A stretch of 64,000 nt of DNA, from the NCBI RefSeq assembly GCF_017696315.1, contig NZ_JAAORJ010000004.1, forward strand, positions 79,125 through 143,124. Direction: 5' to 3'. This document shows positions 1 through 64,000 of the stretch, one piece after another. The stretch is from Prochlorococcus marinus XMU1412. GTDB lineage: Bacteria > Cyanobacteriota > Cyanobacteriia > PCC-6307 > Cyanobiaceae. Under the pieces are notes generated by a model that did no database searches, was not told where the DNA came from, and saw nothing but the letters and a program-made list of their open reading frames with translations. Both the position numbers and the translations under genes were made by a program. The first letter of the stretch is position 1. Every line of letters starts with the position of its first letter.

Positions 1-209
1 CTATTTGGATTATCGCCAAAACGTCCATCTGTAGGTCTTCTACATGGCTCCGCGTATGCCACACTCCAAGGTTCTGGCCCAATAGCCCTTAAAAAAGTAT
101 GCGGATTCATTGTTCCAGCACCTTTTTCGGTATCATAAGGCTGCATAATTAAACAACCTTCTTCTGACCAAAAATTATTTAAGTTTTTAATTATATCCTG
201 AAAAAACAT
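1..209 (-). CDS. glyQ: glycyl-tRNA synthetase alpha subunit, N-terminal part (runs off window)
   Basis: The reverse strand reads [19 protein letters not shown] and continues with [17 protein letters not shown], then a stretch ending in [13 protein letters not shown] at the window edge. This is the conserved start of the alpha chain of heterotetrameric bacterial GlyRS, which charges tRNA-Gly with glycine. About 69 codons are visible; the rest lies to the left of position 1. The ATG complement at 207-209 starts the conserved FQDII block directly, so the start is secure. About 150 bases without an evident gene separate it from the next gene, which is on the same strand. Confidence 0.95.
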
Positions 210-361
210 TAAATTAAAATAGTGAAAAAACTTAGATCAATGCCAGTAGTCATAATAACAAAGCTTTAAAGTAAAGAATATTTTTAAATCTAAATTCTCA
301 AAAATATCATCCGATAATAAGCTGTCATTGAATTAGATCCTTGAAAAAAATAAGGAATTAA

Positions 362-748
362 TTATGTAAACAAATCTAATGGCAATGGTCCAAAAGTATT
401 AGATTCTTTGGTAATTTCGTCATACTGACATGTTATTAAAATTCCTTCTCCAAGACCATTTTCAGATCTAACAAAAACATTACCAGTTTTTTGATTAGCT
501 TTTAAAAAAACACCTCCATCAGCATGAAGGGAACCTAGATTACCAAATTTAATTGAGGGATATTTCTCAGAAATTGACTGTAATGCTTCAATAGCTCTAT
601 TATCACTAAGAGCCATTATGCCTATCGTTATCCAATCGGCATTAAAAATATTTGCTTCTAGTTCCTCTAAAAGTTTTTTTTCTTGTCTATCACTTAATTG
701 AGGGGCAGTTCTAAGATTATTTAAATCGACTAAACTATTTATTTCCAT
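362..748 (-). CDS. DUF1824 family protein
   Basis: A 128-residue soluble protein with no signal peptide or membrane segment. Its length and blocks such as DWITIGIMALSD and EGILITCQYDE fit the cyanobacterial DUF1824 family, whose function I do not know. The N-terminal half is charged and probably helical; the C-terminal half alternates short hydrophobic strands with glycines and could form a small beta-rich domain. It lies 21 bases downstream of the MIF-type tautomerase on the same strand, so the two may be co-transcribed. The family name is from recognition and was not checked by a profile search. Confidence 0.75.
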   Translation of the reverse strand: MEINSLVDLNNLRTAPQLSDRQEKKLLEELEANIFNADWITIGIMALSDNRAIEALQSISEKYPSIKFGNLGSLHADGGVFLKANQKTGNVFVRSENGLGEGILITCQYDEITKESNTFGPLPLDLFT

Positions 749-769
749 AAGCTTTATATCTAAAAATTC

Positions 770-1102
770 TTAACCAAATGTCCTTCCATTCCAAGCCCAC
801 AACGAGGCTGGTACATCCTCGAAAGAAATATAAATCCTATCTATTGGGATCCCCATTTTCTCATATACAAAATCTGATATTGGCTTTGCCATTTCTGAAG
901 GATTTAGAGAACCTATTGATTTGATTTCTAAAAAGCAAGAAGGTGTTTCATCATCAAAATACATTTGACAATTATCATCTATTTTCGCCATAACAAAACT
1001 TCTTGATTTATTAGTTAAAGATGAAATAAGAATTGAAATTTCTTCGAGTAATTTAGCTTTTTCATTTACTTTTGCTGAAGTCGAAACATTAATATAAGGC
1101 AT
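770..1102 (-). CDS. MIF-type tautomerase (macrophage migration inhibitory factor homologue)
   Basis: A 110-residue protein beginning MPYINVSTS. Pro2 becomes the N-terminal catalytic base after Met removal, as in the MIF/4-oxalocrotonate tautomerase superfamily. Other MIF landmarks are the TNKS lysine near residue 32, the SIGSL block (SIGKI in animal MIF), the DRIYISFEDV strand and a C-terminal WNGRTF. Length (MIF is about 115 residues) and order match eukaryotic MIF. The expected activity is phenylpyruvate or hydroxyphenylpyruvate keto-enol tautomerisation; MIF homologues are known in Prochlorococcus, but the cellular role is unclear. It sits between DUF1824 and a 57-residue ORF on the same strand, two bases after the latter's stop. 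Confidence 0.9.
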   Translation of the reverse strand: MPYINVSTSAKVNEKAKLLEEISILISSLTNKSRSFVMAKIDDNCQMYFDDETPSCFLEIKSIGSLNPSEMAKPISDFVYEKMGIPIDRIYISFEDVPASLWAWNGRTFG

Positions 1103-1104
1103 CT

Positions 1105-1278
1105 CTATGCAGCAAGATAATCTTTTTTAGAATCATTTTCTAGATAAACAGTTTTATTTTTTAAATTTCTTTTTGATGAAAGATATGCCATATCATATGA
1201 ACTTATTCCGTTTTTATAAGGATTGAAAAGAGCATTTTTAGACCTGTTTTTTTTGCTCCTCTTGAACTCAATCATCAT
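1105..1278 (-). CDS. small basic hypothetical protein, 57 residues
   Basis: I translated this by hand: it begins MMIEFKRSKKNRSKNALF, includes GISSYDMAYLSSKR and ends DSKKDYLAA before TAG. The start is one of two adjacent ATGs (complement of 1276-1278 or 1273-1275). It is rich in Lys, Arg, Ser and Asn, with no hydrophobic segment. The stop is two bases before the tautomerase ATG, suggesting translational coupling. The varied composition, including Tyr, Met, Gly and Pro, looks more like coding than random AT-rich sequence. I do not recognise the family. Confidence 0.6.
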   Translation of the reverse strand: MMIEFKRSKKNRSKNALFNPYKNGISSYDMAYLSSKRNLKNKTVYLENDSKKDYLAA

Positions 1279-1427
1279 TATTAAATCATTAATTAATAAT
1301 TTAACTTTTTTTGAAAAGATGTCTAGTTTTTTTGAGAATTTTTAATCTATTAATGAAAAAAAATTCCTAATACACAATTAGAATTTCTTTTTACTAGATT
1401 TGAAATGTTGATTCAAAATTAGTTGCT

Positions 1428-2066
1428 TTGGAAGTATTAAATAATTATCAAAGGGAAAAACTTGATGAGAGTAATGATGAAGAATTTTATTCTGATCCAA
1501 AATTTGTTTATCATCTAGATGCAAACTTCAGGCAAAATCTATCAGAATTATATGAAAGAGAAATTGACAATAATTCAACTGTCCTTGATTTAATGTCTAG
1601 TTGGGATAGTTATTTACCTAAAGGGAAAAGATATAAAAAAGTTATTGGACATGGTTTAAATAAACAAGAACTTGAACGAAATAAAATTTTTGATTCTTAT
1701 TGGATACAAAATTTTAATTTAAGTCAACAAATTCCCCTAGATAAAGAAAGCGTTGATTATTGCTTGATGGTGGCCGCATGGCAATATTTACAATATCCAG
1801 AGAATTTAACGAAAGAAATTGCGAGAATATTGAACAGAAAGGGCAAGATTATTATTGCTTTTTCAAACAGAGCATTTTGGCATAAAGCTCCTAACATATG
1901 GACTTCATCTACTGAAGAAGAAAGGGTTAAATATGTAAGAAAAGTATTAATCTCAAACGGATTTAATGAGCCAAAAATTATCAAAAAGTTTACTGAACCA
2001 GCACTTAATATCTTTAATTTTTTAAATAAAGACCCATTTTATTGTTTAATCGCAACCAAAGAGTAA
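1428..2066 (+). CDS. class I SAM-dependent methyltransferase-like protein
   Basis: A 212-residue soluble protein. NNSTVLDLMSSWDSYLP resembles the motif I strand of a Rossmann-fold methyltransferase, though without the classic GxGxG. A central block with DYCLMVAAWQYLQYPE corresponds to the motif IV/post-loop region, and LNRKGKIIIAFSNRAFW to the strand after the conserved 'lkpGG' turn. It belongs with the 'methyltransferase domain' proteins common in picocyanobacteria; the substrate is unknown. The start used is TTG; no better ATG lies before the conserved region. It is transcribed divergently from the tautomerase cluster. Confidence 0.75.
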   Translation: MEVLNNYQREKLDESNDEEFYSDPKFVYHLDANFRQNLSELYEREIDNNSTVLDLMSSWDSYLPKGKRYKKVIGHGLNKQELERNKIFDSYWIQNFNLSQQIPLDKESVDYCLMVAAWQYLQYPENLTKEIARILNRKGKIIIAFSNRAFWHKAPNIWTSSTEEERVKYVRKVLISNGFNEPKIIKKFTEPALNIFNFLNKDPFYCLIATKE

Positions 2067-2172
2067 ATTTTTAATCACATTGCATTAAACAATTCTATGA
2101 TAAAGTCATCAACTATTTTTCATAGCCATATTTTTAAATTTTTACTAATATTGGGTAGTTAAAATTAATAAT

Positions 2173-2418
2173 ATGGGTTCTAAAAGAGAAAAATATCCTG
2201 AAAAATGTCCTTGGGATCTTGGCCCTAATCAACATTTAGCAAAAGAAGAGAACTGGACTTTAAGATTAGGAGAAGCAAATGTATGCTTTAGCAAAAATAA
2301 ATTAGATAATAATTATTTTCATGTAATTAGTAATGAAAATGAGGAGCAAATTTTAGCTTTTAGAGCAAGACTCCTATATCAAAAACTACTTGATAAAGGG
2401 TTTAGATTGGTTGAATAA
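2173..2418 (+). CDS. small conserved-looking cyanobacterial hypothetical protein
   Basis: An 81-residue protein starting MGSKREKYPEKCPWDLGPNQ. It is hydrophilic, with one Trp-containing block (ENWTLRLGEANVCF) and an amphipathic C-terminal helix (ILAFRARLLYQKLLDKGF). There are two cysteines, no signal peptide and no membrane span. It is encoded 106 bases after the methyltransferase on the same strand and ends 6 bases before the convergent DUF3386 gene. I do not recognise a function. The complex composition and clean ATG support it being real. Confidence 0.7.
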   Translation: MGSKREKYPEKCPWDLGPNQHLAKEENWTLRLGEANVCFSKNKLDNNYFHVISNENEEQILAFRARLLYQKLLDKGFRLVE

Positions 2419-2424
2419 AAAAAA

Positions 2425-3078
2425 CTAATTTAATAAGCATAGATCCTCAAAGACAAACTTTTGTGTTTCTTCTTCTTGATTTTGGTTTAAGTATTTTATT
2501 GTCCTCGAATTTAATATCCAATAATCGTTTTTACCCATATTTAGAAATTCATCCTCATATTCTAATTTTTGAGAATTTGTCTCAAGTGTATCTGGATCAA
2601 TTTGTTGACTACTATATTTTTTACTAAGGGAACCTGTTCCTGTATCTAAAAATTCTTCTACAAAAATTTCTATTATAATTCCATGAATTTTTCTGTAGAC
2701 CATATTAATACAGTTATTTTTAACTCTATATTTATCACCTTGATTCTTACCTGAAACACTCATTTCAATCCCACTTTCAGAATTTTTAAGTAAATTAAAA
2801 TTATTGTCTGAGTGCACTGATTCAAATTCTCTCTTTACTCTATGTATACAAACTTCAAATAACTGAGAGGCAATACTTTTTACAACTTTCTCATCTTCTA
2901 TTTTTTGAATATTTGGTTTAAAATCTTTATCTAACGCGAATTCACCTTTATAAATATTATTCTTATTCAAGAAAATACATTTACCTTGGTAACCATGAAA
3001 ATCATTATTCCAGGTGTAACGATTTTCATAAGCCTTTTTAAAAATCTCCTTACAATTAATTTCTTTTAGATTATCCAT
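2425..3078 (-). CDS. DUF3386 family protein
   Basis: A 217-residue soluble protein. The N-terminal block KEIFKKAYENRYTWNNDFHGYQGKC (shown here in parts: FKKAYENRYTWN, DFHGYQG) is typical of the cyanobacterial and plastid DUF3386 family, whose members average about 210-220 residues. The rest alternates beta-strand-like stretches with a long polar linker. No catalytic motif is visible and the family function is unknown to me. It lies upstream of a bidirectional-looking hairpin that separates it from nothing else on this strand except its own 3' neighbour, the convergent 81-residue gene. Confidence 0.75.
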   Translation of the reverse strand: MDNLKEINCKEIFKKAYENRYTWNNDFHGYQGKCIFLNKNNIYKGEFALDKDFKPNIQKIEDEKVVKSIASQLFEVCIHRVKREFESVHSDNNFNLLKNSESGIEMSVSGKNQGDKYRVKNNCINMVYRKIHGIIIEIFVEEFLDTGTGSLSKKYSSQQIDPDTLETNSQKLEYEDEFLNMGKNDYWILNSRTIKYLNQNQEEETQKFVFEDLCLLN

Positions 3079-3108
3079 TAATTTTTTGAAAACGTGAAAT
3101 AATTCTAC

Positions 3109-3144
3109 AAAAAAAAAACCTCCCTGTTAGAGGAGAGGTTTTTT
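3109..3144. terminator. hairpin terminator downstream of pcb
   Basis: A run of A is followed by AACCTC, a 12-base spacer and GAGGTT followed by a run of T. The perfect arms AAAAAACCTC (3113-3122) and GAGGTTTTTT (3135-3144) give a 10-base-pair stem. It begins 11 bases after the pcb stop codon in the pcb transcription direction, with the T-tract on that strand provided by 3109-3118. The A-tract and T-tract on the two sides mean it could work in both directions. Confidence 0.75.
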
Positions 3145-3155
3145 ATTAGATTAAA

Positions 3156-4214
3156 TTAGTTTTGAGTAATTTTTGTATTTTCAATATTATCAAAAGCTTG
3201 ACCAATTTTCTTAAAGTCAAATCCCATTGCTCTTAGTGCGTGCCAAAGATGACCTTGTAAGAAAAAGAAACCCAAATAAAAATGAGTATTAGCAAGCCAA
3301 GCTCTTGAGCTATATGCTCCTGAACCTAAATCTACTGTATCAGTAAAATAAGGGGCAAATTCAAATTGAAGCTTCAAAGGTTCTCCATATAGATCAACTG
3401 GATATATGGTCGTATTTGAAGCACACCAAAAAGCAGCAACAAAAGCCATGTAAGAGACGCCAACAACTGAGTATGACAAAATTGCCTCAGCACCAAGTAA
3501 TCCTTTCCCTTTGAATTCTGTATATTCTCCAAATTGTTTAGTACAAATATGGAAAACACCTCCAATTATTTCTAGGAAAGCTAGGAAAGCATGTCCTCCC
3601 ATAACGTCTTCCAGACTATCTATTTTTAAAAAATCAAATTGATGATTCCAGATAGCGGCAATATCTAAATTGTAAATAACTTGTCTTGTGGATCCTATTG
3701 CTGGATCGTAAATTCCATGAATACGAGCCCATTCAACGAACATAATTGCTCCAAGCCCAAGAAAGATTAAATGATGACCAAGAATAAAAGTTAGTTTATC
3801 TGGGTCATCCCATTCGAAATCAAATTTTTGTGGCTTACTATTTTGTGGGTAGTCTCCAAGATCACCTGCAAATTTATTGGAATGTAATAATCCCCCAGCA
3901 CCCAATACTGCTGAAAAAATTAGATGTAATGTGCAAATTACAACAATTCCATATGGTTCTGTAATTACACCATTTTCAACGCCACCAATTCCAATACCAG
4001 CTAGGTGAGGCAAAACGATTGCTTTCTGTGCACCCATTGGAATACTGGCGTCGTAACGTGCCAATTCAAATAATCCAAAGGCTCCTGCCCAGAACATCAT
4101 TAGGCCTGCATGGGCAGCATGGGCAGCTATGAATTTACCTGAACGGCCAACGACACCAGAATTCCCTGCGTACCAGTCATAGGTGACATCAGATTTTCCG
4201 TAAGTTTGTAACAC
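3156..4214 (-). CDS. pcb: Pcb/IsiA-type chlorophyll-binding antenna protein
   Basis: A 352-residue membrane protein of the CP43-like Pcb/IsiA family, which binds chlorophyll around photosystems. It begins MLQTYGKSDVTYDWYAGNSG and has six hydrophobic helices with paired histidines (AAHAAHAGL, LHLIFSAVLGAG, GHHLIFLGLG, GGHAFLAFLEIIGGVFH, FYLGFFFLQGHLWHAL). The large lumenal loop of PsbC is absent, as usual for this family. High-light strains normally have one constitutive pcb, and this copy lies 143 bases downstream of isiB on the same strand, so an iron-stress-related paralogue is likely. That assignment is inference from context; which Pcb letter applies cannot be settled here. Confidence 0.93.
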   Translation of the reverse strand: MLQTYGKSDVTYDWYAGNSGVVGRSGKFIAAHAAHAGLMMFWAGAFGLFELARYDASIPMGAQKAIVLPHLAGIGIGGVENGVITEPYGIVVICTLHLIFSAVLGAGGLLHSNKFAGDLGDYPQNSKPQKFDFEWDDPDKLTFILGHHLIFLGLGAIMFVEWARIHGIYDPAIGSTRQVIYNLDIAAIWNHQFDFLKIDSLEDVMGGHAFLAFLEIIGGVFHICTKQFGEYTEFKGKGLLGAEAILSYSVVGVSYMAFVAAFWCASNTTIYPVDLYGEPLKLQFEFAPYFTDTVDLGSGAYSSRAWLANTHFYLGFFFLQGHLWHALRAMGFDFKKIGQAFDNIENTKITQN

Positions 4215-4357
4215 TTGATTTAAGTAAACAGCAAATTGAGCATATTGCTTATCGCTATTTTTTTTACATGTTCTTTACAGATTTAATTACTTATGTAAAA
4301 AAAACATATTGTAAAAGAACAAATGTTACAAACTAGGGAAGTAATATCTGAGAAAGC

Positions 4358-4882
4358 TTACCCCAATGAAGGGATTTCACCCTTAAGCTGAGAAGCCCAT
4401 GTTTCAAGACGGGAATCTGTCAAATCAGATTCACTATCCTCATCAAGAGGTAATCCACAAAAGCTTTCTCCAATAACACTTTTAGACTCATCAAATGTAT
4501 AAGAAGATTTATCTACGTAACCGACCATCTCGGCGCCTGCTTTAGTGAAGTAGCTATGAAGTTCTTCCATTGCATCACAATAGTTTTCTGTATATGTAGA
4601 AGAATCTCCTAAACCAAAAATTGCAACTTTTTTTCCTGATAAACTTAGTTCACCAATATCCTCTAGGATTGAATCCCATGCAGTTCCAGATCTTTCCTCA
4701 TCGGCACCAGTATTCCAAGTAGGTATCCCGCAGATAATTCCATCAAGACCTTCAAATTCCGAAAGATCATCCACATCAGATACATCTTTAGGTGCTTCTG
4801 CTGAAGAGATAAAGTTGTGAAGACGATCGGCTACGTCTTCAGTTTTTCCAGTTGTAGTTGCGTAATAAATTCCTACAGTCAT
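4358..4882 (-). CDS. isiB: flavodoxin
   Basis: A 174-residue long-chain flavodoxin. The N-terminal FMN phosphate loop reads ATTTGKTEDVADR, followed by the GIPTWNTGADEERSGTAW isoalloxazine loop (Trp) and the second loop GLGDSSTYTENYCDAM with the expected Tyr. The length fits cyanobacterial IsiB, which replaces ferredoxin as photosystem I electron acceptor when iron is scarce. It is the promoter-proximal gene of a possible isiB-pcb unit and is divergent from the PRXL2-like gene, with 140 bases between. I see no convincing Fur box by eye. Confidence 0.97.
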   Translation of the reverse strand: MTVGIYYATTTGKTEDVADRLHNFISSAEAPKDVSDVDDLSEFEGLDGIICGIPTWNTGADEERSGTAWDSILEDIGELSLSGKKVAIFGLGDSSTYTENYCDAMEELHSYFTKAGAEMVGYVDKSSYTFDESKSVIGESFCGLPLDEDSESDLTDSRLETWASQLKGEIPSLG

Positions 4883-5022
4883 AACTTCAAAATGTTTACA
4901 TTAAAATAATAAAATCTAAAAACGTTAAATTAATTTCTTAAAAAACTATTTCATGTAAAATTTTATACTAATCAAGGTATGAAAATTTTTTTGAGAATAA
5001 TTTATAAAACATTTAAACCATC

Positions 5023-5757
5023 GTGACTGACAAATTTCAAAATGATATTAAAAATCTTATTGAAGAATACAACTTTAATGGGCTTAAAAAATTTAAATTA
5101 ATTGTTTTATTTGGTTTATTAGGAGATTTTGATAGCCTTGAATATGCAATAAATTTGAAAAATTTTATCGATAATAATCAAGATAAAAATTTAGATATTT
5201 TTGCAATTGCTATTGGCAACCAAAATGGGAAAGAGAAATTCTGTAACTTTACTGGCTTTCATAAAGAAAATTTAATAGTCGTTTCTAATAACCAAATTCA
5301 TAAAAATCTCAAAGTCTCAAGAGGATTAGATATTGGATTAGGAGGTTGGATCAATATGCTTTTGATGTTATCAGGAATAAATTCTTTAAAAACAATCAAA
5401 GAAGTTATTAGGGGTTATCTCGGAGACCGGAAAGCAAAGCAAATCTATTCAGAATTTGACAAAATTGAAGTTTTAAAATTTATAAAATTTTCAGGTAATT
5501 CATTTAGACAGGTTTTCGGGGATGGTTATTTGAGACCATTCGAATTGGCAACATTTAGATTAAATAACATGAATGAAGTAATTCAAAACTGGAGTGATTA
5601 TATTATTAAAGAAGAATACCTTCCTCAAAGAGGGGCTTCTCTTCTATTGAACAATAAAAATCAAATAATTTATAAATTTTTTTCAAATGATGTGCTTGGA
5701 TATTCATCAAACATGAGGGATCCTTTAAAGTTTTTGACTGATTTAATTAAAGAGTAG
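5023..5757 (+). CDS. AhpC/TSA-like thioredoxin-fold protein (PRXL2/FAM213-like)
   Basis: A 244-residue soluble protein. The C-terminal QRGASLLLNNKNQIIYKF strand pair and the middle HKNLKVSRGLDIGLGGW region resemble the AhpC-TSA_2 (PRXL2/FAM213-type) family. KLIVLFGLLGDFDSLEYA occupies the place of the peroxiredoxin beta-alpha-beta start, but the classic CxxC redox pair is absent there. GTG is the start codon. Redox activity is therefore uncertain. Its position divergent from flavodoxin suggests a stress-related role, which is inference. The next gene, SemiSWEET, follows 15 bases later. Confidence 0.65.
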   Translation: MTDKFQNDIKNLIEEYNFNGLKKFKLIVLFGLLGDFDSLEYAINLKNFIDNNQDKNLDIFAIAIGNQNGKEKFCNFTGFHKENLIVVSNNQIHKNLKVSRGLDIGLGGWINMLLMLSGINSLKTIKEVIRGYLGDRKAKQIYSEFDKIEVLKFIKFSGNSFRQVFGDGYLRPFELATFRLNNMNEVIQNWSDYIIKEEYLPQRGASLLLNNKNQIIYKFFSNDVLGYSSNMRDPLKFLTDLIKE

Positions 5758-5772
5758 TTTTAAAATATTTTT

Positions 5773-6030
5773 ATGAATGTAGATATATTCGGATATTTTG
5801 CAGCGATTTTAACAACAGCGGCATTTCTACCTCAATTGATAAAAACTTTAAGAACAAAAAAGGCAGATGATGTTTCTTTGACAACATTAATAATGTTTAT
5901 TATCGGTGTTTTGTCTTGGATTATTTACGGTTACAAAATTTCTTCTACACCAATATTGATAGCAAATTTGATTACCCTAATCTTAAATCTTTTGATATTA
6001 ATCTCTAAAATATATTTTTCAAAATACTAA
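5773..6030 (+). CDS. SemiSWEET-type sugar transporter (half-size MtN3/saliva)
   Basis: An 85-residue protein with three hydrophobic helices. A PQ motif occurs in FLPQLIKTLRTKKADDVSLT, and helix 3 follows after LSWIIYGYK. This is the three-helix bundle of bacterial SemiSWEETs, which dimerise to form a passive sugar pore. Its length (85-95 is usual) and the PQ-loop position match. It follows the PRXL2-like gene by 15 bases and is probably co-transcribed with it. The substrate cannot be read from the sequence. Confidence 0.88.
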   Translation: MNVDIFGYFAAILTTAAFLPQLIKTLRTKKADDVSLTTLIMFIIGVLSWIIYGYKISSTPILIANLITLILNLLILISKIYFSKY

Positions 6031-6115
6031 AATAGATAAAATAATTTTTTAAACGCAATTAACTTTATATTTATTACTTAATTCTTTATTAAAATAGAAG
6101 AAAATTTTTCTTATC

Positions 6116-6340
6116 TTGAAAACTTCAAAATGCTGGGTTTGGTTTAAAGGAAGCCTTAACAATGGTGGATATTGGAAAGAGGGTTTTACTTGTACTTTTG
6201 ATGAGAAACCAGGAGTTTTAATAGAAAGTCCTGCTTACGTAACTTGTCGGGTTCCTACGTGGAGGATTTTGACTAAAGAACCAGAAAATATAAATAAATC
6301 TCCTCTAATACCTGATAAAGCAATCTGGAAAATAATTTAA
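6116..6340 (+). CDS. small hypothetical protein, Trp/Cys-rich
   Basis: A 74-residue protein from a TTG start: KTSKCWVWFKGSLNNGGYWK, then EGFTCTFDEKPGVLIESP and ending AIWKII. It is soluble and has five tryptophans and three cysteines in a short chain, a composition unlikely for a spurious ORF in such AT-rich DNA. I do not recognise the family. It stands alone, 85 bases after SemiSWEET and about 200 before the next safe ATG. Confidence 0.6.
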   Translation: MKTSKCWVWFKGSLNNGGYWKEGFTCTFDEKPGVLIESPAYVTCRVPTWRILTKEPENINKSPLIPDKAIWKII

Positions 6341-6545
6341 ATACCTAATTAATAATAAAAAACTTTTTGACTTTACTACGGCAAGTTAATATTGCTTTAA
6401 TAAATATTTTTTTAATACTATCTACTCTCTTTTCATAAATATTATCCCTTTCTTAATCTTTGGTTTTCTTCTTGGGAAAAAAAATCCAAAGATTTCAAAA
6501 TATATTGCGAGACCTCTAATAAGATTTGGAATTCCATTAAGTGTA

Positions 6546-7331
6546 ATGGGTCTCCTATTGAAAGAAGGTATAGATATAAATCTAATTAAAAGTGCATCTT
6601 TAGCATTCTCCTTAATTGGATTTTTAATAATTGTGATAAACATAATCCCAATATTTAAAAAGAGGCTTCCAAATCACACATTGCAGCTGGCAGGCCTAAT
6701 AGGTAATACATCATTTCTTGGAATACCCATTGCGATAGCTCTTCTACCTTCAACAACTATAAATTTCACTATAGGATTTGATTTAGGGACAACACTTTTC
6801 GCTTGGATATTTGGACCTTTTTTTCTTCAAGGAAAATCCAAAAATAATAATATTCCAAACATCAAAGGTTTATTTAATGCATTAATAAATAGTCCTGCAT
6901 CAAGGGGGATTATTGGTGTACTTCTTGCCTATCTTTTCCAAATAAATGAAATTTTAGGCAATTACCTTTGGATTCCAGCAAGAATTGTTATTGCTTTAGC
7001 AATAATAATTGTGGGAACAAGACTTGGAATAATCACAACTCAAAACGAGAAGATTTTGGATCTAAATGAAGAAATTAAATTTTCAATTTTATTAAAGTTA
7101 TTTATTCTTCCGTTTATTATTTTTTTAGTATGCAAATTCTTAAATTTTGACTTTTATCAATCATCTGCAGTAATTCTTCAGGCAGGAACTCCAACAGCAA
7201 TATCCACAATATTAATGGCAGAGGCTTATGGTGTGAAACAAAAAATAGCTTCAAAAATTCTTTTTACCACAACTCTAATTTCAATAATTACAATTCCTCT
7301 ATTAAAAATGTTCATGAATTTATTTATTTAA
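6546..7331 (+). CDS. AEC family transporter (auxin efflux carrier-like)
   Basis: A 261-residue membrane protein from the first in-frame ATG. Helices include the LIGFLIIVINIIPIF block, an N-rich GNTSFLGIPIAIALLPS half-site and the C-terminal ILQAGTPTAISTILMAEAYG half-site, the inverted pair of broken helices seen in AEC/BASS-fold carriers. The reading frame stays open upstream to 6390 and encodes a typical first helix (FINIIPFLIFGFLLGKK), so the true start is upstream although that stretch has no ATG, GTG or TTG. The full protein would be about 300 residues. Substrate unknown. Confidence 0.75.
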   Translation: MGLLLKEGIDINLIKSASLAFSLIGFLIIVINIIPIFKKRLPNHTLQLAGLIGNTSFLGIPIAIALLPSTTINFTIGFDLGTTLFAWIFGPFFLQGKSKNNNIPNIKGLFNALINSPASRGIIGVLLAYLFQINEILGNYLWIPARIVIALAIIIVGTRLGIITTQNEKILDLNEEIKFSILLKLFILPFIIFLVCKFLNFDFYQSSAVILQAGTPTAISTILMAEAYGVKQKIASKILFTTTLISIITIPLLKMFMNLFI

Positions 7332-7421
7332 ACAACCTTAATGGAAAAGCTAAAAAGCATGAATAATGAATAATGTAAAGATTATATCCTGATAACTAAA
7401 TAATGTCTTAAGATTTAGGTT

Positions 7422-7673
7422 ATGAAGTCAGCATCCCCTGAAAATGAATATATCCCTCTAGATCTAAGGATTTCTGTGAGGAGAGATACTCTAAGGCTTA
7501 TCTCAGAAATGGCTCAAGATATGGGAATAAGCATTAATGAAGTTTTTAGTTTTTTAGCCGAAGATTCTGTCATCGATCTCGAATTAATGGAAGATTTGAA
7601 TAGGATTAATATTCCAAGCAAGTGCAGCATCGATGATTTAAAAAATGCTCTTCTTAAAAAAAGACTTTGTTAA
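7422..7673 (+). CDS. small hypothetical protein, possibly ribbon-helix-helix-like
   Basis: An 83-residue soluble protein. The middle PLDLRISVRRDTLRLISEMAQDMGISINEVFSFLAE (a strand, then two helices around GIS) looks like a CopG/MetJ-type ribbon-helix-helix element, which would make it DNA-binding. That is a pattern guess and not a confirmed family. No toxin gene is adjacent, so a toxin-antitoxin reading is not supported. Its TAA stop and the stop of the convergent GT39 gene share the four bases TTAA at 7670-7673. Confidence 0.6.
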   Translation: MKSASPENEYIPLDLRISVRRDTLRLISEMAQDMGISINEVFSFLAEDSVIDLELMEDLNRINIPSKCSIDDLKNALLKKRLC

Positions 7674-9475
7674 AATTTTTCAACTTTTCTATTTTCCCAG
7701 TTAGATTTATAACCACTATTCACTAAAAATCTAGAATACTTATTTAAATCACTTTTTCGAATTCGCCATAAATTATAAATCCCAAATTTGCCCAACTTTT
7801 GATGATTAATTTTTGACCATTGCTCTCGGCGGGTAGAGTATTCATCTATCACGACCAATAGAGATTTATATTCATAATCCGGTTGATCCTCATAATTCTC
7901 TCTTCTATCAGTTTTTAGTCTTTCTGACAGATTAATTAATCCCTCTTCAGTGTTTGCTTCATAAAAAACTATTTGTCTCGAATAATAATGTAATGAAGGT
8001 TTTCTTATCCCGATCATTGCTAAAGTTTCCCTTCCCTCACGAATATCTAAAATTAATTTTGAGATATTCCTTAAAGGTAATTGCCTTGAAGTATCTGCTA
8101 ATTTTCTAATTGGCGACATCAAATAAGATTGCCCAATTAAAAGTAAAATTTGTAGATAAAGGAGGATATTTCTAGACTTTAAAGAAAATAAGATTATTGC
8201 AAGAAGGGTAAATGAAGAGAAGAACAATTTAGCTTTGAAAATAATCCCAGAGCTTATAAGTTCAGATGCAAGATTAGGCATTTCGGGATCATTAATAGAA
8301 CTCAACCAAATATTTGAGAAAAAGAATGCTATTGAGAAGCCAAACAAAATTAAAATATTAAAGATCCAGAGAAATAAATAACTTTTATTTATTTTTTTTA
8401 AGCTTATAAAGCTATTACTTGTTAATAATGCTGCCGCAGGAATTGCTGGCAACCAATAGCTAGGTAGTTTCGTTGCAGAAAGGCTAAAGAATATTAAAAC
8501 TGACGTTAACCAACATAGAGAATATTTATAAAGGGTTTCAGTGACATTGCAACTTTCTTTTGAACTTTTAAAGAAATCCTTAAAGGTTTTAAATATCCCA
8601 TGATACAAAAAAGGAGTGAATGGTAATGAAGCCAATATCATTATGTAAAGAAAAAACCAGAATGGTTCTGAATGATTATTTACAACTGAGGTATATCTTT
8701 GAAAATTATGGTAACCAAAAAAATTATCCCAAAAAGGCTTTCCCTCTTTTAGAAGTTCTAAGACGTACCATGGAACACTAATTAGTATTGTTATTAATAA
8801 ACCCTTCTTAGGGTTTATCTTACTAAGCAAAGTTTCCCAATCCTTTTGGGAAAACAAGAAAGTCGTAATAGTCAATAATGCCAAAACAAATGCAACAGGT
8901 CCTTTAACTAAAATTGCAAAACCTAAAAATAACCAAGCTGAAATACATTGATCATTATTTTCACTTGCCATTCTTCTCCAAAACAAAAGCAGGCTAATCC
9001 CTAAGGTTCCAGTTAAAAGGGCATCACTCACGGCGGTTCTACTCCAAATAATTATTAATGGAGAAAGAGCAAAGCCTAATGAGGCAACTATTGGAGTGAG
9101 GAAATGCCTATCACTCTTCTGTGGCCAACAAAACAACGTATCTCCAATCATCAACATTAAAAATAATGATGCCAAAGCTGAAGGGAGTCTTGCTGAGAGA
9201 GTCCCGAAACTATCCCAAATCTCATTATTCGGTAATGAGTAAAAAAAACCCATGAGCCAATATATTAGTGGAGGCTTATCAAAACGGAATATTCCATTGA
9301 CTTTTGGAGTTAACCAATCACCTGATTCACTCATGGCACGCGCAGCAGCGGCAAATAAAGGGGGAGTTTCATCCACCAATCCTGTACTGCCTAAACCTAA
9401 GATAAATATAATGATCCCACAAACTAAAACTATCAATAAAGTTATAAGCCTTTTTTTTGAGTTAAAAAGAATCAT
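7670..9475 (-). CDS. ArnT-like glycosyltransferase family 39 membrane protein
   Basis: A 601-residue integral membrane protein with about ten to twelve hydrophobic helices. The first external loop has the ArnT/PMT signature: VDETPPLFAAAARAMSESGD with the catalytic-type acidic pair, then FDKPPLIYWLMG. A later LSATKLPSYWLPAIPAAA segment is also typical of the family. These enzymes transfer sugars from lipid-phosphate donors to lipid A or other acceptors on the outer face of the inner membrane. It lies downstream of a GT4 gene with a 6-base gap, so the pair may act in one envelope-glycan pathway. The donor and acceptor are unknown. Confidence 0.88.
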   Translation of the reverse strand: MILFNSKKRLITLLIVLVCGIIIFILGLGSTGLVDETPPLFAAAARAMSESGDWLTPKVNGIFRFDKPPLIYWLMGFFYSLPNNEIWDSFGTLSARLPSALASLFLMLMIGDTLFCWPQKSDRHFLTPIVASLGFALSPLIIIWSRTAVSDALLTGTLGISLLLFWRRMASENNDQCISAWLFLGFAILVKGPVAFVLALLTITTFLFSQKDWETLLSKINPKKGLLITILISVPWYVLELLKEGKPFWDNFFGYHNFQRYTSVVNNHSEPFWFFLYIMILASLPFTPFLYHGIFKTFKDFFKSSKESCNVTETLYKYSLCWLTSVLIFFSLSATKLPSYWLPAIPAAALLTSNSFISLKKINKSYLFLWIFNILILFGFSIAFFFSNIWLSSINDPEMPNLASELISSGIIFKAKLFFSSFTLLAIILFSLKSRNILLYLQILLLIGQSYLMSPIRKLADTSRQLPLRNISKLILDIREGRETLAMIGIRKPSLHYYSRQIVFYEANTEEGLINLSERLKTDRRENYEDQPDYEYKSLLVVIDEYSTRREQWSKINHQKLGKFGIYNLWRIRKSDLNKYSRFLVNSGYKSNWENRKVEKF

Positions 9476-9481
9476 TTAATA

Positions 9482-10558
9482 TTATTTATATTCATGCATT
9501 ACTTTATTAAGCCAGTTCACAACCTTGTTAGCAAATATATCTGCGGAGGCATTTTTTTCTACCCATTCTCTACATTTTTGACGCTTTATATTTTCAATAA
9601 TCTCTACATAAGAAAGCATATTTTTTTTATCATCAGGATCAGCAAGATAACCTGTTTGGCCATGCTGAATAATTTCACTAGGTCCTCCTCTTTTATAAGC
9701 TACAACAGGTACCCCACAGGCTAAAGCTTCAACAATAACGTTCCCATATGCCTCATTCCATTTCGGAGTATTTAGCAACCCTCTGCATTTACCAAGTTCT
9801 TTTTGTAATTCATCGGTTGATAAAAACCCCATCCAATCTATAGCTCCTTGAGGGAATGATTTTTCTATCTTTGAGGCATACATCTCATCTTCTATAAATC
9901 CCCAAACTTTTAATTTTTCGCCAAGTTTATTTGCTACATAAACTGCATCCTCCAAACCTTTCTCCGGAGCGACTCTTCCAACCCATGCCAAGGGTCCCTT
10001 CACTGAATCTTGAAAAATATAATTATCCAAATTAAACCCATTCCCAATAATTGTTGGTTTTTTTATGAATGGATAATCATTAGCTTGCATTTTCGAATGA
10101 AAAGCAAAATTATTAGGATATTCAGTATATACCTTAGAGATTAAATTACTAATTACTGAACTTTCAGAACCCATACTAATAATATGTGCAATGGGTATCT
10201 CTAAATTTAAAGTCATCCATATAGGCAACCAATCATAGGACATGTTTAACAATACATCTGCATGTTTAGCAATATCTATTCCCTTTTCCAGCATTCCTGC
10301 TAAAAGAGAATTGTCTGGGATACTCACGGGAGAGTTATAATTTTGATGCTGCCAACTAATTTGTTCTTCACCTTCCACAAAATGTAATTTTGCTTTTACA
10401 TTACTTTCATGTAACGTTGAATTTTTTGGAGCTACAACTTCAACAGAATGACCTAAAGAAATTAAACCTGAAACTAAAGAATTTAAAGTTAATTCAACTC
10501 CACCACCTTTACCACTCCCAATGAACCCTATTGGAGTACTAATCAAAACTATTCGCAT
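9482..10558 (-). CDS. GT4 family glycosyltransferase (group 1)
   Basis: A 358-residue GT-B fold enzyme. The N-terminal GKGGGVELTLNSLVSGLISL is the acceptor-domain glycine-rich loop. The C-terminal domain has GRVAPEKGLEDAV (donor-domain start) and NEAYGNVIVEALACGVPVVAY with the E-x7-E motif of retaining GT4 enzymes. It probably acts on the cytoplasmic membrane face. Downstream, 6 bases away, is the GT39 gene; upstream, 28 bases away, is a DMT transporter, giving a three-gene same-strand group. Sugar specificity cannot be read. Confidence 0.9.
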   Translation of the reverse strand: MRIVLISTPIGFIGSGKGGGVELTLNSLVSGLISLGHSVEVVAPKNSTLHESNVKAKLHFVEGEEQISWQHQNYNSPVSIPDNSLLAGMLEKGIDIAKHADVLLNMSYDWLPIWMTLNLEIPIAHIISMGSESSVISNLISKVYTEYPNNFAFHSKMQANDYPFIKKPTIIGNGFNLDNYIFQDSVKGPLAWVGRVAPEKGLEDAVYVANKLGEKLKVWGFIEDEMYASKIEKSFPQGAIDWMGFLSTDELQKELGKCRGLLNTPKWNEAYGNVIVEALACGVPVVAYKRGGPSEIIQHGQTGYLADPDDKKNMLSYVEIIENIKRQKCREWVEKNASADIFANKVVNWLNKVMHEYK

Positions 10559-10586
10559 TATTAGACTTTTTACAAAAAGAAACTAA

Positions 10587-11528
10587 TTAAATAGTAGTAT
10601 CAGAAAATTTATTTTCCCATAAACTCTTTCTCTGGCTTACAAAAAATACTGAGATAAGAACAAACACCACTCCTATCCACTGCACAGTAGTGAGTCTTTC
10701 ATCTAACCAAACACCTCCACTGAGAAGAGCAAATACAGGTGTTAAAAATGCAAGAGTACTAAATCCAGTTATTTCTTTATTATTGGCAAAGTAGAAAAAC
10801 AATCCATAAGCTATTGCTCCTCCAAAAATACTTGCAAATGTCATAAGTCCCCAATCAAATATTGACCAATCTGGAATTATTGTGAAATTTGATTTTAAGC
10901 AGTGCTTAATAATTAAGGGCAAGCTGCCTAAAACCATATGCCAACCTGTAACTGCCACTGGATCACTTTTAGTACAAGTGAATCTAATTAAAATTGTTCC
11001 TAATGCCATAGCGAGAGAAGCTGCAAGCATCCATAATTCTCCAAAGTTAAAAGCAACATCACTTATAGACTTATCAGACATCAGCCACCAATTCCCTAAA
11101 AATTCTTGTGGAACTCCTAAAAATACTATTCCTCCCAAGCCAAAAAGTAATCCTAACCATCCTATTGGATTAATTAAATTCCCAAAGATTGCCCTCGCTA
11201 AAATAGCTACCAAAAGCGGTTGAGAATCAATTAATACAGAACCTAAACCTGCTCCAGTTTTTTCAATACCATAAGTTAAAAACAACTGAAAAAAAGTGGC
11301 ATCAACAATCGTAAAAACAAAAAACCATTTCAAATCGCATCTATAAATTTTTAAATCTCTTTTAAACAAATATGTTGTTATTAGAACAAGAATCCCTGCA
11401 GGAAGTAATCTTAAAGAAGCCACAAACTCTGGCCCAGCACTTGATACTAGAGGAGTCATTGCCGCCATTGAAGTACCCCAAAGTGCAAAAGGGAGTATCA
11501 TTAAAAACCAATTTAGGATTGAATTCAT
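10587..11528 (-). CDS. EamA/DMT superfamily transporter
   Basis: A 313-residue protein with ten predicted helices in two EamA repeats. The first repeat includes ALWGTSMAAMTPLV and SLRLLPAGILVLI; the second includes LAASLAMALGTILIRF and ends FLTPVFALLSGGVWLDERL, the conserved end-of-repeat motif. DMT members export metabolites such as amino acids or nucleotide sugars. It is first in the minus-strand group with GT4 and GT39, but that may be chance. It is divergent from sppA, with 52 bases between. Confidence 0.9.
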   Translation of the reverse strand: MNSILNWFLMILPFALWGTSMAAMTPLVSSAGPEFVASLRLLPAGILVLITTYLFKRDLKIYRCDLKWFFVFTIVDATFFQLFLTYGIEKTGAGLGSVLIDSQPLLVAILARAIFGNLINPIGWLGLLFGLGGIVFLGVPQEFLGNWWLMSDKSISDVAFNFGELWMLAASLAMALGTILIRFTCTKSDPVAVTGWHMVLGSLPLIIKHCLKSNFTIIPDWSIFDWGLMTFASIFGGAIAYGLFFYFANNKEITGFSTLAFLTPVFALLSGGVWLDERLTTVQWIGVVFVLISVFFVSQRKSLWENKFSDTTI

Positions 11529-11580
11529 TAGGTCTGCTGATAGTCTTTTTAAAGTAGTTTTATGTATTTACCTTAAAAGA

Positions 11581-12390
11581 ATGATTTGGCCTTTTAGACG
11601 AAAGTCAAAAAAAAGAATAGCTCGTATAGTAATTGATGAGGCTATTACAAGTTCAACAAGAGTTTCAGTCCTTAAAGCTCTTCAACAAATTGAGGATAGA
11701 GAATTTCCTGCTTTAATCGTGAGAATTGATTCTCCAGGGGGTACAGTTGGGGATAGCCAAGAAATATACTCTGCTATTAAAAGGCTTAAAGATAAAGGTT
11801 GTAAAGTCATTGCTAGTTTTGGGAACATCTCAGCATCAGGAGGCGTTTACATTGGTGTTGCATCTGACAAAATAGTTGCTAATCCAGGCACAATTACAGG
11901 ATCTATTGGTGTGATTATAAGAGGAAATAATTTATCTAAATTATTAGATAAAATCGGCATTAAATTTGAGACAGTTAAAAGCGGTGTATTTAAAGACATA
12001 CTTTCTCCAGATAAACCTCTAAGTGAGGAAGGTAGAGGTCTACTCCAAGGGCTTATAGATGAAAGTTATAAACAATTTACTGAAGCTGTCGCTGAAGGAA
12101 GGAATTTACCTGTTGAGGAAGTAAGAAAATTTGCTGATGGAAGAATATTCACTGGAACACAAGCACTCGAACTTGGTCTTGTTGATAAGGTTGGAGATGA
12201 ATTTGTTGCAAGGGAGCTAGCTGCTGAGATGGTTAATATTGATCCAAAAATTCAGCCCCTAACATTTGGGAAGAAGAAGAAAAAAATACTTGGACTAATT
12301 CCTGGGAGTAGAGTGATTGAAAAAATTATCAATAATATCTCTTTTGAGTTTGACTCATCTAATAAAGTACTTTGGTTATATAAGCCTTAA
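11581..12390 (+). CDS. sppA: signal peptide peptidase SppA (S49 family)
   Basis: A 269-residue short-form S49 serine protease. The oxyanion block RIDSPGGTVGDSQEIY and the catalytic serine region NISASGGVYIGVASD are present, followed by NPGTITGSIGV. The general-base lysine lies in SGVFKDILSPDKPL. SppA degrades cleaved signal peptides or trims membrane proteins. No clear N-terminal membrane helix is seen, so it may be peripheral. The downstream aroH starts 6 bases after the stop, indicating an operon. Confidence 0.95.
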   Translation: MIWPFRRKSKKRIARIVIDEAITSSTRVSVLKALQQIEDREFPALIVRIDSPGGTVGDSQEIYSAIKRLKDKGCKVIASFGNISASGGVYIGVASDKIVANPGTITGSIGVIIRGNNLSKLLDKIGIKFETVKSGVFKDILSPDKPLSEEGRGLLQGLIDESYKQFTEAVAEGRNLPVEEVRKFADGRIFTGTQALELGLVDKVGDEFVARELAAEMVNIDPKIQPLTFGKKKKKILGLIPGSRVIEKIINNISFEFDSSNKVLWLYKP

Positions 12391-12396
12391 ATCGAT

Positions 12397-12780
12397 ATGT
12401 ATGAAAAAATGAAAGATGATTATAAAATTACATTTATCCGTGGAGCTACAACAGCATCCGGGAATTCTATTAGGGAAATAGAAGTTGCCGTAGTGGAACT
12501 AATTGATGAATTAATTTCACGAAACAATCTAATTAAGAAGAACATACTATCCATTACATTCACAGCTACAAAAGACTTGAATGCATGTTTCCCCGCTTCA
12601 ATTGCGAGGAAATTTAATGGGCTTGATTCAGTTGCCTTTTTAGACTGCCAACAAATGCACGTATCAAATGATGTTGATTTTTGTATAAGAATAATGGCTC
12701 AAGTTTTATTGCCGCCAAATTATGCAATAAGGCACCCTTATTTAAAAGGCGCTGCAAAATTAAGGGCCGATAGATGTTAA
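12397..12780 (+). CDS. aroH: chorismate mutase, AroH type
   Basis: A 127-residue AroH-fold chorismate mutase, which converts chorismate to prephenate for Phe/Tyr synthesis. FIRGATTASGNS carries the first catalytic arginine, CIRIMAQVL the second, FPASIARKF the conserved middle, and AIRHPYLKGAAKLR the C-terminal Tyr and Arg. In the block DCQQMHV, the position matching Bacillus subtilis Glu78 (CMQEMDV) is Gln. I recall similar QQMHV forms in other cyanobacteria, so it is probably lineage-specific. ATG at 12397 is 6 bases after sppA; a second ATG at 12409 is possible. Confidence 0.93.
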   Translation: MYEKMKDDYKITFIRGATTASGNSIREIEVAVVELIDELISRNNLIKKNILSITFTATKDLNACFPASIARKFNGLDSVAFLDCQQMHVSNDVDFCIRIMAQVLLPPNYAIRHPYLKGAAKLRADRC

Positions 12781-12850
12781 CCTTAGTGAAATTATATCTC
12801 TGTTCTAAACTTTAATAGCACTAACTAAACCTTTAGATTCGCTTCCTTTA

Positions 12851-13429
12851 ATGTTAAAAATCACAAAGAAACATACTTTAAATCTTAAAATTTTAAGATT
12901 TTTTATTATCCCCACAATTTTAGTTTTAACTCCTTTTTTTAATAACATCCAAGATGCTAAAGCGGGGCTGGAATTCCAGTGGGATCAAGACGATAGTTAT
13001 AGAAGATTAAAGTGGTTTCAAAAAGAAAAAAGAAGGAGATTTAGAAATACAATTTATTTTTTCTTGAGGCCATCTGATAGAAGAACTGATCTCTTAAAAA
13101 TTAATCTAGCTATTCCTAAGACCTTTAAATCCACTCTAAATAATGAAAAAATTAGTTTTTGCAAAGTAAAAATAGGTGGTTATGAGAGTAGAACTAAATG
13201 TTTAGAGGACATTCCAGCTGATTTCGAAATCAAGACTGATGAATCAGGCTTACGTTCATTAGATATTTACCCCTATAGCCCAATTCCCTCTAACAAAGAA
13301 AGTTATGCAATTGTCTTTAAAATCTTTAATCCAAAGAAATCAGGTTTATTTCAATTTCATTCATTTGGGCAACCTAAAGGGAAATCATTTTCAAGTTATT
13401 TAGGAAGCTGGACTATAGTGATCGATTAA
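12851..13429 (+). CDS. DUF2808 family secreted protein
   Basis: A 192-residue protein with an N-terminal signal peptide: basic start, hydrophobic IIPTILVLTPFF and a likely cleavage after AKA before GLEFQWD. The mature part has RRLKWFQKEKRRRFRNTIYFFLRPSDRRTD (in parts) and ends with SYLGSWTIVID, matching cyanobacterial DUF2808. Two cysteines, in SFCKVKIGGYES and TKCLEDIP, may form a disulphide. Periplasmic location is expected and the function is unknown. Confidence 0.8.
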   Translation: MLKITKKHTLNLKILRFFIIPTILVLTPFFNNIQDAKAGLEFQWDQDDSYRRLKWFQKEKRRRFRNTIYFFLRPSDRRTDLLKINLAIPKTFKSTLNNEKISFCKVKIGGYESRTKCLEDIPADFEIKTDESGLRSLDIYPYSPIPSNKESYAIVFKIFNPKKSGLFQFHSFGQPKGKSFSSYLGSWTIVID

Positions 13430-13459
13430 ATGATAAATTAAATAGGGATAATTAAACAA

Positions 13460-13597
13460 ATGACTAAAAGAACTTTTGGCGGAACTTCAAGAAAAAGAAA
13501 ACGTGTATCTGGTTTTAGAGTAAGAATGCGTTCTCATACAGGTAGAAGAGTTATTAAAAGCAGAAGACAAAAAGGTAGAGAAAGGATAGCTGTATAA
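13460..13597 (+). CDS. rpmH: 50S ribosomal protein L34
   Basis: A 45-residue basic protein read directly from the sequence: it starts [15 protein letters not shown], continues with [15 protein letters not shown] and ends RERIAV. This is the L34 family, which binds 23S rRNA near the peptide exit tunnel. It precedes rnpA by 12 bases, the conserved bacterial rpmH-rnpA order. No dnaA or oriC is visible nearby, which is usual in marine cyanobacteria. The short length explains why it is easily missed. Confidence 0.97.
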
Positions 13598-13609
13598 ATT
13601 TTAATTTAA

Positions 13610-13996
13610 ATGGCCTTACCTAAGGATATGCGTTTAAAAGGTCACAGGACTTTTAATTATATTCACAAAAATTCCATAACATATCATGGAAAATTAATGA
13701 CATTTAAAGTTGCAAGATCAAATCCAGCAATACTCTTAACCCATAAATTTAAAGATACTTCAAACAGTTTTAGGGTTGCAATTGCTATTAGCAAAAAAGT
13801 TTCTAAAAAAGCTGTAGAAAGAAATAAATTAAGAAGAATTCTGCAAGAGTGGTTATTAACAAACATTCAAAAAATTAATAACCACAAACCTTATTGGTTA
13901 CTTGTTAACCTTAAATTTGGGGATTTCTGCAATGATAAAAGTACACTTTTGGAGGAATTTCAAAACTTAATGTTCAAATCTCGTCTAATCAAATGA
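13610..13996 (+). CDS. rnpA: ribonuclease P protein component
   Basis: A 128-residue protein with the RnpA signature AIAISKKVSKKAVERNKLRR (the RNR motif that contacts the RNase P RNA) and an N-terminal MRLKGHRTFNYIHKN. RNase P matures the 5' ends of tRNAs. It follows rpmH by 12 bases and overlaps the next gene by four bases (ATGA), indicating coupled translation in the rpmH-rnpA-PH-yidC cluster. Confidence 0.96.
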   Translation: MALPKDMRLKGHRTFNYIHKNSITYHGKLMTFKVARSNPAILLTHKFKDTSNSFRVAIAISKKVSKKAVERNKLRRILQEWLLTNIQKINNHKPYWLLVNLKFGDFCNDKSTLLEEFQNLMFKSRLIK

Positions 13997-14406
13997 TTAA
14001 CATGAATGAAGAAACCTTTTATGAAGGTGGTCCTGCTAAAAGTGATTTAATAATAAATCTACTAGCAGGAATCACTATACTTGGTTTGCCATTTACCTTT
14101 GCCGCAATAGTTAGAGCATTGTGGTTAAGATATAAAATTACAAATAAAAGAATTACAATAGATGGTGGGTGGTTTGGTAAAAACAAAACACAAGTCTCAT
14201 TAAGTAACATTGAAGAAATCAGATCTATACCAAGGGGATTTGGTTCATATGGTGATATGGTTCTTATCCTTAACGATGGATCAAAGGTTGAAATGAAATC
14301 ATTACCTTTATTCCGAGAAAAGCAAAAATTTATTGAAGAAATTATAAATAAAAGATCACAAATCCCAAATCTTAACGAGGTAGAGGGTTTTGCTACTAAA
14401 TCCTAA
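13993..14406 (+). CDS. PH domain-containing membrane protein
   Basis: A 137-residue protein. Residues about 14-40 form a hydrophobic region (SDLIINLLAGITILGLPFTF, AAIVRALWLR) and the rest is a bacterial PH-like domain: YKITNKRITIDGGWFGKNK then QVSLSNIEEIRSIPRG. Such genes are found between rnpA and yidC in cyanobacteria and may serve in membrane-protein insertion, but this is inference from position. The start overlaps the rnpA stop; a second ATG lies three codons in. Confidence 0.85.
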   Translation: MINMNEETFYEGGPAKSDLIINLLAGITILGLPFTFAAIVRALWLRYKITNKRITIDGGWFGKNKTQVSLSNIEEIRSIPRGFGSYGDMVLILNDGSKVEMKSLPLFREKQKFIEEIINKRSQIPNLNEVEGFATKS

Positions 14407-14478
14407 ATAAATTAATTACAAAAATCTTTTTTTCCTGTAAAATAAAATGTCTAGTAAAATTACACTCTTTTTAATATC

Positions 14479-15621
14479 GTGATAGGGTTCATTTCTGAAA
14501 AATTACTTATCCCTATTCTAGACTTTTTCTACGGTTTAGTCCCTAGTTATGGCCTAGCAATCGTTGCATTAACAGTTGTCATTAGAATTGCACTTTTCCC
14601 TCTAAGCGCTGGTTCCATTAGAAGCGCAAGGAGGATGAAGATTGCCCAACCAGTAATGCAAAAAAGGCAAGCAGAAATAAAATCTAGGTTTTCGGGTGAT
14701 CCAAAAAAACAGCAAGAAGAACTTGGGAAATTAATGAATGAGTTTGGCAGTCCCCTCGCAGGTTGCCTTCCCCTAATCGTCCAAATGCCTGTCCTATTCG
14801 CATTGTTTGCAACCCTAAGAGGCTCTCCATTCGCTGATGTTCCTTACAGCATAAATCTCAAGGTCGTCCCACAAGATCAAGTAGCAGCAATTGATCCAAA
14901 ACCTTACAAATCCCCACGCCATTCTATATTTATTACAGAAAAATCACATTTTCCTGTAATAGCAACTATCCCTAGTGGAACAAAATTAGGAACTGAAGAA
15001 TCTATAAAAGTAAATTTGCAAACAACAAATGGTAATAGCTATTCGGATGTTTTATCTAAATATGACAACGGTTCTAAATTCCTCCCCACTTGGAAGGTTT
15101 CTAAAGGATCCGAAAATCTTAAGGTTTCCCAAGACGGTACAGTAACAGCAATTAAACCGGGTGATGCAACAATAGAGGCGAAAATCCCTGGTCTTGCGGC
15201 AAAAAGTGGTTTTTTATTTATTAAAGCTCTTGGCCAAGTTGGTTTTTATGTAGATGGAGCAATTAATTGGGATATTGCTGCATTAGTTGGTGCCTTTGGG
15301 TTAACCTTACTTCTCTCTCAAGTTTTATCAAGTCAGGGGATGCCTGCGAATCCACAGCAATCCACAGCAAATAAAATTACACCAGTTATGATTACTGGAA
15401 TGTTCTTGTTTTTCCCACTACCAGCTGGGGTTTTACTATACATGGTTGTTGCTAATATTTTCCAGGCATTTCAGACTTTTTTGCTTAATAAAGAAGCTCT
15501 TCCTGAGAATTTACAGAAAATTTTGGATCAACAATTATTAGCAAAAAATGAAGTAATTACCACTTCTGCTTCAACTATCTCAGATAAGAGATTACCTTTC
15601 GAACCTAATAGTAAAAAATAG
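14479..15621 (+). CDS. yidC: membrane protein insertase YidC, with a Big_2-like insert
   Basis: A 380-residue YidC/Oxa1/Alb3 insertase from GTG. The first core helix region [21 protein letters not shown] has the conserved Arg in the hydrophilic groove, followed by a coiled-coil loop ([20 protein letters not shown], in part) and [20 protein letters not shown] segment from about residue 128 to 252 is inserted before the last helices; its end ([20 protein letters not shown]) resembles a bacterial Ig-like group 2 fold. The C-terminal helices and a soluble tail follow. It inserts membrane proteins, including those of thylakoids. It is 15 bases upstream of ycf46. Confidence 0.95.
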
Positions 15622-15636
15622 TCTTGATCTTAAATA

Positions 15637-17103
15637 ATGAATTCTTGGTGTAGAAATTTAGAATTACTCATAAAATCAAGAAACTCATTAATTTGGATTA
15701 GGACTAAAGAAGAGGAAAGATTAGAAAAATTAGTTAATTTATCTTGTGAAAGAATAAATATAAAAAGATTCGTTTCCTGGGATTGTGTTAGCGGTATAAA
15801 AGGATTAATAAATGAAGAAGGTAAATTTTCTAACAATCCGTTAGGAGTACTTAATTGGCTTAAAGAACTAAATTCTGAAGTTTCAACAGTTTTATTAGTC
15901 AAAGATTTTCATAAATTTTATGATGATCCATCTATCAATAGAACTATTAAAGAACTATCCTCAGCGCTTAAAAAAACTAGTCATAATTTAATTATTAGTT
16001 CTCATTTATTTCCATCATCAGAAGAGTTGGATGAATTAATGGCAATTGTAAGTTTACCTTTACCTGACCAAAGAGAATTGAGAAATCTAATAAAACAAAT
16101 TGCTATCAACACCAATTCAAATCTAGAGGAACAAGACTTAAACGAACTTTCTATAGCTTCAAGTGGACTTACCGAAATAAAAGTAAAGCAAGTCACTGCA
16201 AAGGCCCTTGCCCAAAGAGGAAAAATAAGTAAAGAAGATATTAAAGATATTCTTGAAGAGAAAAAACAAGTTATCGCTAGAAGCGAAATTTTAGAATTTT
16301 TCGAAGCCAAGTCAAGTCAAGATGATATTGGTGGTTTAAATGTTTTAAAAGTTTGGCTTAATCAAAGATACAGGGCCTTTTCTAAAGAAGCTAGGGACTA
16401 TGGATTGCCTATTCCCAAGGGAGTCTTACTCATTGGAGCTCAAGGAACAGGGAAATCGTTAACAGCAAAATCAATTTCTAAGAGTTGGTCGATGCCGCTC
16501 CTTAGGCTAGATGTTGGAAGACTATTTTCTAGCCTTGTTGGTTCAAGCGAAGCAAGAACAAGAGAAGCAATATTAAGAGCTGAGGCAATGTCTCCTTGTA
16601 TCCTTTGGATCGATGAAATTGACAAGGGCTTTGGTGGCGATGCCAGAAGTGATGGAGGAACAAGTCAAAGGGTTTTGGCAAGTTTGCTAACTTGGATGGC
16701 TGAAAAAGAATCCGCCGTATTTGTCATAGCTACCGCTAATGCTATAGATAAGCTTCCTGCTGAATTATTAAGAAAAGGTAGATTTGATGAGATATTTTTT
16801 CTTGATTTACCAGATTCTGAAGAAAGATTAAGTATTCTGGATCTGCACTTAAAAAAAAGAAGACGAAATTACAGTTTTCCTCTTTCCACTATTATAGATA
16901 GAACAGATGGATTCTCAGGTGCAGAACTTGAACAAGCAGTGATTGAGGGGATGCATATTTCATTCTCTGAAAATAGAGAACTTATGGAGAAAGATTTAAT
17001 AAAGGCAGTCTCTGAATTAGTTCCCTTATCTAGAACAGCTAAGGAGCAAATTAATTTACTAAAAGAATGGTCAACTACTGGGCGGGCTAGATCTGCATCA
17101 TAG
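15637..17103 (+). CDS. ycf46: AAA ATPase, Ycf46-like
   Basis: A 488-residue protein with a degenerate N-terminal AAA-like domain (about 1-220) and an active C-terminal AAA domain. Walker A is GAQGTGKS, Walker B is CILWIDEIDK, and the second region of homology contains ELLRKGRFDEIFFLDLP with the arginine finger. The overall arrangement fits Ycf46, an ATPase of cyanobacteria and red-algal plastids linked to photosynthetic carbon uptake. It follows yidC closely. The exact substrate is unknown. Confidence 0.9.
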   Translation: MNSWCRNLELLIKSRNSLIWIRTKEEERLEKLVNLSCERINIKRFVSWDCVSGIKGLINEEGKFSNNPLGVLNWLKELNSEVSTVLLVKDFHKFYDDPSINRTIKELSSALKKTSHNLIISSHLFPSSEELDELMAIVSLPLPDQRELRNLIKQIAINTNSNLEEQDLNELSIASSGLTEIKVKQVTAKALAQRGKISKEDIKDILEEKKQVIARSEILEFFEAKSSQDDIGGLNVLKVWLNQRYRAFSKEARDYGLPIPKGVLLIGAQGTGKSLTAKSISKSWSMPLLRLDVGRLFSSLVGSSEARTREAILRAEAMSPCILWIDEIDKGFGGDARSDGGTSQRVLASLLTWMAEKESAVFVIATANAIDKLPAELLRKGRFDEIFFLDLPDSEERLSILDLHLKKRRRNYSFPLSTIIDRTDGFSGAELEQAVIEGMHISFSENRELMEKDLIKAVSELVPLSRTAKEQINLLKEWSTTGRARSAS

Positions 17104-17224
17104 TTAAAAAATCCCATCTAAAATACTCCGTAAGTTAGAAATCACTAATTTAGTTAATTTTTAGTCAAAAATCCCTAATATTGAATTTAGATTAACTATT
17201 TTAATGAAGGTATAAAAAAAAATA

Positions 17225-18502
17225 GTGTTAGATCAAAAATTAATAAGAGAAAATCCAACTTCAGTTGAAGAAAGTTTATCCCTAAGAGGAAAAGTTTTTA
17301 ATATTTCCCAAATACAAAAATTAACTCTTCAAAAGAAAGAAATTGATATAGAAATATCCAGTCTTCAATCTGAGAGTAAAAAGTTAAGTAAATTGATTGG
17401 TCAAGAAATCAGCAAATCTAAAAGCGACAAGTCTCCAGAAGTAAATAATTTAAAGAAGAAAGGAAATGAATACAGAACCAAAATTTCAGAATTTGAAGAG
17501 AAAAAAAGAACCTTAGATAAAAATATACATAATGAAATTTGTAATTTGCCAAATATACCTAGCAAAGATGCACCTATCGGAAAAGATGAAAGTGATAATG
17601 TACAAATAAAAACTTGGGGGGACCCTTTTAGAAAAGAAAATATAAAATCACATTGGGAAATAGGAGAAAGTCTTAATATTTTTGATTCTACAAAATCAAC
17701 AAAAATATCAAAAAGTCGTTTTATTACGCTTATAGGCAATGGGGCCAGATTAGAGAGGGCATTAATAAATTTCATGCTCGATGTGCATACACAAAATGGT
17801 TATTTAGAGTTAATGCCTCCAGCTTTAGTAAATTCAGAAAGTCTTACGGGATCTGGACAATTACCTAAATTTTCAAATGAAAGTTTTAAGTGTTCTAATG
17901 ACGACCTATGGCTTTCTCCAACAGCTGAAGTTCCACTTACTGCTTTTCATAGAAATGAGATTATTAATCCCAAGTACTTACCTCTTAAGTATGTTGCATA
18001 TAGCCCATGTTTCAGGAGAGAAGCTGGAAGTTATGGAAGGGATACTAAAGGTTTAATAAGACTGCATCAATTTAATAAGGTTGAACTATATTGGTTTTGT
18101 GATCCAAGTAAATCAATAGAAGCTCATAAAAAGATCACTTCAGATGCAGAAAGCATTTTAAGAAAGCTCAATCTACCTTACAGATTAGTTGATATTTGCA
18201 CTGGAGACTTAGGTTTTTCCTCAAGTAGAACTTTTGATCTTGAAGTCTGGCTACCCAGTAGTAAATCTTATAGGGAAATTTCAAGTTGTAGTAATTGCTT
18301 AGACTTTCAATCCCGCAGATCATCAATAAGAACTAAAATTGATAAAAAAAATACATATTTACACACCTTAAATGGTAGTGGTCTTGCTATAGGAAGAACG
18401 ATGGCCGCGATTCTAGAAAACGGCCAACAATCAGATGGGAGCGTTAGAATCCCAGATGCTCTAGTTCCATATTTTGGATCGAATTTTTTAAAAACTACTT
18501 AG
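17225..18502 (+). CDS. serS: seryl-tRNA synthetase
   Basis: A 425-residue class IIa synthetase starting at GTG. Residues about 30-100 form the antiparallel coiled-coil arm that contacts the long variable arm of tRNA-Ser. Motif 2 is [20 protein letters not shown], preceded by the TAEVPLT serine-binding block, and motif 3 is [16 protein letters not shown]. Length is usual. It is followed 9 bases later by rseP on the same strand. Confidence 0.98.
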
Positions 18503-18511
18503 TATAAATAT

Positions 18512-19591
18512 ATGAATGTTTTAACCTCAATAACAGTTCTGGGATTTCTCATTTTTTTTCATGAGATGGGACATTTTCTTGCAGCAATTTTACAAGGCAT
18601 CTATGTTGATGGATTCTCAATTGGTTTTGGGCCATCAATAATTCAGAAAAAATACAAAGATATCACATATTCATTTAGAGCCTTCCCTTTAGGAGGATTT
18701 GTTTCTTTCCCTGATGAGGAAATAAATAATATTGACCCTAAAGATCCAAATCTTTTAAAAAATAGGCCAATTTTCCAAAGAGTTATTGTTATATCTGCTG
18801 GGGTATTTGCTAACTTAATTCTTGCCTACACTATCTTAATAGTAAATGTAACTACTATTGGTATTCCATTTGATCCGGAGCCAGGCATCTTAGTTTTAGC
18901 TACTCAGCCTGAGAAAGCTGCTTCTCTTGCTGGATTAGAATCAGGAGATAAAATCCTAAAAATTGGAGGCCTTACTTTAGGGCTAGGTGATCAAGCAGTT
19001 TCAGCTTTAGTAAAAGAAATTCAACTTTCATCAAATAAACAAATTTCAATAACAATTGAGAGAGGGGGGAACCTTAAAGATTTAACTTTGGTACCCAAAA
19101 ATGTTGATGGTAAAGGCACGATAGGAGCTCAATTACAACCTAATATTAGAAAAGAAACTAAAAAGACAAAAAACATATTTGAACTTTTTAAATACACTAA
19201 TAATGAGTTTTCATCACTTTTAGTAAAAACAATTCAAGGTTATAAAGGATTAATAACAAATTTCTCCTCAACAGCTCAACAATTGAGTGGGCCTGTCAAA
19301 ATCGTTGAAATAGGAGCTCAACTATCACAACAAGGAGGTACAGGGATATTATTATTTGCTGCATTAATTTCTATTAATCTAGCAGTACTTAATTCATTGC
19401 CATTACCTTTATTAGATGGAGGACAGCTTGTATTTACTTTAATTGAAGGCTTAAGGGGAAAACCTGTCCCAGTCAAAATACAAATGGTTGTTACTCAGTC
19501 CAGTTTTTTTCTTTTAGTTGGATTAAGTGTTCTGCTTATTATTAGAGATACAAGTCAACTTTTAATCGTACAAAGATTACTAAACCAATGA
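18512..19591 (+). CDS. rseP: site-2 protease, RseP family zinc metalloprotease
   Basis: A 359-residue membrane protease. The first helix carries the zinc motif HEMGHFLAA and the third catalytic ligand is in LPLPLLDGGQLVF. A PDZ domain lies between them (about residues 120-200, including AASLAGLESGDKILKIGG). These enzymes cut transmembrane segments of regulators such as anti-sigma factors. It is 9 bases downstream of serS and 62 bases upstream of rpsN. Confidence 0.96.
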   Translation: MNVLTSITVLGFLIFFHEMGHFLAAILQGIYVDGFSIGFGPSIIQKKYKDITYSFRAFPLGGFVSFPDEEINNIDPKDPNLLKNRPIFQRVIVISAGVFANLILAYTILIVNVTTIGIPFDPEPGILVLATQPEKAASLAGLESGDKILKIGGLTLGLGDQAVSALVKEIQLSSNKQISITIERGGNLKDLTLVPKNVDGKGTIGAQLQPNIRKETKKTKNIFELFKYTNNEFSSLLVKTIQGYKGLITNFSSTAQQLSGPVKIVEIGAQLSQQGGTGILLFAALISINLAVLNSLPLPLLDGGQLVFTLIEGLRGKPVPVKIQMVVTQSSFFLLVGLSVLLIIRDTSQLLIVQRLLNQ

Positions 19592-19653
19592 ATTAATTTT
19601 TAAAATTGTTAGCCAAGCTGTTAATATGTTAAATAGTTTAAAAATTATTATAA

Positions 19654-19956
19654 ATGGCCAAAAAGTCCATGATTGCAAGAGAGGTCAAACGCAAAAAGCT
19701 TGTAATTAAATATGCTGCAAAAAGGAAATCATTATTAGATGAATTCAATGCGGCAAAAGATCCAATGGAAAGGTTAGAGATACATAGAAAGATTCAGGCT
19801 CTACCTAGAAACTCTGCTCCCAATAGAGTTAGGAATAGATGTTGGGCGACAGGTAAACCTAGAGGGGTTTACAGAGATTTTGGTCTTTGCAGGAATCAAT
19901 TGAGACAAAGAGCTCATAACGGTGAACTTCCTGGCGTTGTTAAATCAAGTTGGTAG
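19654..19956 (+). CDS. rpsN: 30S ribosomal protein S14
   Basis: A 100-residue S14 of the long, zinc-independent type ([17 protein letters not shown] at the start). The C-terminal [19 protein letters not shown] block contacts 16S rRNA of the small-subunit head. Length and end (GVVKSSW) are typical. It stands apart from the main ribosomal protein operons, as in other cyanobacteria. Confidence 0.98.
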
Positions 19957-20129
19957 TATACGTTTCTTAATTTAATTATTATATTTTCTTCAAAAAAAAA
20001 TGTTAATTGAATAAATTCATGAACATTTAAGGACATTTTTAAAAATTTTTACAGCTTATCTAAATAAATTACTCAATATGTCCCTATAAAATGTAAGAAT
20101 AAATTATGTATAGATTTATAATTTAAAAA

Positions 20130-22295
20130 GTGGAAGGACAAAATAAGTCGATCACGTTTGACGGACGAGAGATACGACTAACTACAGGGCTATATGCTCC
20201 CCAAGCAAACGGATCAGTAATGATTGAGTGTGGTGACACATCGTTATTAGTTACAGCAACAAAAACCGCAAAAAAAGAAACTTCAGACTTTCTACCTCTA
20301 ATATGCGACTATGAAGAAAAACTTTATGCTGCCGGAAGAATTCCTGGTGGTTTTATGAGGAGAGAAGGTCGCCCGCCAGAAAGAGCGACTTTAATTGCAA
20401 GGTTGATTGATAGACCAATGAGACCGCTTTTCCCTTCATGGATGCGAGATGAAATACAAATAGTTGCCTCTTGCCTTTCATTAGATGAAAGGGTTCCAGC
20501 AGATGTATTAGCAGTTACTGGGGCTTCAATTGCAACTTTGCTTGGAGAGATTCCATTTTATGGGCCAATGGCCGCAGTTAGAGTTGGTCTCATTGGAGAT
20601 GATTTCATCTTGAATCCAAGCTACAGAGAAATAGAGAAGGGTGATTTAGACATTGTTGTTGCAGGATCACCTGACGGTATTGTCATGATTGAGGCAGGTG
20701 CTAACCAATTATCAGAGCAAGATACTATCGAAGCTATAGATTTTGGTTATGAGGCAGTAACTGAACTAATTAAATCTCAAGAAGATTTACTAAAAGATCT
20801 AGGCATAAAACACGTTAAACCATCGGACCCTGAAGAAGATAAAACATTGCCCTCTTATTTAGAGAAAAATTGCACAAAAGGGATTGAATTAATCTTAAAG
20901 AAATTTGATCTGTCAAAAGAAGAGAGAGATCTTGAACTTGAAGAAATAAAAGTTGAGACTCAAGGTAAAATTGAATCTTTAAAGGATGATAACCAGTTAA
21001 AAATTCTTTTAACAGAAAACGATAAGTTATTAAGTTCCGACTTTAAAAAACTTACAAAAAAATTAATGAGGTCACAAATTATTAATGATGGCAAAAGAGT
21101 TGATGGTAGAGATCTAGACGAAGTAAGAAAAATATCAGCTTCTGCAGGAATCCTCCCAAAAAGAGTACATGGTTCTGCATTATTTCAAAGAGGTTTAACC
21201 CAGGTTTTATCAACGACAACTTTGGGAACTCCTAGTGACGCTCAGGAAATGGATGACCTTAATCCAAGTACTGAAAAAACTTATCTGCATCACTATAATT
21301 TTCCACCCTATTCTGTGGGAGAAACTAGACCAATGAGAACTCCTGGGAGGAGAGAAATTGGCCATGGAGCATTAGCTGAGAGAGCAATAATCCCCGTACT
21401 TCCTGGGAAAGAGACATTTCCTTATGTGTTAAGAGTAGTTAGTGAAGTTTTAAGTTCCAACGGATCAACTTCGATGGGATCTGTATGTGGCAGTACACTT
21501 TCATTATTAGATGCAGGTGTTCCTTTAAAAGCTCCTGTAAGTGGTACTGCTATGGGCTTAATAAAAGAGGGAAAGGAAGTACGAATTCTTACAGATATTC
21601 AAGGAATTGAAGACTTTCTTGGAGACATGGATTTTAAAGTTGCTGGTACTGATAAGGGAATAACTGCATTACAAATGGATATGAAAATTACAGGTTTATC
21701 AGTCTCTATTATTTCTGATGCAATTAAAAAAGCTCGTCCTGCCAGATTACATATATTAGAAAAAATGCAGGAGGCAATAGATAAACCTCAGGAATCCCTT
21801 TCTCCGCACGCTCCCCGACTTTTAAGCTTTAGGATTGATCCTGAGCTTATAGGAACAGTCATTGGACCTGGAGGCAGAACAATCAAAGGTATTACTGAAA
21901 GAACCAACACAAAAATAGATATAGAGGATGGTGGAATTGTAACTATTGCATCTCACGATGGAGCTGCTGCTGAAGAAGCTCAAAAGATAATAGAAGGCTT
22001 AACACGCAAAGTTCATGAGGGTGAGATCTTCTCCGGTGTCGTAACAAGAATAATACCCATCGGTGCTTTTGTAGAAATATTACCGGGCAAAGAAGGGATG
22101 GTTCACATCTCTCAATTATCTGAAGCTAGAGTTGAGCGAGTTGAAGACGTAGTAAGACAAGGAGATGAAGTGACAGTTAGAGTAAGAGAGATTGATAGCA
22201 GAGGAAGAATTAATCTTACTTTGAGAGGTGTAGGACAAAATAGTGGGATGTCCTATCCTGAGCCAACACCTACTCCAGTAGCTCCATTAAATTAG
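20130..22295 (+). CDS. pnp: polyribonucleotide nucleotidyltransferase (PNPase)
   Basis: A 721-residue exoribonuclease from GTG. Two RNase PH-like domains (about residues 5-215 and 325-540, the second with [14 protein letters not shown]) are joined by a helical domain. A KH domain follows ([14 protein letters not shown]) and then an S1 domain ([27 protein letters not shown]). It degrades RNA phosphorolytically 3' to 5'. The chain ends in a short Pro-rich tail. Upstream 173 bases have no gene. Confidence 0.98.
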
Positions 22296-22299
22296 AAAA

Positions 22300-23199
22300 C
22301 TAAGGGTAGATATCATATTTTTGGATAATTTCAGATATTTGCGTGCAAATTTTTTTATGATTTTGTTCGCTATTTGACGCGATTATTATACCTGGATGCT
22401 CCAAAGTAGTTGTACCATAAACCAAATCTTCGTTATTAATATTCGTTATTGCTCCCCCAGCAGCTTTTAAAATTGCTTCTGGTGCAGCAAAATCCCAGTC
22501 TTTTGGAGCGCTTTTGCCGGGCAAACTTAATGAAATGTAGATATCACTTTCTCCTCTAAGAATTGAAGCAACTTTACATCCAATACTTCCCATTACAATT
22601 ATTTTCTTAAATTTAATATTATCAATCAAATTTTTCAATTTCTCATTTCCATGGTTTTTACTAGTTACTACTGTCATCTTTTGGAGAATATTTGTTTCGG
22701 AAAAATTTTGTTTTTGAATACTTCCATTTCTTTTCTCAAGCCAAATTGTATTTGCATAAGAAATCCATAATTCATCTTTTTCGGGGATGAGAACTATTCC
22801 AATATGTGGCCTTCTTTTATAGTTCAAAGCTAAGTGCATGGCAAAATTTCCGGTCCCTTGAATAAAATCCTTAGTTCCATCTAAAGGATCAAGAACCCAA
22901 AGCCAATCTGTATTTCGATCGTAATAATTAGTTTTGATTTTAAAGTTTTCTTCGCTCAAAATTCCCCAATTAACATTAGGGTATTTTTGATTTATTCTCT
23001 TAATAATTAACTCATTAACTTCCAAATCAGCCAGAGTTACGGGGTCATTAATATTTTTATTTTTAAGAATTTCGGATTTTTTTTCTGATTTTTTAATAAT
23101 ATCAGAATAAGTTAACAAAATATCTGCCACTTCCCAGCTTAAATTTTTCAGGTCATCTATAAGATTATTGACATTCACTCCATTAGGTAATTTAATCAT
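22300..23199 (-). CDS. cysQ: inositol monophosphatase-family phosphatase, CysQ-like
   Basis: A 299-residue metal-dependent phosphatase of the CysQ/SuhB superfamily. Metal ligands are in GILSEENF (Glu), LDPLDGTKDFI and the C-terminal KDWDFAAPEAILKAAGG. TKDF after DPLDGT, as in CysQ, points to a 3'(2'),5'-bisphosphate nucleotidase clearing PAP from sulphate assimilation; other family members cannot be excluded. It is convergent with pnp (4 bases between) and its ATG is only three bases from that of divergent rsmI. Confidence 0.85.
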   Translation of the reverse strand: MIKLPNGVNVNNLIDDLKNLSWEVADILLTYSDIIKKSEKKSEILKNKNINDPVTLADLEVNELIIKRINQKYPNVNWGILSEENFKIKTNYYDRNTDWLWVLDPLDGTKDFIQGTGNFAMHLALNYKRRPHIGIVLIPEKDELWISYANTIWLEKRNGSIQKQNFSETNILQKMTVVTSKNHGNEKLKNLIDNIKFKKIIVMGSIGCKVASILRGESDIYISLSLPGKSAPKDWDFAAPEAILKAAGGAITNINNEDLVYGTTTLEHPGIIIASNSEQNHKKICTQISEIIQKYDIYP

Positions 23200-23202
23200 T
23201 CA

Positions 23203-24066
23203 ATGACAAATAATTTCTTATTATCTCATAGACAAGAGGAACCGGAAAAGGGAATTTTATATCTTGTTGGAACACCAATTGGCAACTTATCAGATATATC
23301 CTCTAGAGCAATTAATATTCTTGCCAATGTTTCTTTAGTTGCTTGCGAAGACACAAGACAAACAAAAAAAATAATGAATAGATTTAATATATCTAATAAT
23401 TTAATAAGTTTTAATAAAGAAAATTCTTTAAACAAAATTTCAAAGTTAATTGCGGAGTTAAAAACAGGGAAATCAATCGCGCTCGTAAGTGATGCTGGGA
23501 TGCCAGGTATTTGTGATCCCGGAGAGGATTTAGTGAGTGAAGTCAAATCGGCAGGATTAAGTGTTATTTGCATACCTGGAGCATGCGCTGCAATTACGGC
23601 ACTAGTATCGAGTGGAATTCCATCCTCAAAATTTATATTTGAAGGTTTTCTTCCAAAAAAAAATATTGATAGAGAGAAAATTCTTTTTGAAATTAGTAAG
23701 AATGAAAAAACAACTATAATATATGAATCGCCTTATCGCCTAAAGAAATTATTAAAGGAATTATTGGAGTTTTGTGGAGGAGATAGAGAAATTATAGTAG
23801 CTAGGGAATTAACTAAAAAGTTTGAACAACACGTGGGGAATAACATAAACGATGTCTTGACGTACTTCAAAGATAAAGAAGTGATAGGTGAAATAACTTT
23901 AATTATTAAAGGGATAAAAAAAGAGAATAATCAAGGAATTAATAAAGCAGATTTAAAAAAGGATCTCCATGAATTAATTAAAGCAGGACTAAGTATTTCA
24001 GCAGCTTCAAAGTATTTGGCAAAAAAAAATGGCATAAAAAAAAGCATTATTTATAATTTAAATTAG
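23203..24066 (+). CDS. rsmI: 16S rRNA (cytidine-1402-2'-O)-methyltransferase
   Basis: A 287-residue tetrapyrrole-methylase fold enzyme. Motifs are YLVGTPIGNLSDIS, ACEDTRQTKKIM, SDAGMPGICDPGEDLV and IPGACAAITALVSSG, all diagnostic of RsmI, which 2'-O-methylates C1402 of 16S rRNA. The ATG is the only usable start before the first motif and faces cysQ with a three-base gap. It is followed 22 bases later by the 74-residue membrane protein. Confidence 0.96.
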   Translation: MTNNFLLSHRQEEPEKGILYLVGTPIGNLSDISSRAINILANVSLVACEDTRQTKKIMNRFNISNNLISFNKENSLNKISKLIAELKTGKSIALVSDAGMPGICDPGEDLVSEVKSAGLSVICIPGACAAITALVSSGIPSSKFIFEGFLPKKNIDREKILFEISKNEKTTIIYESPYRLKKLLKELLEFCGGDREIIVARELTKKFEQHVGNNINDVLTYFKDKEVIGEITLIIKGIKKENNQGINKADLKKDLHELIKAGLSISAASKYLAKKNGIKKSIIYNLN

Positions 24067-24088
24067 GTTTTTATATTAATGTAAATAA

Positions 24089-24313
24089 ATGTCTCTTATA
24101 TTTAAAAGAATAATTTTTGCAGTTACTTTCAATTCTTCTTTATTCCTTTTATTAATGATCGGTATACAAAATAGTAGCAATAAAAGTAGGATTAACTTAT
24201 TAATAAATGAGACTGTGAAATTACCAATAAGTTTTATTATTGGTACAAGTTTTATCAGCGGTTCTGTAATAGGAAGTTTACTTACTACAGAATATTCAAA
24301 GAAAAAAGATTAA
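24089..24313 (+). CDS. small two-helix membrane protein, LapA-like
   Basis: A 74-residue protein with two hydrophobic helices (IIFAVTFNSSLFLLLMIGI and FIIGTSFISGSVIGSLL) joined by a short polar segment, ending in a charged KKKD tail. The arrangement resembles LapA/DUF1049 proteins, but the similarity is weak and was judged by eye. It may be co-transcribed with rsmI and ends two bases from the convergent HTH-like gene. Confidence 0.65.
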   Translation: MSLIFKRIIFAVTFNSSLFLLLMIGIQNSSNKSRINLLINETVKLPISFIIGTSFISGSVIGSLLTTEYSKKKD

Positions 24314-24314
24314 A

Positions 24315-25019
24315 TTACAGTGCTATCAGTTTCTCAGAATAAACAATCCTTGATATTCCTCTTGAAATTAAAATAGGAGAAACAATTCTAAAAACATCAG
24401 TATTAGGAACTTTAATAACTTTTTGTTCTTTACTACAAATTCTTTTGGCAGTTTTTAAATCATTATATATTTCTATAGTTTTTCTATTTAAGTCTTCAGT
24501 TGGGAGGAATTCCCAGCTTGGATAATCCTTGAGTAATTTTATCTCTAATTCAATATTTTTATTTACAATCATATAAACGATTCTAGGAAAATCAATATCC
24601 TTTATTGGAACAGAAGATAATTCCTTTCTAGAAGTATTATCAATTTCGTAATCCAAAGGAGCAATTTCCAAAAAAGATTCAATCGGGAAAAATTCTGTTT
24701 TACTTTTGTTTTCATTAAAGTTCTCTAAACCTTCCGATTCTTTATAAGAAGCTTTTTTATTTATCCCATTATCTTTAAGTATATTTTTAATATTATTATT
24801 TTTACGACTATTTACAGGAGTTATATTTTTATCTCTTTTAACTAATTCTTTGTATTTTAATTCTCCGAGTATTTTTTTTAGATTTCTTATTATCGTTAAT
24901 TGTGAGCAATTAAATTTAATTGATAAAGACTCTACATTATTTCCAGCAGTAAAATCTTTAATTATAAATTCTTTTTGTTTTTCTGAAAGTCTCTTTGCCA
25001 AAATCGCTTGAGTTAACAT
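24315..25019 (-). CDS. hypothetical protein with N-terminal helix-turn-helix
   Basis: A 234-residue soluble protein. Residues about 12-50 (LSEKQKEFIIKDFTAGNNVE, then LSIKFNCSQLTIIRNLKKIL) look like a helix-turn-helix of the type used by transposase-like and sigma-like proteins. A low-complexity Lys/Asn linker (about 60-115) leads to a conserved-looking C-terminal half with DFPRIVYMIVNKNIELEIKLL and GISRIVYSEKLIAL. I do not recognise the family. It is the last gene before the glycan island, and a regulatory role is only a guess. Confidence 0.7.
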   Translation of the reverse strand: MLTQAILAKRLSEKQKEFIIKDFTAGNNVESLSIKFNCSQLTIIRNLKKILGELKYKELVKRDKNITPVNSRKNNNIKNILKDNGINKKASYKESEGLENFNENKSKTEFFPIESFLEIAPLDYEIDNTSRKELSSVPIKDIDFPRIVYMIVNKNIELEIKLLKDYPSWEFLPTEDLNRKTIEIYNDLKTAKRICSKEQKVIKVPNTDVFRIVSPILISRGISRIVYSEKLIAL

Positions 25020-25243
25020 ATATATCTTAGGGAAGTTCTATTTAAAAATGTTTTTTTAAAGAAAAAACTTAGCAAAAAATAATTTAGAAAATTACTTTGA
25101 TTTACTTAAAAATTTATTTTAAGAAATAATTAAAACATTTATATTAACCCGATAATTAGCAAAAATTTTCTCCAGGATAGGAGCATTTTTCTATTTGGCC
25201 TAGGTACATAAGATTTTTACTTTATAAAGGTTATTTTTGCTTT

Positions 25244-26770
25244 TTAATAATCTTTTAGCTTAAAAAAAATAAGCCTTAATATATTTTTTAATATTTGTAT
25301 AGAAGGGATAAGGTAAATAAAGCCAAATGCAATAGCCGAACCAGAAGATATAACTGAATTAATTAAGAAGTAAATAGAACCGATAAGGGGAACGAAATTA
25401 TCATCTATAAATTTAAAAGTTCTATAATTCTTGAATATTCTTTTATTAGTTAAATATTGCAATAAATACATTATGAAATATGCAAGGAAGATGCCAGAAA
25501 ATAATAATATTAACGGAATTGTTAATATTGATGATTTTATTATGAATAAAATATCTTTTACTAATGATTCATGCCCAAGAATATTTTGGGTATATAAATT
25601 GTATCTGTTATTAAAACTGCTACTAGCAAACTCACTAAAGTAAAGAATATTCTTATATGAATATTTTTCACAGGTTTTATAAGGTTTAATTTCATTATTA
25701 TTTCCTAATGATATAACTTTTCTAATTTCATGCGTTATCGGAATTGTTGAATTTGTTAATACGGTATTATGTTTAAATTCTTCTCTGCAACTTAAAGGAA
25801 AAAAAAGATTATATGGTACAACACAAATTACGAATATGAAAAAAGAACTAATAGCTATATTTCTTATATCCCAATTTTTGTGCTCTTTTTTTTGATTAGA
25901 GATTTTTGTAATATCAAATTTATAATTCTTGCGGAAGAAATATCTGAATTTAGCTAAAAAAGTTATTGTTAGTAAATATCCCAAAATAATACCTAATCTA
26001 CTTCCTGAGCAAAGAAGATAAATAATTCCAAGCCAACTAGTTATTGAATAATATAGTTTATTATCATCAATTAGTGAATTAATTTTTTCATTACTTTTAT
26101 CAAATTTAAAACGCCTATGATATTCAACACTTTCTTTAAAATATTTATAAGCAATATAAATAAAAATAATTGGAATGAGTAAAGCATGATTCCTTGATAC
26201 AGAATTAATAGACAAACTTAAATAACTTATGCTTGTGAAATCAATATTTTCATAAATATATCCATTCGCATCATTACCTGGTAGGAAATTAATTATATAT
26301 TTTTCACTAAAAAAAATTACTTTAGTGATATAAGGCAAAATTAAAAGTATAAGCGCACAAAAAATAGTATTGATTTTCTGCAAACTCAATAATTTATTTT
26401 GAACCCATATAAAATCAGAACTATTTTTTGAATCTAAATTTTGCAATTTATCTTTAAAGAGATTTGTATATTCAAATCCTGCAACTATATAGAAGTAATA
26501 ATTTAAGATACTTATTAAGTGGTCTTCTATCTGTTCAGCATTATATAACCCTAGGTAAGGATAGATATAAATTAAAAACCCTATAATTCCGCAAGTAACT
26601 AATATGATTAATTTCTTTTTTAATACATTTATATTTGTATTTGTATTTTGCCAAATTAATATAAATGAAATTATTAACCAACTTACTATTTTAAATTTAG
26701 CGTTGAATGCACCTAGAGGAATAAATCCATTAATAAATATTAGAAATATATAAATGTAAATTGCACGCAT
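25244..26770 (-). CDS. multi-spanning membrane protein, putative polysaccharide polymerase (Wzy-like)
   Basis: A 508-residue protein with ten or more hydrophobic helices and a large polar loop in the second half (about residues 320-390, containing Cys, Arg and Lys-rich segments). GIIYLLCSGSRLGIILGY, with an Arg in a membrane segment, is like O-antigen polymerases and ligases. Sequence identity to a named family was not recognised, which is usual for Wzy. It is the first minus-strand gene of the island, beside tRNA-Arg, and differs from the core genes in its AT-rich, Ile/Asn/Lys-heavy composition. Confidence 0.65.
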   Translation of the reverse strand: MRAIYIYIFLIFINGFIPLGAFNAKFKIVSWLIISFILIWQNTNTNINVLKKKLIILVTCGIIGFLIYIYPYLGLYNAEQIEDHLISILNYYFYIVAGFEYTNLFKDKLQNLDSKNSSDFIWVQNKLLSLQKINTIFCALILLILPYITKVIFFSEKYIINFLPGNDANGYIYENIDFTSISYLSLSINSVSRNHALLIPIIFIYIAYKYFKESVEYHRRFKFDKSNEKINSLIDDNKLYYSITSWLGIIYLLCSGSRLGIILGYLLTITFLAKFRYFFRKNYKFDITKISNQKKEHKNWDIRNIAISSFFIFVICVVPYNLFFPLSCREEFKHNTVLTNSTIPITHEIRKVISLGNNNEIKPYKTCEKYSYKNILYFSEFASSSFNNRYNLYTQNILGHESLVKDILFIIKSSILTIPLILLFSGIFLAYFIMYLLQYLTNKRIFKNYRTFKFIDDNFVPLIGSIYFLINSVISSGSAIAFGFIYLIPSIQILKNILRLIFFKLKDY

Positions 26771-27013
26771 TAAAAATTAATAAAATTAATATAGATTAGC
26801 TGAATTATTATATGTTACCAGTTGAATAATCACCGATTAAGAATAATTTTTTTATTTATTTAGAGTATTTCTTTTTGGTAATTTACTTGTTCAGTTTGCA
26901 GAGCTGTTTTAAGATAGGTAAGTTATTTGGGTTGTTAATCCAGAGAACAGTCAAAATAAGGTGATGTTTCTTCTTTGCGACCTAATCTGTGACTTACAAG
27001 CTAAAAAACCTCA

Positions 27014-27087
<74 letters not shown>

Positions 27088-27184
27088 TAAAAAACTATTT
27101 CCTAAGATTTATTGAATTAAAGTATTTTTAAAATCAAATCTAACTTTTTCGCATCAAAAATTTTATTTAAATATTTATAAAAAA

Positions 27185-28459
27185 ATGTATAAAACGCTTA
27201 GATTCTCAGACTTTATACAAGCCGAAAATTTATTTAGGATTGGGATAATAACTCTAGCTTCAGCCCCTTTTTTATCATCAATATTTTTCCTAATTGCAAT
27301 TCTTTCAGTAAAGAATTCAGAAGTAAACTTTTTTGAAGACAAATGGAACATACCTTTAATTATTTCCTCTTTCTGGATGATTATTGGCTTAGTTTATTTA
27401 AACACTAACGTAAATTCGTCAATTCTAAAAAATCAATGGGATTCAAATTTATCTTTGGTAGGCCTTTTCAATTGGATACCTTTTTTCTGGTTTTTTTGGA
27501 AATGTCAGAACTTTGTTAAATCAGCAGAGCAAAGACGCAAATGTGCAATATTTTTTATTGTCGGCACTTTCCCAGTTTTAATTAGCGGATTCGGACAGTT
27601 TTATTTCGGATGGGAAGGCCCTTTAGAACTTTTTAATGGATTTATAATTTGGTATCAAAGACCCCTAAATGGAATTTCAGGTATGACAGGTATGTTTAAT
27701 AATCCAAACTATACAGGTGCTTGGTTAAGTTTTATAATTCCTTTCACCCTCGCATCATTTCAAGAAGATAGGAAATCCATTCTCATAAGAGCGTCATCTT
27801 TTTTAAATTTTTCAATGGTATTTTTAGGGTTAATTATTACTTACTCAAGAAGTGCTTGGATCTGTTCATTAGTTGCTTTTTTATTCCAAAATCTAGACAA
27901 AAAATTCTTAAAATTTATAAAAATATTTCTTATTCTTTTATTATTTATTATTCCTATCTTTTTTGTTTTTAAAGAAAATATTTTATTTATAATAAATAAA
28001 ATCATTCCAAGCATTTTTCTATCAGAATTTAATCAAGAAAGTTTTAAGAATCTTGATCTTATGAGAATTGAAATTTGGGGATTTGCCTTTAAATTCATAT
28101 TCCAAAGACCTATTTTTGGTTGGGGATCAGGCTATTTCCCACTAGCATTAGAAAACGAAATAGGAATTTGGAAGGGACATCCTCATAATTTAATTTTAGA
28201 GGTATATTTCAATTTTGGTATTATAGTTGGTAGCATTTTATTTATTTTTGTCTTTACTTTAATAGCCAGATCTTTTAAAAATATTTTTATTAGAAAATTT
28301 TCAACTATATATGATCGTGCATGGTTTACTTCTGCATTAACTTTGCTAACATCTCAGCTTGTTGACCAACAATATTTAGATATAAGAATTAGTTTATCAA
28401 TATGGATTTTGCTTGCTGGTCTGAGAAATATTATTCGAGAGCAACAAAACCTTAAATAA
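27185..28459 (+). CDS. O-antigen ligase/polymerase family membrane protein
   Basis: A 424-residue protein with about ten to twelve helices. The Wzy_C-type region has GMFNNPNYTGAWLSFIIPF, ITYSRSAWICSLVAF and the signature GWGSGYFPLALENE, then WKGHPHNLILEVYFNFG with the conserved HPHN. These fit the O-antigen ligase/IctB-like superfamily acting in the inner membrane, either ligating or polymerising lipid-linked glycans. The tRNA-Arg lies just upstream. Whether it is a ligase or polymerase cannot be settled from sequence. Confidence 0.88.
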   Translation: MYKTLRFSDFIQAENLFRIGIITLASAPFLSSIFFLIAILSVKNSEVNFFEDKWNIPLIISSFWMIIGLVYLNTNVNSSILKNQWDSNLSLVGLFNWIPFFWFFWKCQNFVKSAEQRRKCAIFFIVGTFPVLISGFGQFYFGWEGPLELFNGFIIWYQRPLNGISGMTGMFNNPNYTGAWLSFIIPFTLASFQEDRKSILIRASSFLNFSMVFLGLIITYSRSAWICSLVAFLFQNLDKKFLKFIKIFLILLLFIIPIFFVFKENILFIINKIIPSIFLSEFNQESFKNLDLMRIEIWGFAFKFIFQRPIFGWGSGYFPLALENEIGIWKGHPHNLILEVYFNFGIIVGSILFIFVFTLIARSFKNIFIRKFSTIYDRAWFTSALTLLTSQLVDQQYLDIRISLSIWILLAGLRNIIREQQNLK

Positions 28460-28567
28460 TAACTAATTAACCATGAGATATAATTAATATTCAAGACACT
28501 TTATCTACCCTATCATCATTTCAAAAGGAAAGCTTAATTTAAGTTTTTAATAGATAAATGATATTTT

Positions 28568-29569
28568 ATGGAAAAACTTTTAAGAAAAAATGATAGAATA
28601 TTGATAGCTGGTGCTAGTGGTTTAGCAGGTAATGCAATATTAAGATCATTTCAAAAAGCAGGCTATGGGAAAAAAGAACTTGGGGGCGAGATCTTTACAC
28701 CTAGTAGAAAAGAATTAAATTATTTAGATTCAGATAATGTAAAACAGTGGCTAAAAATTAATGCCCCAGATATTGTTGTAGTTGCTGCTGGAAAAGTAGG
28801 CGGAATTTATGCAAATATGACTTATCCATCAGAATTTCTTTTAGAAAATTTAAAAATTGAACTAAATCTGATTGAAAACTCTTGGAAATACGGTGTTAGA
28901 AGATTATTATTTCTTGGTAGTAGTTGTATTTACCCAAAAAACTCTTCATGCCCAATAAAAGAAGAATTATTGATGGAAGGAAAATTAGAGCCTACCAATG
29001 AATACTATGCATTAGCAAAAATTGCTGGTTTAAAATTGTGCGAATCACTAAGAAAACAATATGGATTTGATGCTTTAACACTTATGCCAACCAATCTTTA
29101 TGGACCTGGAGACAATTATGATAATGAGAGAAGTCATGTATTAGCAGCATTAATTAAAAGGTTTATAGATGCAAAAGAATTAAATAAAAAGGAAGTTTTT
29201 TGTTGGGGAACTGGCAACCCAAAAAGAGAATTCTTACATTCTAATGACCTTGGCGATGCTTGCGTTTTTGTCCTAGAGAACTGGGACCCTACGAAAGAAT
29301 CTGCACCTAAAAACAAAGATGGGGAATTATTAAATATGCTTAATGTTGGAACAGGATTGGAGATAAGTATAAAAGAATTAAGTAAAAAAATTGCAGATAT
29401 TGTAAATTTCAAAGGAGAAATAATTTGGGACCCCTCGAAACCGGATGGAGTCTCTAGAAAAGTACTTGATGTAACTAGATTGAATTCTCTGGGATGGGAG
29501 GCAAAAATTAGCTTATCAAAAGGGCTAGAAAAAGAAATTAAAAACTATAAGAGAAAAAATGAAAATTAA
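28568..29569 (+). CDS. fcl: GDP-L-fucose synthase
   Basis: A 333-residue extended SDR. Residues 12-19 form the nucleotide-binding AGASGLAG; the catalytic Ser/Tyr/Lys are in FLGSSCIYPK and EYYALAKIAG. The PTNLYGPGDNYDNERSHV block is characteristic of GDP-4-keto-6-deoxymannose epimerase-reductase, which makes GDP-L-fucose from Gmd product. gmd is two genes downstream. A second, more divergent paralogue lies at 32089; this copy keeps the more usual LEPTNEYYALAK form, so I assign it to fucose. Confidence 0.9.
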   Translation: MEKLLRKNDRILIAGASGLAGNAILRSFQKAGYGKKELGGEIFTPSRKELNYLDSDNVKQWLKINAPDIVVVAAGKVGGIYANMTYPSEFLLENLKIELNLIENSWKYGVRRLLFLGSSCIYPKNSSCPIKEELLMEGKLEPTNEYYALAKIAGLKLCESLRKQYGFDALTLMPTNLYGPGDNYDNERSHVLAALIKRFIDAKELNKKEVFCWGTGNPKREFLHSNDLGDACVFVLENWDPTKESAPKNKDGELLNMLNVGTGLEISIKELSKKIADIVNFKGEIIWDPSKPDGVSRKVLDVTRLNSLGWEAKISLSKGLEKEIKNYKRKNEN

Positions 29570-29578
29570 AGTCTTAAA

Positions 29579-30907
29579 ATGATTAAAACAAATTTCTGGT
29601 TTAAAAATAGGCATCATCTAATTATAAATGCATTAGCTGACTCAATAATTTTCTTTATTTTATTTTTGTACTCAAAAAGCTTTGTATTTAAATTTCCTAT
29701 AACATTCTTTTTATTGTTATTTGTTTGGATATTTAACAGTTACGTCCTAGGAAGATACTCAACAAACTTTTTTAAAAAGAATTCATATACCTTTAAGAAT
29801 TTCCTGTCTACTTTAGGTGCTTTTTTTTTAGGGATATTTTTTTATTTATTATTTGATTGGATTTCAAATTCTTTTATTTTTGACAATATTTATAAATTAA
29901 ATTTAATAATCTATTCTGTAGTTTTCATAACTATTAGTGATTTAATTTTAATTTTATTAAAGTTAGTAATTTTCAAAAATAAAGTAGAAAAAAAATGGAT
30001 ACTTTTAGAAATAAATCAAGAGGAAAATAATGTATTCAAGAACGAAATCATAACAAACAGTAAATTCAAGATAGATTGCGCAAATATTGAAGAATTAAAA
30101 ACCATGAAATTGGTTAATTTTGAAGGAATAATTATAAATAACGCAGATTATGTTCCTAAAGAATTACTCAATGAGCTAAAAAAAATAAAGAGTTCCGGAA
30201 TTATGATTATTAATTTATTTACCTTCTATGAAAGATATTTTGAAAGAATCCCTCCAAACTTAATAAGCGATAAAGATATTATTTCTAGAGAGTTTTTTAT
30301 ACCAAGAAATTCCAATACAGTAAGACTTAAAAGAATTGGTGACATATTTTTAGCATCTTTTCTTTTTTTAATAACTTCACCCCTTATTTTATTAGCCGCT
30401 ATTCTTATAAAAATCGAAGATAATGGGCCTGTTTTTTATTCTCAAGAAAGAAATGGCTTGCTTGATATCCCTTACAAAATTTGGAAGTTAAGAACAATGA
30501 AGGTTAACTCAGAAAGTAAGGGTCCCCAATGGGCTTCAAAAAAAGACCCAAGAATTACATCAGTTGGGAAATATCTAAGAAAATCGAGATTAGACGAGTT
30601 ACCTCAATTATTATCAGTTATTAAGGGGGAAATGAGCTTAATTGGGCCTAGACCCGAAAGACCTGCTTTTGACAGTAAATTAGGATTAGAGATACCTCAC
30701 TATAATGTTAGAAAATGGATAAAACCCGGTCTAAGCGGCTGGGCTCAAGTTAATTATCCATATACTTCATCTATTGAAGATTCTGAAAAAAAATTAAGTT
30801 ATGACCTTTTTTATCTAAGAAATTTTTCTTTTTGGTTAGATTTATTAATTATGCTTAAAACCATCAAAATGGTTTTGCGCATAAAGGGATCAAGTCCTAG
30901 AAAATAA
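29579..30907 (+). CDS. polyprenyl glycosylphosphotransferase (WcaJ/WbaP-like)
   Basis: A 442-residue initiating sugar-phosphate transferase. N-terminal helices (about 1-130) and a Rossmann-like middle are followed by the C-terminal Bac_transf domain: KRIGDIFLASFLFLITSPLI (membrane re-entrant), FYSQERNGLLDIPYKIWKLR, SRLDELPQLLSVIKGEMSLI and GPRPERPAF. It would transfer a hexose-1-phosphate from a nucleotide sugar to undecaprenyl phosphate at the inner membrane, starting a glycan repeat. It is 9 bases after fcl. The WbpL-like gene further right is a second, unrelated initiator. Confidence 0.93.
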   Translation: MIKTNFWFKNRHHLIINALADSIIFFILFLYSKSFVFKFPITFFLLLFVWIFNSYVLGRYSTNFFKKNSYTFKNFLSTLGAFFLGIFFYLLFDWISNSFIFDNIYKLNLIIYSVVFITISDLILILLKLVIFKNKVEKKWILLEINQEENNVFKNEIITNSKFKIDCANIEELKTMKLVNFEGIIINNADYVPKELLNELKKIKSSGIMIINLFTFYERYFERIPPNLISDKDIISREFFIPRNSNTVRLKRIGDIFLASFLFLITSPLILLAAILIKIEDNGPVFYSQERNGLLDIPYKIWKLRTMKVNSESKGPQWASKKDPRITSVGKYLRKSRLDELPQLLSVIKGEMSLIGPRPERPAFDSKLGLEIPHYNVRKWIKPGLSGWAQVNYPYTSSIEDSEKKLSYDLFYLRNFSFWLDLLIMLKTIKMVLRIKGSSPRK

Positions 30908-30960
30908 TTCAATAACCTTATCTGTACTATAGTAATCATTAAGCAATATCTATATTAAGA

Positions 30961-32010
30961 ATGTCAAAGACTGCATTGATCACAGGAATTACAGGGCAGG
31001 ACGGGAGTTATCTAGCAGAGTTTCTTTTGAAAAAAAACTATATAGTTCATGGGTTAAAAAGAAGATCAAGCAATTTTAATACTCAAAGAATTGATCATAT
31101 TTTTCAGGATCCTCATGAAAATGGAAATAATTTTTTTCTGCATTATGGAGATTTAACAGATAGTACTAATTTAATAAGATTGATTAATGAAATAAAACCT
31201 GATGAAATTTATAATTTAGCTGCCCAGAGTCATGTTGCCGTTAGTTTTGAGACTCCGGAGTATACTGCTAATTGCGATGCATTGGGAACGTTAAGAATAT
31301 TAGAAGCAGTAAGAATTTTAAACTTAGTTGAAACTACAAAAATATATCAAGCAAGTACATCAGAATTATATGGCCTAATTCAAGAGTCTCCTCAAAGCGA
31401 ATCAACCCCCTTTTATCCAAGAAGTCCTTATGCAGTAGCAAAGTTATATGCCTATTGGATAACTGTTAATTATAGAGAGGCATACAAAATGTTTGCATGC
31501 AATGGTATTTTATTTAACCATGAATCACCTAGAAGGGGTGAAACTTTTGTCACTAGAAAAATAACTAGAGGCTTAGCTAGAATAGATGCGGGTTTAGATA
31601 ATTTAATTTTTGTAGGGAACTTAGACTCTTTAAGAGACTGGGGTCATGCTAAAGATTTCGTAGAAATGCAGTGGCTTATGCTTCAGCAAGATGAACCAGA
31701 AGATTATGTAATCGCAACTGGCAAACAAATCTCAGTAAGACAATTTATAAGCATCGCTAGCGAAGCAATTGGTTGGGGAGGGATACTCTGGGAAGGTAAG
31801 GGTTTAGATGAAATAGGTAGAAGAAAAGATAATGGGAAAGTTGTTATCAAAGTTGACTCGAGATATTTTAGGCCAACAGAAGTAGATAATCTATTAGGAA
31901 ATTCAGACAAAGCAAAGAAAAAATTAGGCTGGGAACCAAAAACCGACATAAAGCAGTTAATTTATGAAATGATACAAAATGATGTGAATGAAACTAAAAC
32001 TATTGTTTGA
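30961..32010 (+). CDS. gmd: GDP-mannose 4,6-dehydratase
   Basis: A 349-residue extended [22 protein letters not shown] and [17 protein letters not shown] are diagnostic of Gmd, with the catalytic Thr/Glu/Tyr/Lys region in ASTSELYGL and [26 protein letters not shown] completes the tetramer/NADP-binding region. It converts GDP-D-mannose to GDP-4-keto-6-deoxy-D-mannose, the shared precursor of GDP-L-fucose and GDP-L-colitose. Its substrate is supplied by manC at 43640. Confidence 0.97.
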
Positions 32011-32088
32011 ATTAATATCCCTTGATAATTGAGAAACTTTTGAGAATATCTTTGTGAAGTATAATTTACATATTATTTATTAAGAACT

Positions 32089-33006
32089 TTGAATATCCTT
32101 ATTACAGGTTCAACTGGAATGGTTGGGAAAAACTTAATAAACCATAATAATGCAAAAGAATATAGTATTTCAGGCCCTAGTAGCAAAGAAATAAATCTTT
32201 TAGATAAATCTAAAATCTTGGATTGGCTAGCTAAAAATCCCACTGATCTAATAATCCATTGTGCTGGCTTAGTTGGTGGTATTCAAGCAAATATCAATAA
32301 TCAAAGTGGATTCCTATTTAATAATTTACAAATGGGAATTAACCTAATTGATGCTGCTTATAAATCAGGGATCAGAAATTTCATAAATCTTGGTAGTTCT
32401 TGCATTTACCCGAAAAATATTTCAAATGAGATTGATGAATCAATGCTACTTTCAGGAAAACTAGAGGAAACAAATGAGGGATATGCTATCGCAAAAATTT
32501 CAGTAGCAAAATATTGCCAATTCTTATCAGAAAAAGGATTTAATTATAAAACAATTATTCCATGCAATATCTACGGTAAGTATGATGATTTCAGTGAAAC
32601 AGGATCTCATATGATCCCAGGGGTAATAGCTAGAATGCATAAAGCTAAAATCAATAATGATAATTACATCGAAATATGGGGAGATGGGAAAGCGAGAAGA
32701 GAATTCATGTATGCAGAGGATCTAGCGGATGCTATTTGGTTCTGTGTCAAAAATATTAAGCAAATACCTAAATTTATAAATGTTGGGATTGGTGAGGATT
32801 TCTCAATAAAGGATTACTACCAAACTATTTCCGAAATAGTAGGATTTAAAGGTGAATTTAAGTTTAACAGAACAAAACCTGTAGGAATGAAAAGAAAATT
32901 AATTTGCTCAAAAATAATTAACCAATTAGGATGGATGCCAAAATTTTCCCTTAATAAAGGAATTTCATACACTTATAATTACTACACTAAGGAGATTCAA
33001 AATTGA
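32089..33006 (+). CDS. colC: GDP-L-colitose synthase-like SDR (ColC), second Fcl paralogue
   Basis: A 305-residue extended SDR from TTG. It begins NILITGSTGMVGKNLI, has NLGSSCIYPKN and a catalytic EGYAIAKISVAK block, then PCNIYGKYDDFSETGSHMIP and WGDGKARREFMYAED. It is clearly of the GDP-fucose-synthase family but diverged from the first copy. The four-base overlap with the ColD-like gene favours GDP-L-colitose synthase, which epimerises C5 and reduces C4 of GDP-4-keto-3,6-dideoxymannose. Without ColD context it would be called a second fcl. The assignment is part inference. Confidence 0.75.
   Translation: MNILITGSTGMVGKNLINHNNAKEYSISGPSSKEINLLDKSKILDWLAKNPTDLIIHCAGLVGGIQANINNQSGFLFNNLQMGINLIDAAYKSGIRNFINLGSSCIYPKNISNEIDESMLLSGKLEETNEGYAIAKISVAKYCQFLSEKGFNYKTIIPCNIYGKYDDFSETGSHMIPGVIARMHKAKINNDNYIEIWGDGKARREFMYAEDLADAIWFCVKNIKQIPKFINVGIGEDFSIKDYYQTISEIVGFKGEFKFNRTKPVGMKRKLICSKIINQLGWMPKFSLNKGISYTYNYYTKEIQN
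32989..32994 (+). promoter_or_regulatory. ribosome binding site supporting the colD TTG start
   Basis: AAGGAG ends eight bases before the TTG at 33003, near-ideal spacing, but 14 bases before the in-frame ATG at 33009. It favours the TTG, which overlaps the colC stop as TTGA. Confidence 0.55.
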
Positions 33007-34187
33007 TTATGTCTGCAGGCTTAAAATTAGCATCAAGTTCATGGGATGAAGAAGAAATAAAAGCAATGCAAGAAGTCATTAAATCTGGAGATTTTTCAAT
33101 GGGGAAGAAGGTCTTAGAATTTGAAAGGGAATTTGCTTCATATGTTAAATCAAAGTATTCAATAATGATAAATTCTGGTTCATCAGCGAATCTCTTAATG
33201 ATTGCTGCATTATTTTTTAAAAAAGATAATCCTCTTAAACCTGGCGATGAAGTAATAGTGCCTGCTGTTTCTTGGAGTACAACATATTATCCTCTAAGCC
33301 AATATGGATTAAAATTAAAATTTGTTGATATAGATAAAGAAACTCTTAATTATGACTTAAAAAAGCTGTCTGAAGCAATATCAGAAAACACAAGGTTGTT
33401 AATGATAGTAAATATTCTTGGCAACCCCAATAATTTTTCAACTATAAATGAAATTTTAAAAGACAGAAAAATAATAATAGTGGAAGATAATTGCGAATCA
33501 CTTGGAGCAAAGTTCAAAAATAAATTTACAGGTACTTTTGGAATTATGGGTTCATACAGCTCATTTTTTTCTCATCATATATCCACTATGGAGGGAGGAT
33601 TAATAACTACTGATGATATTGAGCTTTACCATATATTATTATCAATAAGATCCCACGGCTGGACGAGAAATTTACCAAAAGAGAATAAAATAAGCGCTTT
33701 AAAAAGTGATAATGAATTTGAAGAATCATTTAAATTTATCTTGCCAGGTTATAATCTAAGACCATTAGAAATCTCCGCTGCTGTTGGTTTAAAACAATTA
33801 ATAAAATTACCAAATTTAATAAAAGAGAGAAGAAAAAATGCTGAATTCATGAAAGAAATAATTTCTTCAAGTAGAATCTTTTCAATGCAAAAAGAAATAG
33901 GAGAAAGTAGTTGGTTTGGTTTTGCAATAATATTAAAAAATAACAAAGATATTTCTAGAGAAAAAGTTTTTAAATATTTAGATCTAATGAAAATAGAATA
34001 TAGACCAGTAGTTACTGGTAATTTCCTGAATCAGCCTGTTTGTAAATATATTGATATTATCGACAATGGGATAATGATAAATGCCAACTATATTGATAAA
34101 AATGCTTTTTATATAGGTAATCACCATTACGACATATCAAATTCATTAAAAGAATTAAAATTTATAGAAAAAGAAATTTTAGAATAA
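33003..34187 (+). CDS. colD: GDP-4-keto-6-deoxy-D-mannose 3-dehydratase (ColD)
   Basis: A 394-residue PLP enzyme of the DegT/aspartate aminotransferase fold. At the usual Schiff-base lysine the sequence reads SFFSHHISTMEGG, so histidine replaces lysine, the hallmark of ColD. Several further blocks match what I recall of Escherichia coli ColD: LMIAALFF, VPAVSWSTTYYPL, EDNCESLGA, IRSHGWTRNLPK and GESSWFGF. ColD uses PMP and glutamate to remove the C3 hydroxyl of GDP-4-keto-6-deoxymannose. gmd, colC and colD lie consecutively. The TTG start has a good ribosome binding site; ATG at 33009 is the alternative. Confidence 0.9.
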   Translation: MIMSAGLKLASSSWDEEEIKAMQEVIKSGDFSMGKKVLEFEREFASYVKSKYSIMINSGSSANLLMIAALFFKKDNPLKPGDEVIVPAVSWSTTYYPLSQYGLKLKFVDIDKETLNYDLKKLSEAISENTRLLMIVNILGNPNNFSTINEILKDRKIIIVEDNCESLGAKFKNKFTGTFGIMGSYSSFFSHHISTMEGGLITTDDIELYHILLSIRSHGWTRNLPKENKISALKSDNEFEESFKFILPGYNLRPLEISAAVGLKQLIKLPNLIKERRKNAEFMKEIISSSRIFSMQKEIGESSWFGFAIILKNNKDISREKVFKYLDLMKIEYRPVVTGNFLNQPVCKYIDIIDNGIMINANYIDKNAFYIGNHHYDISNSLKELKFIEKEILE

Positions 34188-34984
34188 TGAAAAATAATTT
34201 TCATTGCCTTAAAGAGGTTGATGTATTATTACCAATTCACTATTCAAATGAAGAATTTTTAATAGAGTCTATAAATTCTCTTTTAAATCAAACATTAAAG
34301 CCAAATATTATATGTTTATTAAATGGGATGGATAGAAATTCTAATATTTATTATGAAAATATACTTACCAATCTTTCTGTAAATAAAATAATAATATGCC
34401 CTGTTAAAGGCATCCCAAATGCTTTAAATTATGGGATAAACTACTGTGAAGGTAAATATATCGCAAGACAGGACGATGACGATTTTTCAAATCCAGAAAG
34501 ACTATTAAAGCAGAAGATTTTCTTAGAAAACAATAATGTTGATATTGTTGGAACTAATATAAATTTGATTGATAAATATGGAAATATAATAGGTTTTAGG
34601 GAATATCCAACCTCTAATAAAAAGTGTAAGGAAACTCTAGCTTATAAAAGCTGCTTTTGCCATCCCTCAATTATGGTTAAAAAAAGTTTTTTTCTAAAAA
34701 ATAAATACCCATTAATTAGTGGCGAAGATTACGCATTATGGCTTAAATCATATAGAAATTCAAGTTATAGTAATTATCCCGAATTTTTATACAATTATAG
34801 AATTCATCCAGGGCAAGTTTCAAAAACTAATATTAATTATTTATTTTTAAAAGAATCAAAAAAGATTATAAATAAAACATCCGATAAGAAAGAAAAAATT
34901 AGATTAATAATTTACTTAATTTTAACTATTTTAAAGTGCTTAATAAAAAGAAGAAAAATTAATTTCAATACCGAATTAAGTTAA
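34187..34984 (+). CDS. GT2 family glycosyltransferase
   Basis: A 265-residue GT-A enzyme. The nucleotide-binding start is VDVLLPIHYSNEEFL, the donor loop KGIPNALNYGINYCEGKYIA leads to the metal-binding acidic run RQDDDDFSNPERL, and the acceptor-side motifs HPSIMVKK and GEDYALWL follow. These are typical of inverting GT2 enzymes making polysaccharide repeats. Its ATG overlaps the colD stop by one base (TAATG), so it is translated in series. A hydrophobic C-terminal stretch may dock to the membrane. The sugar is unknown. Confidence 0.9.
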   Translation: MKNNFHCLKEVDVLLPIHYSNEEFLIESINSLLNQTLKPNIICLLNGMDRNSNIYYENILTNLSVNKIIICPVKGIPNALNYGINYCEGKYIARQDDDDFSNPERLLKQKIFLENNNVDIVGTNINLIDKYGNIIGFREYPTSNKKCKETLAYKSCFCHPSIMVKKSFFLKNKYPLISGEDYALWLKSYRNSSYSNYPEFLYNYRIHPGQVSKTNINYLFLKESKKIINKTSDKKEKIRLIIYLILTILKCLIKRRKINFNTELS

Positions 34985-35853
34985 TGAAATTCAAAAAAAA
35001 TTTAGCAAGTATTATTATGCCAAGTTGTCATAAATTAACCAGCAAAAACAAAATTTGTTATGAAAATAGTATTAAGCAAAATTATGGGAATGTAGAGTTC
35101 TTAATTTTTGTAAATGGAATTGATAAAAAAAAATATTATAAATTATTAGACTTTCTAGAAAATAAAAATATCTATAATCATAAAATAAAATCGCTTTATT
35201 CAAAATCAAGAGTCGCCATAGGTAAAGCTAGGAGAGAATTACTCAAAATATCTAATGGTGAATATATTATTTTCTTGGATTCCGATGATATACCTAGTAA
35301 AAGTATAATTAAAGATAAAGTATTAATCTCAAAATTAAATAATTCAAATATTATTTTTTCTAATGCTAAGTTGCATAAAAATAGTCCATCAAAAAAAAGA
35401 AAAATTAATAACAGAAATTATTTTAGATATTTGATTAGGTTTAAAAAAATATTTAACCATCAGATATTTGAGGGTATTAATCTTTTTCCTAATTCTGGAA
35501 CTCTAATAAAAAAAACTAGAGAAATTTCAAAATTATTGGAATTTTATCCTATTTGCAATCATGAAGACTTTATTTTTTATAAAAAATTAATCGCTATAAA
35601 TAAAGAATTTACCATATCTAATAAATATCTTATTTCTTACAATGTAGGCAATAGTTCAACTAGTAATAAACTTAAATCAAGAATCTGGCATTTTAATTGT
35701 CTAATAAAAGAATTGAATAGAAATTTCATTCAGGCGATAATATCCATTTTTATAGGTTCTTTAATAATCATAATTTTAAGAATTCTATATATTTTTTTTA
35801 ATCCTAATAATATAAAAAAAGATATTCATAAAAAAATAATTTTAAAAAAATGA
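34984..35853 (+). CDS. GT2 family glycosyltransferase, C-terminal membrane anchor
   Basis: A 289-residue GT-A enzyme. ASIIMPSCHKLTSKNK opens the fold, then SRVAIGKARRELLKISNGEYIIFLDSDDIPS (in part) carries the DxD-like LDSDD. HEDFIFYKKL is the catalytic-base region. Residues about 245-270 (AIISIFIGSLIIIILRILYI) form a likely membrane anchor. It joins the upstream and downstream genes by TAATG and ATGA overlaps. Strong Lys/Asn/Ile bias is visible. Donor and acceptor are unknown. Confidence 0.85.
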   Translation: MKFKKNLASIIMPSCHKLTSKNKICYENSIKQNYGNVEFLIFVNGIDKKKYYKLLDFLENKNIYNHKIKSLYSKSRVAIGKARRELLKISNGEYIIFLDSDDIPSKSIIKDKVLISKLNNSNIIFSNAKLHKNSPSKKRKINNRNYFRYLIRFKKIFNHQIFEGINLFPNSGTLIKKTREISKLLEFYPICNHEDFIFYKKLIAINKEFTISNKYLISYNVGNSSTSNKLKSRIWHFNCLIKELNRNFIQAIISIFIGSLIIIILRILYIFFNPNNIKKDIHKKIILKK

Positions 35854-37517
35854 ACAATACACTTAAATTGATAAAGAAGATTATATTTATATCTAATATG
35901 GATAAAGAATCTATAGGTTTTAAAAACATTTTGATTTATGGATTTTTATCGGGATTTGCTGAGCTACTTATTTTTGCAAGTAGTATTTATATAATTAGTA
36001 TTATTTCAAATGAAAGGGAACTAATATATAATCCATTCATTATTTTATTATTTATAATCCTTGGTTCACTCCTTAGAATATACTCTAGCAAAAAAATAAT
36101 AAATTACTCTCATTCTATTGGAGCAAAAATAGGCAAATTTATTTTAAAAGATAGATTAAACAATCACAAACTTTATAATTATTCTGAAAATGTCGATGAT
36201 AATATTGTTGTATCAATTGTGAATTATACTCAAATATTTGTATCCTCATTACAAAATATATCCTTAGCTATTGCTGCATTACTAGGAATTATTTCTATTA
36301 TTATTATTTTATCAATATCTTATTATGTAAATTCTTTGATAATAATTATTTCTATTGCAGCCTTATATATATTAATCAATAAATATAATTCTATAAAGTT
36401 AGCAAAAATATCAAGAATAATTGCCAAAAATCAAAGAACAGTTCTCACTAAAACAAGAGAACCATTAGAAATGGATGAGGAAATTTTTATAACTAATTCC
36501 TCAGATTTTTATGAAAATAAATTATATATGCACCAATTAGATTTAATGAATAATCTAGGAATTTCATCTTTTATTTCATCTCTGCCAAAACTGGTAATTG
36601 AATTTTTTATACTTTCATTTATTGCAATTTTAATGATAATTAATGGAAACTCGCCAAATAATATTTCATATATAAATAATATAATGATAATTTTGATAAG
36701 TTGCTTGAGGATTTTACCTTATGCACAATCAATATATGCTGCACAAACAAGTCTTAAAATTTTTAATGATTCAATTTTAGTATTGTACAAATATTTAACA
36801 AATGATTTTGGTAATCCTAATAATAATAATTCAAAATCAAATCAAGCTCATCTTAATTACGATATTAAAATTTTAGATAAATTTAAAAATTTTGGTAAAT
36901 TAATTATTACTTACAAAATAAAAAATAAAAACAATATAATTCCTATTAATATTAGATCTAATCAAATATTAGGAATTCGTGGGGTTTCTGGATGTGGGAA
37001 ATCAACTCTAATAAGATCTATGATAGGTTTAAGAAATATTTATAAATTAGAAGCAGTTATTAAGAAAGATTTTTTTAAAAATAAAGAAATCTATAAAATT
37101 AAAGATTATATTAAATGTGGATTTATTCCTCAAAAATCATATATAACAACTGGAACAATTAGAGAAAATATAAATCAGAATCAGAACTTTTTTGATTCTG
37201 ATATTATTGAGTTATTAGTGAGATTCAATTTATCTAAAAATAAAGAAGAGGGCTTAAAATTTTTAAACAAGCATATTGGAGAAGATTCAAAAATGAATCT
37301 CAGTGGAGGAGAAATACAGAGAATATCATTCATAAGAGCATTATTAAGAAGACCGAAACTATTATTTATCGATGAAGCTACATCTGCATTAGATGAGAAA
37401 AATGCAAAAATTATTATTGAATCATTACTTGAATATACTGAAAGTGTTATTATGATTTTCCATTCAAGTTATTTAGAATCATACTGCAATCAAATTTTAG
37501 ATTTCCAAAAAAAATAA
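35850..37517 (+). CDS. ABC transporter, fused permease and ATPase (PglK-like candidate flippase)
   Basis: A 555-residue half-transporter. Helices occupy about residues 25-310; the ATPase starts near 340. Walker A is GVSGCGKST, Q-loop GFIPQKS, signature LSGGEIQR, Walker B LLFIDEATSALD and H-loop MIFHSS, all intact. Domain order and size match exporters such as PglK, which flips lipid-linked oligosaccharides. No Wzx gene is visible in the window, so it may be the flippase for this glycan; that is inference. It overlaps the preceding gene by four bases (ATGA). Confidence 0.85.
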   Translation: MNNTLKLIKKIIFISNMDKESIGFKNILIYGFLSGFAELLIFASSIYIISIISNERELIYNPFIILLFIILGSLLRIYSSKKIINYSHSIGAKIGKFILKDRLNNHKLYNYSENVDDNIVVSIVNYTQIFVSSLQNISLAIAALLGIISIIIILSISYYVNSLIIIISIAALYILINKYNSIKLAKISRIIAKNQRTVLTKTREPLEMDEEIFITNSSDFYENKLYMHQLDLMNNLGISSFISSLPKLVIEFFILSFIAILMIINGNSPNNISYINNIMIILISCLRILPYAQSIYAAQTSLKIFNDSILVLYKYLTNDFGNPNNNNSKSNQAHLNYDIKILDKFKNFGKLIITYKIKNKNNIIPINIRSNQILGIRGVSGCGKSTLIRSMIGLRNIYKLEAVIKKDFFKNKEIYKIKDYIKCGFIPQKSYITTGTIRENINQNQNFFDSDIIELLVRFNLSKNKEEGLKFLNKHIGEDSKMNLSGGEIQRISFIRALLRRPKLLFIDEATSALDEKNAKIIIESLLEYTESVIMIFHSSYLESYCNQILDFQKK

Positions 37518-37524
37518 ACTTTTT

Positions 37525-39285
37525 ATGTGTGGATATATTTTTCTAAAATCAAATATTAAAAAAGATCATAATTCTATAAAAAAAAGCATTCCTAAAATTG
37601 AGAATAGGGGACCAGATCAAACAAATATTATTCATTTACAAAATAAAACATTAATTCATACTCGACTTTCAATAGTCGATATAAACAATGGATCACAACC
37701 AATGCAAGCTTCAAAAGATGATATTAATTATTGGATACTTTTCAATGGAGAAATATATAATCATATTGAATTAAAAAATAAACTAAAGAGAAAATATAAA
37801 TTCAAAACTAATTCAGATACTGAGGTTCTTTTAGCTTCATATATAGTATGGGGTGAAAAATGTTTAGAGAAAATAATTGGCATGTATAGCTTTGTTATTG
37901 TTAGTAATGATGAAGAGATATTCTGCGCAAGAGATTTAACTGGGCAAAAACCTCTATTCTACTCTTTGAATGAAGATAAAATTGTAATAAGTTCAATTCC
38001 TATAAGATTTGATCAACAAAAAGATATTTCTGAAGAATCAATAGCAGATTTCCTTATAAATGGATACTTAACATCAAATAGAACAATCCTTAAAGAAGTA
38101 TTTAGTCTGGAACCTGGTTTTTCATTAAAAATAAAAAACAATCAAATAAAAAAATTTCAATTTTGGAAATTAGAAGATTATGTTAAGAATAAAAATAATA
38201 ATTCTCAAGATGAATTACTAAGAAAAACAGATCATCTCCTCAATAAAATAGTAAAGAACTATAAAAACCAAGCGGATGTCCCAATAGCACTATTATTAAG
38301 CGGCGGGATAGATTCATCTCTTTTATTAAGATATTTCCAAAAAAATAATATCCTCCCTGATTGCTATACATTGGATACTGAAGATTCAAAAAGTGAATTA
38401 GAAGAATCTAAAAAATATATAAATCCTATTAAACATAAGATAATAAAATCTAAGAAAATTAATGCGGAATTTTTTGAATATGTTTATGGCAATATTTTTA
38501 GTCAACCATTTTCTGATAGCTCAGCATTAAATACATCAATACTTATTAAAGAATTATCCAAAAAATATAAATGTGCAATAGGTGGAGATGGAGCTGATGA
38601 AATATTTGCTGGTTATCATGATCGTATAATTCATTTAGGTGGTAATATGATTTTCAATATAAGTTTTTACAGAAGAATAATAAGTCAAATAATTTCAAGA
38701 ATTAAAAATAAACATTTGATAAAAAAAATATTTTTTTCAGGATATAGATATCCAATATTTAATTTAAATATAATTAATGATTTACTTTCAACAAATTTTA
38801 AAAGTAAAGACTTATTTAGTTACGAGTCTGAAAATTTTAAATTTAATTCTAAAGAAAAAATTCTAATTGAAGATTTCTTAACCTATTTACCGAATAATAT
38901 AAATATTAAACTAGATGAGATTTCTATGCATTATGGTGTCGAATTAAGATCGCCCTTTCAAGATAGAAGGATAATAGAATATGCATTAAGTATTCCAGCC
39001 AAAAATAAATTTAATAAAAAATTATCTAAAATATTATTGAGAAAAATTCATTCAAATTATCTAGAAGATAATTCATACAATTCAAAAAAAGGTTTTGGAT
39101 TAAATTATGAAAACTTCCTTAAAAGAAAGGATATGCAAAATCTTTATAAAAAGTATGTAGAAAAAAACTCAAAAATATCTAAGTTTATAAATAATAAAAA
39201 TATAGATAAAATATTGAATAAAAATTATTCCGCTAAAAGATGGAATTATCTTTGTCTTGCAATATGGATTGAAAAAAATACATGA
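37525..39285 (+). CDS. asnB: asparagine synthase-like glutamine amidotransferase
   Basis: A 586-residue AsnB-family protein. The N-terminal nucleophile is Cys2 (MCGYIFLKS), with ENRGPDQT and FNGEIYNH of the glutaminase domain. The synthetase domain has the PP-loop LLLSGGIDSSLLLRYF and IGGDGADEIFAGY. Its place in a glycosyltransferase operon suggests amidation of a sugar acid rather than free aspartate, as in WbpS-type enzymes; this is inference. The next gene overlaps its stop by ATGA. A second AsnB-like gene lies at 60607. Confidence 0.88.
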   Translation: MCGYIFLKSNIKKDHNSIKKSIPKIENRGPDQTNIIHLQNKTLIHTRLSIVDINNGSQPMQASKDDINYWILFNGEIYNHIELKNKLKRKYKFKTNSDTEVLLASYIVWGEKCLEKIIGMYSFVIVSNDEEIFCARDLTGQKPLFYSLNEDKIVISSIPIRFDQQKDISEESIADFLINGYLTSNRTILKEVFSLEPGFSLKIKNNQIKKFQFWKLEDYVKNKNNNSQDELLRKTDHLLNKIVKNYKNQADVPIALLLSGGIDSSLLLRYFQKNNILPDCYTLDTEDSKSELEESKKYINPIKHKIIKSKKINAEFFEYVYGNIFSQPFSDSSALNTSILIKELSKKYKCAIGGDGADEIFAGYHDRIIHLGGNMIFNISFYRRIISQIISRIKNKHLIKKIFFSGYRYPIFNLNIINDLLSTNFKSKDLFSYESENFKFNSKEKILIEDFLTYLPNNINIKLDEISMHYGVELRSPFQDRRIIEYALSIPAKNKFNKKLSKILLRKIHSNYLEDNSYNSKKGFGLNYENFLKRKDMQNLYKKYVEKNSKISKFINNKNIDKILNKNYSAKRWNYLCLAIWIEKNT

Positions 39286-40082
39286 TAAGTATACTATTGC
39301 CAATCTTCAACAATGAAGAAACAATAAAAATAGTTTTAAATTCAATAATTAAAAACGTCAATAAGAATGATGAAATAATAATAATTGATGATTGCTCCAC
39401 TGATAATTCATATTCAATTATTAGATCTATTATTGAAAAATATAAATTACTTAAGATTATTATTATGAAAAATAAAAAGCAAATGGGTATCTCCTATAGT
39501 CTTAACAAGGGCATAAAATCAGCTTCGAAAAAGTATATTGCCAGAATTGATGGCGACGATATTAATTTCAAAAATAGATTTAAATTTCAATTAAGAGTTC
39601 TCAAAGAAAACCCCAGAATTGATCTTTTGTCATGCGCTAAAAAAGATTATAAAAACCTGAAAAGTTTAGATCTTAGTGAATTGAAAATAAATCTTAAAAA
39701 TAAATATAATTTAAAAAAATTATCAATTAAAGATTTAGCTTATCAAAATTTGATTATACATCCATCAATAATCTGTAAGACTGATATTTTAAAGAATTTC
39801 ACATATGATATGAGTTTTGTTAAATCTCAAGATTATAACCTTTGGTTAGATATGGTTTTCGAGGGAGTCAATATTTATTTATGTAATACAGCTGTTATCT
39901 GCTACTTAAATAAAAGAGATAATCTCTCAAAAATAAAAACTCAATTATTAAATTCTATAAAAGCGAGAATTAAACATATGAAATTAAATAAACCCATAGT
40001 TAATTTTGTATTGTTAATGGGATCGATTAAGGATACACTTAGTATTGCAAAAATACTAATCTCAAATCGTAATGGAATATGA
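39282..40082 (+). CDS. GT2 family glycosyltransferase
   Basis: A 266-residue GT-A enzyme. It starts MISILLPIFNNEETIKIVLN and continues to IIIIDDCSTDNSYSI (nucleotide-binding Asp). KGIKSASKKYIARIDGDD holds the metal-binding motif, HPSIICKTD and SQDYNLWLDM follow in family order. It resembles the 34187 enzyme more than the other members, though I have not measured identity. It starts inside the asnB stop (ATGA) and overlaps the following gene by 11 bases. Confidence 0.9.
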   Translation: MISILLPIFNNEETIKIVLNSIIKNVNKNDEIIIIDDCSTDNSYSIIRSIIEKYKLLKIIIMKNKKQMGISYSLNKGIKSASKKYIARIDGDDINFKNRFKFQLRVLKENPRIDLLSCAKKDYKNLKSLDLSELKINLKNKYNLKKLSIKDLAYQNLIIHPSIICKTDILKNFTYDMSFVKSQDYNLWLDMVFEGVNIYLCNTAVICYLNKRDNLSKIKTQLLNSIKARIKHMKLNKPIVNFVLLMGSIKDTLSIAKILISNRNGI

Positions 40083-40872
40083 TATTTGGTATATTTTTTG
40101 TTACTCAGAAGATCAATACATAAGTGCCTTAAAAAGGCTAAAGATTTCTATTGGGAGTATTAACAGTAATTCAAAAATAAAAATATTAACATGGCATAAA
40201 AATTTAAATAAAGATATTATTGATCTAAAGAAAATTAGAAAAATTGACTTATTTGAAACCAAAAAAATAGAATTTTCTAGAGCATTTTGTATTAATCTAA
40301 TTTCTAAGTTAATAGATGTAGAAGATAAATATTTCTACTTAGCCGATACTGATTTATTTTTCCATCCCGAATATTTTAATTGGTTAGATTTTATATGCAA
40401 AAAAATGAACTACAAAAAAAATGATCTTAGAGTGATAACTAATAATTTTAATCTAAGGCCTAATAAAAAATATAAATTTATTCCAAACAAATTATTTAAT
40501 TTATTATCAGGTATTTTCCCAAATTTATACAATTGGGAAACTCCAAATACATTAAATGAAATTCTTAATATTAATTATATGAATTCTGGATTCGCCCACG
40601 GATGTGGTCTCATTCCAATTGATCCATTAAAAAAAATTGGAGGATATAACGAAGAAATTATTGGGTACGGACCTGAAGATGATCTTTTTAATAAACGTTT
40701 ATCTTTTTTTTCAAGAGTTTATTATCATATAGGAAGTTTAAGAAGCTCAACTTTTCATATTTATCATCCTAAGCTGAATTATCAAAACAAAAAGAAGAAT
40801 TGGAATTATTGGAATTTTATAATAAAAGATATTAATAAAAATCGCATTCATTCAGATTATATTATTCGATAA
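40072..40872 (+). CDS. galactosyltransferase-like enzyme with GT7 C-domain
   Basis: A 266-residue GT-A protein. DTDLFFHPEYF is the metal-binding DxD. The C-terminal block has GFAHGCGLIPIDPLKKIGG, then YNEEIIGYGPEDDLFNKRL, which is the Glyco_transf_7C pattern (GxxGEDxD region) of beta-4-galactosyltransferase-type enzymes and of some bacterial relatives. Galactosyl or N-acetylgalactosaminyl transfer is plausible but specificity is not proven. It overlaps the GT2 stop by 11 bases, so its ATG lies in the upstream gene. Confidence 0.72.
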   Translation: MEYDIWYIFCYSEDQYISALKRLKISIGSINSNSKIKILTWHKNLNKDIIDLKKIRKIDLFETKKIEFSRAFCINLISKLIDVEDKYFYLADTDLFFHPEYFNWLDFICKKMNYKKNDLRVITNNFNLRPNKKYKFIPNKLFNLLSGIFPNLYNWETPNTLNEILNINYMNSGFAHGCGLIPIDPLKKIGGYNEEIIGYGPEDDLFNKRLSFFSRVYYHIGSLRSSTFHIYHPKLNYQNKKKNWNYWNFIIKDINKNRIHSDYIIR

Positions 40873-40873
40873 A

Positions 40874-41842
40874 ATGAACGTATTTATTTGGACAGAATGT
40901 CTTGGGTGCCCCTTAATTGGTAAAGTCTCAATTAATTCGTTCTTAAAATTTCATGATTCACATAAATTAAATGTATTCGTTTTCAAAGAAGATATTAAAT
41001 CTTTACCTAAGAACAAGAGAATTATTTATCATATAATTAAGAAAAATTCTTTTTTCAAATCATTAAAATATAGATTTTTATATAACTTTAAAAAAAAATA
41101 TACGTTAGATGCAAATAATCTCAAAACATATTTCAAAAAAGGGCATAAAGGAACTGCTGAATTATGGGCTTATATTTTGAAAAAATTTAGCTCTTATGAT
41201 GCAATGATTCATTTTGATAGTGATGTAATTTTCTGTAATTCAGCTATAGATCTATTAATAAAAGAATCAAATAATTATGATCTAATTGGACAATGTAGAC
41301 CATATAAAAATAATTCAAATAATGATTATGTTAGAGACTTACCAGATCTTGTTGCAACATGCTGCTTTTTATTTAAACCATCATTAGCTCCTTCTATTAA
41401 AAGAATAAAACAAAAAGATTTAAGGTTAGCTATACAAGGAAGAAGAAGATTAACTGGTAAAAAACTTCTTGATTTTTTCGACCAAATATCACATGAAATA
41501 TTATTGAATAATGGGAAAATAAAATTTATTTCTGTAGACAAATTTGGAGGTACTTCCAAGGAAGGCTCAAGAAAAAGTAACTTTAGCAATTTAAATGACA
41601 TGAATACAAAGTATAAAATGGATATTGGAAGTATGCTAGTCCATTTCTCTGCAGTTGGATCAGGCTATAATATATGGAAAAATAAAGCTCGATCGGGCTC
41701 AAGAACTTATGACACTTATGCTTTGGATAGATTCTATTTATTTATGAAATGCTTTTACCCAAAAGAGGAACTTAATACAAAAATAAGAAGTGAATATAAA
41801 CCATTAATAGATTATTTCCATAAGACTTTCATCAATTTATAA
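40874..41842 (+). CDS. putative GT-A glycosyltransferase, family unassigned
   Basis: A 322-residue soluble protein. The start MNVFIWTECLGCPLIGKV and MIHFDSDVIFCNSAIDLL with a DSD metal motif are like GT-A enzymes that act on nucleotide sugars. A polar loop (about 155-205) is rich in Arg and Lys (QGRRRLTGKK). SMLVHFSAVGSGYNIW may be a substrate-side element with His. I do not recognise a CAZy family. The TAATG overlap with the GT11 gene ties it to fucosyl/colitosyl transfer in the same transcript. Confidence 0.6.
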   Translation: MNVFIWTECLGCPLIGKVSINSFLKFHDSHKLNVFVFKEDIKSLPKNKRIIYHIIKKNSFFKSLKYRFLYNFKKKYTLDANNLKTYFKKGHKGTAELWAYILKKFSSYDAMIHFDSDVIFCNSAIDLLIKESNNYDLIGQCRPYKNNSNNDYVRDLPDLVATCCFLFKPSLAPSIKRIKQKDLRLAIQGRRRLTGKKLLDFFDQISHEILLNNGKIKFISVDKFGGTSKEGSRKSNFSNLNDMNTKYKMDIGSMLVHFSAVGSGYNIWKNKARSGSRTYDTYALDRFYLFMKCFYPKEELNTKIRSEYKPLIDYFHKTFINL

Positions 41843-42741
41843 TGAGTAAAATTTACATTTCTCTTACTGGAGGTTTGGGTAATCAACTTTATATTGCTGC
41901 TACTGGAATTGCAATATCTAAAATAATAAATCGAGAAATAATTTTTGATATCAGTACCTACAAAAGATATAAACTCCATAAATTACTTATACATAACATA
42001 ATAAGTTCATTAAGTTTAGAAAAAAATAATTTCATATATAGAGGATATCCATTTTTAAGTAAAGATAGAAAATTTTTAGTCAATTTAAAAGAAAGATCTC
42101 CTAGCTATGATTCAAGTATCTTAAAAAGAATTAAAAATAGATTACCTTTCTTTGATTATTTCTTAAGTGGATATTTTCAAAGTCTAAGTTATTTTTCTCA
42201 TATTATTCCCGAATTAAGAAGTGAAATAATAAAAAACCTTTTAAATATTGATGATGAACTTAATAATTCAAAAATAATTGGTATTCTTGAAAACACCTTA
42301 ACCATTCATATAAGAAGAAAAGATAAGATGTTAACTATAAATAAATCTATTTATGGAGTAGTTAATGAAGAAGGTTTCAATCAAATAATTTCCTCTGTAA
42401 TCAATAAAAATGATTATAAATTTTTACTGATAGTTGGAGATGATCCAAAATTCAATAATTATTTTAAAAATCAAATAAAATTAAAAATAAATGTTATTAC
42501 AAGTGATTTTTTAAGCAAAAGAATTTCTGCTTTTAATGATTTTTTCTATATGATCAATAGCAAAGGATTGATTCTTAATAATTCTAGTTTTTCTCTTTGG
42601 GCAGGTTATCTTTCTAATTCAAATAATATTTATTATCCTGATTTGTTATTTCCAATGCCCAAACATTATTCAATAAAGGATTTTTCAATAGAGGATTTGA
42701 TTATGCCACATTGGGAAAGCTATCCAAACCAATATTTATAA
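41842..42741 (+). CDS. alpha-1,2-fucosyltransferase family protein (GT11)
   Basis: A 299-residue GT-B enzyme. GGLGNQLYIAATGIAISK is the GT11 N-terminal motif, TIHIRRKDK is the HxRRxD motif that binds the GDP part, and NSSFSLWAGYLS is the third. These features define alpha-1,2-fucosyltransferases. GDP-fucose is made by manC, gmd and fcl in the same island; GDP-colitose (3-deoxyfucose) is a possible alternative donor since some relatives use it. The ATG overlaps the previous stop by one base (TAATG). Confidence 0.9.
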   Translation: MSKIYISLTGGLGNQLYIAATGIAISKIINREIIFDISTYKRYKLHKLLIHNIISSLSLEKNNFIYRGYPFLSKDRKFLVNLKERSPSYDSSILKRIKNRLPFFDYFLSGYFQSLSYFSHIIPELRSEIIKNLLNIDDELNNSKIIGILENTLTIHIRRKDKMLTINKSIYGVVNEEGFNQIISSVINKNDYKFLLIVGDDPKFNNYFKNQIKLKINVITSDFLSKRISAFNDFFYMINSKGLILNNSSFSLWAGYLSNSNNIYYPDLLFPMPKHYSIKDFSIEDLIMPHWESYPNQYL

Positions 42742-43595
42742 TGAAATATTTTTTATCTACAGATAATTTTAATCTTAATAAAGAACTAATAAGGTTTAAT
42801 AAAAGCAAATTCATAACTAAAGAAGAATTGAAAAAATATAATCTAGGTGAAGTAGTTTTAATAAGCATTGACAAACCAAGATTTAAAGATTTATTCCTTC
42901 CATTTAATAAAAAAATATTTTTTAGACTTGAATATTTACCTGTAAGAAAATTTCCTTTTGACATTTACTTTTATAGATTATTTTTTGATTTTATATTTGA
43001 ATGGGATTCTTATTTTATTAAAAAATCATACTCATTTTTACCTTTTTTCCCTCCAAGGATTGGGATGATTCATGAAAGTGAGATTGTAAAGGAGAAAATA
43101 AATTTAAATTATTTTTTTCTAAACCAATTTGAAAAATCACATTTAATAAGCACCATTGTAAGTAACAAACGAAAGCTATTATGGCAAAAAAAAAGAATTG
43201 AACTAATTGAATTTCTTACAAATGATATAAAGCAAATAGAACGATATGGGAGAGGGTTTAAAAAAGTTCTTGACAAATCAGAAGTATTAATACCTTTTAA
43301 GTATCATATTGCAATTGAAAATTGCGTAAATGGACCTAGTGAAAAATTATGGGACCCATTACTTTGCAATTGTATAGTTTTCTATGGTGGAAATATAGAT
43401 TTAGTTTATCCAAAAATAAGAAAAGCAATAATTCAAATTCCAATTTTTGATAAATATAAATCAAAGGAAATAATATCTACTGAATTAAAATCCTCAAGTG
43501 TTTTTAATTCAGTAACCAAAGAAGATTGGATTGAAATCAAGACATCTATAAAAAGGTTGTATACCTTTGAAAGTCAACATATTTTTAAAGAATAG
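42741..43595 (+). CDS. alpha-1,3-fucosyltransferase-like protein (GT10)
   Basis: A 284-residue protein. The C-terminal half carries the GT10 donor motif PFKYHIAIENCVNGPSEKLW, then DPLLCNCIVFYGG, matching the F-x-F-x-x-ENS...EK pattern of fucosyltransferases. The N-terminal half resembles GT10 acceptor domains only loosely. I chose ATG at 42741, which overlaps the GT11 stop as TAATG; a longer start at 42711 is possible but would run into the upstream frame. A nine-A run at 43186-43194 is in frame. Confidence 0.85.
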   Translation: MKYFLSTDNFNLNKELIRFNKSKFITKEELKKYNLGEVVLISIDKPRFKDLFLPFNKKIFFRLEYLPVRKFPFDIYFYRLFFDFIFEWDSYFIKKSYSFLPFFPPRIGMIHESEIVKEKINLNYFFLNQFEKSHLISTIVSNKRKLLWQKKRIELIEFLTNDIKQIERYGRGFKKVLDKSEVLIPFKYHIAIENCVNGPSEKLWDPLLCNCIVFYGGNIDLVYPKIRKAIIQIPIFDKYKSKEIISTELKSSSVFNSVTKEDWIEIKTSIKRLYTFESQHIFKE

Positions 43596-43615
43596 ATTTT
43601 ATTAATAAAAAATCT
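43594..43615. terminator. possible hairpin between convergent glycosyltransferase and manC
   Basis: Seven-base perfect arms AGATTTT (43594-43600) and AAAATCT (43609-43615) flank an eight-base loop, straddling the GT10 stop. GC content is very low, so stability is doubtful. It lies between two convergent genes, where a terminator is expected. Confidence 0.3.
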
Positions 43616-43639
43616 AAATTTTAATAAAAAATACATAAC

Positions 43640-45076
43640 TTACTTTCTACCATAATTATCTTCAAATCTGATAATGTCATCCTCTCCAAGATAATTTCCG
43701 CTTTGCACTTCTATAATTACTAAAACTTTATCCGTTTTATTAGAGAGTCTATGTTTTGAGCCTAAAGGAATAAAAGTACTTTGATTTTCTGTTAAGGTTT
43801 GTACTTTATCATCAATCTCAACAAATGCTTCACCAGATACTACTATCCAATGTTCAGCTCTATAATTATGTTTCTGCAAAGATAAAGAACATTTAGGATT
43901 GACTTGTATTTTTTTAACTTGCCAATTACTTCCTTTTTCTATTGATTGATAATTTCCCCATGGTCTAAAACCTTTATTATGAAAATTAGCCTCTTGGATA
44001 TTTTGTTTTTTTAAATTAGAAACAATTTTTTTTACATCTTGATCACTTTCTCTATTACCAACAAATAGCGCATCATTTGTTTCAACTACAACTAAATCTT
44101 TTATCCCCAAAGCCACAATTAAACGGTTACTACTTAATAAAAAACAATTTTCTGTTTTGTCTAAAATTACCTTACCAAATTTAGAATTTCCATTTTTATC
44201 TTTTTTTGATTCCTTCCATAATGAATTCCAACTGCCAACATCACTCCAGCCCACTTCCATAGGGAAAACCATACCTAATTTTGTTTTTTCCATAACTGCT
44301 ATATCAAAAGATATATTTGGACAATTTAAAAAAGGTTCTATATCTATTCTCGAAAAATTCATATCTTTTTGACATCCTTTGAATGAATTGATGCAGGCTT
44401 TATATACATCTGGTCTAAATTTTTTAATCTCTTTTATTATTACGCTTGCTTTAGATAAAAAAATCCCACTATTCCATAAAAATCTACCAGTAGAAATCAT
44501 TTCTCTTGCTTTATCCTCATCAGGTTTTTCTACGAATCTTAAAATTGGGATCCCACTATTCGGTAAAGCTTCAAATTGATCTTCTGTTTCAATATAGCCA
44601 TATCCAATCTCAGGGGAAAATGGTGGGACTCCAAAAGTAACAATCGATCCATTTTCACTATATTGAATAGCTTTCTCAATAATTTCTCTAAACTTTTCAT
44701 TATTTTTGATAAAGTGATCCGCTGAAAGGATCAATAGATTAGGATCTTGCCCATCTTGTAATGCTCTAAGTGCTGCTATTGTTATGGCAGGGGCTGTATT
44801 TCTCCCAAAAGGTTCTAAAAAAATAGATAAAGGTTCTATATTTTTCTCTCTCATTTGTTCGGCGACTATAAATCTATGCTCTTCATTGCAAATTATTAAT
44901 GGTTTAATTAAGTTCTTTAGGCCATTTAATCTTTCATAAGTTTCTTGAATAAATGTATTCTTAGAATTTTCATTAAGAGCTAGAAACTGTTTCGGATAAC
45001 TTGACCTTGATAATGGCCATAATCTCGTTCCGCTTCCTCCACATAAAATCACAGGTAATATTTTATTTGTATTCAT
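43640..45076 (-). CDS. manC: mannose-1-phosphate guanylyltransferase / mannose-6-phosphate isomerase
   Basis: A 478-residue bifunctional type II enzyme. The N-terminal nucleotidyltransferase has VILCGGSGTRLWPLSRSSYP and FVEKPDEDKAREMI. The C-terminal cupin isomerase has RPWGNYQSIEKGSNWQVK and QKHNYRAEHWIV with the metal-binding histidines, then IPLGSKHRLSN. It supplies GDP-mannose to gmd, and hence GDP-fucose and GDP-colitose. It is encoded convergently with the glycosyltransferase operon. Confidence 0.97.
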   Translation of the reverse strand: MNTNKILPVILCGGSGTRLWPLSRSSYPKQFLALNENSKNTFIQETYERLNGLKNLIKPLIICNEEHRFIVAEQMREKNIEPLSIFLEPFGRNTAPAITIAALRALQDGQDPNLLILSADHFIKNNEKFREIIEKAIQYSENGSIVTFGVPPFSPEIGYGYIETEDQFEALPNSGIPILRFVEKPDEDKAREMISTGRFLWNSGIFLSKASVIIKEIKKFRPDVYKACINSFKGCQKDMNFSRIDIEPFLNCPNISFDIAVMEKTKLGMVFPMEVGWSDVGSWNSLWKESKKDKNGNSKFGKVILDKTENCFLLSSNRLIVALGIKDLVVVETNDALFVGNRESDQDVKKIVSNLKKQNIQEANFHNKGFRPWGNYQSIEKGSNWQVKKIQVNPKCSLSLQKHNYRAEHWIVVSGEAFVEIDDKVQTLTENQSTFIPLGSKHRLSNKTDKVLVIIEVQSGNYLGEDDIIRFEDNYGRK

Positions 45077-45187
45077 TAATTTATTTTCTTAAAATTCTTC
45101 TAATAAATTTTAATATATTGTGAGTAATTTATTTTTTTAAAATTCAGCTTACTTTAAAAAGAATTCCAACAAATTTAATAAAAATTT

Positions 45188-46240
45188 CTAATACCCTTTT
45201 TGATTTAATTTCATCCATTTCCAACCATCTCGACACATATCCTCGAGATTTTTTTCTGGTTTCCATTTTAGAATATTCTTTACTAATGAATTATCTGCTA
45301 CAACTATGGCGGCATCACCCTTTCTTCTTTTACTAAATTGAAAAGGGACATTTATTTTATTTACTATTTCAAAAGTTTTTATTAAGTCTAAAACGCTTGT
45401 ACCAATTCCTGTACCTAAATTAAGATTTAAAATTTTTGGAGGATTATTTATCAAATACTCCAAACCATAAAAATGACCATTGGCTAAATCCATTACATGA
45501 ATATAATCTCTAACTCCTGTTCCATCTCTAGTTGGCCAGTTTTTTCCAAATATTTTAAAATATTCTATTTCCCCTAAGGCAACTTGCATAATTAATGGGA
45601 AAATATTATTTGGTATCCCATTAGGTACTTCTCCAAGCAATCCAGATGGATGCGCCCCAATAGGATTAAAATAACGTAGATTGATTATTTTCCATTTGTC
45701 CGGAGAACTTTCATATAAATTAGCTAAAAGATGCTCAATTGTTAATTTTGTTAATCCATAAGGATTAATTGGATCTAATTTTTGATCCTCATTAATTAGA
45801 TCGATTTTTGATGATCCATATACTGATGCACTACTACTAAATACTATGGTCCTACATTCAAATAAATTCATAACCTTTAAGAGATTTATTGTGCTGACTA
45901 AATTAAAATCCCAATACTTTAGAGGTTCATTGATTGATTGATTGATTGACTTTAAACCCGCAAAATGAATAACAGCTGTTATTGGCTTACCAATTTTATT
46001 TTGTTTAAGAAAAATTCCTCTTATAAAACTTTCGTCCCTTAAATCGCCTTTGAAGAAACTAAGTTTATTTTTCATTCGTGGATATTTGATATTAATAATT
46101 TCATTTATTCTTTCTAAAGCCTTAATAGAACTATTAATAAGAGAGTCAACTATTAAAATCTCATAACCTTTTTCGATTAATAATAAACTAGTATGACTTC
46201 CTATAAAACCTAGGCCGCCAGTAACTAAAATTCTTTGCAT
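45188..46240 (-). CDS. galE: UDP-glucose 4-epimerase
   Basis: A 350-residue extended SDR. VTGGLGFIGSHTSLLLIEKG is the NAD site; catalytic Ser and Tyr-x-x-x-Lys are in FSSSASVYG and NPYGLTKLTIEHL; NLRYFNPIGAHPSG completes the GalE pattern. It interconverts UDP-glucose and UDP-galactose, a possible donor for the GT7C-like enzyme. An (ATTG)5 tract in frame codes SINQSIN. It is divergent from the UDP-xylose synthase gene with 142 bases between. Confidence 0.95.
   Translation of the reverse strand: MQRILVTGGLGFIGSHTSLLLIEKGYEILIVDSLINSSIKALERINEIINIKYPRMKNKLSFFKGDLRDESFIRGIFLKQNKIGKPITAVIHFAGLKSINQSINEPLKYWDFNLVSTINLLKVMNLFECRTIVFSSSASVYGSSKIDLINEDQKLDPINPYGLTKLTIEHLLANLYESSPDKWKIINLRYFNPIGAHPSGLLGEVPNGIPNNIFPLIMQVALGEIEYFKIFGKNWPTRDGTGVRDYIHVMDLANGHFYGLEYLINNPPKILNLNLGTGIGTSVLDLIKTFEIVNKINVPFQFSKRRKGDAAIVVADNSLVKNILKWKPEKNLEDMCRDGWKWMKLNQKGY
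45929..45948 (+). repeat. tetranucleotide repeat (ATTG)5 within galE
   Basis: Five tandem ATTG units are seen on the plus strand inside the galE reading frame (coding CAAT on the gene strand). Gain or loss of one unit would shift the frame. Five copies is short for a contingency locus. Confidence 0.8.
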
Positions 46241-46382
46241 TTATATATTTAGAGATTCATTCTTATTTAAGAATAAATCACAACTAATAAAATTAAATAG
46301 TTTTTAATATCTTACAGATTTGAAACTATTCTTAATTTGTATATTCTAATTTAGTATATTTAAATAATTAAGATTTGATATC

Positions 46383-47306
46383 TTGAGAAATTTAGTTACT
46401 GGAGGCGCAGGTTTCCTAGGTTCACATTTAATAGATAAATTACTTAACGTTTCTGAAGAAGTTATCTGTCTTGACAATTATTTCACTGGTAGAAAAACAA
46501 ATATAGCAAAATGGTTGGGTAACAAAAATTTTGAATTAATCAGACATGATGTGATTAATCCTATACAACTTGAAGTTGACAGAATATGGCACCTTGCTTG
46601 CCCAGCTTCTCCTGTTCACTATCAAAGCAATCCAATCAAAACATCGAAGACTAGCTTTCTTGGAACTTATAACATGCTTGGTTTAGCTAGGAGAGTTAAT
46701 GCAAGGATATTATTTGCAAGCACTAGTGAAGTTTATGGCGATCCAGAAATCCATCCTCAACCTGAGGAGTATAAAGGGTCTGTTAATCCTATAGGGATCA
46801 GAAGTTGTTACGACGAAGGTAAAAGAATTGCTGAATCATTATGTTTTGATTATCAAAGGATGCATCAAACTGAAATAAGGGTTGCTAGGATTTTTAATAC
46901 ATATGGACCGAGAATGATACCAAATGATGGGAGAGTAGTAAGTAATTTTATTGTACAAGCATTAACTAACCAACCAATAACTATTTATGGCGATGGATCA
47001 CAAACCAGATCATTCTGTTATGTAGATGATCTAGTAAATGGACTTATTTCTCTAATGAATTCTTCCGAAATTGGTCCAATGAATATAGGCAATCCTAGTG
47101 AATTCACAATAAAAGAGCTTGCTGAAATTATATTAAAAAAAATTAATTCAAATTCTAAAATAATATATTTACCACTGCCGCAAGATGATCCACTTCAACG
47201 AAAACCTATTATTGATAAAGCCAAAGATAAATTAGACTGGTTCCCTAAAGTCAATTTAGAAGTGGGTTTAGAAAATACCATTAATTACTTTAAAAAGGTT
47301 CTCTAA
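46383..47306 (+). CDS. uxs: UDP-glucuronate decarboxylase (UDP-xylose synthase)
   Basis: A 307-residue extended SDR from a TTG start. [17 protein letters not shown] is the NAD site and [20 protein letters not shown] is diagnostic of UXS. The Ser/Tyr/Lys and [13 protein letters not shown] blocks and [13 protein letters not shown] follow. It turns UDP-glucuronate into UDP-xylose. The matching UDP-glucose dehydrogenase is the next gene, 205 bases downstream. Together they give UDP-xylose for the island's glycans. Confidence 0.95.
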
Positions 47307-47511
47307 AGACAGATTCTTAAAAAGCATTAACTGACATAATTTATTTTCAAATTAGAATCTCAAGGGAGAATCATTGAATAAAATACTTAATTATTTATTC
47401 AATTAGAAAACCTACATTATGTTAAATTTAAAATATATCTACATTTTACAGAACTTATTTCATTAAGAATTTTTTAATTTAAAATAAATGGATATCTAAT
47501 TAAATAATTTA

Positions 47512-48939
47512 ATGCAGGTTAAAAATATATGTTGCATTGGAGCTGGTTATGTTGGTGGGCCCACAATGGCCGTTATCGCAAACAAATGCCCGCACATCGA
47601 AGTTAATGTTGTAGACGTAAATAGAGAAAGAATTGAAAAATGGAACAGTGATAATTTAAATGAATTACCAGTTTTTGAGCCAGGTCTCTCTAACTTAGTA
47701 AAGAAATGTAGAGGTGTAAATTTAAATTTTTCATATTCTGTTGGTGAAAAGATAAGTAATGCCGACATGATTTTTATTTCGGTTAATACACCTACAAAAA
47801 AGAAGGGTATTGGAGCTGGCAAAGCGAGTGATTTAAAGTGGGTGGAAGCATGCGCAAGAGAGGTGGCGACTTATTCAAAGGGTCATACAATAGTCGTTGA
47901 AAAAAGTACACTCCCAGTAAGAACTGCAGAAGTTATAAAATCTATTCTTAGTGAAGCGACAATATCAGATTTAAAAAATAATGCTACAAAAACATTCGAT
48001 GTTTTATCTAATCCTGAATTCCTTGCAGAAGGCACAGCAATTAATGACCTAATTAATCCAGATAGAGTTTTAATTGGGGGAGATAATGGTATTGCAATCG
48101 ATTCTCTATCTGAAATATACAAAAACTGGGTTCCTAACCATAAGATAATTACCACTAATTTGTGGAGTAGTGAGTTAGCTAAACTTACAGCGAACGCTTT
48201 CTTAGCTCAAAGAATAAGTTCTATAAATTCAGTAAGTGCTATTTGTGAGGCAACTGGTGCTGATATTAGAGAAGTTTCTAAAGCGATTGGATTAGATAGT
48301 AGAATTGGTCCAAAATTCCTCAATGCTGGGCCTGGATTTGGTGGCAGTTGTTTTAAAAAAGATATTTTAAATTTAGTTTACCTTTCAGATTTTTTTGGTT
48401 TAAAAGAAGTTTCTTCCTTTTGGGAAAGTGTTGTCAGCCTCAATAATTGGCAACAACACAGAATATCAAAATTAATAGTTAAAAAACTTTTTGGAACTTT
48501 AACTAATAAAAAAATTGTAGTGCTTGGATTTGCCTTTAAAGCTAATACAAATGATACAAGAGAATCACCTGCAATTAATATTTGTAAAGAACTTTTAGAA
48601 GAGGGGGCTTTTCTAGTTATTCATGATCCAAAGGTTTCCATTAAGCAAATAAATATCGATCTGAATTTAAAACCATTAGAAATTTCCAATAGGCTTGAAA
48701 GCAATACCCAAACCTTAGAAGGTAAATGGAGCAAAGCCTTTGATCTTGAAAAATCTTTTATTGATGCCGATGCTGTTTTAATATTGACTGAATGGGATAA
48801 TTACAAACATCTAGACTGGAAGAAGATCTCAAAGTTGATGCGAAAACCTTCATGGTTGTTTGATACAAGATCCATGATCGACCCTGAAGAATTTAGTAAT
48901 ACTAAAATAAATTTTTGGCGCGTTGGTGATGGAACTTAG
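47512..48939 (+). CDS. ugd: UDP-glucose 6-dehydrogenase, eukaryote-type
   Basis: A 475-residue dehydrogenase. CIGAGYVGGPTMAVIANKCP opens the NAD fold; the catalytic cysteine is in GFGGSCFKKDILNLVYL, and the active-site Lys/Asn in TANAFLAQRISSIN. VNTPTKKKGIGAGKASDLK and SNPEFLAEGTAINDLINPDR match animal and plant UGDH more closely than typical bacterial Ugd, by recollection. It makes UDP-glucuronate for UXS. No alignment was run. Confidence 0.95.
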   Translation: MQVKNICCIGAGYVGGPTMAVIANKCPHIEVNVVDVNRERIEKWNSDNLNELPVFEPGLSNLVKKCRGVNLNFSYSVGEKISNADMIFISVNTPTKKKGIGAGKASDLKWVEACAREVATYSKGHTIVVEKSTLPVRTAEVIKSILSEATISDLKNNATKTFDVLSNPEFLAEGTAINDLINPDRVLIGGDNGIAIDSLSEIYKNWVPNHKIITTNLWSSELAKLTANAFLAQRISSINSVSAICEATGADIREVSKAIGLDSRIGPKFLNAGPGFGGSCFKKDILNLVYLSDFFGLKEVSSFWESVVSLNNWQQHRISKLIVKKLFGTLTNKKIVVLGFAFKANTNDTRESPAINICKELLEEGAFLVIHDPKVSIKQINIDLNLKPLEISNRLESNTQTLEGKWSKAFDLEKSFIDADAVLILTEWDNYKHLDWKKISKLMRKPSWLFDTRSMIDPEEFSNTKINFWRVGDGT

Positions 48940-48954
48940 ATTTTATAAAAGATA

Positions 48955-50157
48955 TCAACCATATTTTTTTATGAAATCTTCTATACAGAAATGCAATCTT
49001 TCAAACATAGTTTTTGTCATGCCATGATGTAATGGTAAAAGTATCCCATTTTCCATAATTAAATCAGCATTTTTTAGACCTTTTGGAGTTACTCTCTTCT
49101 CAATATTTTTACACATAGGTTGACGAAGTATATTTCCTGTAAAAACAACTCTTGTTTGTATATTTCTTTCCTCAAGGTAAATTTGCAATTGTTTTCTAGA
49201 AAAAGGTATATCTTTTTTTAGCAGTATTGGAAAGGCTAACCATGCAGTAGAAACATCTTTATAGACTTTTGGAATTTGAAAATATTCTTTATATTGATCA
49301 AAAAATTCACATTGTAATTGAAAATTTTCCTGTCTTTTAACTATATTATCTTTTAATTTTTGTAGCTGTGCCAAACCAAATGCGGCTCCAATTTCACTGC
49401 CTTCAAGGTTGTAGCCTACTTCTTCAAAAACGAACTTTGCATCATACTCTATTCCATCTAAATTAATATTAAATCTATTTTCAATATCTTCACTTCTTTG
49501 ATCAAATAATGATGAACTTCTTCCCCAAGACCTTAACAACTTTGCTTTTTGATAAATTTGTTTATCATTCAAAGTTAGAGCGCCTCCATTCCCAGCACAG
49601 TTAATAATATGTGATCCATAAAAACTAGTAATCGACATATCTGTATACTTTCCACTAGATATGTTTTCTCCGATTGTTGCTCCCAATGTATCTGCAGAGT
49701 CCTCAATTACTATAAGATTGTTTTTATCGGCAATATTACGAATTTTTGGCCAGTCACATAAATTACCTAATAAGTTAGGAGCAAGTATTGCTACAGTCTT
49801 TTCTGTAATTAAATCCTCTATTTGATCAGAATCTATGCAATATGTCAGGTGTTCTACATCTGTAAAGACTGGTTTCAAATTATTCTTTAATAGGCACCCC
49901 ACAGTAGTAGAAAAAGTTAGAGCAGGAGTTATAACTTCTGAACCTTCTTCAAATTGAAATGATTCGATTCCAAGATATAGTGCTGAAGAGCCTGAATTTA
50001 CATAAAGACAATATTCTTTAGAAAAAAGATTTGCAATTTTTTCTTCAAACAATCTTGAGTATTTGCCCATTTGGGTTGACTCTTCGAGACACTTTACCAC
50101 GGCATTAATTTCATCTTTTCCATAAACAGTTTTTGCGTAAGAAATTTTTTCTGACAT
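48955..50157 (-). CDS. DegT/DnrJ-fold PLP enzyme, RfbH-like, with histidine in place of lysine
   Basis: A 400-residue protein. The usual lysine site reads SFYGSHIINCAGNGG, so histidine seems to replace lysine as in ColD and RfbH (CDP-4-keto-6-deoxyglucose 3-dehydratase). The tail matches RfbH (SWGR, GYNLEGSEIGAAFGLAQLQ, RVVFTGNILRQP). The RfbH Fe-S cysteine region after SWGR has no cysteines here. The step may be a PMP-dependent sugar dehydration without iron-sulphur, or a novel one. It lies about 6 kb from rfbE-rfbG-rfbF. Function is inference. Confidence 0.82.
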   Translation of the reverse strand: MSEKISYAKTVYGKDEINAVVKCLEESTQMGKYSRLFEEKIANLFSKEYCLYVNSGSSALYLGIESFQFEEGSEVITPALTFSTTVGCLLKNNLKPVFTDVEHLTYCIDSDQIEDLITEKTVAILAPNLLGNLCDWPKIRNIADKNNLIVIEDSADTLGATIGENISSGKYTDMSITSFYGSHIINCAGNGGALTLNDKQIYQKAKLLRSWGRSSSLFDQRSEDIENRFNINLDGIEYDAKFVFEEVGYNLEGSEIGAAFGLAQLQKLKDNIVKRQENFQLQCEFFDQYKEYFQIPKVYKDVSTAWLAFPILLKKDIPFSRKQLQIYLEERNIQTRVVFTGNILRQPMCKNIEKRVTPKGLKNADLIMENGILLPLHHGMTKTMFERLHFCIEDFIKKYG

Positions 50158-50259
50158 TAATTTAATCTTTATTTAAATTTTACAGTTAAATTTTTATTTT
50201 TAATCTAATTTGATAATTGATTTATAAAAATTACATTTTTTTTCAAAAATTTTTCTTAA

Positions 50260-52176
50260 CTAATATTTTTCACTAAATTTATCCCACTCTGGAACTAACT
50301 CTTTTAAAACTTTTAGAGCTTCAAAAGTATCATTATCATTTAAAACTTTGATGAAATTTTTAATGCTTAAAAATAATTTTTGATGATTTATTGATTTTTC
50401 ATGAGCTCTAAAAATTAGAGGATGTTCTGTAGTTGATGACTCTGAATCAATTAATAATTCCTCAAATAGTTTTTCTCCAGGTCTTAATCCAATTAACTTA
50501 ATTTCTATATCACCTTCAGGATTTTCTTTATTCTTTAAGGACTTTCCATTCAAAATTATCATTTGCTCAGCTAGTTTTTTTATAGGAACTGGTTCTCCCA
50601 TATCTAATAAAAAGAGATCCCCTCCCTTTGCCAAAGATAATGATTGCAAAACCAACTGAGATGCTTCAGATATAGTCATGAAATATCTAATTATTTTTGG
50701 ATGAGTAAGAGTTATTGGCCCTCCATTTTTAATCTGATTTCTAAATAAAGGGACTACAGATCCTGAAGAATCGAGAACGTTACCAAATCTGACCATAGAA
50801 AAAATAGTGCTTTTCAGATCATATTTTTCATTTTTTGAACATTTCTCAGAAAAAGCTTGAATTATAAGCTCGGATAATCTCTTTGATGCGCCCATAATAT
50901 TTGTTGGACGAACTGCCTTATCAGACGAAATGAAAACAACATTTTCAACAGAAGTATTCTCTGCGGCAAAGCAAATATTAAATGTTGAGATAATATTGTT
51001 TTTTAAACCCTCTACTGGATTTATCTCTACTAAAGGAACATGTTTGTAAGCAGCAGCATGAAAAACGACATCAACTTCATTTTCTTCAAATATCTTTTGT
51101 ATCAAATCAAAATTACATGCATTACCTAAAATCGCTTTTATTTCAAATTTACTTTGAAGATTAGATAATTTTTTATTTATTGAATATAAATTATTTTCAT
51201 TCATTTCAAACATAATTAGTTTTTTGGGATTTAGATTATGAATCTGAATACATAATTCACTTCCAATTGAACCTCCAGCGCCGGTTATTAAAACAATTTT
51301 ATTCTTAATGCCCGTTTCAAGTAATTTCTTATCAGCCTTAACAACTTCTCTTCCTAATAAATCATCAATAGAAATAGGTTGAAGATTATCTATAGTTAAT
51401 TCTCCTGAAATAAGTTGAGTAACAGATGGAATAGATAGCAAAGGTATCTTATATTTTTGTAAATAGTCTATGATTTCTCTTCTTCTTTCTCTTTTCATTT
51501 TAGGAACCGCAAGAAGTATTTGATTTACTTTACCTTTTAAAAAATCAATCTCATTTGGAGATTTAATTAAAATACCTAATATCGATCGGCCCCATAGTTT
51601 TTTATCATCATCAATGAAGCAAATAATTTTATATGAATTAAGTCTCATTAAGTTTTTTGCTAACTGGGCACCATTCTCACCTGCTCCATAAATAATTACG
51701 TTCTTGATTTTTTTGTTAGGTAAATTCAAAGAATAGTTTACAAAGTCCCTAATTGTAAGTCTCAAAAATATTTGTAATGTGCTGGATATTAGCCACAATA
51801 AAATGAAAGATGGTTGGTTATTAAATTCATCGAAATAATAAATTCCTGCCAGATAAATTAAAAAAAATAAAAAGCCATTCCTAGCCAATATTTGATAAAA
51901 AGCAGAGACATCTGAATATCTACTAAGAGCTTTATATTGAAATGTAATTAAATTTATTATGGGACTTAAAATTAGTCCCAAAAAATAAATCCAGAAAAAA
52001 TCCTTACTACTAGAAAATATAGACCCGGGATAAATATAATTTTTAAATTTTGAAAAAAATAAAACTAAAGTTATTGATAAAATAACTATTAATAAATCAA
52101 TGATTACAAGAATCCATTTTCTAGTTATTGGATTTGCATTCCATAAAATTCTAAATAATGAAGGAAATTTAATCAT
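50260..52176 (-). CDS. WbpM-like nucleotide-sugar dehydratase, membrane-bound
   Basis: A 638-residue protein. About residues 15-150 hold four to five membrane helices, then a CoA-binding-like domain (VIIYGAGENGAQLAKNLM) and the SDR catalytic domain beginning VLITGAGGSIGSELCIQI. The catalytic triad region is FISSDKAVRPTNIMGASKR: methionine replaces the usual tyrosine, typical of WbpM/FlaA1-type 4,6-dehydratases. It would make UDP-4-keto-6-deoxy-GlcNAc. WbpV- and WbpL-like genes lie immediately upstream, as in pseudomonad O-antigen loci. Confidence 0.93.
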   Translation of the reverse strand: MIKFPSLFRILWNANPITRKWILVIIDLLIVILSITLVLFFSKFKNYIYPGSIFSSSKDFFWIYFLGLILSPIINLITFQYKALSRYSDVSAFYQILARNGFLFFLIYLAGIYYFDEFNNQPSFILLWLISSTLQIFLRLTIRDFVNYSLNLPNKKIKNVIIYGAGENGAQLAKNLMRLNSYKIICFIDDDKKLWGRSILGILIKSPNEIDFLKGKVNQILLAVPKMKRERRREIIDYLQKYKIPLLSIPSVTQLISGELTIDNLQPISIDDLLGREVVKADKKLLETGIKNKIVLITGAGGSIGSELCIQIHNLNPKKLIMFEMNENNLYSINKKLSNLQSKFEIKAILGNACNFDLIQKIFEENEVDVVFHAAAYKHVPLVEINPVEGLKNNIISTFNICFAAENTSVENVVFISSDKAVRPTNIMGASKRLSELIIQAFSEKCSKNEKYDLKSTIFSMVRFGNVLDSSGSVVPLFRNQIKNGGPITLTHPKIIRYFMTISEASQLVLQSLSLAKGGDLFLLDMGEPVPIKKLAEQMIILNGKSLKNKENPEGDIEIKLIGLRPGEKLFEELLIDSESSTTEHPLIFRAHEKSINHQKLFLSIKNFIKVLNDNDTFEALKVLKELVPEWDKFSEKY

Positions 52177-52271
52177 CAGTTTATTGATGAGATATATTAC
52201 CGTATTTACTAAAGGTATCCTACATTACAATTTATGTAAAAAAATATATATGTCTTTTTAGCAATACAAAT

Positions 52272-53228
52272 TTATTTTGATTTAGACTTTAATAACTCCA
52301 ATTCAAAAGGAGAAGCAAATTCAACTTCCAGAAAAAAGGCATAAGAATAGATTAGAAAAAAACATAGAATTTTCAAAAAAACTATATTCAAAAGACAAGA
52401 AATAATTAATAATAAAATAGAAATTAAATAATTTATAGATACTTTTGAATGAGACCAGCCTGCCTTACATAATCTTTGATATAGATGAAGAGAATGAGGT
52501 TTAAAAATATTTTCACCAGCTAAATATCTTCTCAAGATACAAATAATTGCATCAAAGAATAAAGGGGAAGCACAAAATAATAGATCAAAAGATGTTCCAA
52601 AATTATCAGTATTAAAGACAGCGCCTGCAAAAACAGCTCCAACGAACGTACTACCAGTATCACCCATAAATATTTTAGAAGGATGCCAGTTCCAACAAAG
52701 AAAACCTATTAATCCTCCAATAATTATTAAAAATGATAAGTCAACTTTAATGGCTGCAAAACCAAATAATATGATTAAACATGATGTAATTAATCCGTCT
52801 ATTCCATCCATAAAGTTTATAAAATTTATAATAGCTGTTATTAATACAGATAAACAAATAATTCCTATTAAAAATAGGAATTGATTGAAATTTTCAAAAT
52901 AATTTAATACAAATTTACTTTGCAAAATTATAAAAATTGAAGTTAATATTTGAACAATATATCTGTAAATATTTTTCAATGAAAAAAAATCATCTAGAAG
53001 GCCTACAAGCGCTAGTGGAAGACAAATTATAAATAATAAATTATCTACAAATAAACTAAAAAAAGCTGTTGATAAAACAAAGCTAATACCTCCCCCTGTA
53101 ATAGTAGGTTTTTGATGCATACTTCTAGAATTTGGTTTGTCTAAAAAAAAATTATTTGATGCATTTACTAAAAAATATGTAAAATAATAGTTTATTAAAA
53201 TTAATATAAAAAAATAATTTATTATCAT
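52272..53228 (-). CDS. WbpL/WecA-family undecaprenyl-phosphate sugar-1-phosphate transferase
   Basis: A 318-residue protein with about ten hydrophobic helices. Family motifs are FMDGIDGLITS, IFMGDTGSTFVGAVFAG and PHSLHLYQRLCKAGWSH, all on expected cytoplasmic loops. It transfers a HexNAc-1-phosphate (FucNAc for WbpL) to undecaprenyl phosphate. It is two bases from the WbpV-like gene and upstream of WbpM, a block also seen in Pseudomonas O-antigen clusters. It is a second glycan initiator besides the WcaJ-like gene. Confidence 0.92.
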   Translation of the reverse strand: MIINYFFILILINYYFTYFLVNASNNFFLDKPNSRSMHQKPTITGGGISFVLSTAFFSLFVDNLLFIICLPLALVGLLDDFFSLKNIYRYIVQILTSIFIILQSKFVLNYFENFNQFLFLIGIICLSVLITAIINFINFMDGIDGLITSCLIILFGFAAIKVDLSFLIIIGGLIGFLCWNWHPSKIFMGDTGSTFVGAVFAGAVFNTDNFGTSFDLLFCASPLFFDAIICILRRYLAGENIFKPHSLHLYQRLCKAGWSHSKVSINYLISILLLIISCLLNIVFLKILCFFLIYSYAFFLEVEFASPFELELLKSKSK

Positions 53229-53230
53229 GA

Positions 53231-54178
53231 CTACTTTTTCTTTTTAACTTTTTCTCTTTTAAACCAATTTACAGTAATGTTTACACCTTGCTGGGTTGAA
53301 TAAGGTGGTACCCAATTTATACAATTGAAAGTTTCTCTAGGATCAACCTCAAGACTCTCAATCAGTCTGTTAATTTTCTGCTTGTTATTTGTAATTAGTC
53401 CAAATAATTTTAGAATCCTTAGAGGTAATTTAAAAATTACTATATTTTTATTTAATCCTTTCGCAATAAGTCGCGCTAAATCTTTTGTGGAAACTGGATT
53501 ATAATCAGATACTACAAATGTTTTATTTAGTGCCTTCTTACTAGCTATACATTTACGAATAAAATCCGCTAAATTTCCAACAAATATTATTGAACGTTTA
53601 TTTTGTATTTTTCCAAATGGTAAAGGAATATTTAAATTAACTAATTTAATAAAGTTGAGAAAATTAGCTCCTACCAAAGGACCATAAACCAAAGGGATTC
53701 TAATAATAACAATTTTTAAACCATATTTTTTCGACACATCTCTTAAAACATCCTCTGCTCGACATTTTGATTTAGAGTATAAATCTTTTGGACTAAATTT
53801 TGTTTTATTATTAAAGGGATGATTTGGTAATGTTTTTTCTCCATACACTTTAACTGTACTTAAGAATATTAATTTTTTTATATTTAATTTAGCTGCCTCT
53901 TTAGCAATTCTCTCGGTTGCCAATACGTTAATTGATTCATAATTATTAATAGCTTCTTTTGAATTTTGAAAAGAATGTACTTTTGAAGCACAATGAATAA
54001 CTACATCAACTCCAGAAAGTATGCTTTTCCAATCATTATTATTTTCTAAGTTATTTATCAAAAAAACATTTTTTCCTTTTTCTCTCTGTATCCTTCTAAT
54101 TTTATATCCAAAATTTGTCAGATATTTACATAAATAATCCCCTATAAATCCATTAGATCCAGTTATCGCAACTAGCAT
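53231..54178 (-). CDS. WbpV/WbpK-like NAD-dependent epimerase/reductase
   Basis: A 315-residue extended SDR. AITGSNGFIGDYLCKYL starts the fold; FLSTVKVYGEKTLPNH and DLYSKSKCRAEDVLRD give the Ser/Tyr/Lys set; RIPLVYGPLVGANFL follows. This is the type found next to WbpL, thought to reduce the WbpM product to UDP-D-QuiNAc or UDP-D-FucNAc. It does not resemble RfbS paratose synthase as far as I recall. It is two bases from the WbpL-like gene and six from the GT4. Confidence 0.85.
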   Translation of the reverse strand: MLVAITGSNGFIGDYLCKYLTNFGYKIRRIQREKGKNVFLINNLENNNDWKSILSGVDVVIHCASKVHSFQNSKEAINNYESINVLATERIAKEAAKLNIKKLIFLSTVKVYGEKTLPNHPFNNKTKFSPKDLYSKSKCRAEDVLRDVSKKYGLKIVIIRIPLVYGPLVGANFLNFIKLVNLNIPLPFGKIQNKRSIIFVGNLADFIRKCIASKKALNKTFVVSDYNPVSTKDLARLIAKGLNKNIVIFKLPLRILKLFGLITNNKQKINRLIESLEVDPRETFNCINWVPPYSTQQGVNITVNWFKREKVKKKK

Positions 54179-54183
54179 ATTGA

Positions 54184-55305
54184 TTAGCTCTCTATTAAGT
54201 CTGAGTAGATTTCTAAATGTTTTTTTATGACGTTTTGAATATCAAAATCTGATATGGCGAGCTTTCTTCCTTCTTTGCCCATTTGTTCGCATAATTTTGG
54301 GGAATTTATAAGTTTTTTTATTGCTCTAGTTAAAGCGCTGCTGTCTTTGATTGGCACAAGTATACCAGTTTTACCTGGGATAATTGCATCTCGACAACCT
54401 TGATGATCTGTTGTCACTACTGGCTTACCGCAAGCAGCAGCCTCAATCAATATCTTAGGTAAACCTTCACCATAGTAAGAAGGTAAGACAACTATAGATG
54501 AATCGCATATAAGATCTTTCATATTTTTAATATATCCAAAAAATTTAATTAATCCTAGAGATTCCCAATCATTGATTTGTTCTTGGGAAACAAAGTCTGG
54601 ATTATCCTTATCTAAAATTCCTGCTACTAAAAATTTGACTTTTTTTGAATTTAATTCTTTAGCAGTTTCAATAAACTCAAATAAGCCTTTTGATTTTAAA
54701 AGTCTTGATGCAAATAGAATCTTTTGAAAATTTAAGTTCTTCTTTTTAGGCTTATAAAAATTCAAATCAACTCCAGATCCTCTTATCAAAAGGAATTTAC
54801 TTTTTTGTATGTTGCAAATTTCTTGAATAACGTTTAAATCATCTGAATTCTGGAAAATAACTTTTAATTTTTCTTTTGAAAATACAAATTTATAAACCAA
54901 CTTAACTAAGAATTTTGTTAGTAAAGCTTTTAAATCGGAAGATATAAAAACATAGCCCAAACCTGATATAGAGGAAACAAATCCAACATTCCTGAAAAAC
55001 TTAGATGCAACTCCTGCAAAAATTATTGGTTTAATTGTAATTGCATGAATAATTTGAGGTTTTATAGTTCTTATTAGAAAAACTATTTGAAAGAAAGACT
55101 TTATAGTTTTTATTAAATTAAAATTTCTATCAATTTCTATAGGATGAATTTTAAAACCATATGAAATCAACTCATCTTCTGCTCCAGTAAATTTTGTTGA
55201 TAAATGGACTTCATAACCCTCATCAATAGCCGCTAATCCTATAGGTAATCTATGAGATATAAAAAACCAATCTACATTGCAAAAATATAAAATCTTTTTT
55301 TTCAT
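54184..55305 (-). CDS. GT4 family glycosyltransferase
   Basis: A 373-residue GT-B enzyme. The acceptor half includes WFFISHRLPIGLAAIDEGYE and GVASKFFRNVGFVSSISGLG (a PelF/WbpX-type pattern). The donor half has FASRLLKSKGLFEFIETAKE and SYYGEGLPKILIEAAACGKP with the E-x7-E motif. It probably adds the second sugar to the WbpL-primed lipid, as such genes commonly lie just before WbpV/L/M. Specificity is unknown. Confidence 0.9.
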   Translation of the reverse strand: MKKKILYFCNVDWFFISHRLPIGLAAIDEGYEVHLSTKFTGAEDELISYGFKIHPIEIDRNFNLIKTIKSFFQIVFLIRTIKPQIIHAITIKPIIFAGVASKFFRNVGFVSSISGLGYVFISSDLKALLTKFLVKLVYKFVFSKEKLKVIFQNSDDLNVIQEICNIQKSKFLLIRGSGVDLNFYKPKKKNLNFQKILFASRLLKSKGLFEFIETAKELNSKKVKFLVAGILDKDNPDFVSQEQINDWESLGLIKFFGYIKNMKDLICDSSIVVLPSYYGEGLPKILIEAAACGKPVVTTDHQGCRDAIIPGKTGILVPIKDSSALTRAIKKLINSPKLCEQMGKEGRKLAISDFDIQNVIKKHLEIYSDLIES

Positions 55306-55393
55306 TTTAATTATGAGCTGAACTTAAATTTAAAAATATTTTCTTAGTCAGGATAGCTTCATAAATTTTTTTTTTAAAGAAAGATTCATATAT

Positions 55394-56446
55394 TTATGAA
55401 TTATGCATATTTTTTGTCCATTCAAGCATCTTCTTAATCCCTTGACGATGTGACATTTTAGGTTCCCATTTTAGAATTTCTTTAGCTTTGCCAATATTTG
55501 CTATAAAACAATCTTGATCAGAATTTCTCCTCGCAATTTTTTTAAAATTTAATTCTTTTAAAGATAATTCATCTTTAAGAATATCTATTAGCTCTAAAAT
55601 GCTAAGGGAATTTTCCTTACCACCGCCAATATTAAAAATTTCACCTTTTAAAATATCTTTTTTTTCAAATGCACATTGATACAAAGAAACTAAATCATCA
55701 GAATGTAATACATCTCTCACTTGTTTCCCTGTCCCAGAAATTGTAAAGGGTTTTATCTGAATATTTTTAAGAGCAGATTTCTGTTCAAGTGCTTTTAAAC
55801 AAAACCAACCAATCCAACCTTGATCAATGGATGCAAACTGTCTACCTCCATAAATTGAAGAATGTCTAAAAATAACTGTTCTTAGATCAAATAATCTAGC
55901 CCAGTCTTTTACGTATTGATCGGCAGAACCTTTTGAGCATCCATATGGAGTAGAGAAGTCTAGAGGAATATTTTCATCCAAACCAAGTGGAAAATCATTC
56001 AATACATATCTTTTTTCGTTTTCTATAACTTTAATCCAATTAAGATCTCCATATACTTTATTTGTACTACTGTAGGCTAACAAAGCATTTGGACTATACT
56101 TTCTCATTGCCTCAAGAACATTAAAAGTTCCAATTACATTTGTTTCCAAATCTTTCCTTGGATTTTCTATTGAAAGAGTCATAGCAACTTGTCCAGCTAC
56201 ATGACATATAAATTCAAATGGAGCAAATTTTTCAAAAAATTTATTTAATTCCTCTTTTTTAGAAATATCATACTTTGCAAAGGTTAATTGATTTTTCAAA
56301 GATTTAGATTTTAACCACTCTAAATTATTGATAGATCCTTTTCGTTCAAGAGAATCAATAATAAAAACTTCATAATCCTTTTTCAAGAAAGAAAATGCCA
56401 AATTACTTCCTAGAAATCCGCATCCTCCAGTAATTAATACTTTCAT
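55394..56446 (-). CDS. rfbE: CDP-paratose 2-epimerase-like SDR (RfbE)
   Basis: A 350-residue extended SDR. TGGCGFLGSNLAFSFLKKD and SLERKGSINNLEWL, then CHVAGQVAMTLSIENPRKDL, YSSTNKVYGDLNW, STPYGCSKGSADQYVKDWAR and GGRQFASIDQGWIGWFCLKA match RfbE, the CDP-tyvelose 2-epimerase, very closely from memory. RfbE converts CDP-paratose to CDP-tyvelose. rfbG and rfbF are next upstream. The reductase (RfbS) that makes CDP-paratose is not seen in this window. Confidence 0.88.
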   Translation of the reverse strand: MKVLITGGCGFLGSNLAFSFLKKDYEVFIIDSLERKGSINNLEWLKSKSLKNQLTFAKYDISKKEELNKFFEKFAPFEFICHVAGQVAMTLSIENPRKDLETNVIGTFNVLEAMRKYSPNALLAYSSTNKVYGDLNWIKVIENEKRYVLNDFPLGLDENIPLDFSTPYGCSKGSADQYVKDWARLFDLRTVIFRHSSIYGGRQFASIDQGWIGWFCLKALEQKSALKNIQIKPFTISGTGKQVRDVLHSDDLVSLYQCAFEKKDILKGEIFNIGGGKENSLSILELIDILKDELSLKELNFKKIARRNSDQDCFIANIGKAKEILKWEPKMSHRQGIKKMLEWTKNMHNS

Positions 56447-56455
56447 TTAATTTAT

Positions 56456-57550
56456 TTATGTACCATTAATAAAAGAATCTATATCACGCGCACATAAATC
56501 ATATGCCGAACAAGATTTTTGATTGAAATTATAATACCAATCTACAGTTCTTTTCACAGCATTTTCAAAATTCCATTTTGATTTCCATCCTAACAAGTGA
56601 AATGATTTATCTACTTGAAGATGTAATTTATTGGCTTCATGAAGTTTTTGAGATGAGCCTTTTATAGATATCAAGCCATTCCAATGCTTATTTATTTCAT
56701 GAACTAGTTCTTCAACTGTTTTATTTGAATCTATTGCCGGTCCAAAATTAAAAGGACCAGCATATATATTTTCAGAACTATCTTTAAAGATTTTTCTTGA
56801 TTTATATAATTTCTCAGCTAAAACCAAATATCCCGCTAGTGGATCTAGAACATGTTGCCAAGGCCTAGTAGATTTTGGATTACGGATAATAATTTTTTGA
56901 TTGTTCTGAAGAGATCTTATTACATCAGGAAAAATTCTATCTTTAGCCCAATCTCCACCTCCAATTACATTTCCAGACCTTGCAGAGGCGATCATTAAAT
57001 TGCAGCCTTCTTTATCCCCAAGACAAAAACTATCTCTCCATGATGAAATAGCAATTTCACATGCAGCTTTGCTCGCACTATAGGGATCATAACCACCAAG
57101 CTCATCATTCTCTCTGTAACCATGAATCCATTCTTTATTTTTATAAACCTTATCGGTAGTTATCATTACAACTGAACAATTTTTATTCATTTTCATAAGT
57201 GAATCCAATAAATTAAGAGATCCCATTAAATTTGTAGACCAAGTATTAATTGGATTTTTATAACTTTCTCTTACCAATGGTTGAGCTGCCAAATGAAAAA
57301 CAATTTCAGGCATGATATCTGAAATACATTTTTTAAGATTATCTCTATTATTTATATCTTCAAAAAAACTTTCGCATGAAAAATTCGAACTATTGATTTC
57401 ATCAAATAAAGAAGGGTTAGGAAGGACATCCAAAGACAACCCATAAACTTTTGCCCCAAGAAGTTTTAACAATATCAACAACCAAGAGCCTTTAAAACCA
57501 GTATGTCCAGTGATAAGAACCTTTTTATTAAGCCAAAATTCCTTATTCAT
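56456..57550 (-). CDS. rfbG: CDP-glucose 4,6-dehydratase
   Basis: A 364-residue extended SDR. WLNKKVLITGHTGFKGSWL is the RfbG N terminus, with HLAAQPLVRESYKNP, ITTDKVYKN, DPYSASKAACEIAISSWR and ARSGNVIGGGDWAKDRI. It makes CDP-4-keto-6-deoxyglucose from CDP-glucose. I chose the ATG at 57550 rather than 57589 because it overlaps the rfbF stop by one base (TAATG) and matches the usual length of about 360. It is 9 bases upstream of the rfbE-like gene. Confidence 0.95.
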   Translation of the reverse strand: MNKEFWLNKKVLITGHTGFKGSWLLILLKLLGAKVYGLSLDVLPNPSLFDEINSSNFSCESFFEDINNRDNLKKCISDIMPEIVFHLAAQPLVRESYKNPINTWSTNLMGSLNLLDSLMKMNKNCSVVMITTDKVYKNKEWIHGYRENDELGGYDPYSASKAACEIAISSWRDSFCLGDKEGCNLMIASARSGNVIGGGDWAKDRIFPDVIRSLQNNQKIIIRNPKSTRPWQHVLDPLAGYLVLAEKLYKSRKIFKDSSENIYAGPFNFGPAIDSNKTVEELVHEINKHWNGLISIKGSSQKLHEANKLHLQVDKSFHLLGWKSKWNFENAVKRTVDWYYNFNQKSCSAYDLCARDIDSFINGT

Positions 57551-58320
57551 TATCTCCAAGTTTTCCATGGAGCATTTTCTTCTTCCCATCTCTTTTGTAA
57601 TGTTTTGTGGTCTCTTTGAGTATCCATTGGCTGCCAGTATCCATAATGCTTATAAGCATTGAGTTGATTGATTTCAGCTAATTTTTTAAGAGGTTTATCT
57701 TCCCACATACATTGATCTCCATTAATAAAATCAATTACAGAAGGTTCGAGGACAAAAAATCCTCCATTTATCCAACCATTATCACCAATCGGTTTTTCCT
57801 TGAATGATTTAACTAAGTTACCCTCCAATTCCAGTGCTCCATATCTCCCTGGAGGCTGAACTGCAGTTAATGTTGCGAGTTTTTTATTCTTTTCATGATG
57901 ATCTATAAGTTTCCTAATATCAATATCTCCAACCCCGTCACCATAAGTAAAGCAAAAAGATTCATCTTTTAAAAAATCTTTAATTCTTGCAAGTCTTCCA
58001 CCTGTCAATGTAAATTCTCCTGTATCTATAAGAGTGACCTTCCAATCTTCTGATTTTCTGCTATGAAAAATAACTTTTTCATTATTGATATCAAAAGTAA
58101 CATCGTTTGTATGTAAGAAATAATTGGAGAAAAATTCTTTAATAATATATCCTTTATATCCTAAGCAAATAATAAATTCCTTTATTCCGTATGAACTATA
58201 AATTTTTAAGATATGCCATAAGATAGGTTTCCCCCCTATTTCAATCATAGGCTTAGGTTTTAAATGTGTTTCTTCTGAAAATCTTGTACCTAATCCTCCT
58301 GCTAATATTACTGCTTTCAT
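57550..58320 (-). CDS. rfbF: glucose-1-phosphate cytidylyltransferase
   Basis: A 256-residue nucleotidyltransferase. ILAGGLGTRFSEETHLKPKP is the activating loop with the substrate Lys, YGDGVGDIDIRKLIDHHE the metal site and QPPGRYGALELEG, GGFFVLEPSVIDF complete the family. It makes CDP-glucose from CTP and glucose 1-phosphate, the entry to CDP-dideoxyhexoses. Length is standard (257 in Salmonella). It is followed by rfbG via TAATG. Confidence 0.97.
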   Translation of the reverse strand: MKAVILAGGLGTRFSEETHLKPKPMIEIGGKPILWHILKIYSSYGIKEFIICLGYKGYIIKEFFSNYFLHTNDVTFDINNEKVIFHSRKSEDWKVTLIDTGEFTLTGGRLARIKDFLKDESFCFTYGDGVGDIDIRKLIDHHEKNKKLATLTAVQPPGRYGALELEGNLVKSFKEKPIGDNGWINGGFFVLEPSVIDFINGDQCMWEDKPLKKLAEINQLNAYKHYGYWQPMDTQRDHKTLQKRWEEENAPWKTWR

Positions 58321-58424
58321 TATAAAAAAATATTTATTTTACAAAAAATGAACCTTATTAAATTAAAAGTAAATTATTCCAAAAAAAATATCAAGGACAT
58401 AAATCAATTCTTAATATTAAAAAT

Positions 58425-59426
58425 TCAATTTATTTTTATTTTTAACTGAGCTAAAGCTAATTTTGGACTAAATTTTGAATTATGATTTTTCTTTAAAAAT
58501 TTAATATAAATTATATAAATTAATTTAAAAACCAAGACTGGAATCATGACAACAAAAAATATTAAAATTTTATTTAGTAAGGAAACTTTTTTTGAGGTAA
58601 ATAAATACTTTTTATATATTTGATAATTAATTCTTCCATAAGCTCTTGCGGCAACCATAGATTTTATCGAATTCATAGGATTTCTTGAAATAACTTTTTG
58701 TTTAGCAAAATTAGAATAATTTTCCAATCCCCAAATAATACTGGGATATAGCAAATACCAAATTTGAAAGGATTTATCTAACCAAGTTTGAGAACCTAAT
58801 CTCATTTTTATTACAGGAGTAGAAAAATAATAAACGACTCTATTATTTTTTAATGAAGCCAAACAATCTATATGAGCAAAAAAACTTCCAATTTTAGATT
58901 TATCATAATTATCTATCCATAATTTTCTTTTAACAAGAATAGCTCCTACAAATGTTAAATAACCCCCTAGGTCAGTAAGAAATGCATCATTCTGATTCTC
59001 TAAATAAATATCTTTAATTGTTGTAGGAAGTCTTGAATACTCAATTATATTTTCATCTCTAAAACTTTGACTATTTAGTATTAAAAGATTGGGTTTTTTT
59101 AACTTCAAAAAATTTAAAATATTTCTTACCACCCCTGGAATTAGTAAATCATCGTCACCAAAAATCCAAACATATTCTCCACTTGATAATTCTATTGATC
59201 TATTAACATTTGCATCTAAAGAGTCAAAATGTTTTGAATTAAAAAGAGATATATATGGAACATTAAAATCATTCTCGTAAAGTTTTTTTATATCATCATT
59301 AATACTATTGTCAGATATTATAATGTCAAATTCAATGCCAAATTCCTTTTCATTTATTATTGAATATAAAGCTTCTTTTAATAAATAAGATTTATTGTGA
59401 GATGGTATAGCTATAGTTAATAACAC
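58425..59426 (-). CDS. GT2 family glycosyltransferase (abequosyltransferase-like)
   Basis: A 333-residue GT-A enzyme. LTIAIPSHNKSYLLKEALY, IIISDNSINDD, NVNRSIELSSGEYVWIFGDDD and LLIPGVVRNILNFL are in family order. The SGEYVWIFGDDD form is like the transferases that add 3,6-dideoxyhexoses in Salmonella O-antigens (RfbV). As it precedes rfbF-rfbG-rfbE it may use their product, but this is positional inference. C-terminal residues about 270-320 contain a hydrophobic segment that may anchor it. Confidence 0.85.
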   Translation of the reverse strand: MLLTIAIPSHNKSYLLKEALYSIINEKEFGIEFDIIISDNSINDDIKKLYENDFNVPYISLFNSKHFDSLDANVNRSIELSSGEYVWIFGDDDLLIPGVVRNILNFLKLKKPNLLILNSQSFRDENIIEYSRLPTTIKDIYLENQNDAFLTDLGGYLTFVGAILVKRKLWIDNYDKSKIGSFFAHIDCLASLKNNRVVYYFSTPVIKMRLGSQTWLDKSFQIWYLLYPSIIWGLENYSNFAKQKVISRNPMNSIKSMVAARAYGRINYQIYKKYLFTSKKVSLLNKILIFFVVMIPVLVFKLIYIIYIKFLKKNHNSKFSPKLALAQLKIKIN

Positions 59427-59431
59427 AATTT

Positions 59432-60604
59432 TTAAATTAGTATAGTTTTATATAAATTTTCATATTTGTCTAAAGCTAATTTCATATCATATTCTTTTTT
59501 AGCTATTTTTATAGATGTTCTTGATCTTCTTGGGTCATTTATTTTTTCAAATAATTTTTTTGCTTCTATTTTTTTAATTTTATGTACTAAAAAATCTCTA
59601 CGAATAATTTCAACAGAATCATAATTTTTAGCTAATCTTTGTGTTACATTTAATCCTTCAAGGCTTAAAACAAATAATCCGGAGGCCAAATATTCTCCAA
59701 TTTTTGTTGGAGAACTCATACTCAGCCATTTACCTTGAGCAATAAAAACCAATCCACAATCATATCTATTTAATTCTTTGGGTATCTTTTCATTTGGTAT
59801 TTCTTTTATAGAAATATTTTCTAAAGGAAAATTTATGTTAGAGCAAATTTTTTCAATTACTTTATGCTCTCCTTTATTTATGAAGTCTAACTTACAATTA
59901 AATCCAAGTTCTTTTAATTGATTTATAAACATAAGCGCCTCACAAGGAAGATATGGATATGAAACACCTCCAAGAAAAACAAATTTTATTTCTTTGTTTT
60001 TCTTATATTTAAATGCCTTATAATTATTTAAATTAGTTGATGTAGGAATAATTTTATATAATATTTTCTTCTTATAATTACCTTCTAAATACTTGGCACC
60101 AGACTTATCTAAAACTACTACTCCGGCTGCTCTTTTAATTAGATAATCCTCCAAAATTCTAAAAATACCATGCAATAATGAATTTTTTTTTATCGCCTTT
60201 GTTTCAACCCATTGTCCAGAGAATGATCGCATATCATAAATAAATTTTTTATTTACGAAAGAAAAAAAATAAATCAAAGAAGATAGAATCGTTCTACAGT
60301 GGACTAAATCAATATTATTATTCCTACATATATGATTTACTAAAAAGGCTCCTTTGATTATTCTCAATAAGTTTTGAAACTTTCCTTTTTGAAAACTGAG
60401 TCTATACCATTTTAGATTTTTTTTATTTAAAAGATATTCAAGTCTTTCAAATTCATTTATATTTTTATTAATCTTTTCATAACTAAGAATATTAAATCTA
60501 AAACCTCTTTCAGACAGCCCAAGCAAATAAGGCAAAATTTGACTTTTACCTAAAGGATCCAGTAAGCCGTCATAACTAACAAAAAGAACATTTTTTTTTA
60601 CCAT
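59432..60604 (-). CDS. GT4-like glycosyltransferase
   Basis: A 390-residue GT-B protein. LFVSYDGLLDPLGKSQILPY is the N-terminal start, HCRTILSSLIYFF and FIYDMRSFSGQW lie in the acceptor half, and FVFLGGVSYPY starts the donor domain. SMSSPTKIGEYLASGLFVL carries the family's E-containing donor loop, in a weaker form than the E-x7-E motif. Position between asnB and GT2 genes, with two- to five-base gaps, marks it as part of the repeat-building operon. Specificity is unknown. Confidence 0.85.
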   Translation of the reverse strand: MVKKNVLFVSYDGLLDPLGKSQILPYLLGLSERGFRFNILSYEKINKNINEFERLEYLLNKKNLKWYRLSFQKGKFQNLLRIIKGAFLVNHICRNNNIDLVHCRTILSSLIYFFSFVNKKFIYDMRSFSGQWVETKAIKKNSLLHGIFRILEDYLIKRAAGVVVLDKSGAKYLEGNYKKKILYKIIPTSTNLNNYKAFKYKKNKEIKFVFLGGVSYPYLPCEALMFINQLKELGFNCKLDFINKGEHKVIEKICSNINFPLENISIKEIPNEKIPKELNRYDCGLVFIAQGKWLSMSSPTKIGEYLASGLFVLSLEGLNVTQRLAKNYDSVEIIRRDFLVHKIKKIEAKKLFEKINDPRRSRTSIKIAKKEYDMKLALDKYENLYKTILI

Positions 60605-60606
60605 AT

Positions 60607-62604
60607 CTAATTAAGTAAATTTTTTGAAGATCTATAATTATTCAACCAAGATTGCCACATTAATATTGGCCAAAGTTTACCACTATTTTGAAAATTACAA
60701 GATAAATGATCATCCCAAATTTTCTTAATAGGTTCATATTTTAAAAAATTTGTATTCTCAATATTATCCTTAGAAAGTAATTCATTAGCCCAATCCTTAA
60801 GAGGTCCTCTTAACCATGAATCAATAGGTACGCCAAATCCAGTTTTAGGCCTTTCTATAAGTTCTCTTGGTATATATTTAAACAAAATCTCTCTTAATAT
60901 AACTTTATTTGAATTGTTAAATCTATTAGATTTAATTTTTAAATTTTTATCTAATCTCCAGGCCAACTCAATAACTTTATGATCCAAAAAAGGAGCCCTT
61001 GTTTCCAAACTTGTCGACATTGCTGCTCTATCTAACTTGGTCAAAATATCATTAGGTAAATAGTCTAAAGAATCATAATACATCATTCTTGAAACTAGAT
61101 CATTAGATATACATTCAGGCAAATCTAATTTTATATAATTAGGTATTTCTAATAAATCTTCGTTAGTTAAATCCTTATTAAATAAAAACGTTAAATCTTT
61201 CCATTGAGAAATTAAAGAAAAATAAAATTCGTCTTCATTTTTTATATATTTCAATCGCTCAGAAAATTTTCCAACTTTTGTCCCAAATTGATTAATTCCT
61301 ACAATATCTGAAAATTTATTTAAAACTTGATAAGGTATTCTTAATCCAATAGAACCAATTTTATTTCTTATCTGGAAAGGAATAAAATCTATTTTTTTCC
61401 ATATATTTTCTGCCATAATATATCTATTATAACCTCCAAAAAGTTCATCTCCTCCATCTCCACTTAGTGCAACTTTTAAACCACTATTTCTTGCTTCTCT
61501 GCATATAAGATGGGTAGGAATTTGGGATGAATCTGCGAAAGGTTCTGAATAAATCTGATTCAATTTTGGAATTATTTCTTGTGTATCTTTAGAAGTTAAA
61601 TAAAATTCAGAATGATCTGTTCCCAAATGTTTTGCAATTTTTTTTGAAAAAGGGGCTTCATTAAATTGTTTATCCTCAAAGCCTATCGTAAAAGTTTTTA
61701 TTTTCGTATTAGATTCACTTTGCAATAAAGCAGTAATAAGAGAAGAATCAATACCTCCCGAAAGAAATGTACCAAGAGGGACATCTGCAATACTTTGCTT
61801 TTTTATTGCATCTTTTAAGATATATTCGGTTGCTGATATTGCGCATTCTTTATCTATAATTGGATCATTAAGAGATTTTTCTATACTAGATTTTAAATTC
61901 CACCAAGGTTTGCTTTCAGGTAAATTTTTAGATTTTGGATTTTTTAAAGTAAATATATGACCAGGTAGTAATTGATGAATTCCTTTAAAAATTGTAGAAG
62001 GAGCAGAAATTGCTTGATAATTTAAAAGTTGAAATAATGCGTTCGGATTAATATTATTATCAAATAATCTCCAACTTGTAATAGCTGACAATTCTGATCC
62101 GAATAAAAAAGTATGTGATCCATCATCTCCACTCAAACCATAATAGAGTGGCTTTTCACCCATCCTATCTCTTGCTAATTTTAAGCATTTTTCATTTCTA
62201 TCCCAAAGCGCCAATGCAAACATTCCAGTACATTTTAAAAGTGCTTTTTCAATTCCAAAATATGAAATCAACTCCAATAATATTTCCGTATCGGAATGCC
62301 CCCTCCACTTAATTAAATTATTGATCTTTTCAAGTTCTTTTCTTAAATCAAAATTATTATAAATCTCACCGTTAAATGAAATAACATATCTTTCGTTATG
62401 ACTAATCATTGGTTGAATACCTGCTGTGGATAAATCTAAAATTGATAACCTTTTATGTGTTAAATAAAAATTTACGTTTTGATCACTCCAAAAACCCTCA
62501 TTATCAGGGCCTCTATGATTTAGACAAGAGGCCATTTTTTTAATATCTTCTTCCAACTGAATATTTTCACAACCATTTGACCATAATCCTGCAATTCCGC
62601 ACAT
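60607..62604 (-). CDS. asnB: asparagine synthase-like glutamine amidotransferase
   Basis: A 665-residue AsnB-family protein. Cys2 (MCGIAGLWSNG) is the glutaminase nucleophile; CLNHRGPDNEGFW and FNGEIYNNFDL follow. The synthetase half has GTFLSGGIDSSLITALLQ and ALSGDGGDELFGGY, and a long C-terminal extension (LETRAPFLDHKVIELAW, KTGFGVPIDSWLRG) typical of the polysaccharide-locus AsnB type. It could make free asparagine or amidate a sugar. It is two bases from neighbours on both sides. Confidence 0.92.
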   Translation of the reverse strand: MCGIAGLWSNGCENIQLEEDIKKMASCLNHRGPDNEGFWSDQNVNFYLTHKRLSILDLSTAGIQPMISHNERYVISFNGEIYNNFDLRKELEKINNLIKWRGHSDTEILLELISYFGIEKALLKCTGMFALALWDRNEKCLKLARDRMGEKPLYYGLSGDDGSHTFLFGSELSAITSWRLFDNNINPNALFQLLNYQAISAPSTIFKGIHQLLPGHIFTLKNPKSKNLPESKPWWNLKSSIEKSLNDPIIDKECAISATEYILKDAIKKQSIADVPLGTFLSGGIDSSLITALLQSESNTKIKTFTIGFEDKQFNEAPFSKKIAKHLGTDHSEFYLTSKDTQEIIPKLNQIYSEPFADSSQIPTHLICREARNSGLKVALSGDGGDELFGGYNRYIMAENIWKKIDFIPFQIRNKIGSIGLRIPYQVLNKFSDIVGINQFGTKVGKFSERLKYIKNEDEFYFSLISQWKDLTFLFNKDLTNEDLLEIPNYIKLDLPECISNDLVSRMMYYDSLDYLPNDILTKLDRAAMSTSLETRAPFLDHKVIELAWRLDKNLKIKSNRFNNSNKVILREILFKYIPRELIERPKTGFGVPIDSWLRGPLKDWANELLSKDNIENTNFLKYEPIKKIWDDHLSCNFQNSGKLWPILMWQSWLNNYRSSKNLLN

Positions 62605-62606
62605 AT

Positions 62607-63569
62607 TTATTTCTTTACTGCTCTAATTACTGTAGTAGCGCCTCCATTGTAATTGACAACCCCTCCAAAAGTAATCTCACATCCTCCTTTTTTAAACATT
62701 TTTACCACATTTTCTAACTTTTGAGGATTATCAAACTCAGGAGAGAAGGCATCAAAAGTATCCATTATTGCCCATCTTTTTCTTTCAAGTTTATTTAAGT
62801 TATTTGGAAATCCTCTTATATCAGTAATAGGTATAAATCTAATTAAAAAATCAATCTTGAGAAATAAAAATAAATCAAATAGAAATAAGGAAATATTTAT
62901 AGTTTTAGAAATCAAAAAAAGCAATATTTTTTTAGGGATTCTTTTTGTTATTGGACGCAATAAATATTTTGAATGAATTCTAGTAATAAATCCTTTACTT
63001 GGATAAAAGTCAACAACTACTTCACCATCTTTTTTTAATTTTTTTACTAAAGATAGTACAGATTTTTCAAATGAAGGAGTATGTTGCAAGACTCCAAAAC
63101 AAAAAATCTTATCAAAAGTTTCATCTTTAAAGGGCATTTCATAAATAGAAGCTTGAACCAAATTAAGTCTTGAACGATTACTATAGTTATTTCTCATATT
63201 AGCCTCTACGGCAGAAGAGTAATCAAGACTGTAGAGACTTTCTTCTGTAGATTTTAAAAATACTTCTGTAAATCTACCTGCCCCACAACCAACTTCAAGG
63301 ATATTTTTTCCTTTTAGTTGATCTTTATCCCAATTAGTTGCAGCCCAAAATCTTCTATTAGACAACTCAGAATTAGAAAAACTATCTAGTTGAGTTCTAT
63401 CAAATTTATTCCATTGAAATCCAAAACTGTTTGTATAGTTATCAGGTGAACAAAATCTTGGAATATTATTTTTTATAAAAAAAACATTTCCTGACTTTGT
63501 AGAATATTTTTTACCATCAAATAATAAATCGTCACCAGTATATGGGCAAACATATTTAACGCTATTCAT
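62607..63569 (-). CDS. SAM-dependent methyltransferase with Trm112-like N-terminal segment
   Basis: A 320-residue protein. The first 40 residues (YVCPYTGDDLLFDGKKYSTK, then FFIKNNIPRFC) resemble a Trm112-like zinc-binding module, though with fewer cysteines than usual. The class I methyltransferase core has ILEVGCGAGRFTEVF (motif I), FDKIFCFGVLQHTP (motif IV) and KLKKDGEVVVDFYPSKG. This layout is common for methyltransferases in O-antigen clusters, acting on sugars or lipid carriers. The target is unknown. Confidence 0.88.
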   Translation of the reverse strand: MNSVKYVCPYTGDDLLFDGKKYSTKSGNVFFIKNNIPRFCSPDNYTNSFGFQWNKFDRTQLDSFSNSELSNRRFWAATNWDKDQLKGKNILEVGCGAGRFTEVFLKSTEESLYSLDYSSAVEANMRNNYSNRSRLNLVQASIYEMPFKDETFDKIFCFGVLQHTPSFEKSVLSLVKKLKKDGEVVVDFYPSKGFITRIHSKYLLRPITKRIPKKILLFLISKTINISLFLFDLFLFLKIDFLIRFIPITDIRGFPNNLNKLERKRWAIMDTFDAFSPEFDNPQKLENVVKMFKKGGCEITFGGVVNYNGGATTVIRAVKK

Positions 63570-63693
63570 AGGTTAAAATTTGATAAATTTAAATTCCAAT
63601 TAATTAACTTATAATACACATCCCAAAGTAGTTATAAAAAAATTTTAATCAATTTATAATAAAATCATTTAAATTTTTTTATTTTTAATTTTA

Positions 63694-64000
63694 CTAAATA
63701 TTCCATATTTCACCAACCAAATTATAGTAATTCTTTATCTTAGTAAATAAATTATTTATATCCTTAATTTCTAAATTATCCTCATACAAAATTTTATTTA
63801 AAATAATTGTAATCCACTTTACCCTATATAAATCTATATAAAAATGAAGTACTTCATTTGAAATTTCCATAGAAAAGCCATCTGCAAGAGAATGTATTAT
63901 AAAAAAAGCTTCCTTTATGTTTAGTGTTTGTTCAGGTTGTATAACTAGATCAACAAACAATTTGTAAGGATCATCCCAACCCGAATATTCAAAATCATAA
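63694..64000 (-). CDS. C-terminal part of a choline-kinase/APH-like protein (runs off window)
   Basis: The reverse strand stays open from the TAG at 63694-63696 to the right edge. The first visible residues, YDFEYSGWDDPYKLFVD, contain the DFE magnesium motif and SGWDDP of choline kinase/aminoglycoside phosphotransferase-like (APH) proteins, followed by helical segments and ending VGEIWNI. The upstream kinase core lies outside the window. A role in adding or preparing a sugar or phosphocholine-type substituent is possible in this island but is not shown. Confidence 0.7.
   Translation of the reverse strand, partial: YDFEYSGWDDPYKLFVDLVIQPEQTLNIKEAFFIIHSLADGFSMEISNEVLHFYIDLYRVKWITIILNKILYEDNLEIKDINNLFTKIKNYYNLVGEIWNI

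Follow-up and report, generated by a model that had tools for sequence, protein, structure and literature searches.

A GT11 gene overlapping a divergent GT10-like gene, beside predicted colitose and fucose donor genes, in Prochlorococcus marinus XMU1412

Introduction

The best-described colitose-containing O-antigens are those of enteric bacteria, Vibrio and Aeromonas. In Vibrio cholerae O139 and Aeromonas trota, the linkages are Col 1->2 Gal and Col 1->4 GlcNAc. The Lewis system of Helicobacter pylori is not known to use any sugar other than fucose for this decoration. The polysaccharide of V. cholerae O139 is described as containing Gal, GlcNAc and two colitoses (PMC8386440), and a tetrasaccharide of Gal, GlcNAc and colitoses is reported as common to A. 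trota and this organism (PMC3210612). According to the account in PMC4202792, GT10 and GT11 enzymes decorate the lipopolysaccharide of H. pylori with Lewis-type ends; the same source assigns a donor-site role to Glu249 of H. pylori FucT and names HxRRxD as an important motif of GT11. A colitosyltransferase named in the literature is WbgN of E. coli O55, reported as a GT11 enzyme of experimentally proven activity that also accepts GDP-fucose (PMC11987014; PMC12723683). Membership of GT11 does not fix the linkage, because a Helicobacter hepaticus GT11 is described as making alpha-1,3 links (PMC4202792). Our literature search found no paper pairing Prochlorococcus with colitose.

Results

The window, which is the whole stretch of 64,000 nucleotides of Prochlorococcus marinus XMU1412 that was analysed, carries on its plus strand a run of genes packed tightly from Fcl through the GT10-like gene (gaps -11 to +78). 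Gmd, the GDP-mannose 4,6-dehydratase, lies at 30961-32010 (TIGR01472, 586 bits vs cut-off 415), and ManC, for GDP-mannose supply, lies on the minus strand at 43640-45076 (TIGR01479, 627.9 bits vs cut-off 372.95). Two Fcl-like genes were present, and they were named by their positions in a tree of 20 rows, which raised warnings for one long row (L099) and for the unusual letter make-up of the gene at 32089. The gene at 28568-29569 grouped with the Fcl rows (97/99 with two Fcl of the same family), apart from the ColD-linked clade, and was the only one of the two in the GDP-L-fucose synthase clade. The other, at 32089-33006, adjoins ColD and clustered with the genes that accompany ColD in E. coli O55 and O111 (support 99/97, identity at most 56%), and is ColC, the GDP-L-colitose synthase. 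The original prediction of GDP-fucose genes held for Gmd, ManC and the Fcl at 28568, whereas the Fcl-like gene at 32089 belongs to the colitose branch.

ColD, the GDP-4-keto-6-deoxy-D-mannose 3-dehydratase (33003-34187), overlaps ColC by 4 bases, as in E. coli O55. It matched the E. coli enzyme 2gms with 493 bits (E 3.7e-147), and a motif alignment placed a histidine (SHH) at the site of the PLP lysine. At the DNA level, the gene and E. coli colD shared roughly 67% identity across 64-81% of the gene, as judged from the 20 records listed out of 86. Because ColD shows this match and this histidine, and because ColC groups as described, GDP-colitose is predicted in this strain, beside GDP-fucose from the separate Fcl at 28568.

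The remaining genes are those of a surface-sugar island. By eye, we recognised a polyprenyl glycosylphosphotransferase (initiating sugar transferase, 29579-30907), an ABC transporter or flippase-like gene (35850-37517), an asparagine-synthetase-like amidotransferase (37525-39285) and, on the minus strand, a GalE-like epimerase for possible UDP-Gal supply (45188-46240). Three GT2 glycosyltransferases were identified by Pfam search at 34187-34984, 34984-35853 and 39282-40082. A GT7C-type galactosyltransferase had been placed upstream of the pair; the gene is there (40072-40872), and the label is tentative, since its PF02709 score was 21.7 bits, below the cut-off of 23. We treat it as a GT7C-like transferase, candidate beta-galactosyl/hexosaminyl. 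The cassette protein at 40874-41842 had no family above cut-off in Pfam or NCBIfam, and its single-sequence AlphaFold2 model was unusable (pLDDT 35.8).

The gene at 41842-42741 encodes a GT11 glycosyltransferase of the alpha-1,2-fucosyl/colitosyltransferase type, as originally predicted. Its protein matched PF01531 in Pfam with 51.5 bits against a cut-off of 23.9 (E 1.1e-13), and its translation contains GGLGNQL, HIRRKD (the form that HxRRxD takes here), GDD and NSSFSLWAGYL, motifs that we took as marks of GT11. The protein matched no NCBIfam model, and the PDB sequence search gave three weak matches, with no glycosyltransferase among them. It was 27.6% identical over 272 aa to the GT11 encoded in the O55 cluster of E. 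coli, which we take to be WbgN. As a guide to the donor, GT11 phylogeny was uninformative: in a quick tree of 45 rows with many long branches, from which one match below 50 bits and a locus repeating the window were omitted, the ColD-linked GT11s formed no single clade. Because this tree mixes colitose-linked with other enzymes, and because GT11s accept both donors in vitro, the sequence cannot name the donor.

The GT10-like gene follows at 42741-43595. Its likely start is the ATG at 42741 (..TAATG..), in favour of which a TTG at 42711 was set aside, and with this start the gene shares 1 base with the stop codon of the GT11 gene; the tandem overlapping arrangement of the two genes was as foreseen. 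The protein itself matched no Pfam family at E<=1, including PF00852, which gave nothing at E<=0.1, and no NCBIfam model; searched alone against the PDB, it gave 11 weak matches (best E 0.19) and no fucosyltransferase. Its relatives were more informative. The search yielded 21 relatives in addition to the copy in the window itself; we aligned 15, the other six being fragments or near-duplicates, and all 15 matched PF00852 at E<=0.1 (best 1.4e-13). The profile of these relatives with the window protein had five PDB matches at E<=1, each of which bears the name of a fucosyltransferase: 9s6a (2.9e-19), 2nzw (3.6e-17), 5zoi, 7yro and FUT9 8d0o (1.5e-11). We take all five to be GT10. A second profile of relatives likewise matched five PDB chains at E<=1, again fucosyltransferases only.

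GT10 enzymes also led the fold search. In a Foldseek search with the AlphaFold2 model, the top seven chains were alpha1,3-fucosyltransferases (2nzw/2nzx/2nzy and 5zoi, which we take to be of H. pylori origin; E 3e-4 to 2e-3). VIA gave Z 12.8 for FUT9/FUT11 against the model and values from 11.1 down for other GT-B enzymes; the N-terminal domain of the model is poor (pLDDT mostly 40-63). Judged by homology through its relatives, the protein is a true, though divergent, GT10 homologue, and it is labelled GT10-like because it has no PF00852 match of its own. The profile search proposed in the original prediction put GT11 above cut-off and left the GT10-like protein unmatched, and the family call for the latter stands through its relatives. 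No relative was found on viral contigs in the close-relative search. Six phage records held distant GT10-like genes (38-39% identity over about one third of the query), and a phage origin was set aside, these relatives being distant and partial and giving no sign of direct transfer.

The donor loop of the GT10-like protein, taken to start at the Glu of the EN motif and to finish at the Lys of the EK motif, has 10 residues (ENCVNGPSEK). It departs from the expected loop of 12-13 residues, usually with an aromatic residue before T/S-EK: the 15 aligned relatives have 12 or 13, and among the best 80 of at least 510 confirmed GT10 loci in genomes, all 78 readable ones have 12. A wider alignment of 69 rows was made from the window protein and 68 of the 80 loci, five with ORFs longer than 480 aa and seven chosen by us (three short, four longer) being omitted. 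In it, W, F or Y precedes the T/S in 59 of the 69 rows, and 11 columns are invariant with the window protein included, e.g., E64, E193, N194, E201 and K202. N194, E201 and K202 align with Asn240, Glu249 and Lys250 of H. pylori FucT, all three of which are donor-site residues. We considered whether a short loop marks colitose use in general and rejected this, because in Agrobacterium and Dechloromonas the GT10s linked to ColD have a loop of the usual 12 residues.

Another genome from the same genus, G598 (73% complete), has the order ColD-GT2-GT2-GT2-GT7C-ORF-GT11-GT10 unchanged, at 35-58% identity. Its GT2 proteins are 48%, 39% and 39% identical to those of the window in the order given above, and its counterpart of the 40874 protein is 40% identical. 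The GT7C counterpart (51%) scored 17.3 bits with PF02709, and the GT11 homologue (37%) occupies the equivalent place in the cassette. The GT10-like homologue is full-length and 52% identical, with an equally short loop, the same neighbours and, again, no PF00852 match. A glycosylphosphotransferase homologue adjoins ColD (53% over 234 aa) and is cut by the contig end, and the ABC transporter and amidotransferase genes are not present between the matching GT2 genes. ColC and Gmd were found on another contig. The Fcl query matched only ColC in G598, while G000, G040 and G639 were detected as controls. At 73% completeness, the missing Fcl may be a gap.

Among 199 other genomes of the genus, ColD (at least 54% identity) and the GT10-like protein (E<=1e-5) occurred in one each, and this was the same genome (Fisher p 0.005, on very small counts). 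In 250 other genomes of the family, ColD at that threshold was found in three and a match to the window GT10-like protein (E<=0.001) in two, and G100 alone had both (p 0.024, on very small counts), only the N-terminal part of its GT10-like relative being present, where a contig ends. G100 and G169 each had ColD and a GT11 match, and Fcl was looked for and not found in them. PF00852 matches occurred in 14 of 251 family genomes; the window's own genome, G169, G073 and G100 were not among them. A general link between ColD and any GT10 in the family was not seen, as the distribution of GT10s recognised by Pfam does not track that of ColD; it is confined to the GT10-like branch to which the window protein belongs. 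For ColD and GT11 in the family, Fisher's test gave 0.029 as searched and 0.001 with G073 counted, again on very small counts. The protein beside ColD in G073 was left uncertain as a GT11, having GGFGNQLFQ but no PF01531 match. It scores in a profile that was trained partly on itself.

Thirteen GT10 loci had a nearby GT11, and a gene-by-gene layout was made for eight of them. Gmd with a true Fcl was present in three (L079, L086 and L096) and ColD in two, ColD being absent from the other 11 within the DNA stretches examined.

Discussion

Both genes, lying in a surface-sugar cluster, probably add fucose-like sugars to the outer coat. A GT11 gene next to a GT10 gene would most naturally be read as a Lewis-type double decoration, with one residue on Gal and one on GlcNAc. 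We suggest that here the decoration is of colitose, or of mixed colitose and fucose, with GDP-L-colitose used by one or both of the enzymes, and we give this a probability of roughly 0.55. The GT11 and the GT10-like protein would be the last two transferases of a cassette for an O-antigen or similar surface polysaccharide, placing two alpha-linked L-fucose-type residues on neighbouring sugars. The GT11 would act 1->2 on galactose and the GT10-like enzyme 1->3/4 on the adjacent N-acetylglucosamine, and the product would be a Lewis b/y-like branched end. A Gal-beta-GlcNAc acceptor would call for a beta-galactosyltransferase, for which the GT7C-like protein, scoring below its cut-off, is a tentative candidate. 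GDP-L-colitose (3-deoxy-L-fucose) would be made through ManC, Gmd, ColD and ColC, three of the four encoded in the same gene run, and the separate Fcl may supply GDP-fucose to the other enzyme or as an alternative donor. If a surface-sugar island contains such a defined pair of GT11 and GT10, it would offer a concrete glycan in which to look for recognition by cyanophages or grazers.

The original prediction ranked fucose first and kept colitose as the alternative. The neighbouring genes suggest that colitose deserves at least equal weight, because of ColD, ColC, the G598 cassette with no Fcl detected and the precedent of WbgN. An ordinary fucosyltransferase pair, in which both enzymes use GDP-fucose from Gmd and the Fcl at 28568 for a fucose Lewis-type end and a GT2 places colitose elsewhere in the repeat, is nevertheless the strongest competitor. 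The true Fcl in the same gene run makes GDP-fucose available in the strain as well, which is a point against the colitose reading, and 11 of the 13 GT10 + GT11 loci are without ColD in the stretches examined, three of them having Gmd and Fcl. GT10 and GT11 are also classically fucosyltransferases, as presented in PMC4202792. However, G598 retains the cassette and ColC with Fcl not detected, G100 and G169 combine ColD with a GT11 match and no Fcl found, and colitose is usable by a GT11, as WbgN is reported to show (PMC11987014; PMC12723683). We consider that a pure fucose pair is unlikely.

A sub-case of the preferred reading is that the donors are split, one enzyme taking GDP-fucose and the other GDP-colitose to give a mixed epitope. 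This genome does encode the pathways to both donors; however, G598 (73% complete) appears to have the colitose branch only and yet has both enzymes, and by itself this arrangement seems to us quite improbable. That the GT10-like protein has degenerated or serves some other function, as its missing PF00852 match (shared with G598), its loop of 10 against 12 residues in all 78 readable loci of the best 80 of at least 510 and its poorly modelled N-terminal domain might imply, is very unlikely given the full-length G598 homologue, which shares the short loop and the gene neighbourhood, and the 11 invariant columns that the window protein retains.

Returning to the colitose or mixed reading, its most specific form would make the GT10-like protein a GT10-type colitosyltransferase from a short-loop branch of marine cyanobacteria, acting together with the GT11 to build a colitose mimic of Lewis b/y on the surface of an open-ocean cyanobacterium. 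This we put forward only tentatively, as something that may well prove wrong. A colitose-using GT10, if true, would extend the natural donors of this well-studied family.

The known systems each resemble the locus in part. The H. pylori Lewis system (FucT, GT10; FutC, GT11) shares the combination of GT10 and GT11, and its FucT is among the best fold matches of the GT10-like model, while the FucT donor loop has 12 residues (E239-K250 in the alignment) against 10 in the window protein. Agrobacterium sp. AGB01 and Dechloromonas hortensis (L071 and L075), like the window, hold gmd-ColC-ColD with GT10 and GT11 in one cluster. Unlike that of the window, their GT10 is fused to an FkbM methyltransferase domain and has the normal 12-residue loop, and their GT11 is not adjacent to it. 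E. coli O55 has a GT11 annotated as alpha-1,2-fucosyltransferase (taken as WbgN), ManC, ColC and ColD in one stretch, which as examined starts inside manC and has gmd outside it, and its ColC is the nearest to that of the window among the 19 other tree rows. However, its GT11 is only 27.6% identical to that of the window, and the 18.9-kb stretch contains no gene annotated as GT10. V. cholerae O139 and A. trota are likened to the locus by composition, as their reported two colitoses with Gal and GlcNAc are the composition predicted here.

Results

The GT11 gene (41842-42741) matched PF01531 at 51.5 bits against a cut-off of 23.9, in agreement with the family named in the original prediction. 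The predicted direct overlap with the following gene (42741-43595) was also found: judged from the sequence, this gene most likely starts with the ATG at 42741, which shares one base with the GT11 stop. In G598, another genome of the genus, the corresponding overlap is ATGA.

The GT10 assignment required relatives. By itself, the GT10-like protein matched no Pfam or NCBIfam model and, in a PDB sequence search, no fucosyltransferase. As a query it matched 64 of 386 phylum genomes at E<=0.01, its own included, some of these being chance matches. Of 21 relatives found, 15 were aligned with it (16 proteins); all 15 matched PF00852, and each of the five PDB sequences that the resulting profile retrieved at E<=1 was a fucosyltransferase. 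A second profile, made from 68 other relatives and the window protein, likewise gave five PDB matches at E<=1, fucosyltransferases only, and 11 columns of its alignment were invariant across all 69 rows, the window protein among them. Through the profile alignment, Asn240, Glu249 and Lys250 of H. pylori FucT correspond to N194, E201 and K202. The invariant E64, in a stretch without direct tool alignment, is probably the counterpart of Glu95, the proposed catalytic base of H. pylori FucT according to a passage of PMC4202792. The AlphaFold2 model had a pLDDT of 71.8 (C-terminal domain mostly >90, N-terminal domain mostly 40-63). Alpha1,3-fucosyltransferases ranked first in Foldseek. They also led in VIA, with Z scores between 12.8 and 11.3, and other GT-B enzymes followed closely, starting at Z 11.1. 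The protein is GT10-like, kin by descent and outside the family by Pfam's own cut-off; the earlier GT10 call stands as homology, through the PF00852 and fucosyltransferase matches of the relatives, although a PF00852 match of its own is absent.

The donor loop of this protein, taken to open with the 'EN' Glu and close with the 'EK' Lys, has 10 residues. The length is 12 in 78 of the best 80 of 510 genome loci (the other two being unreadable), 12 (n=6) or 13 (n=9) in the 15 aligned relatives, 12 in H. pylori FucT, and 12 in nine and 13 in three of the 12 readable among 15 family loci with PF00852. Because the G598 homologue has an equal loop of 10 (ENCDSGPSEK), the sequences indicate that the deletion is a conserved trait of this GT10 branch and not recent decay. 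The deletion does not mark colitose in general, since the ColD-clustered GT10s of Agrobacterium and Dechloromonas have loops of 12. Two phage proteins also have 12. GT10-like proteins adjoin epimerase-like genes in cyanophage S-T4 (L172, 3632-4435; PF00852 44.1 bits, annotated hypothetical) and in a marine virus record without annotation (L173, 7641-8438).

The genome is 1.73 Mb in size, the G+C content is 28.8% in the whole window and 26.8% from 25 kb onward, and pcb-like and flavodoxin-like genes, assigned by eye, are present; these features suggest Prochlorococcus. Fourteen genes form a one-strand run from Fcl (28568) to GT10 (43595), with intergenic gaps of -11 to +78 bases. The transferase cassette (34187-43595) is lower in G+C (20-26%) than gmd (34%) and ColC (31%).

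The ORF at 33003 is ColD, scoring 493 bits against the enzyme of E. coli and carrying His at the lysine site. In the tree, the ORF at 32089 formed a group (99/97) with the E. coli O55 and O111 genes linked to ColD, nested within a nine-member clade of ColD-linked enzymes (93/83), and 28568 fell with Fcl. Therefore, both GDP-fucose and GDP-colitose are predicted to be available in this genome.

ColD of at least 54% identity was found, own genome included, in 2 of 200 genus genomes (the other being G598) and in 4 of 251 family genomes (the others being G169, G073 and G100); the remaining genus matches at E<=1e-60 had 36-45% identity. ColC adjoins ColD in these three family genomes, and Gmd adjoins ColC in G073 and G100 and lies about 11 kb off in G169. 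The Fcl query, which found its positive controls (own genome, G040 and G639), hit the ColC locus in G598, G100, G073 and G169 (completeness 73%, 84%, 94% and 99%), and any further match in these four had just 25-27% identity. Pfam-recognised GT10s occurred in 14 of the 251 family genomes, none of which has ColD of at least 54%, and this counts against a general ColD-GT10 link in the family.

The order ColD-GT2-GT2-GT2-GT7C-like-unassigned ORF-GT11-GT10 is the same in G598, with identities of 58%, 48%, 39%, 39%, 51%, 40%, 35% and 51%, respectively; between its matching GT2 genes, G598 lacks the window's ABC-type gene and its asparagine-synthetase-like gene. Among the best 80 of 510 GT10 loci, GT11 was near GT10 within the surrounding DNA stretch in 13, and ColD (55-58%) was present in two, both with GT11 (Fisher 0.025); three of the 13 had Gmd with Fcl instead of ColD. 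GT10 and GT11 were adjacent in four of eight such loci compared gene by gene (L046, L055, L058 and L073).

In L046 (2122-9523), neighbouring GT10 and GT11 genes follow gmd and an Fcl/ColC-like gene that branches immediately outside the clade of ColD-linked enzymes, and ColD was not found within the DNA stretch examined. In the family genome G171 (contig 7, 45176-47392), PF00852 and PF01531 matches lie about 1.5 kb apart. GT10 is fused to an FkbM methyltransferase domain inside the colitose clusters of two distant bacteria, Agrobacterium sp. AGB01 (L071, 7695-9383) and Dechloromonas hortensis (L075, 7695-9392).

The window also encodes a second DegT-type protein (48955-50157, minus strand), closest to RfbH/CDP-4-keto-6-deoxyglucose-3-dehydrase (3bcx, 205 bits), with His at the lysine site and without RfbH's cysteines in the aligned stretch. 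Together with genes assigned by eye to CDP-glucose synthesis, 4,6-dehydratase and paratose 2-epimerase-like functions (55394-58320, minus strand), it suggests a second, CDP-linked 3,6-dideoxyhexose pathway.

Discussion

In the established pathway, Gmd yields a 4-keto sugar that loses O-3 through ColD; epimerisation and reduction by ColC then give GDP-L-colitose. We propose that the GT2 and GT7C-like enzymes would build an oligosaccharide, after which GT11 would decorate Gal with an alpha-1,2 residue, and that GT10 would decorate GlcNAc with an alpha-1,3/4 residue; donor, acceptor and linkages of both enzymes in XMU1412 are putative. GT11 enzymes can work with either donor: passages of PMC11987014 describe use of both GDP-colitose and GDP-fucose by E. 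coli O55 WbgN and by human FUT2. WbgN accepts type-1 chains, as a passage of PMC12723683 states. GT11 membership does not fix the linkage, because the H. hepaticus enzyme makes alpha-1,3 links (passage of PMC4202792).

Every component is of a known kind. New to us are the GT10 branch with the short loop and the occurrence of this combination of components in a marine picocyanobacterium. Within the literature collection searched, we found no paper mentioning Prochlorococcus together with colitose. Three papers of that collection use the word colitosyltransferase, and the enzyme named in passages of them, including those of PMC11987014 and PMC12723683, is WbgN. The composition proposed here, Gal, GlcNAc and two colitoses, is that of the natural units of V. 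cholerae O139 and A. trota, as described in passages of PMC8386440 and PMC3210612, respectively.
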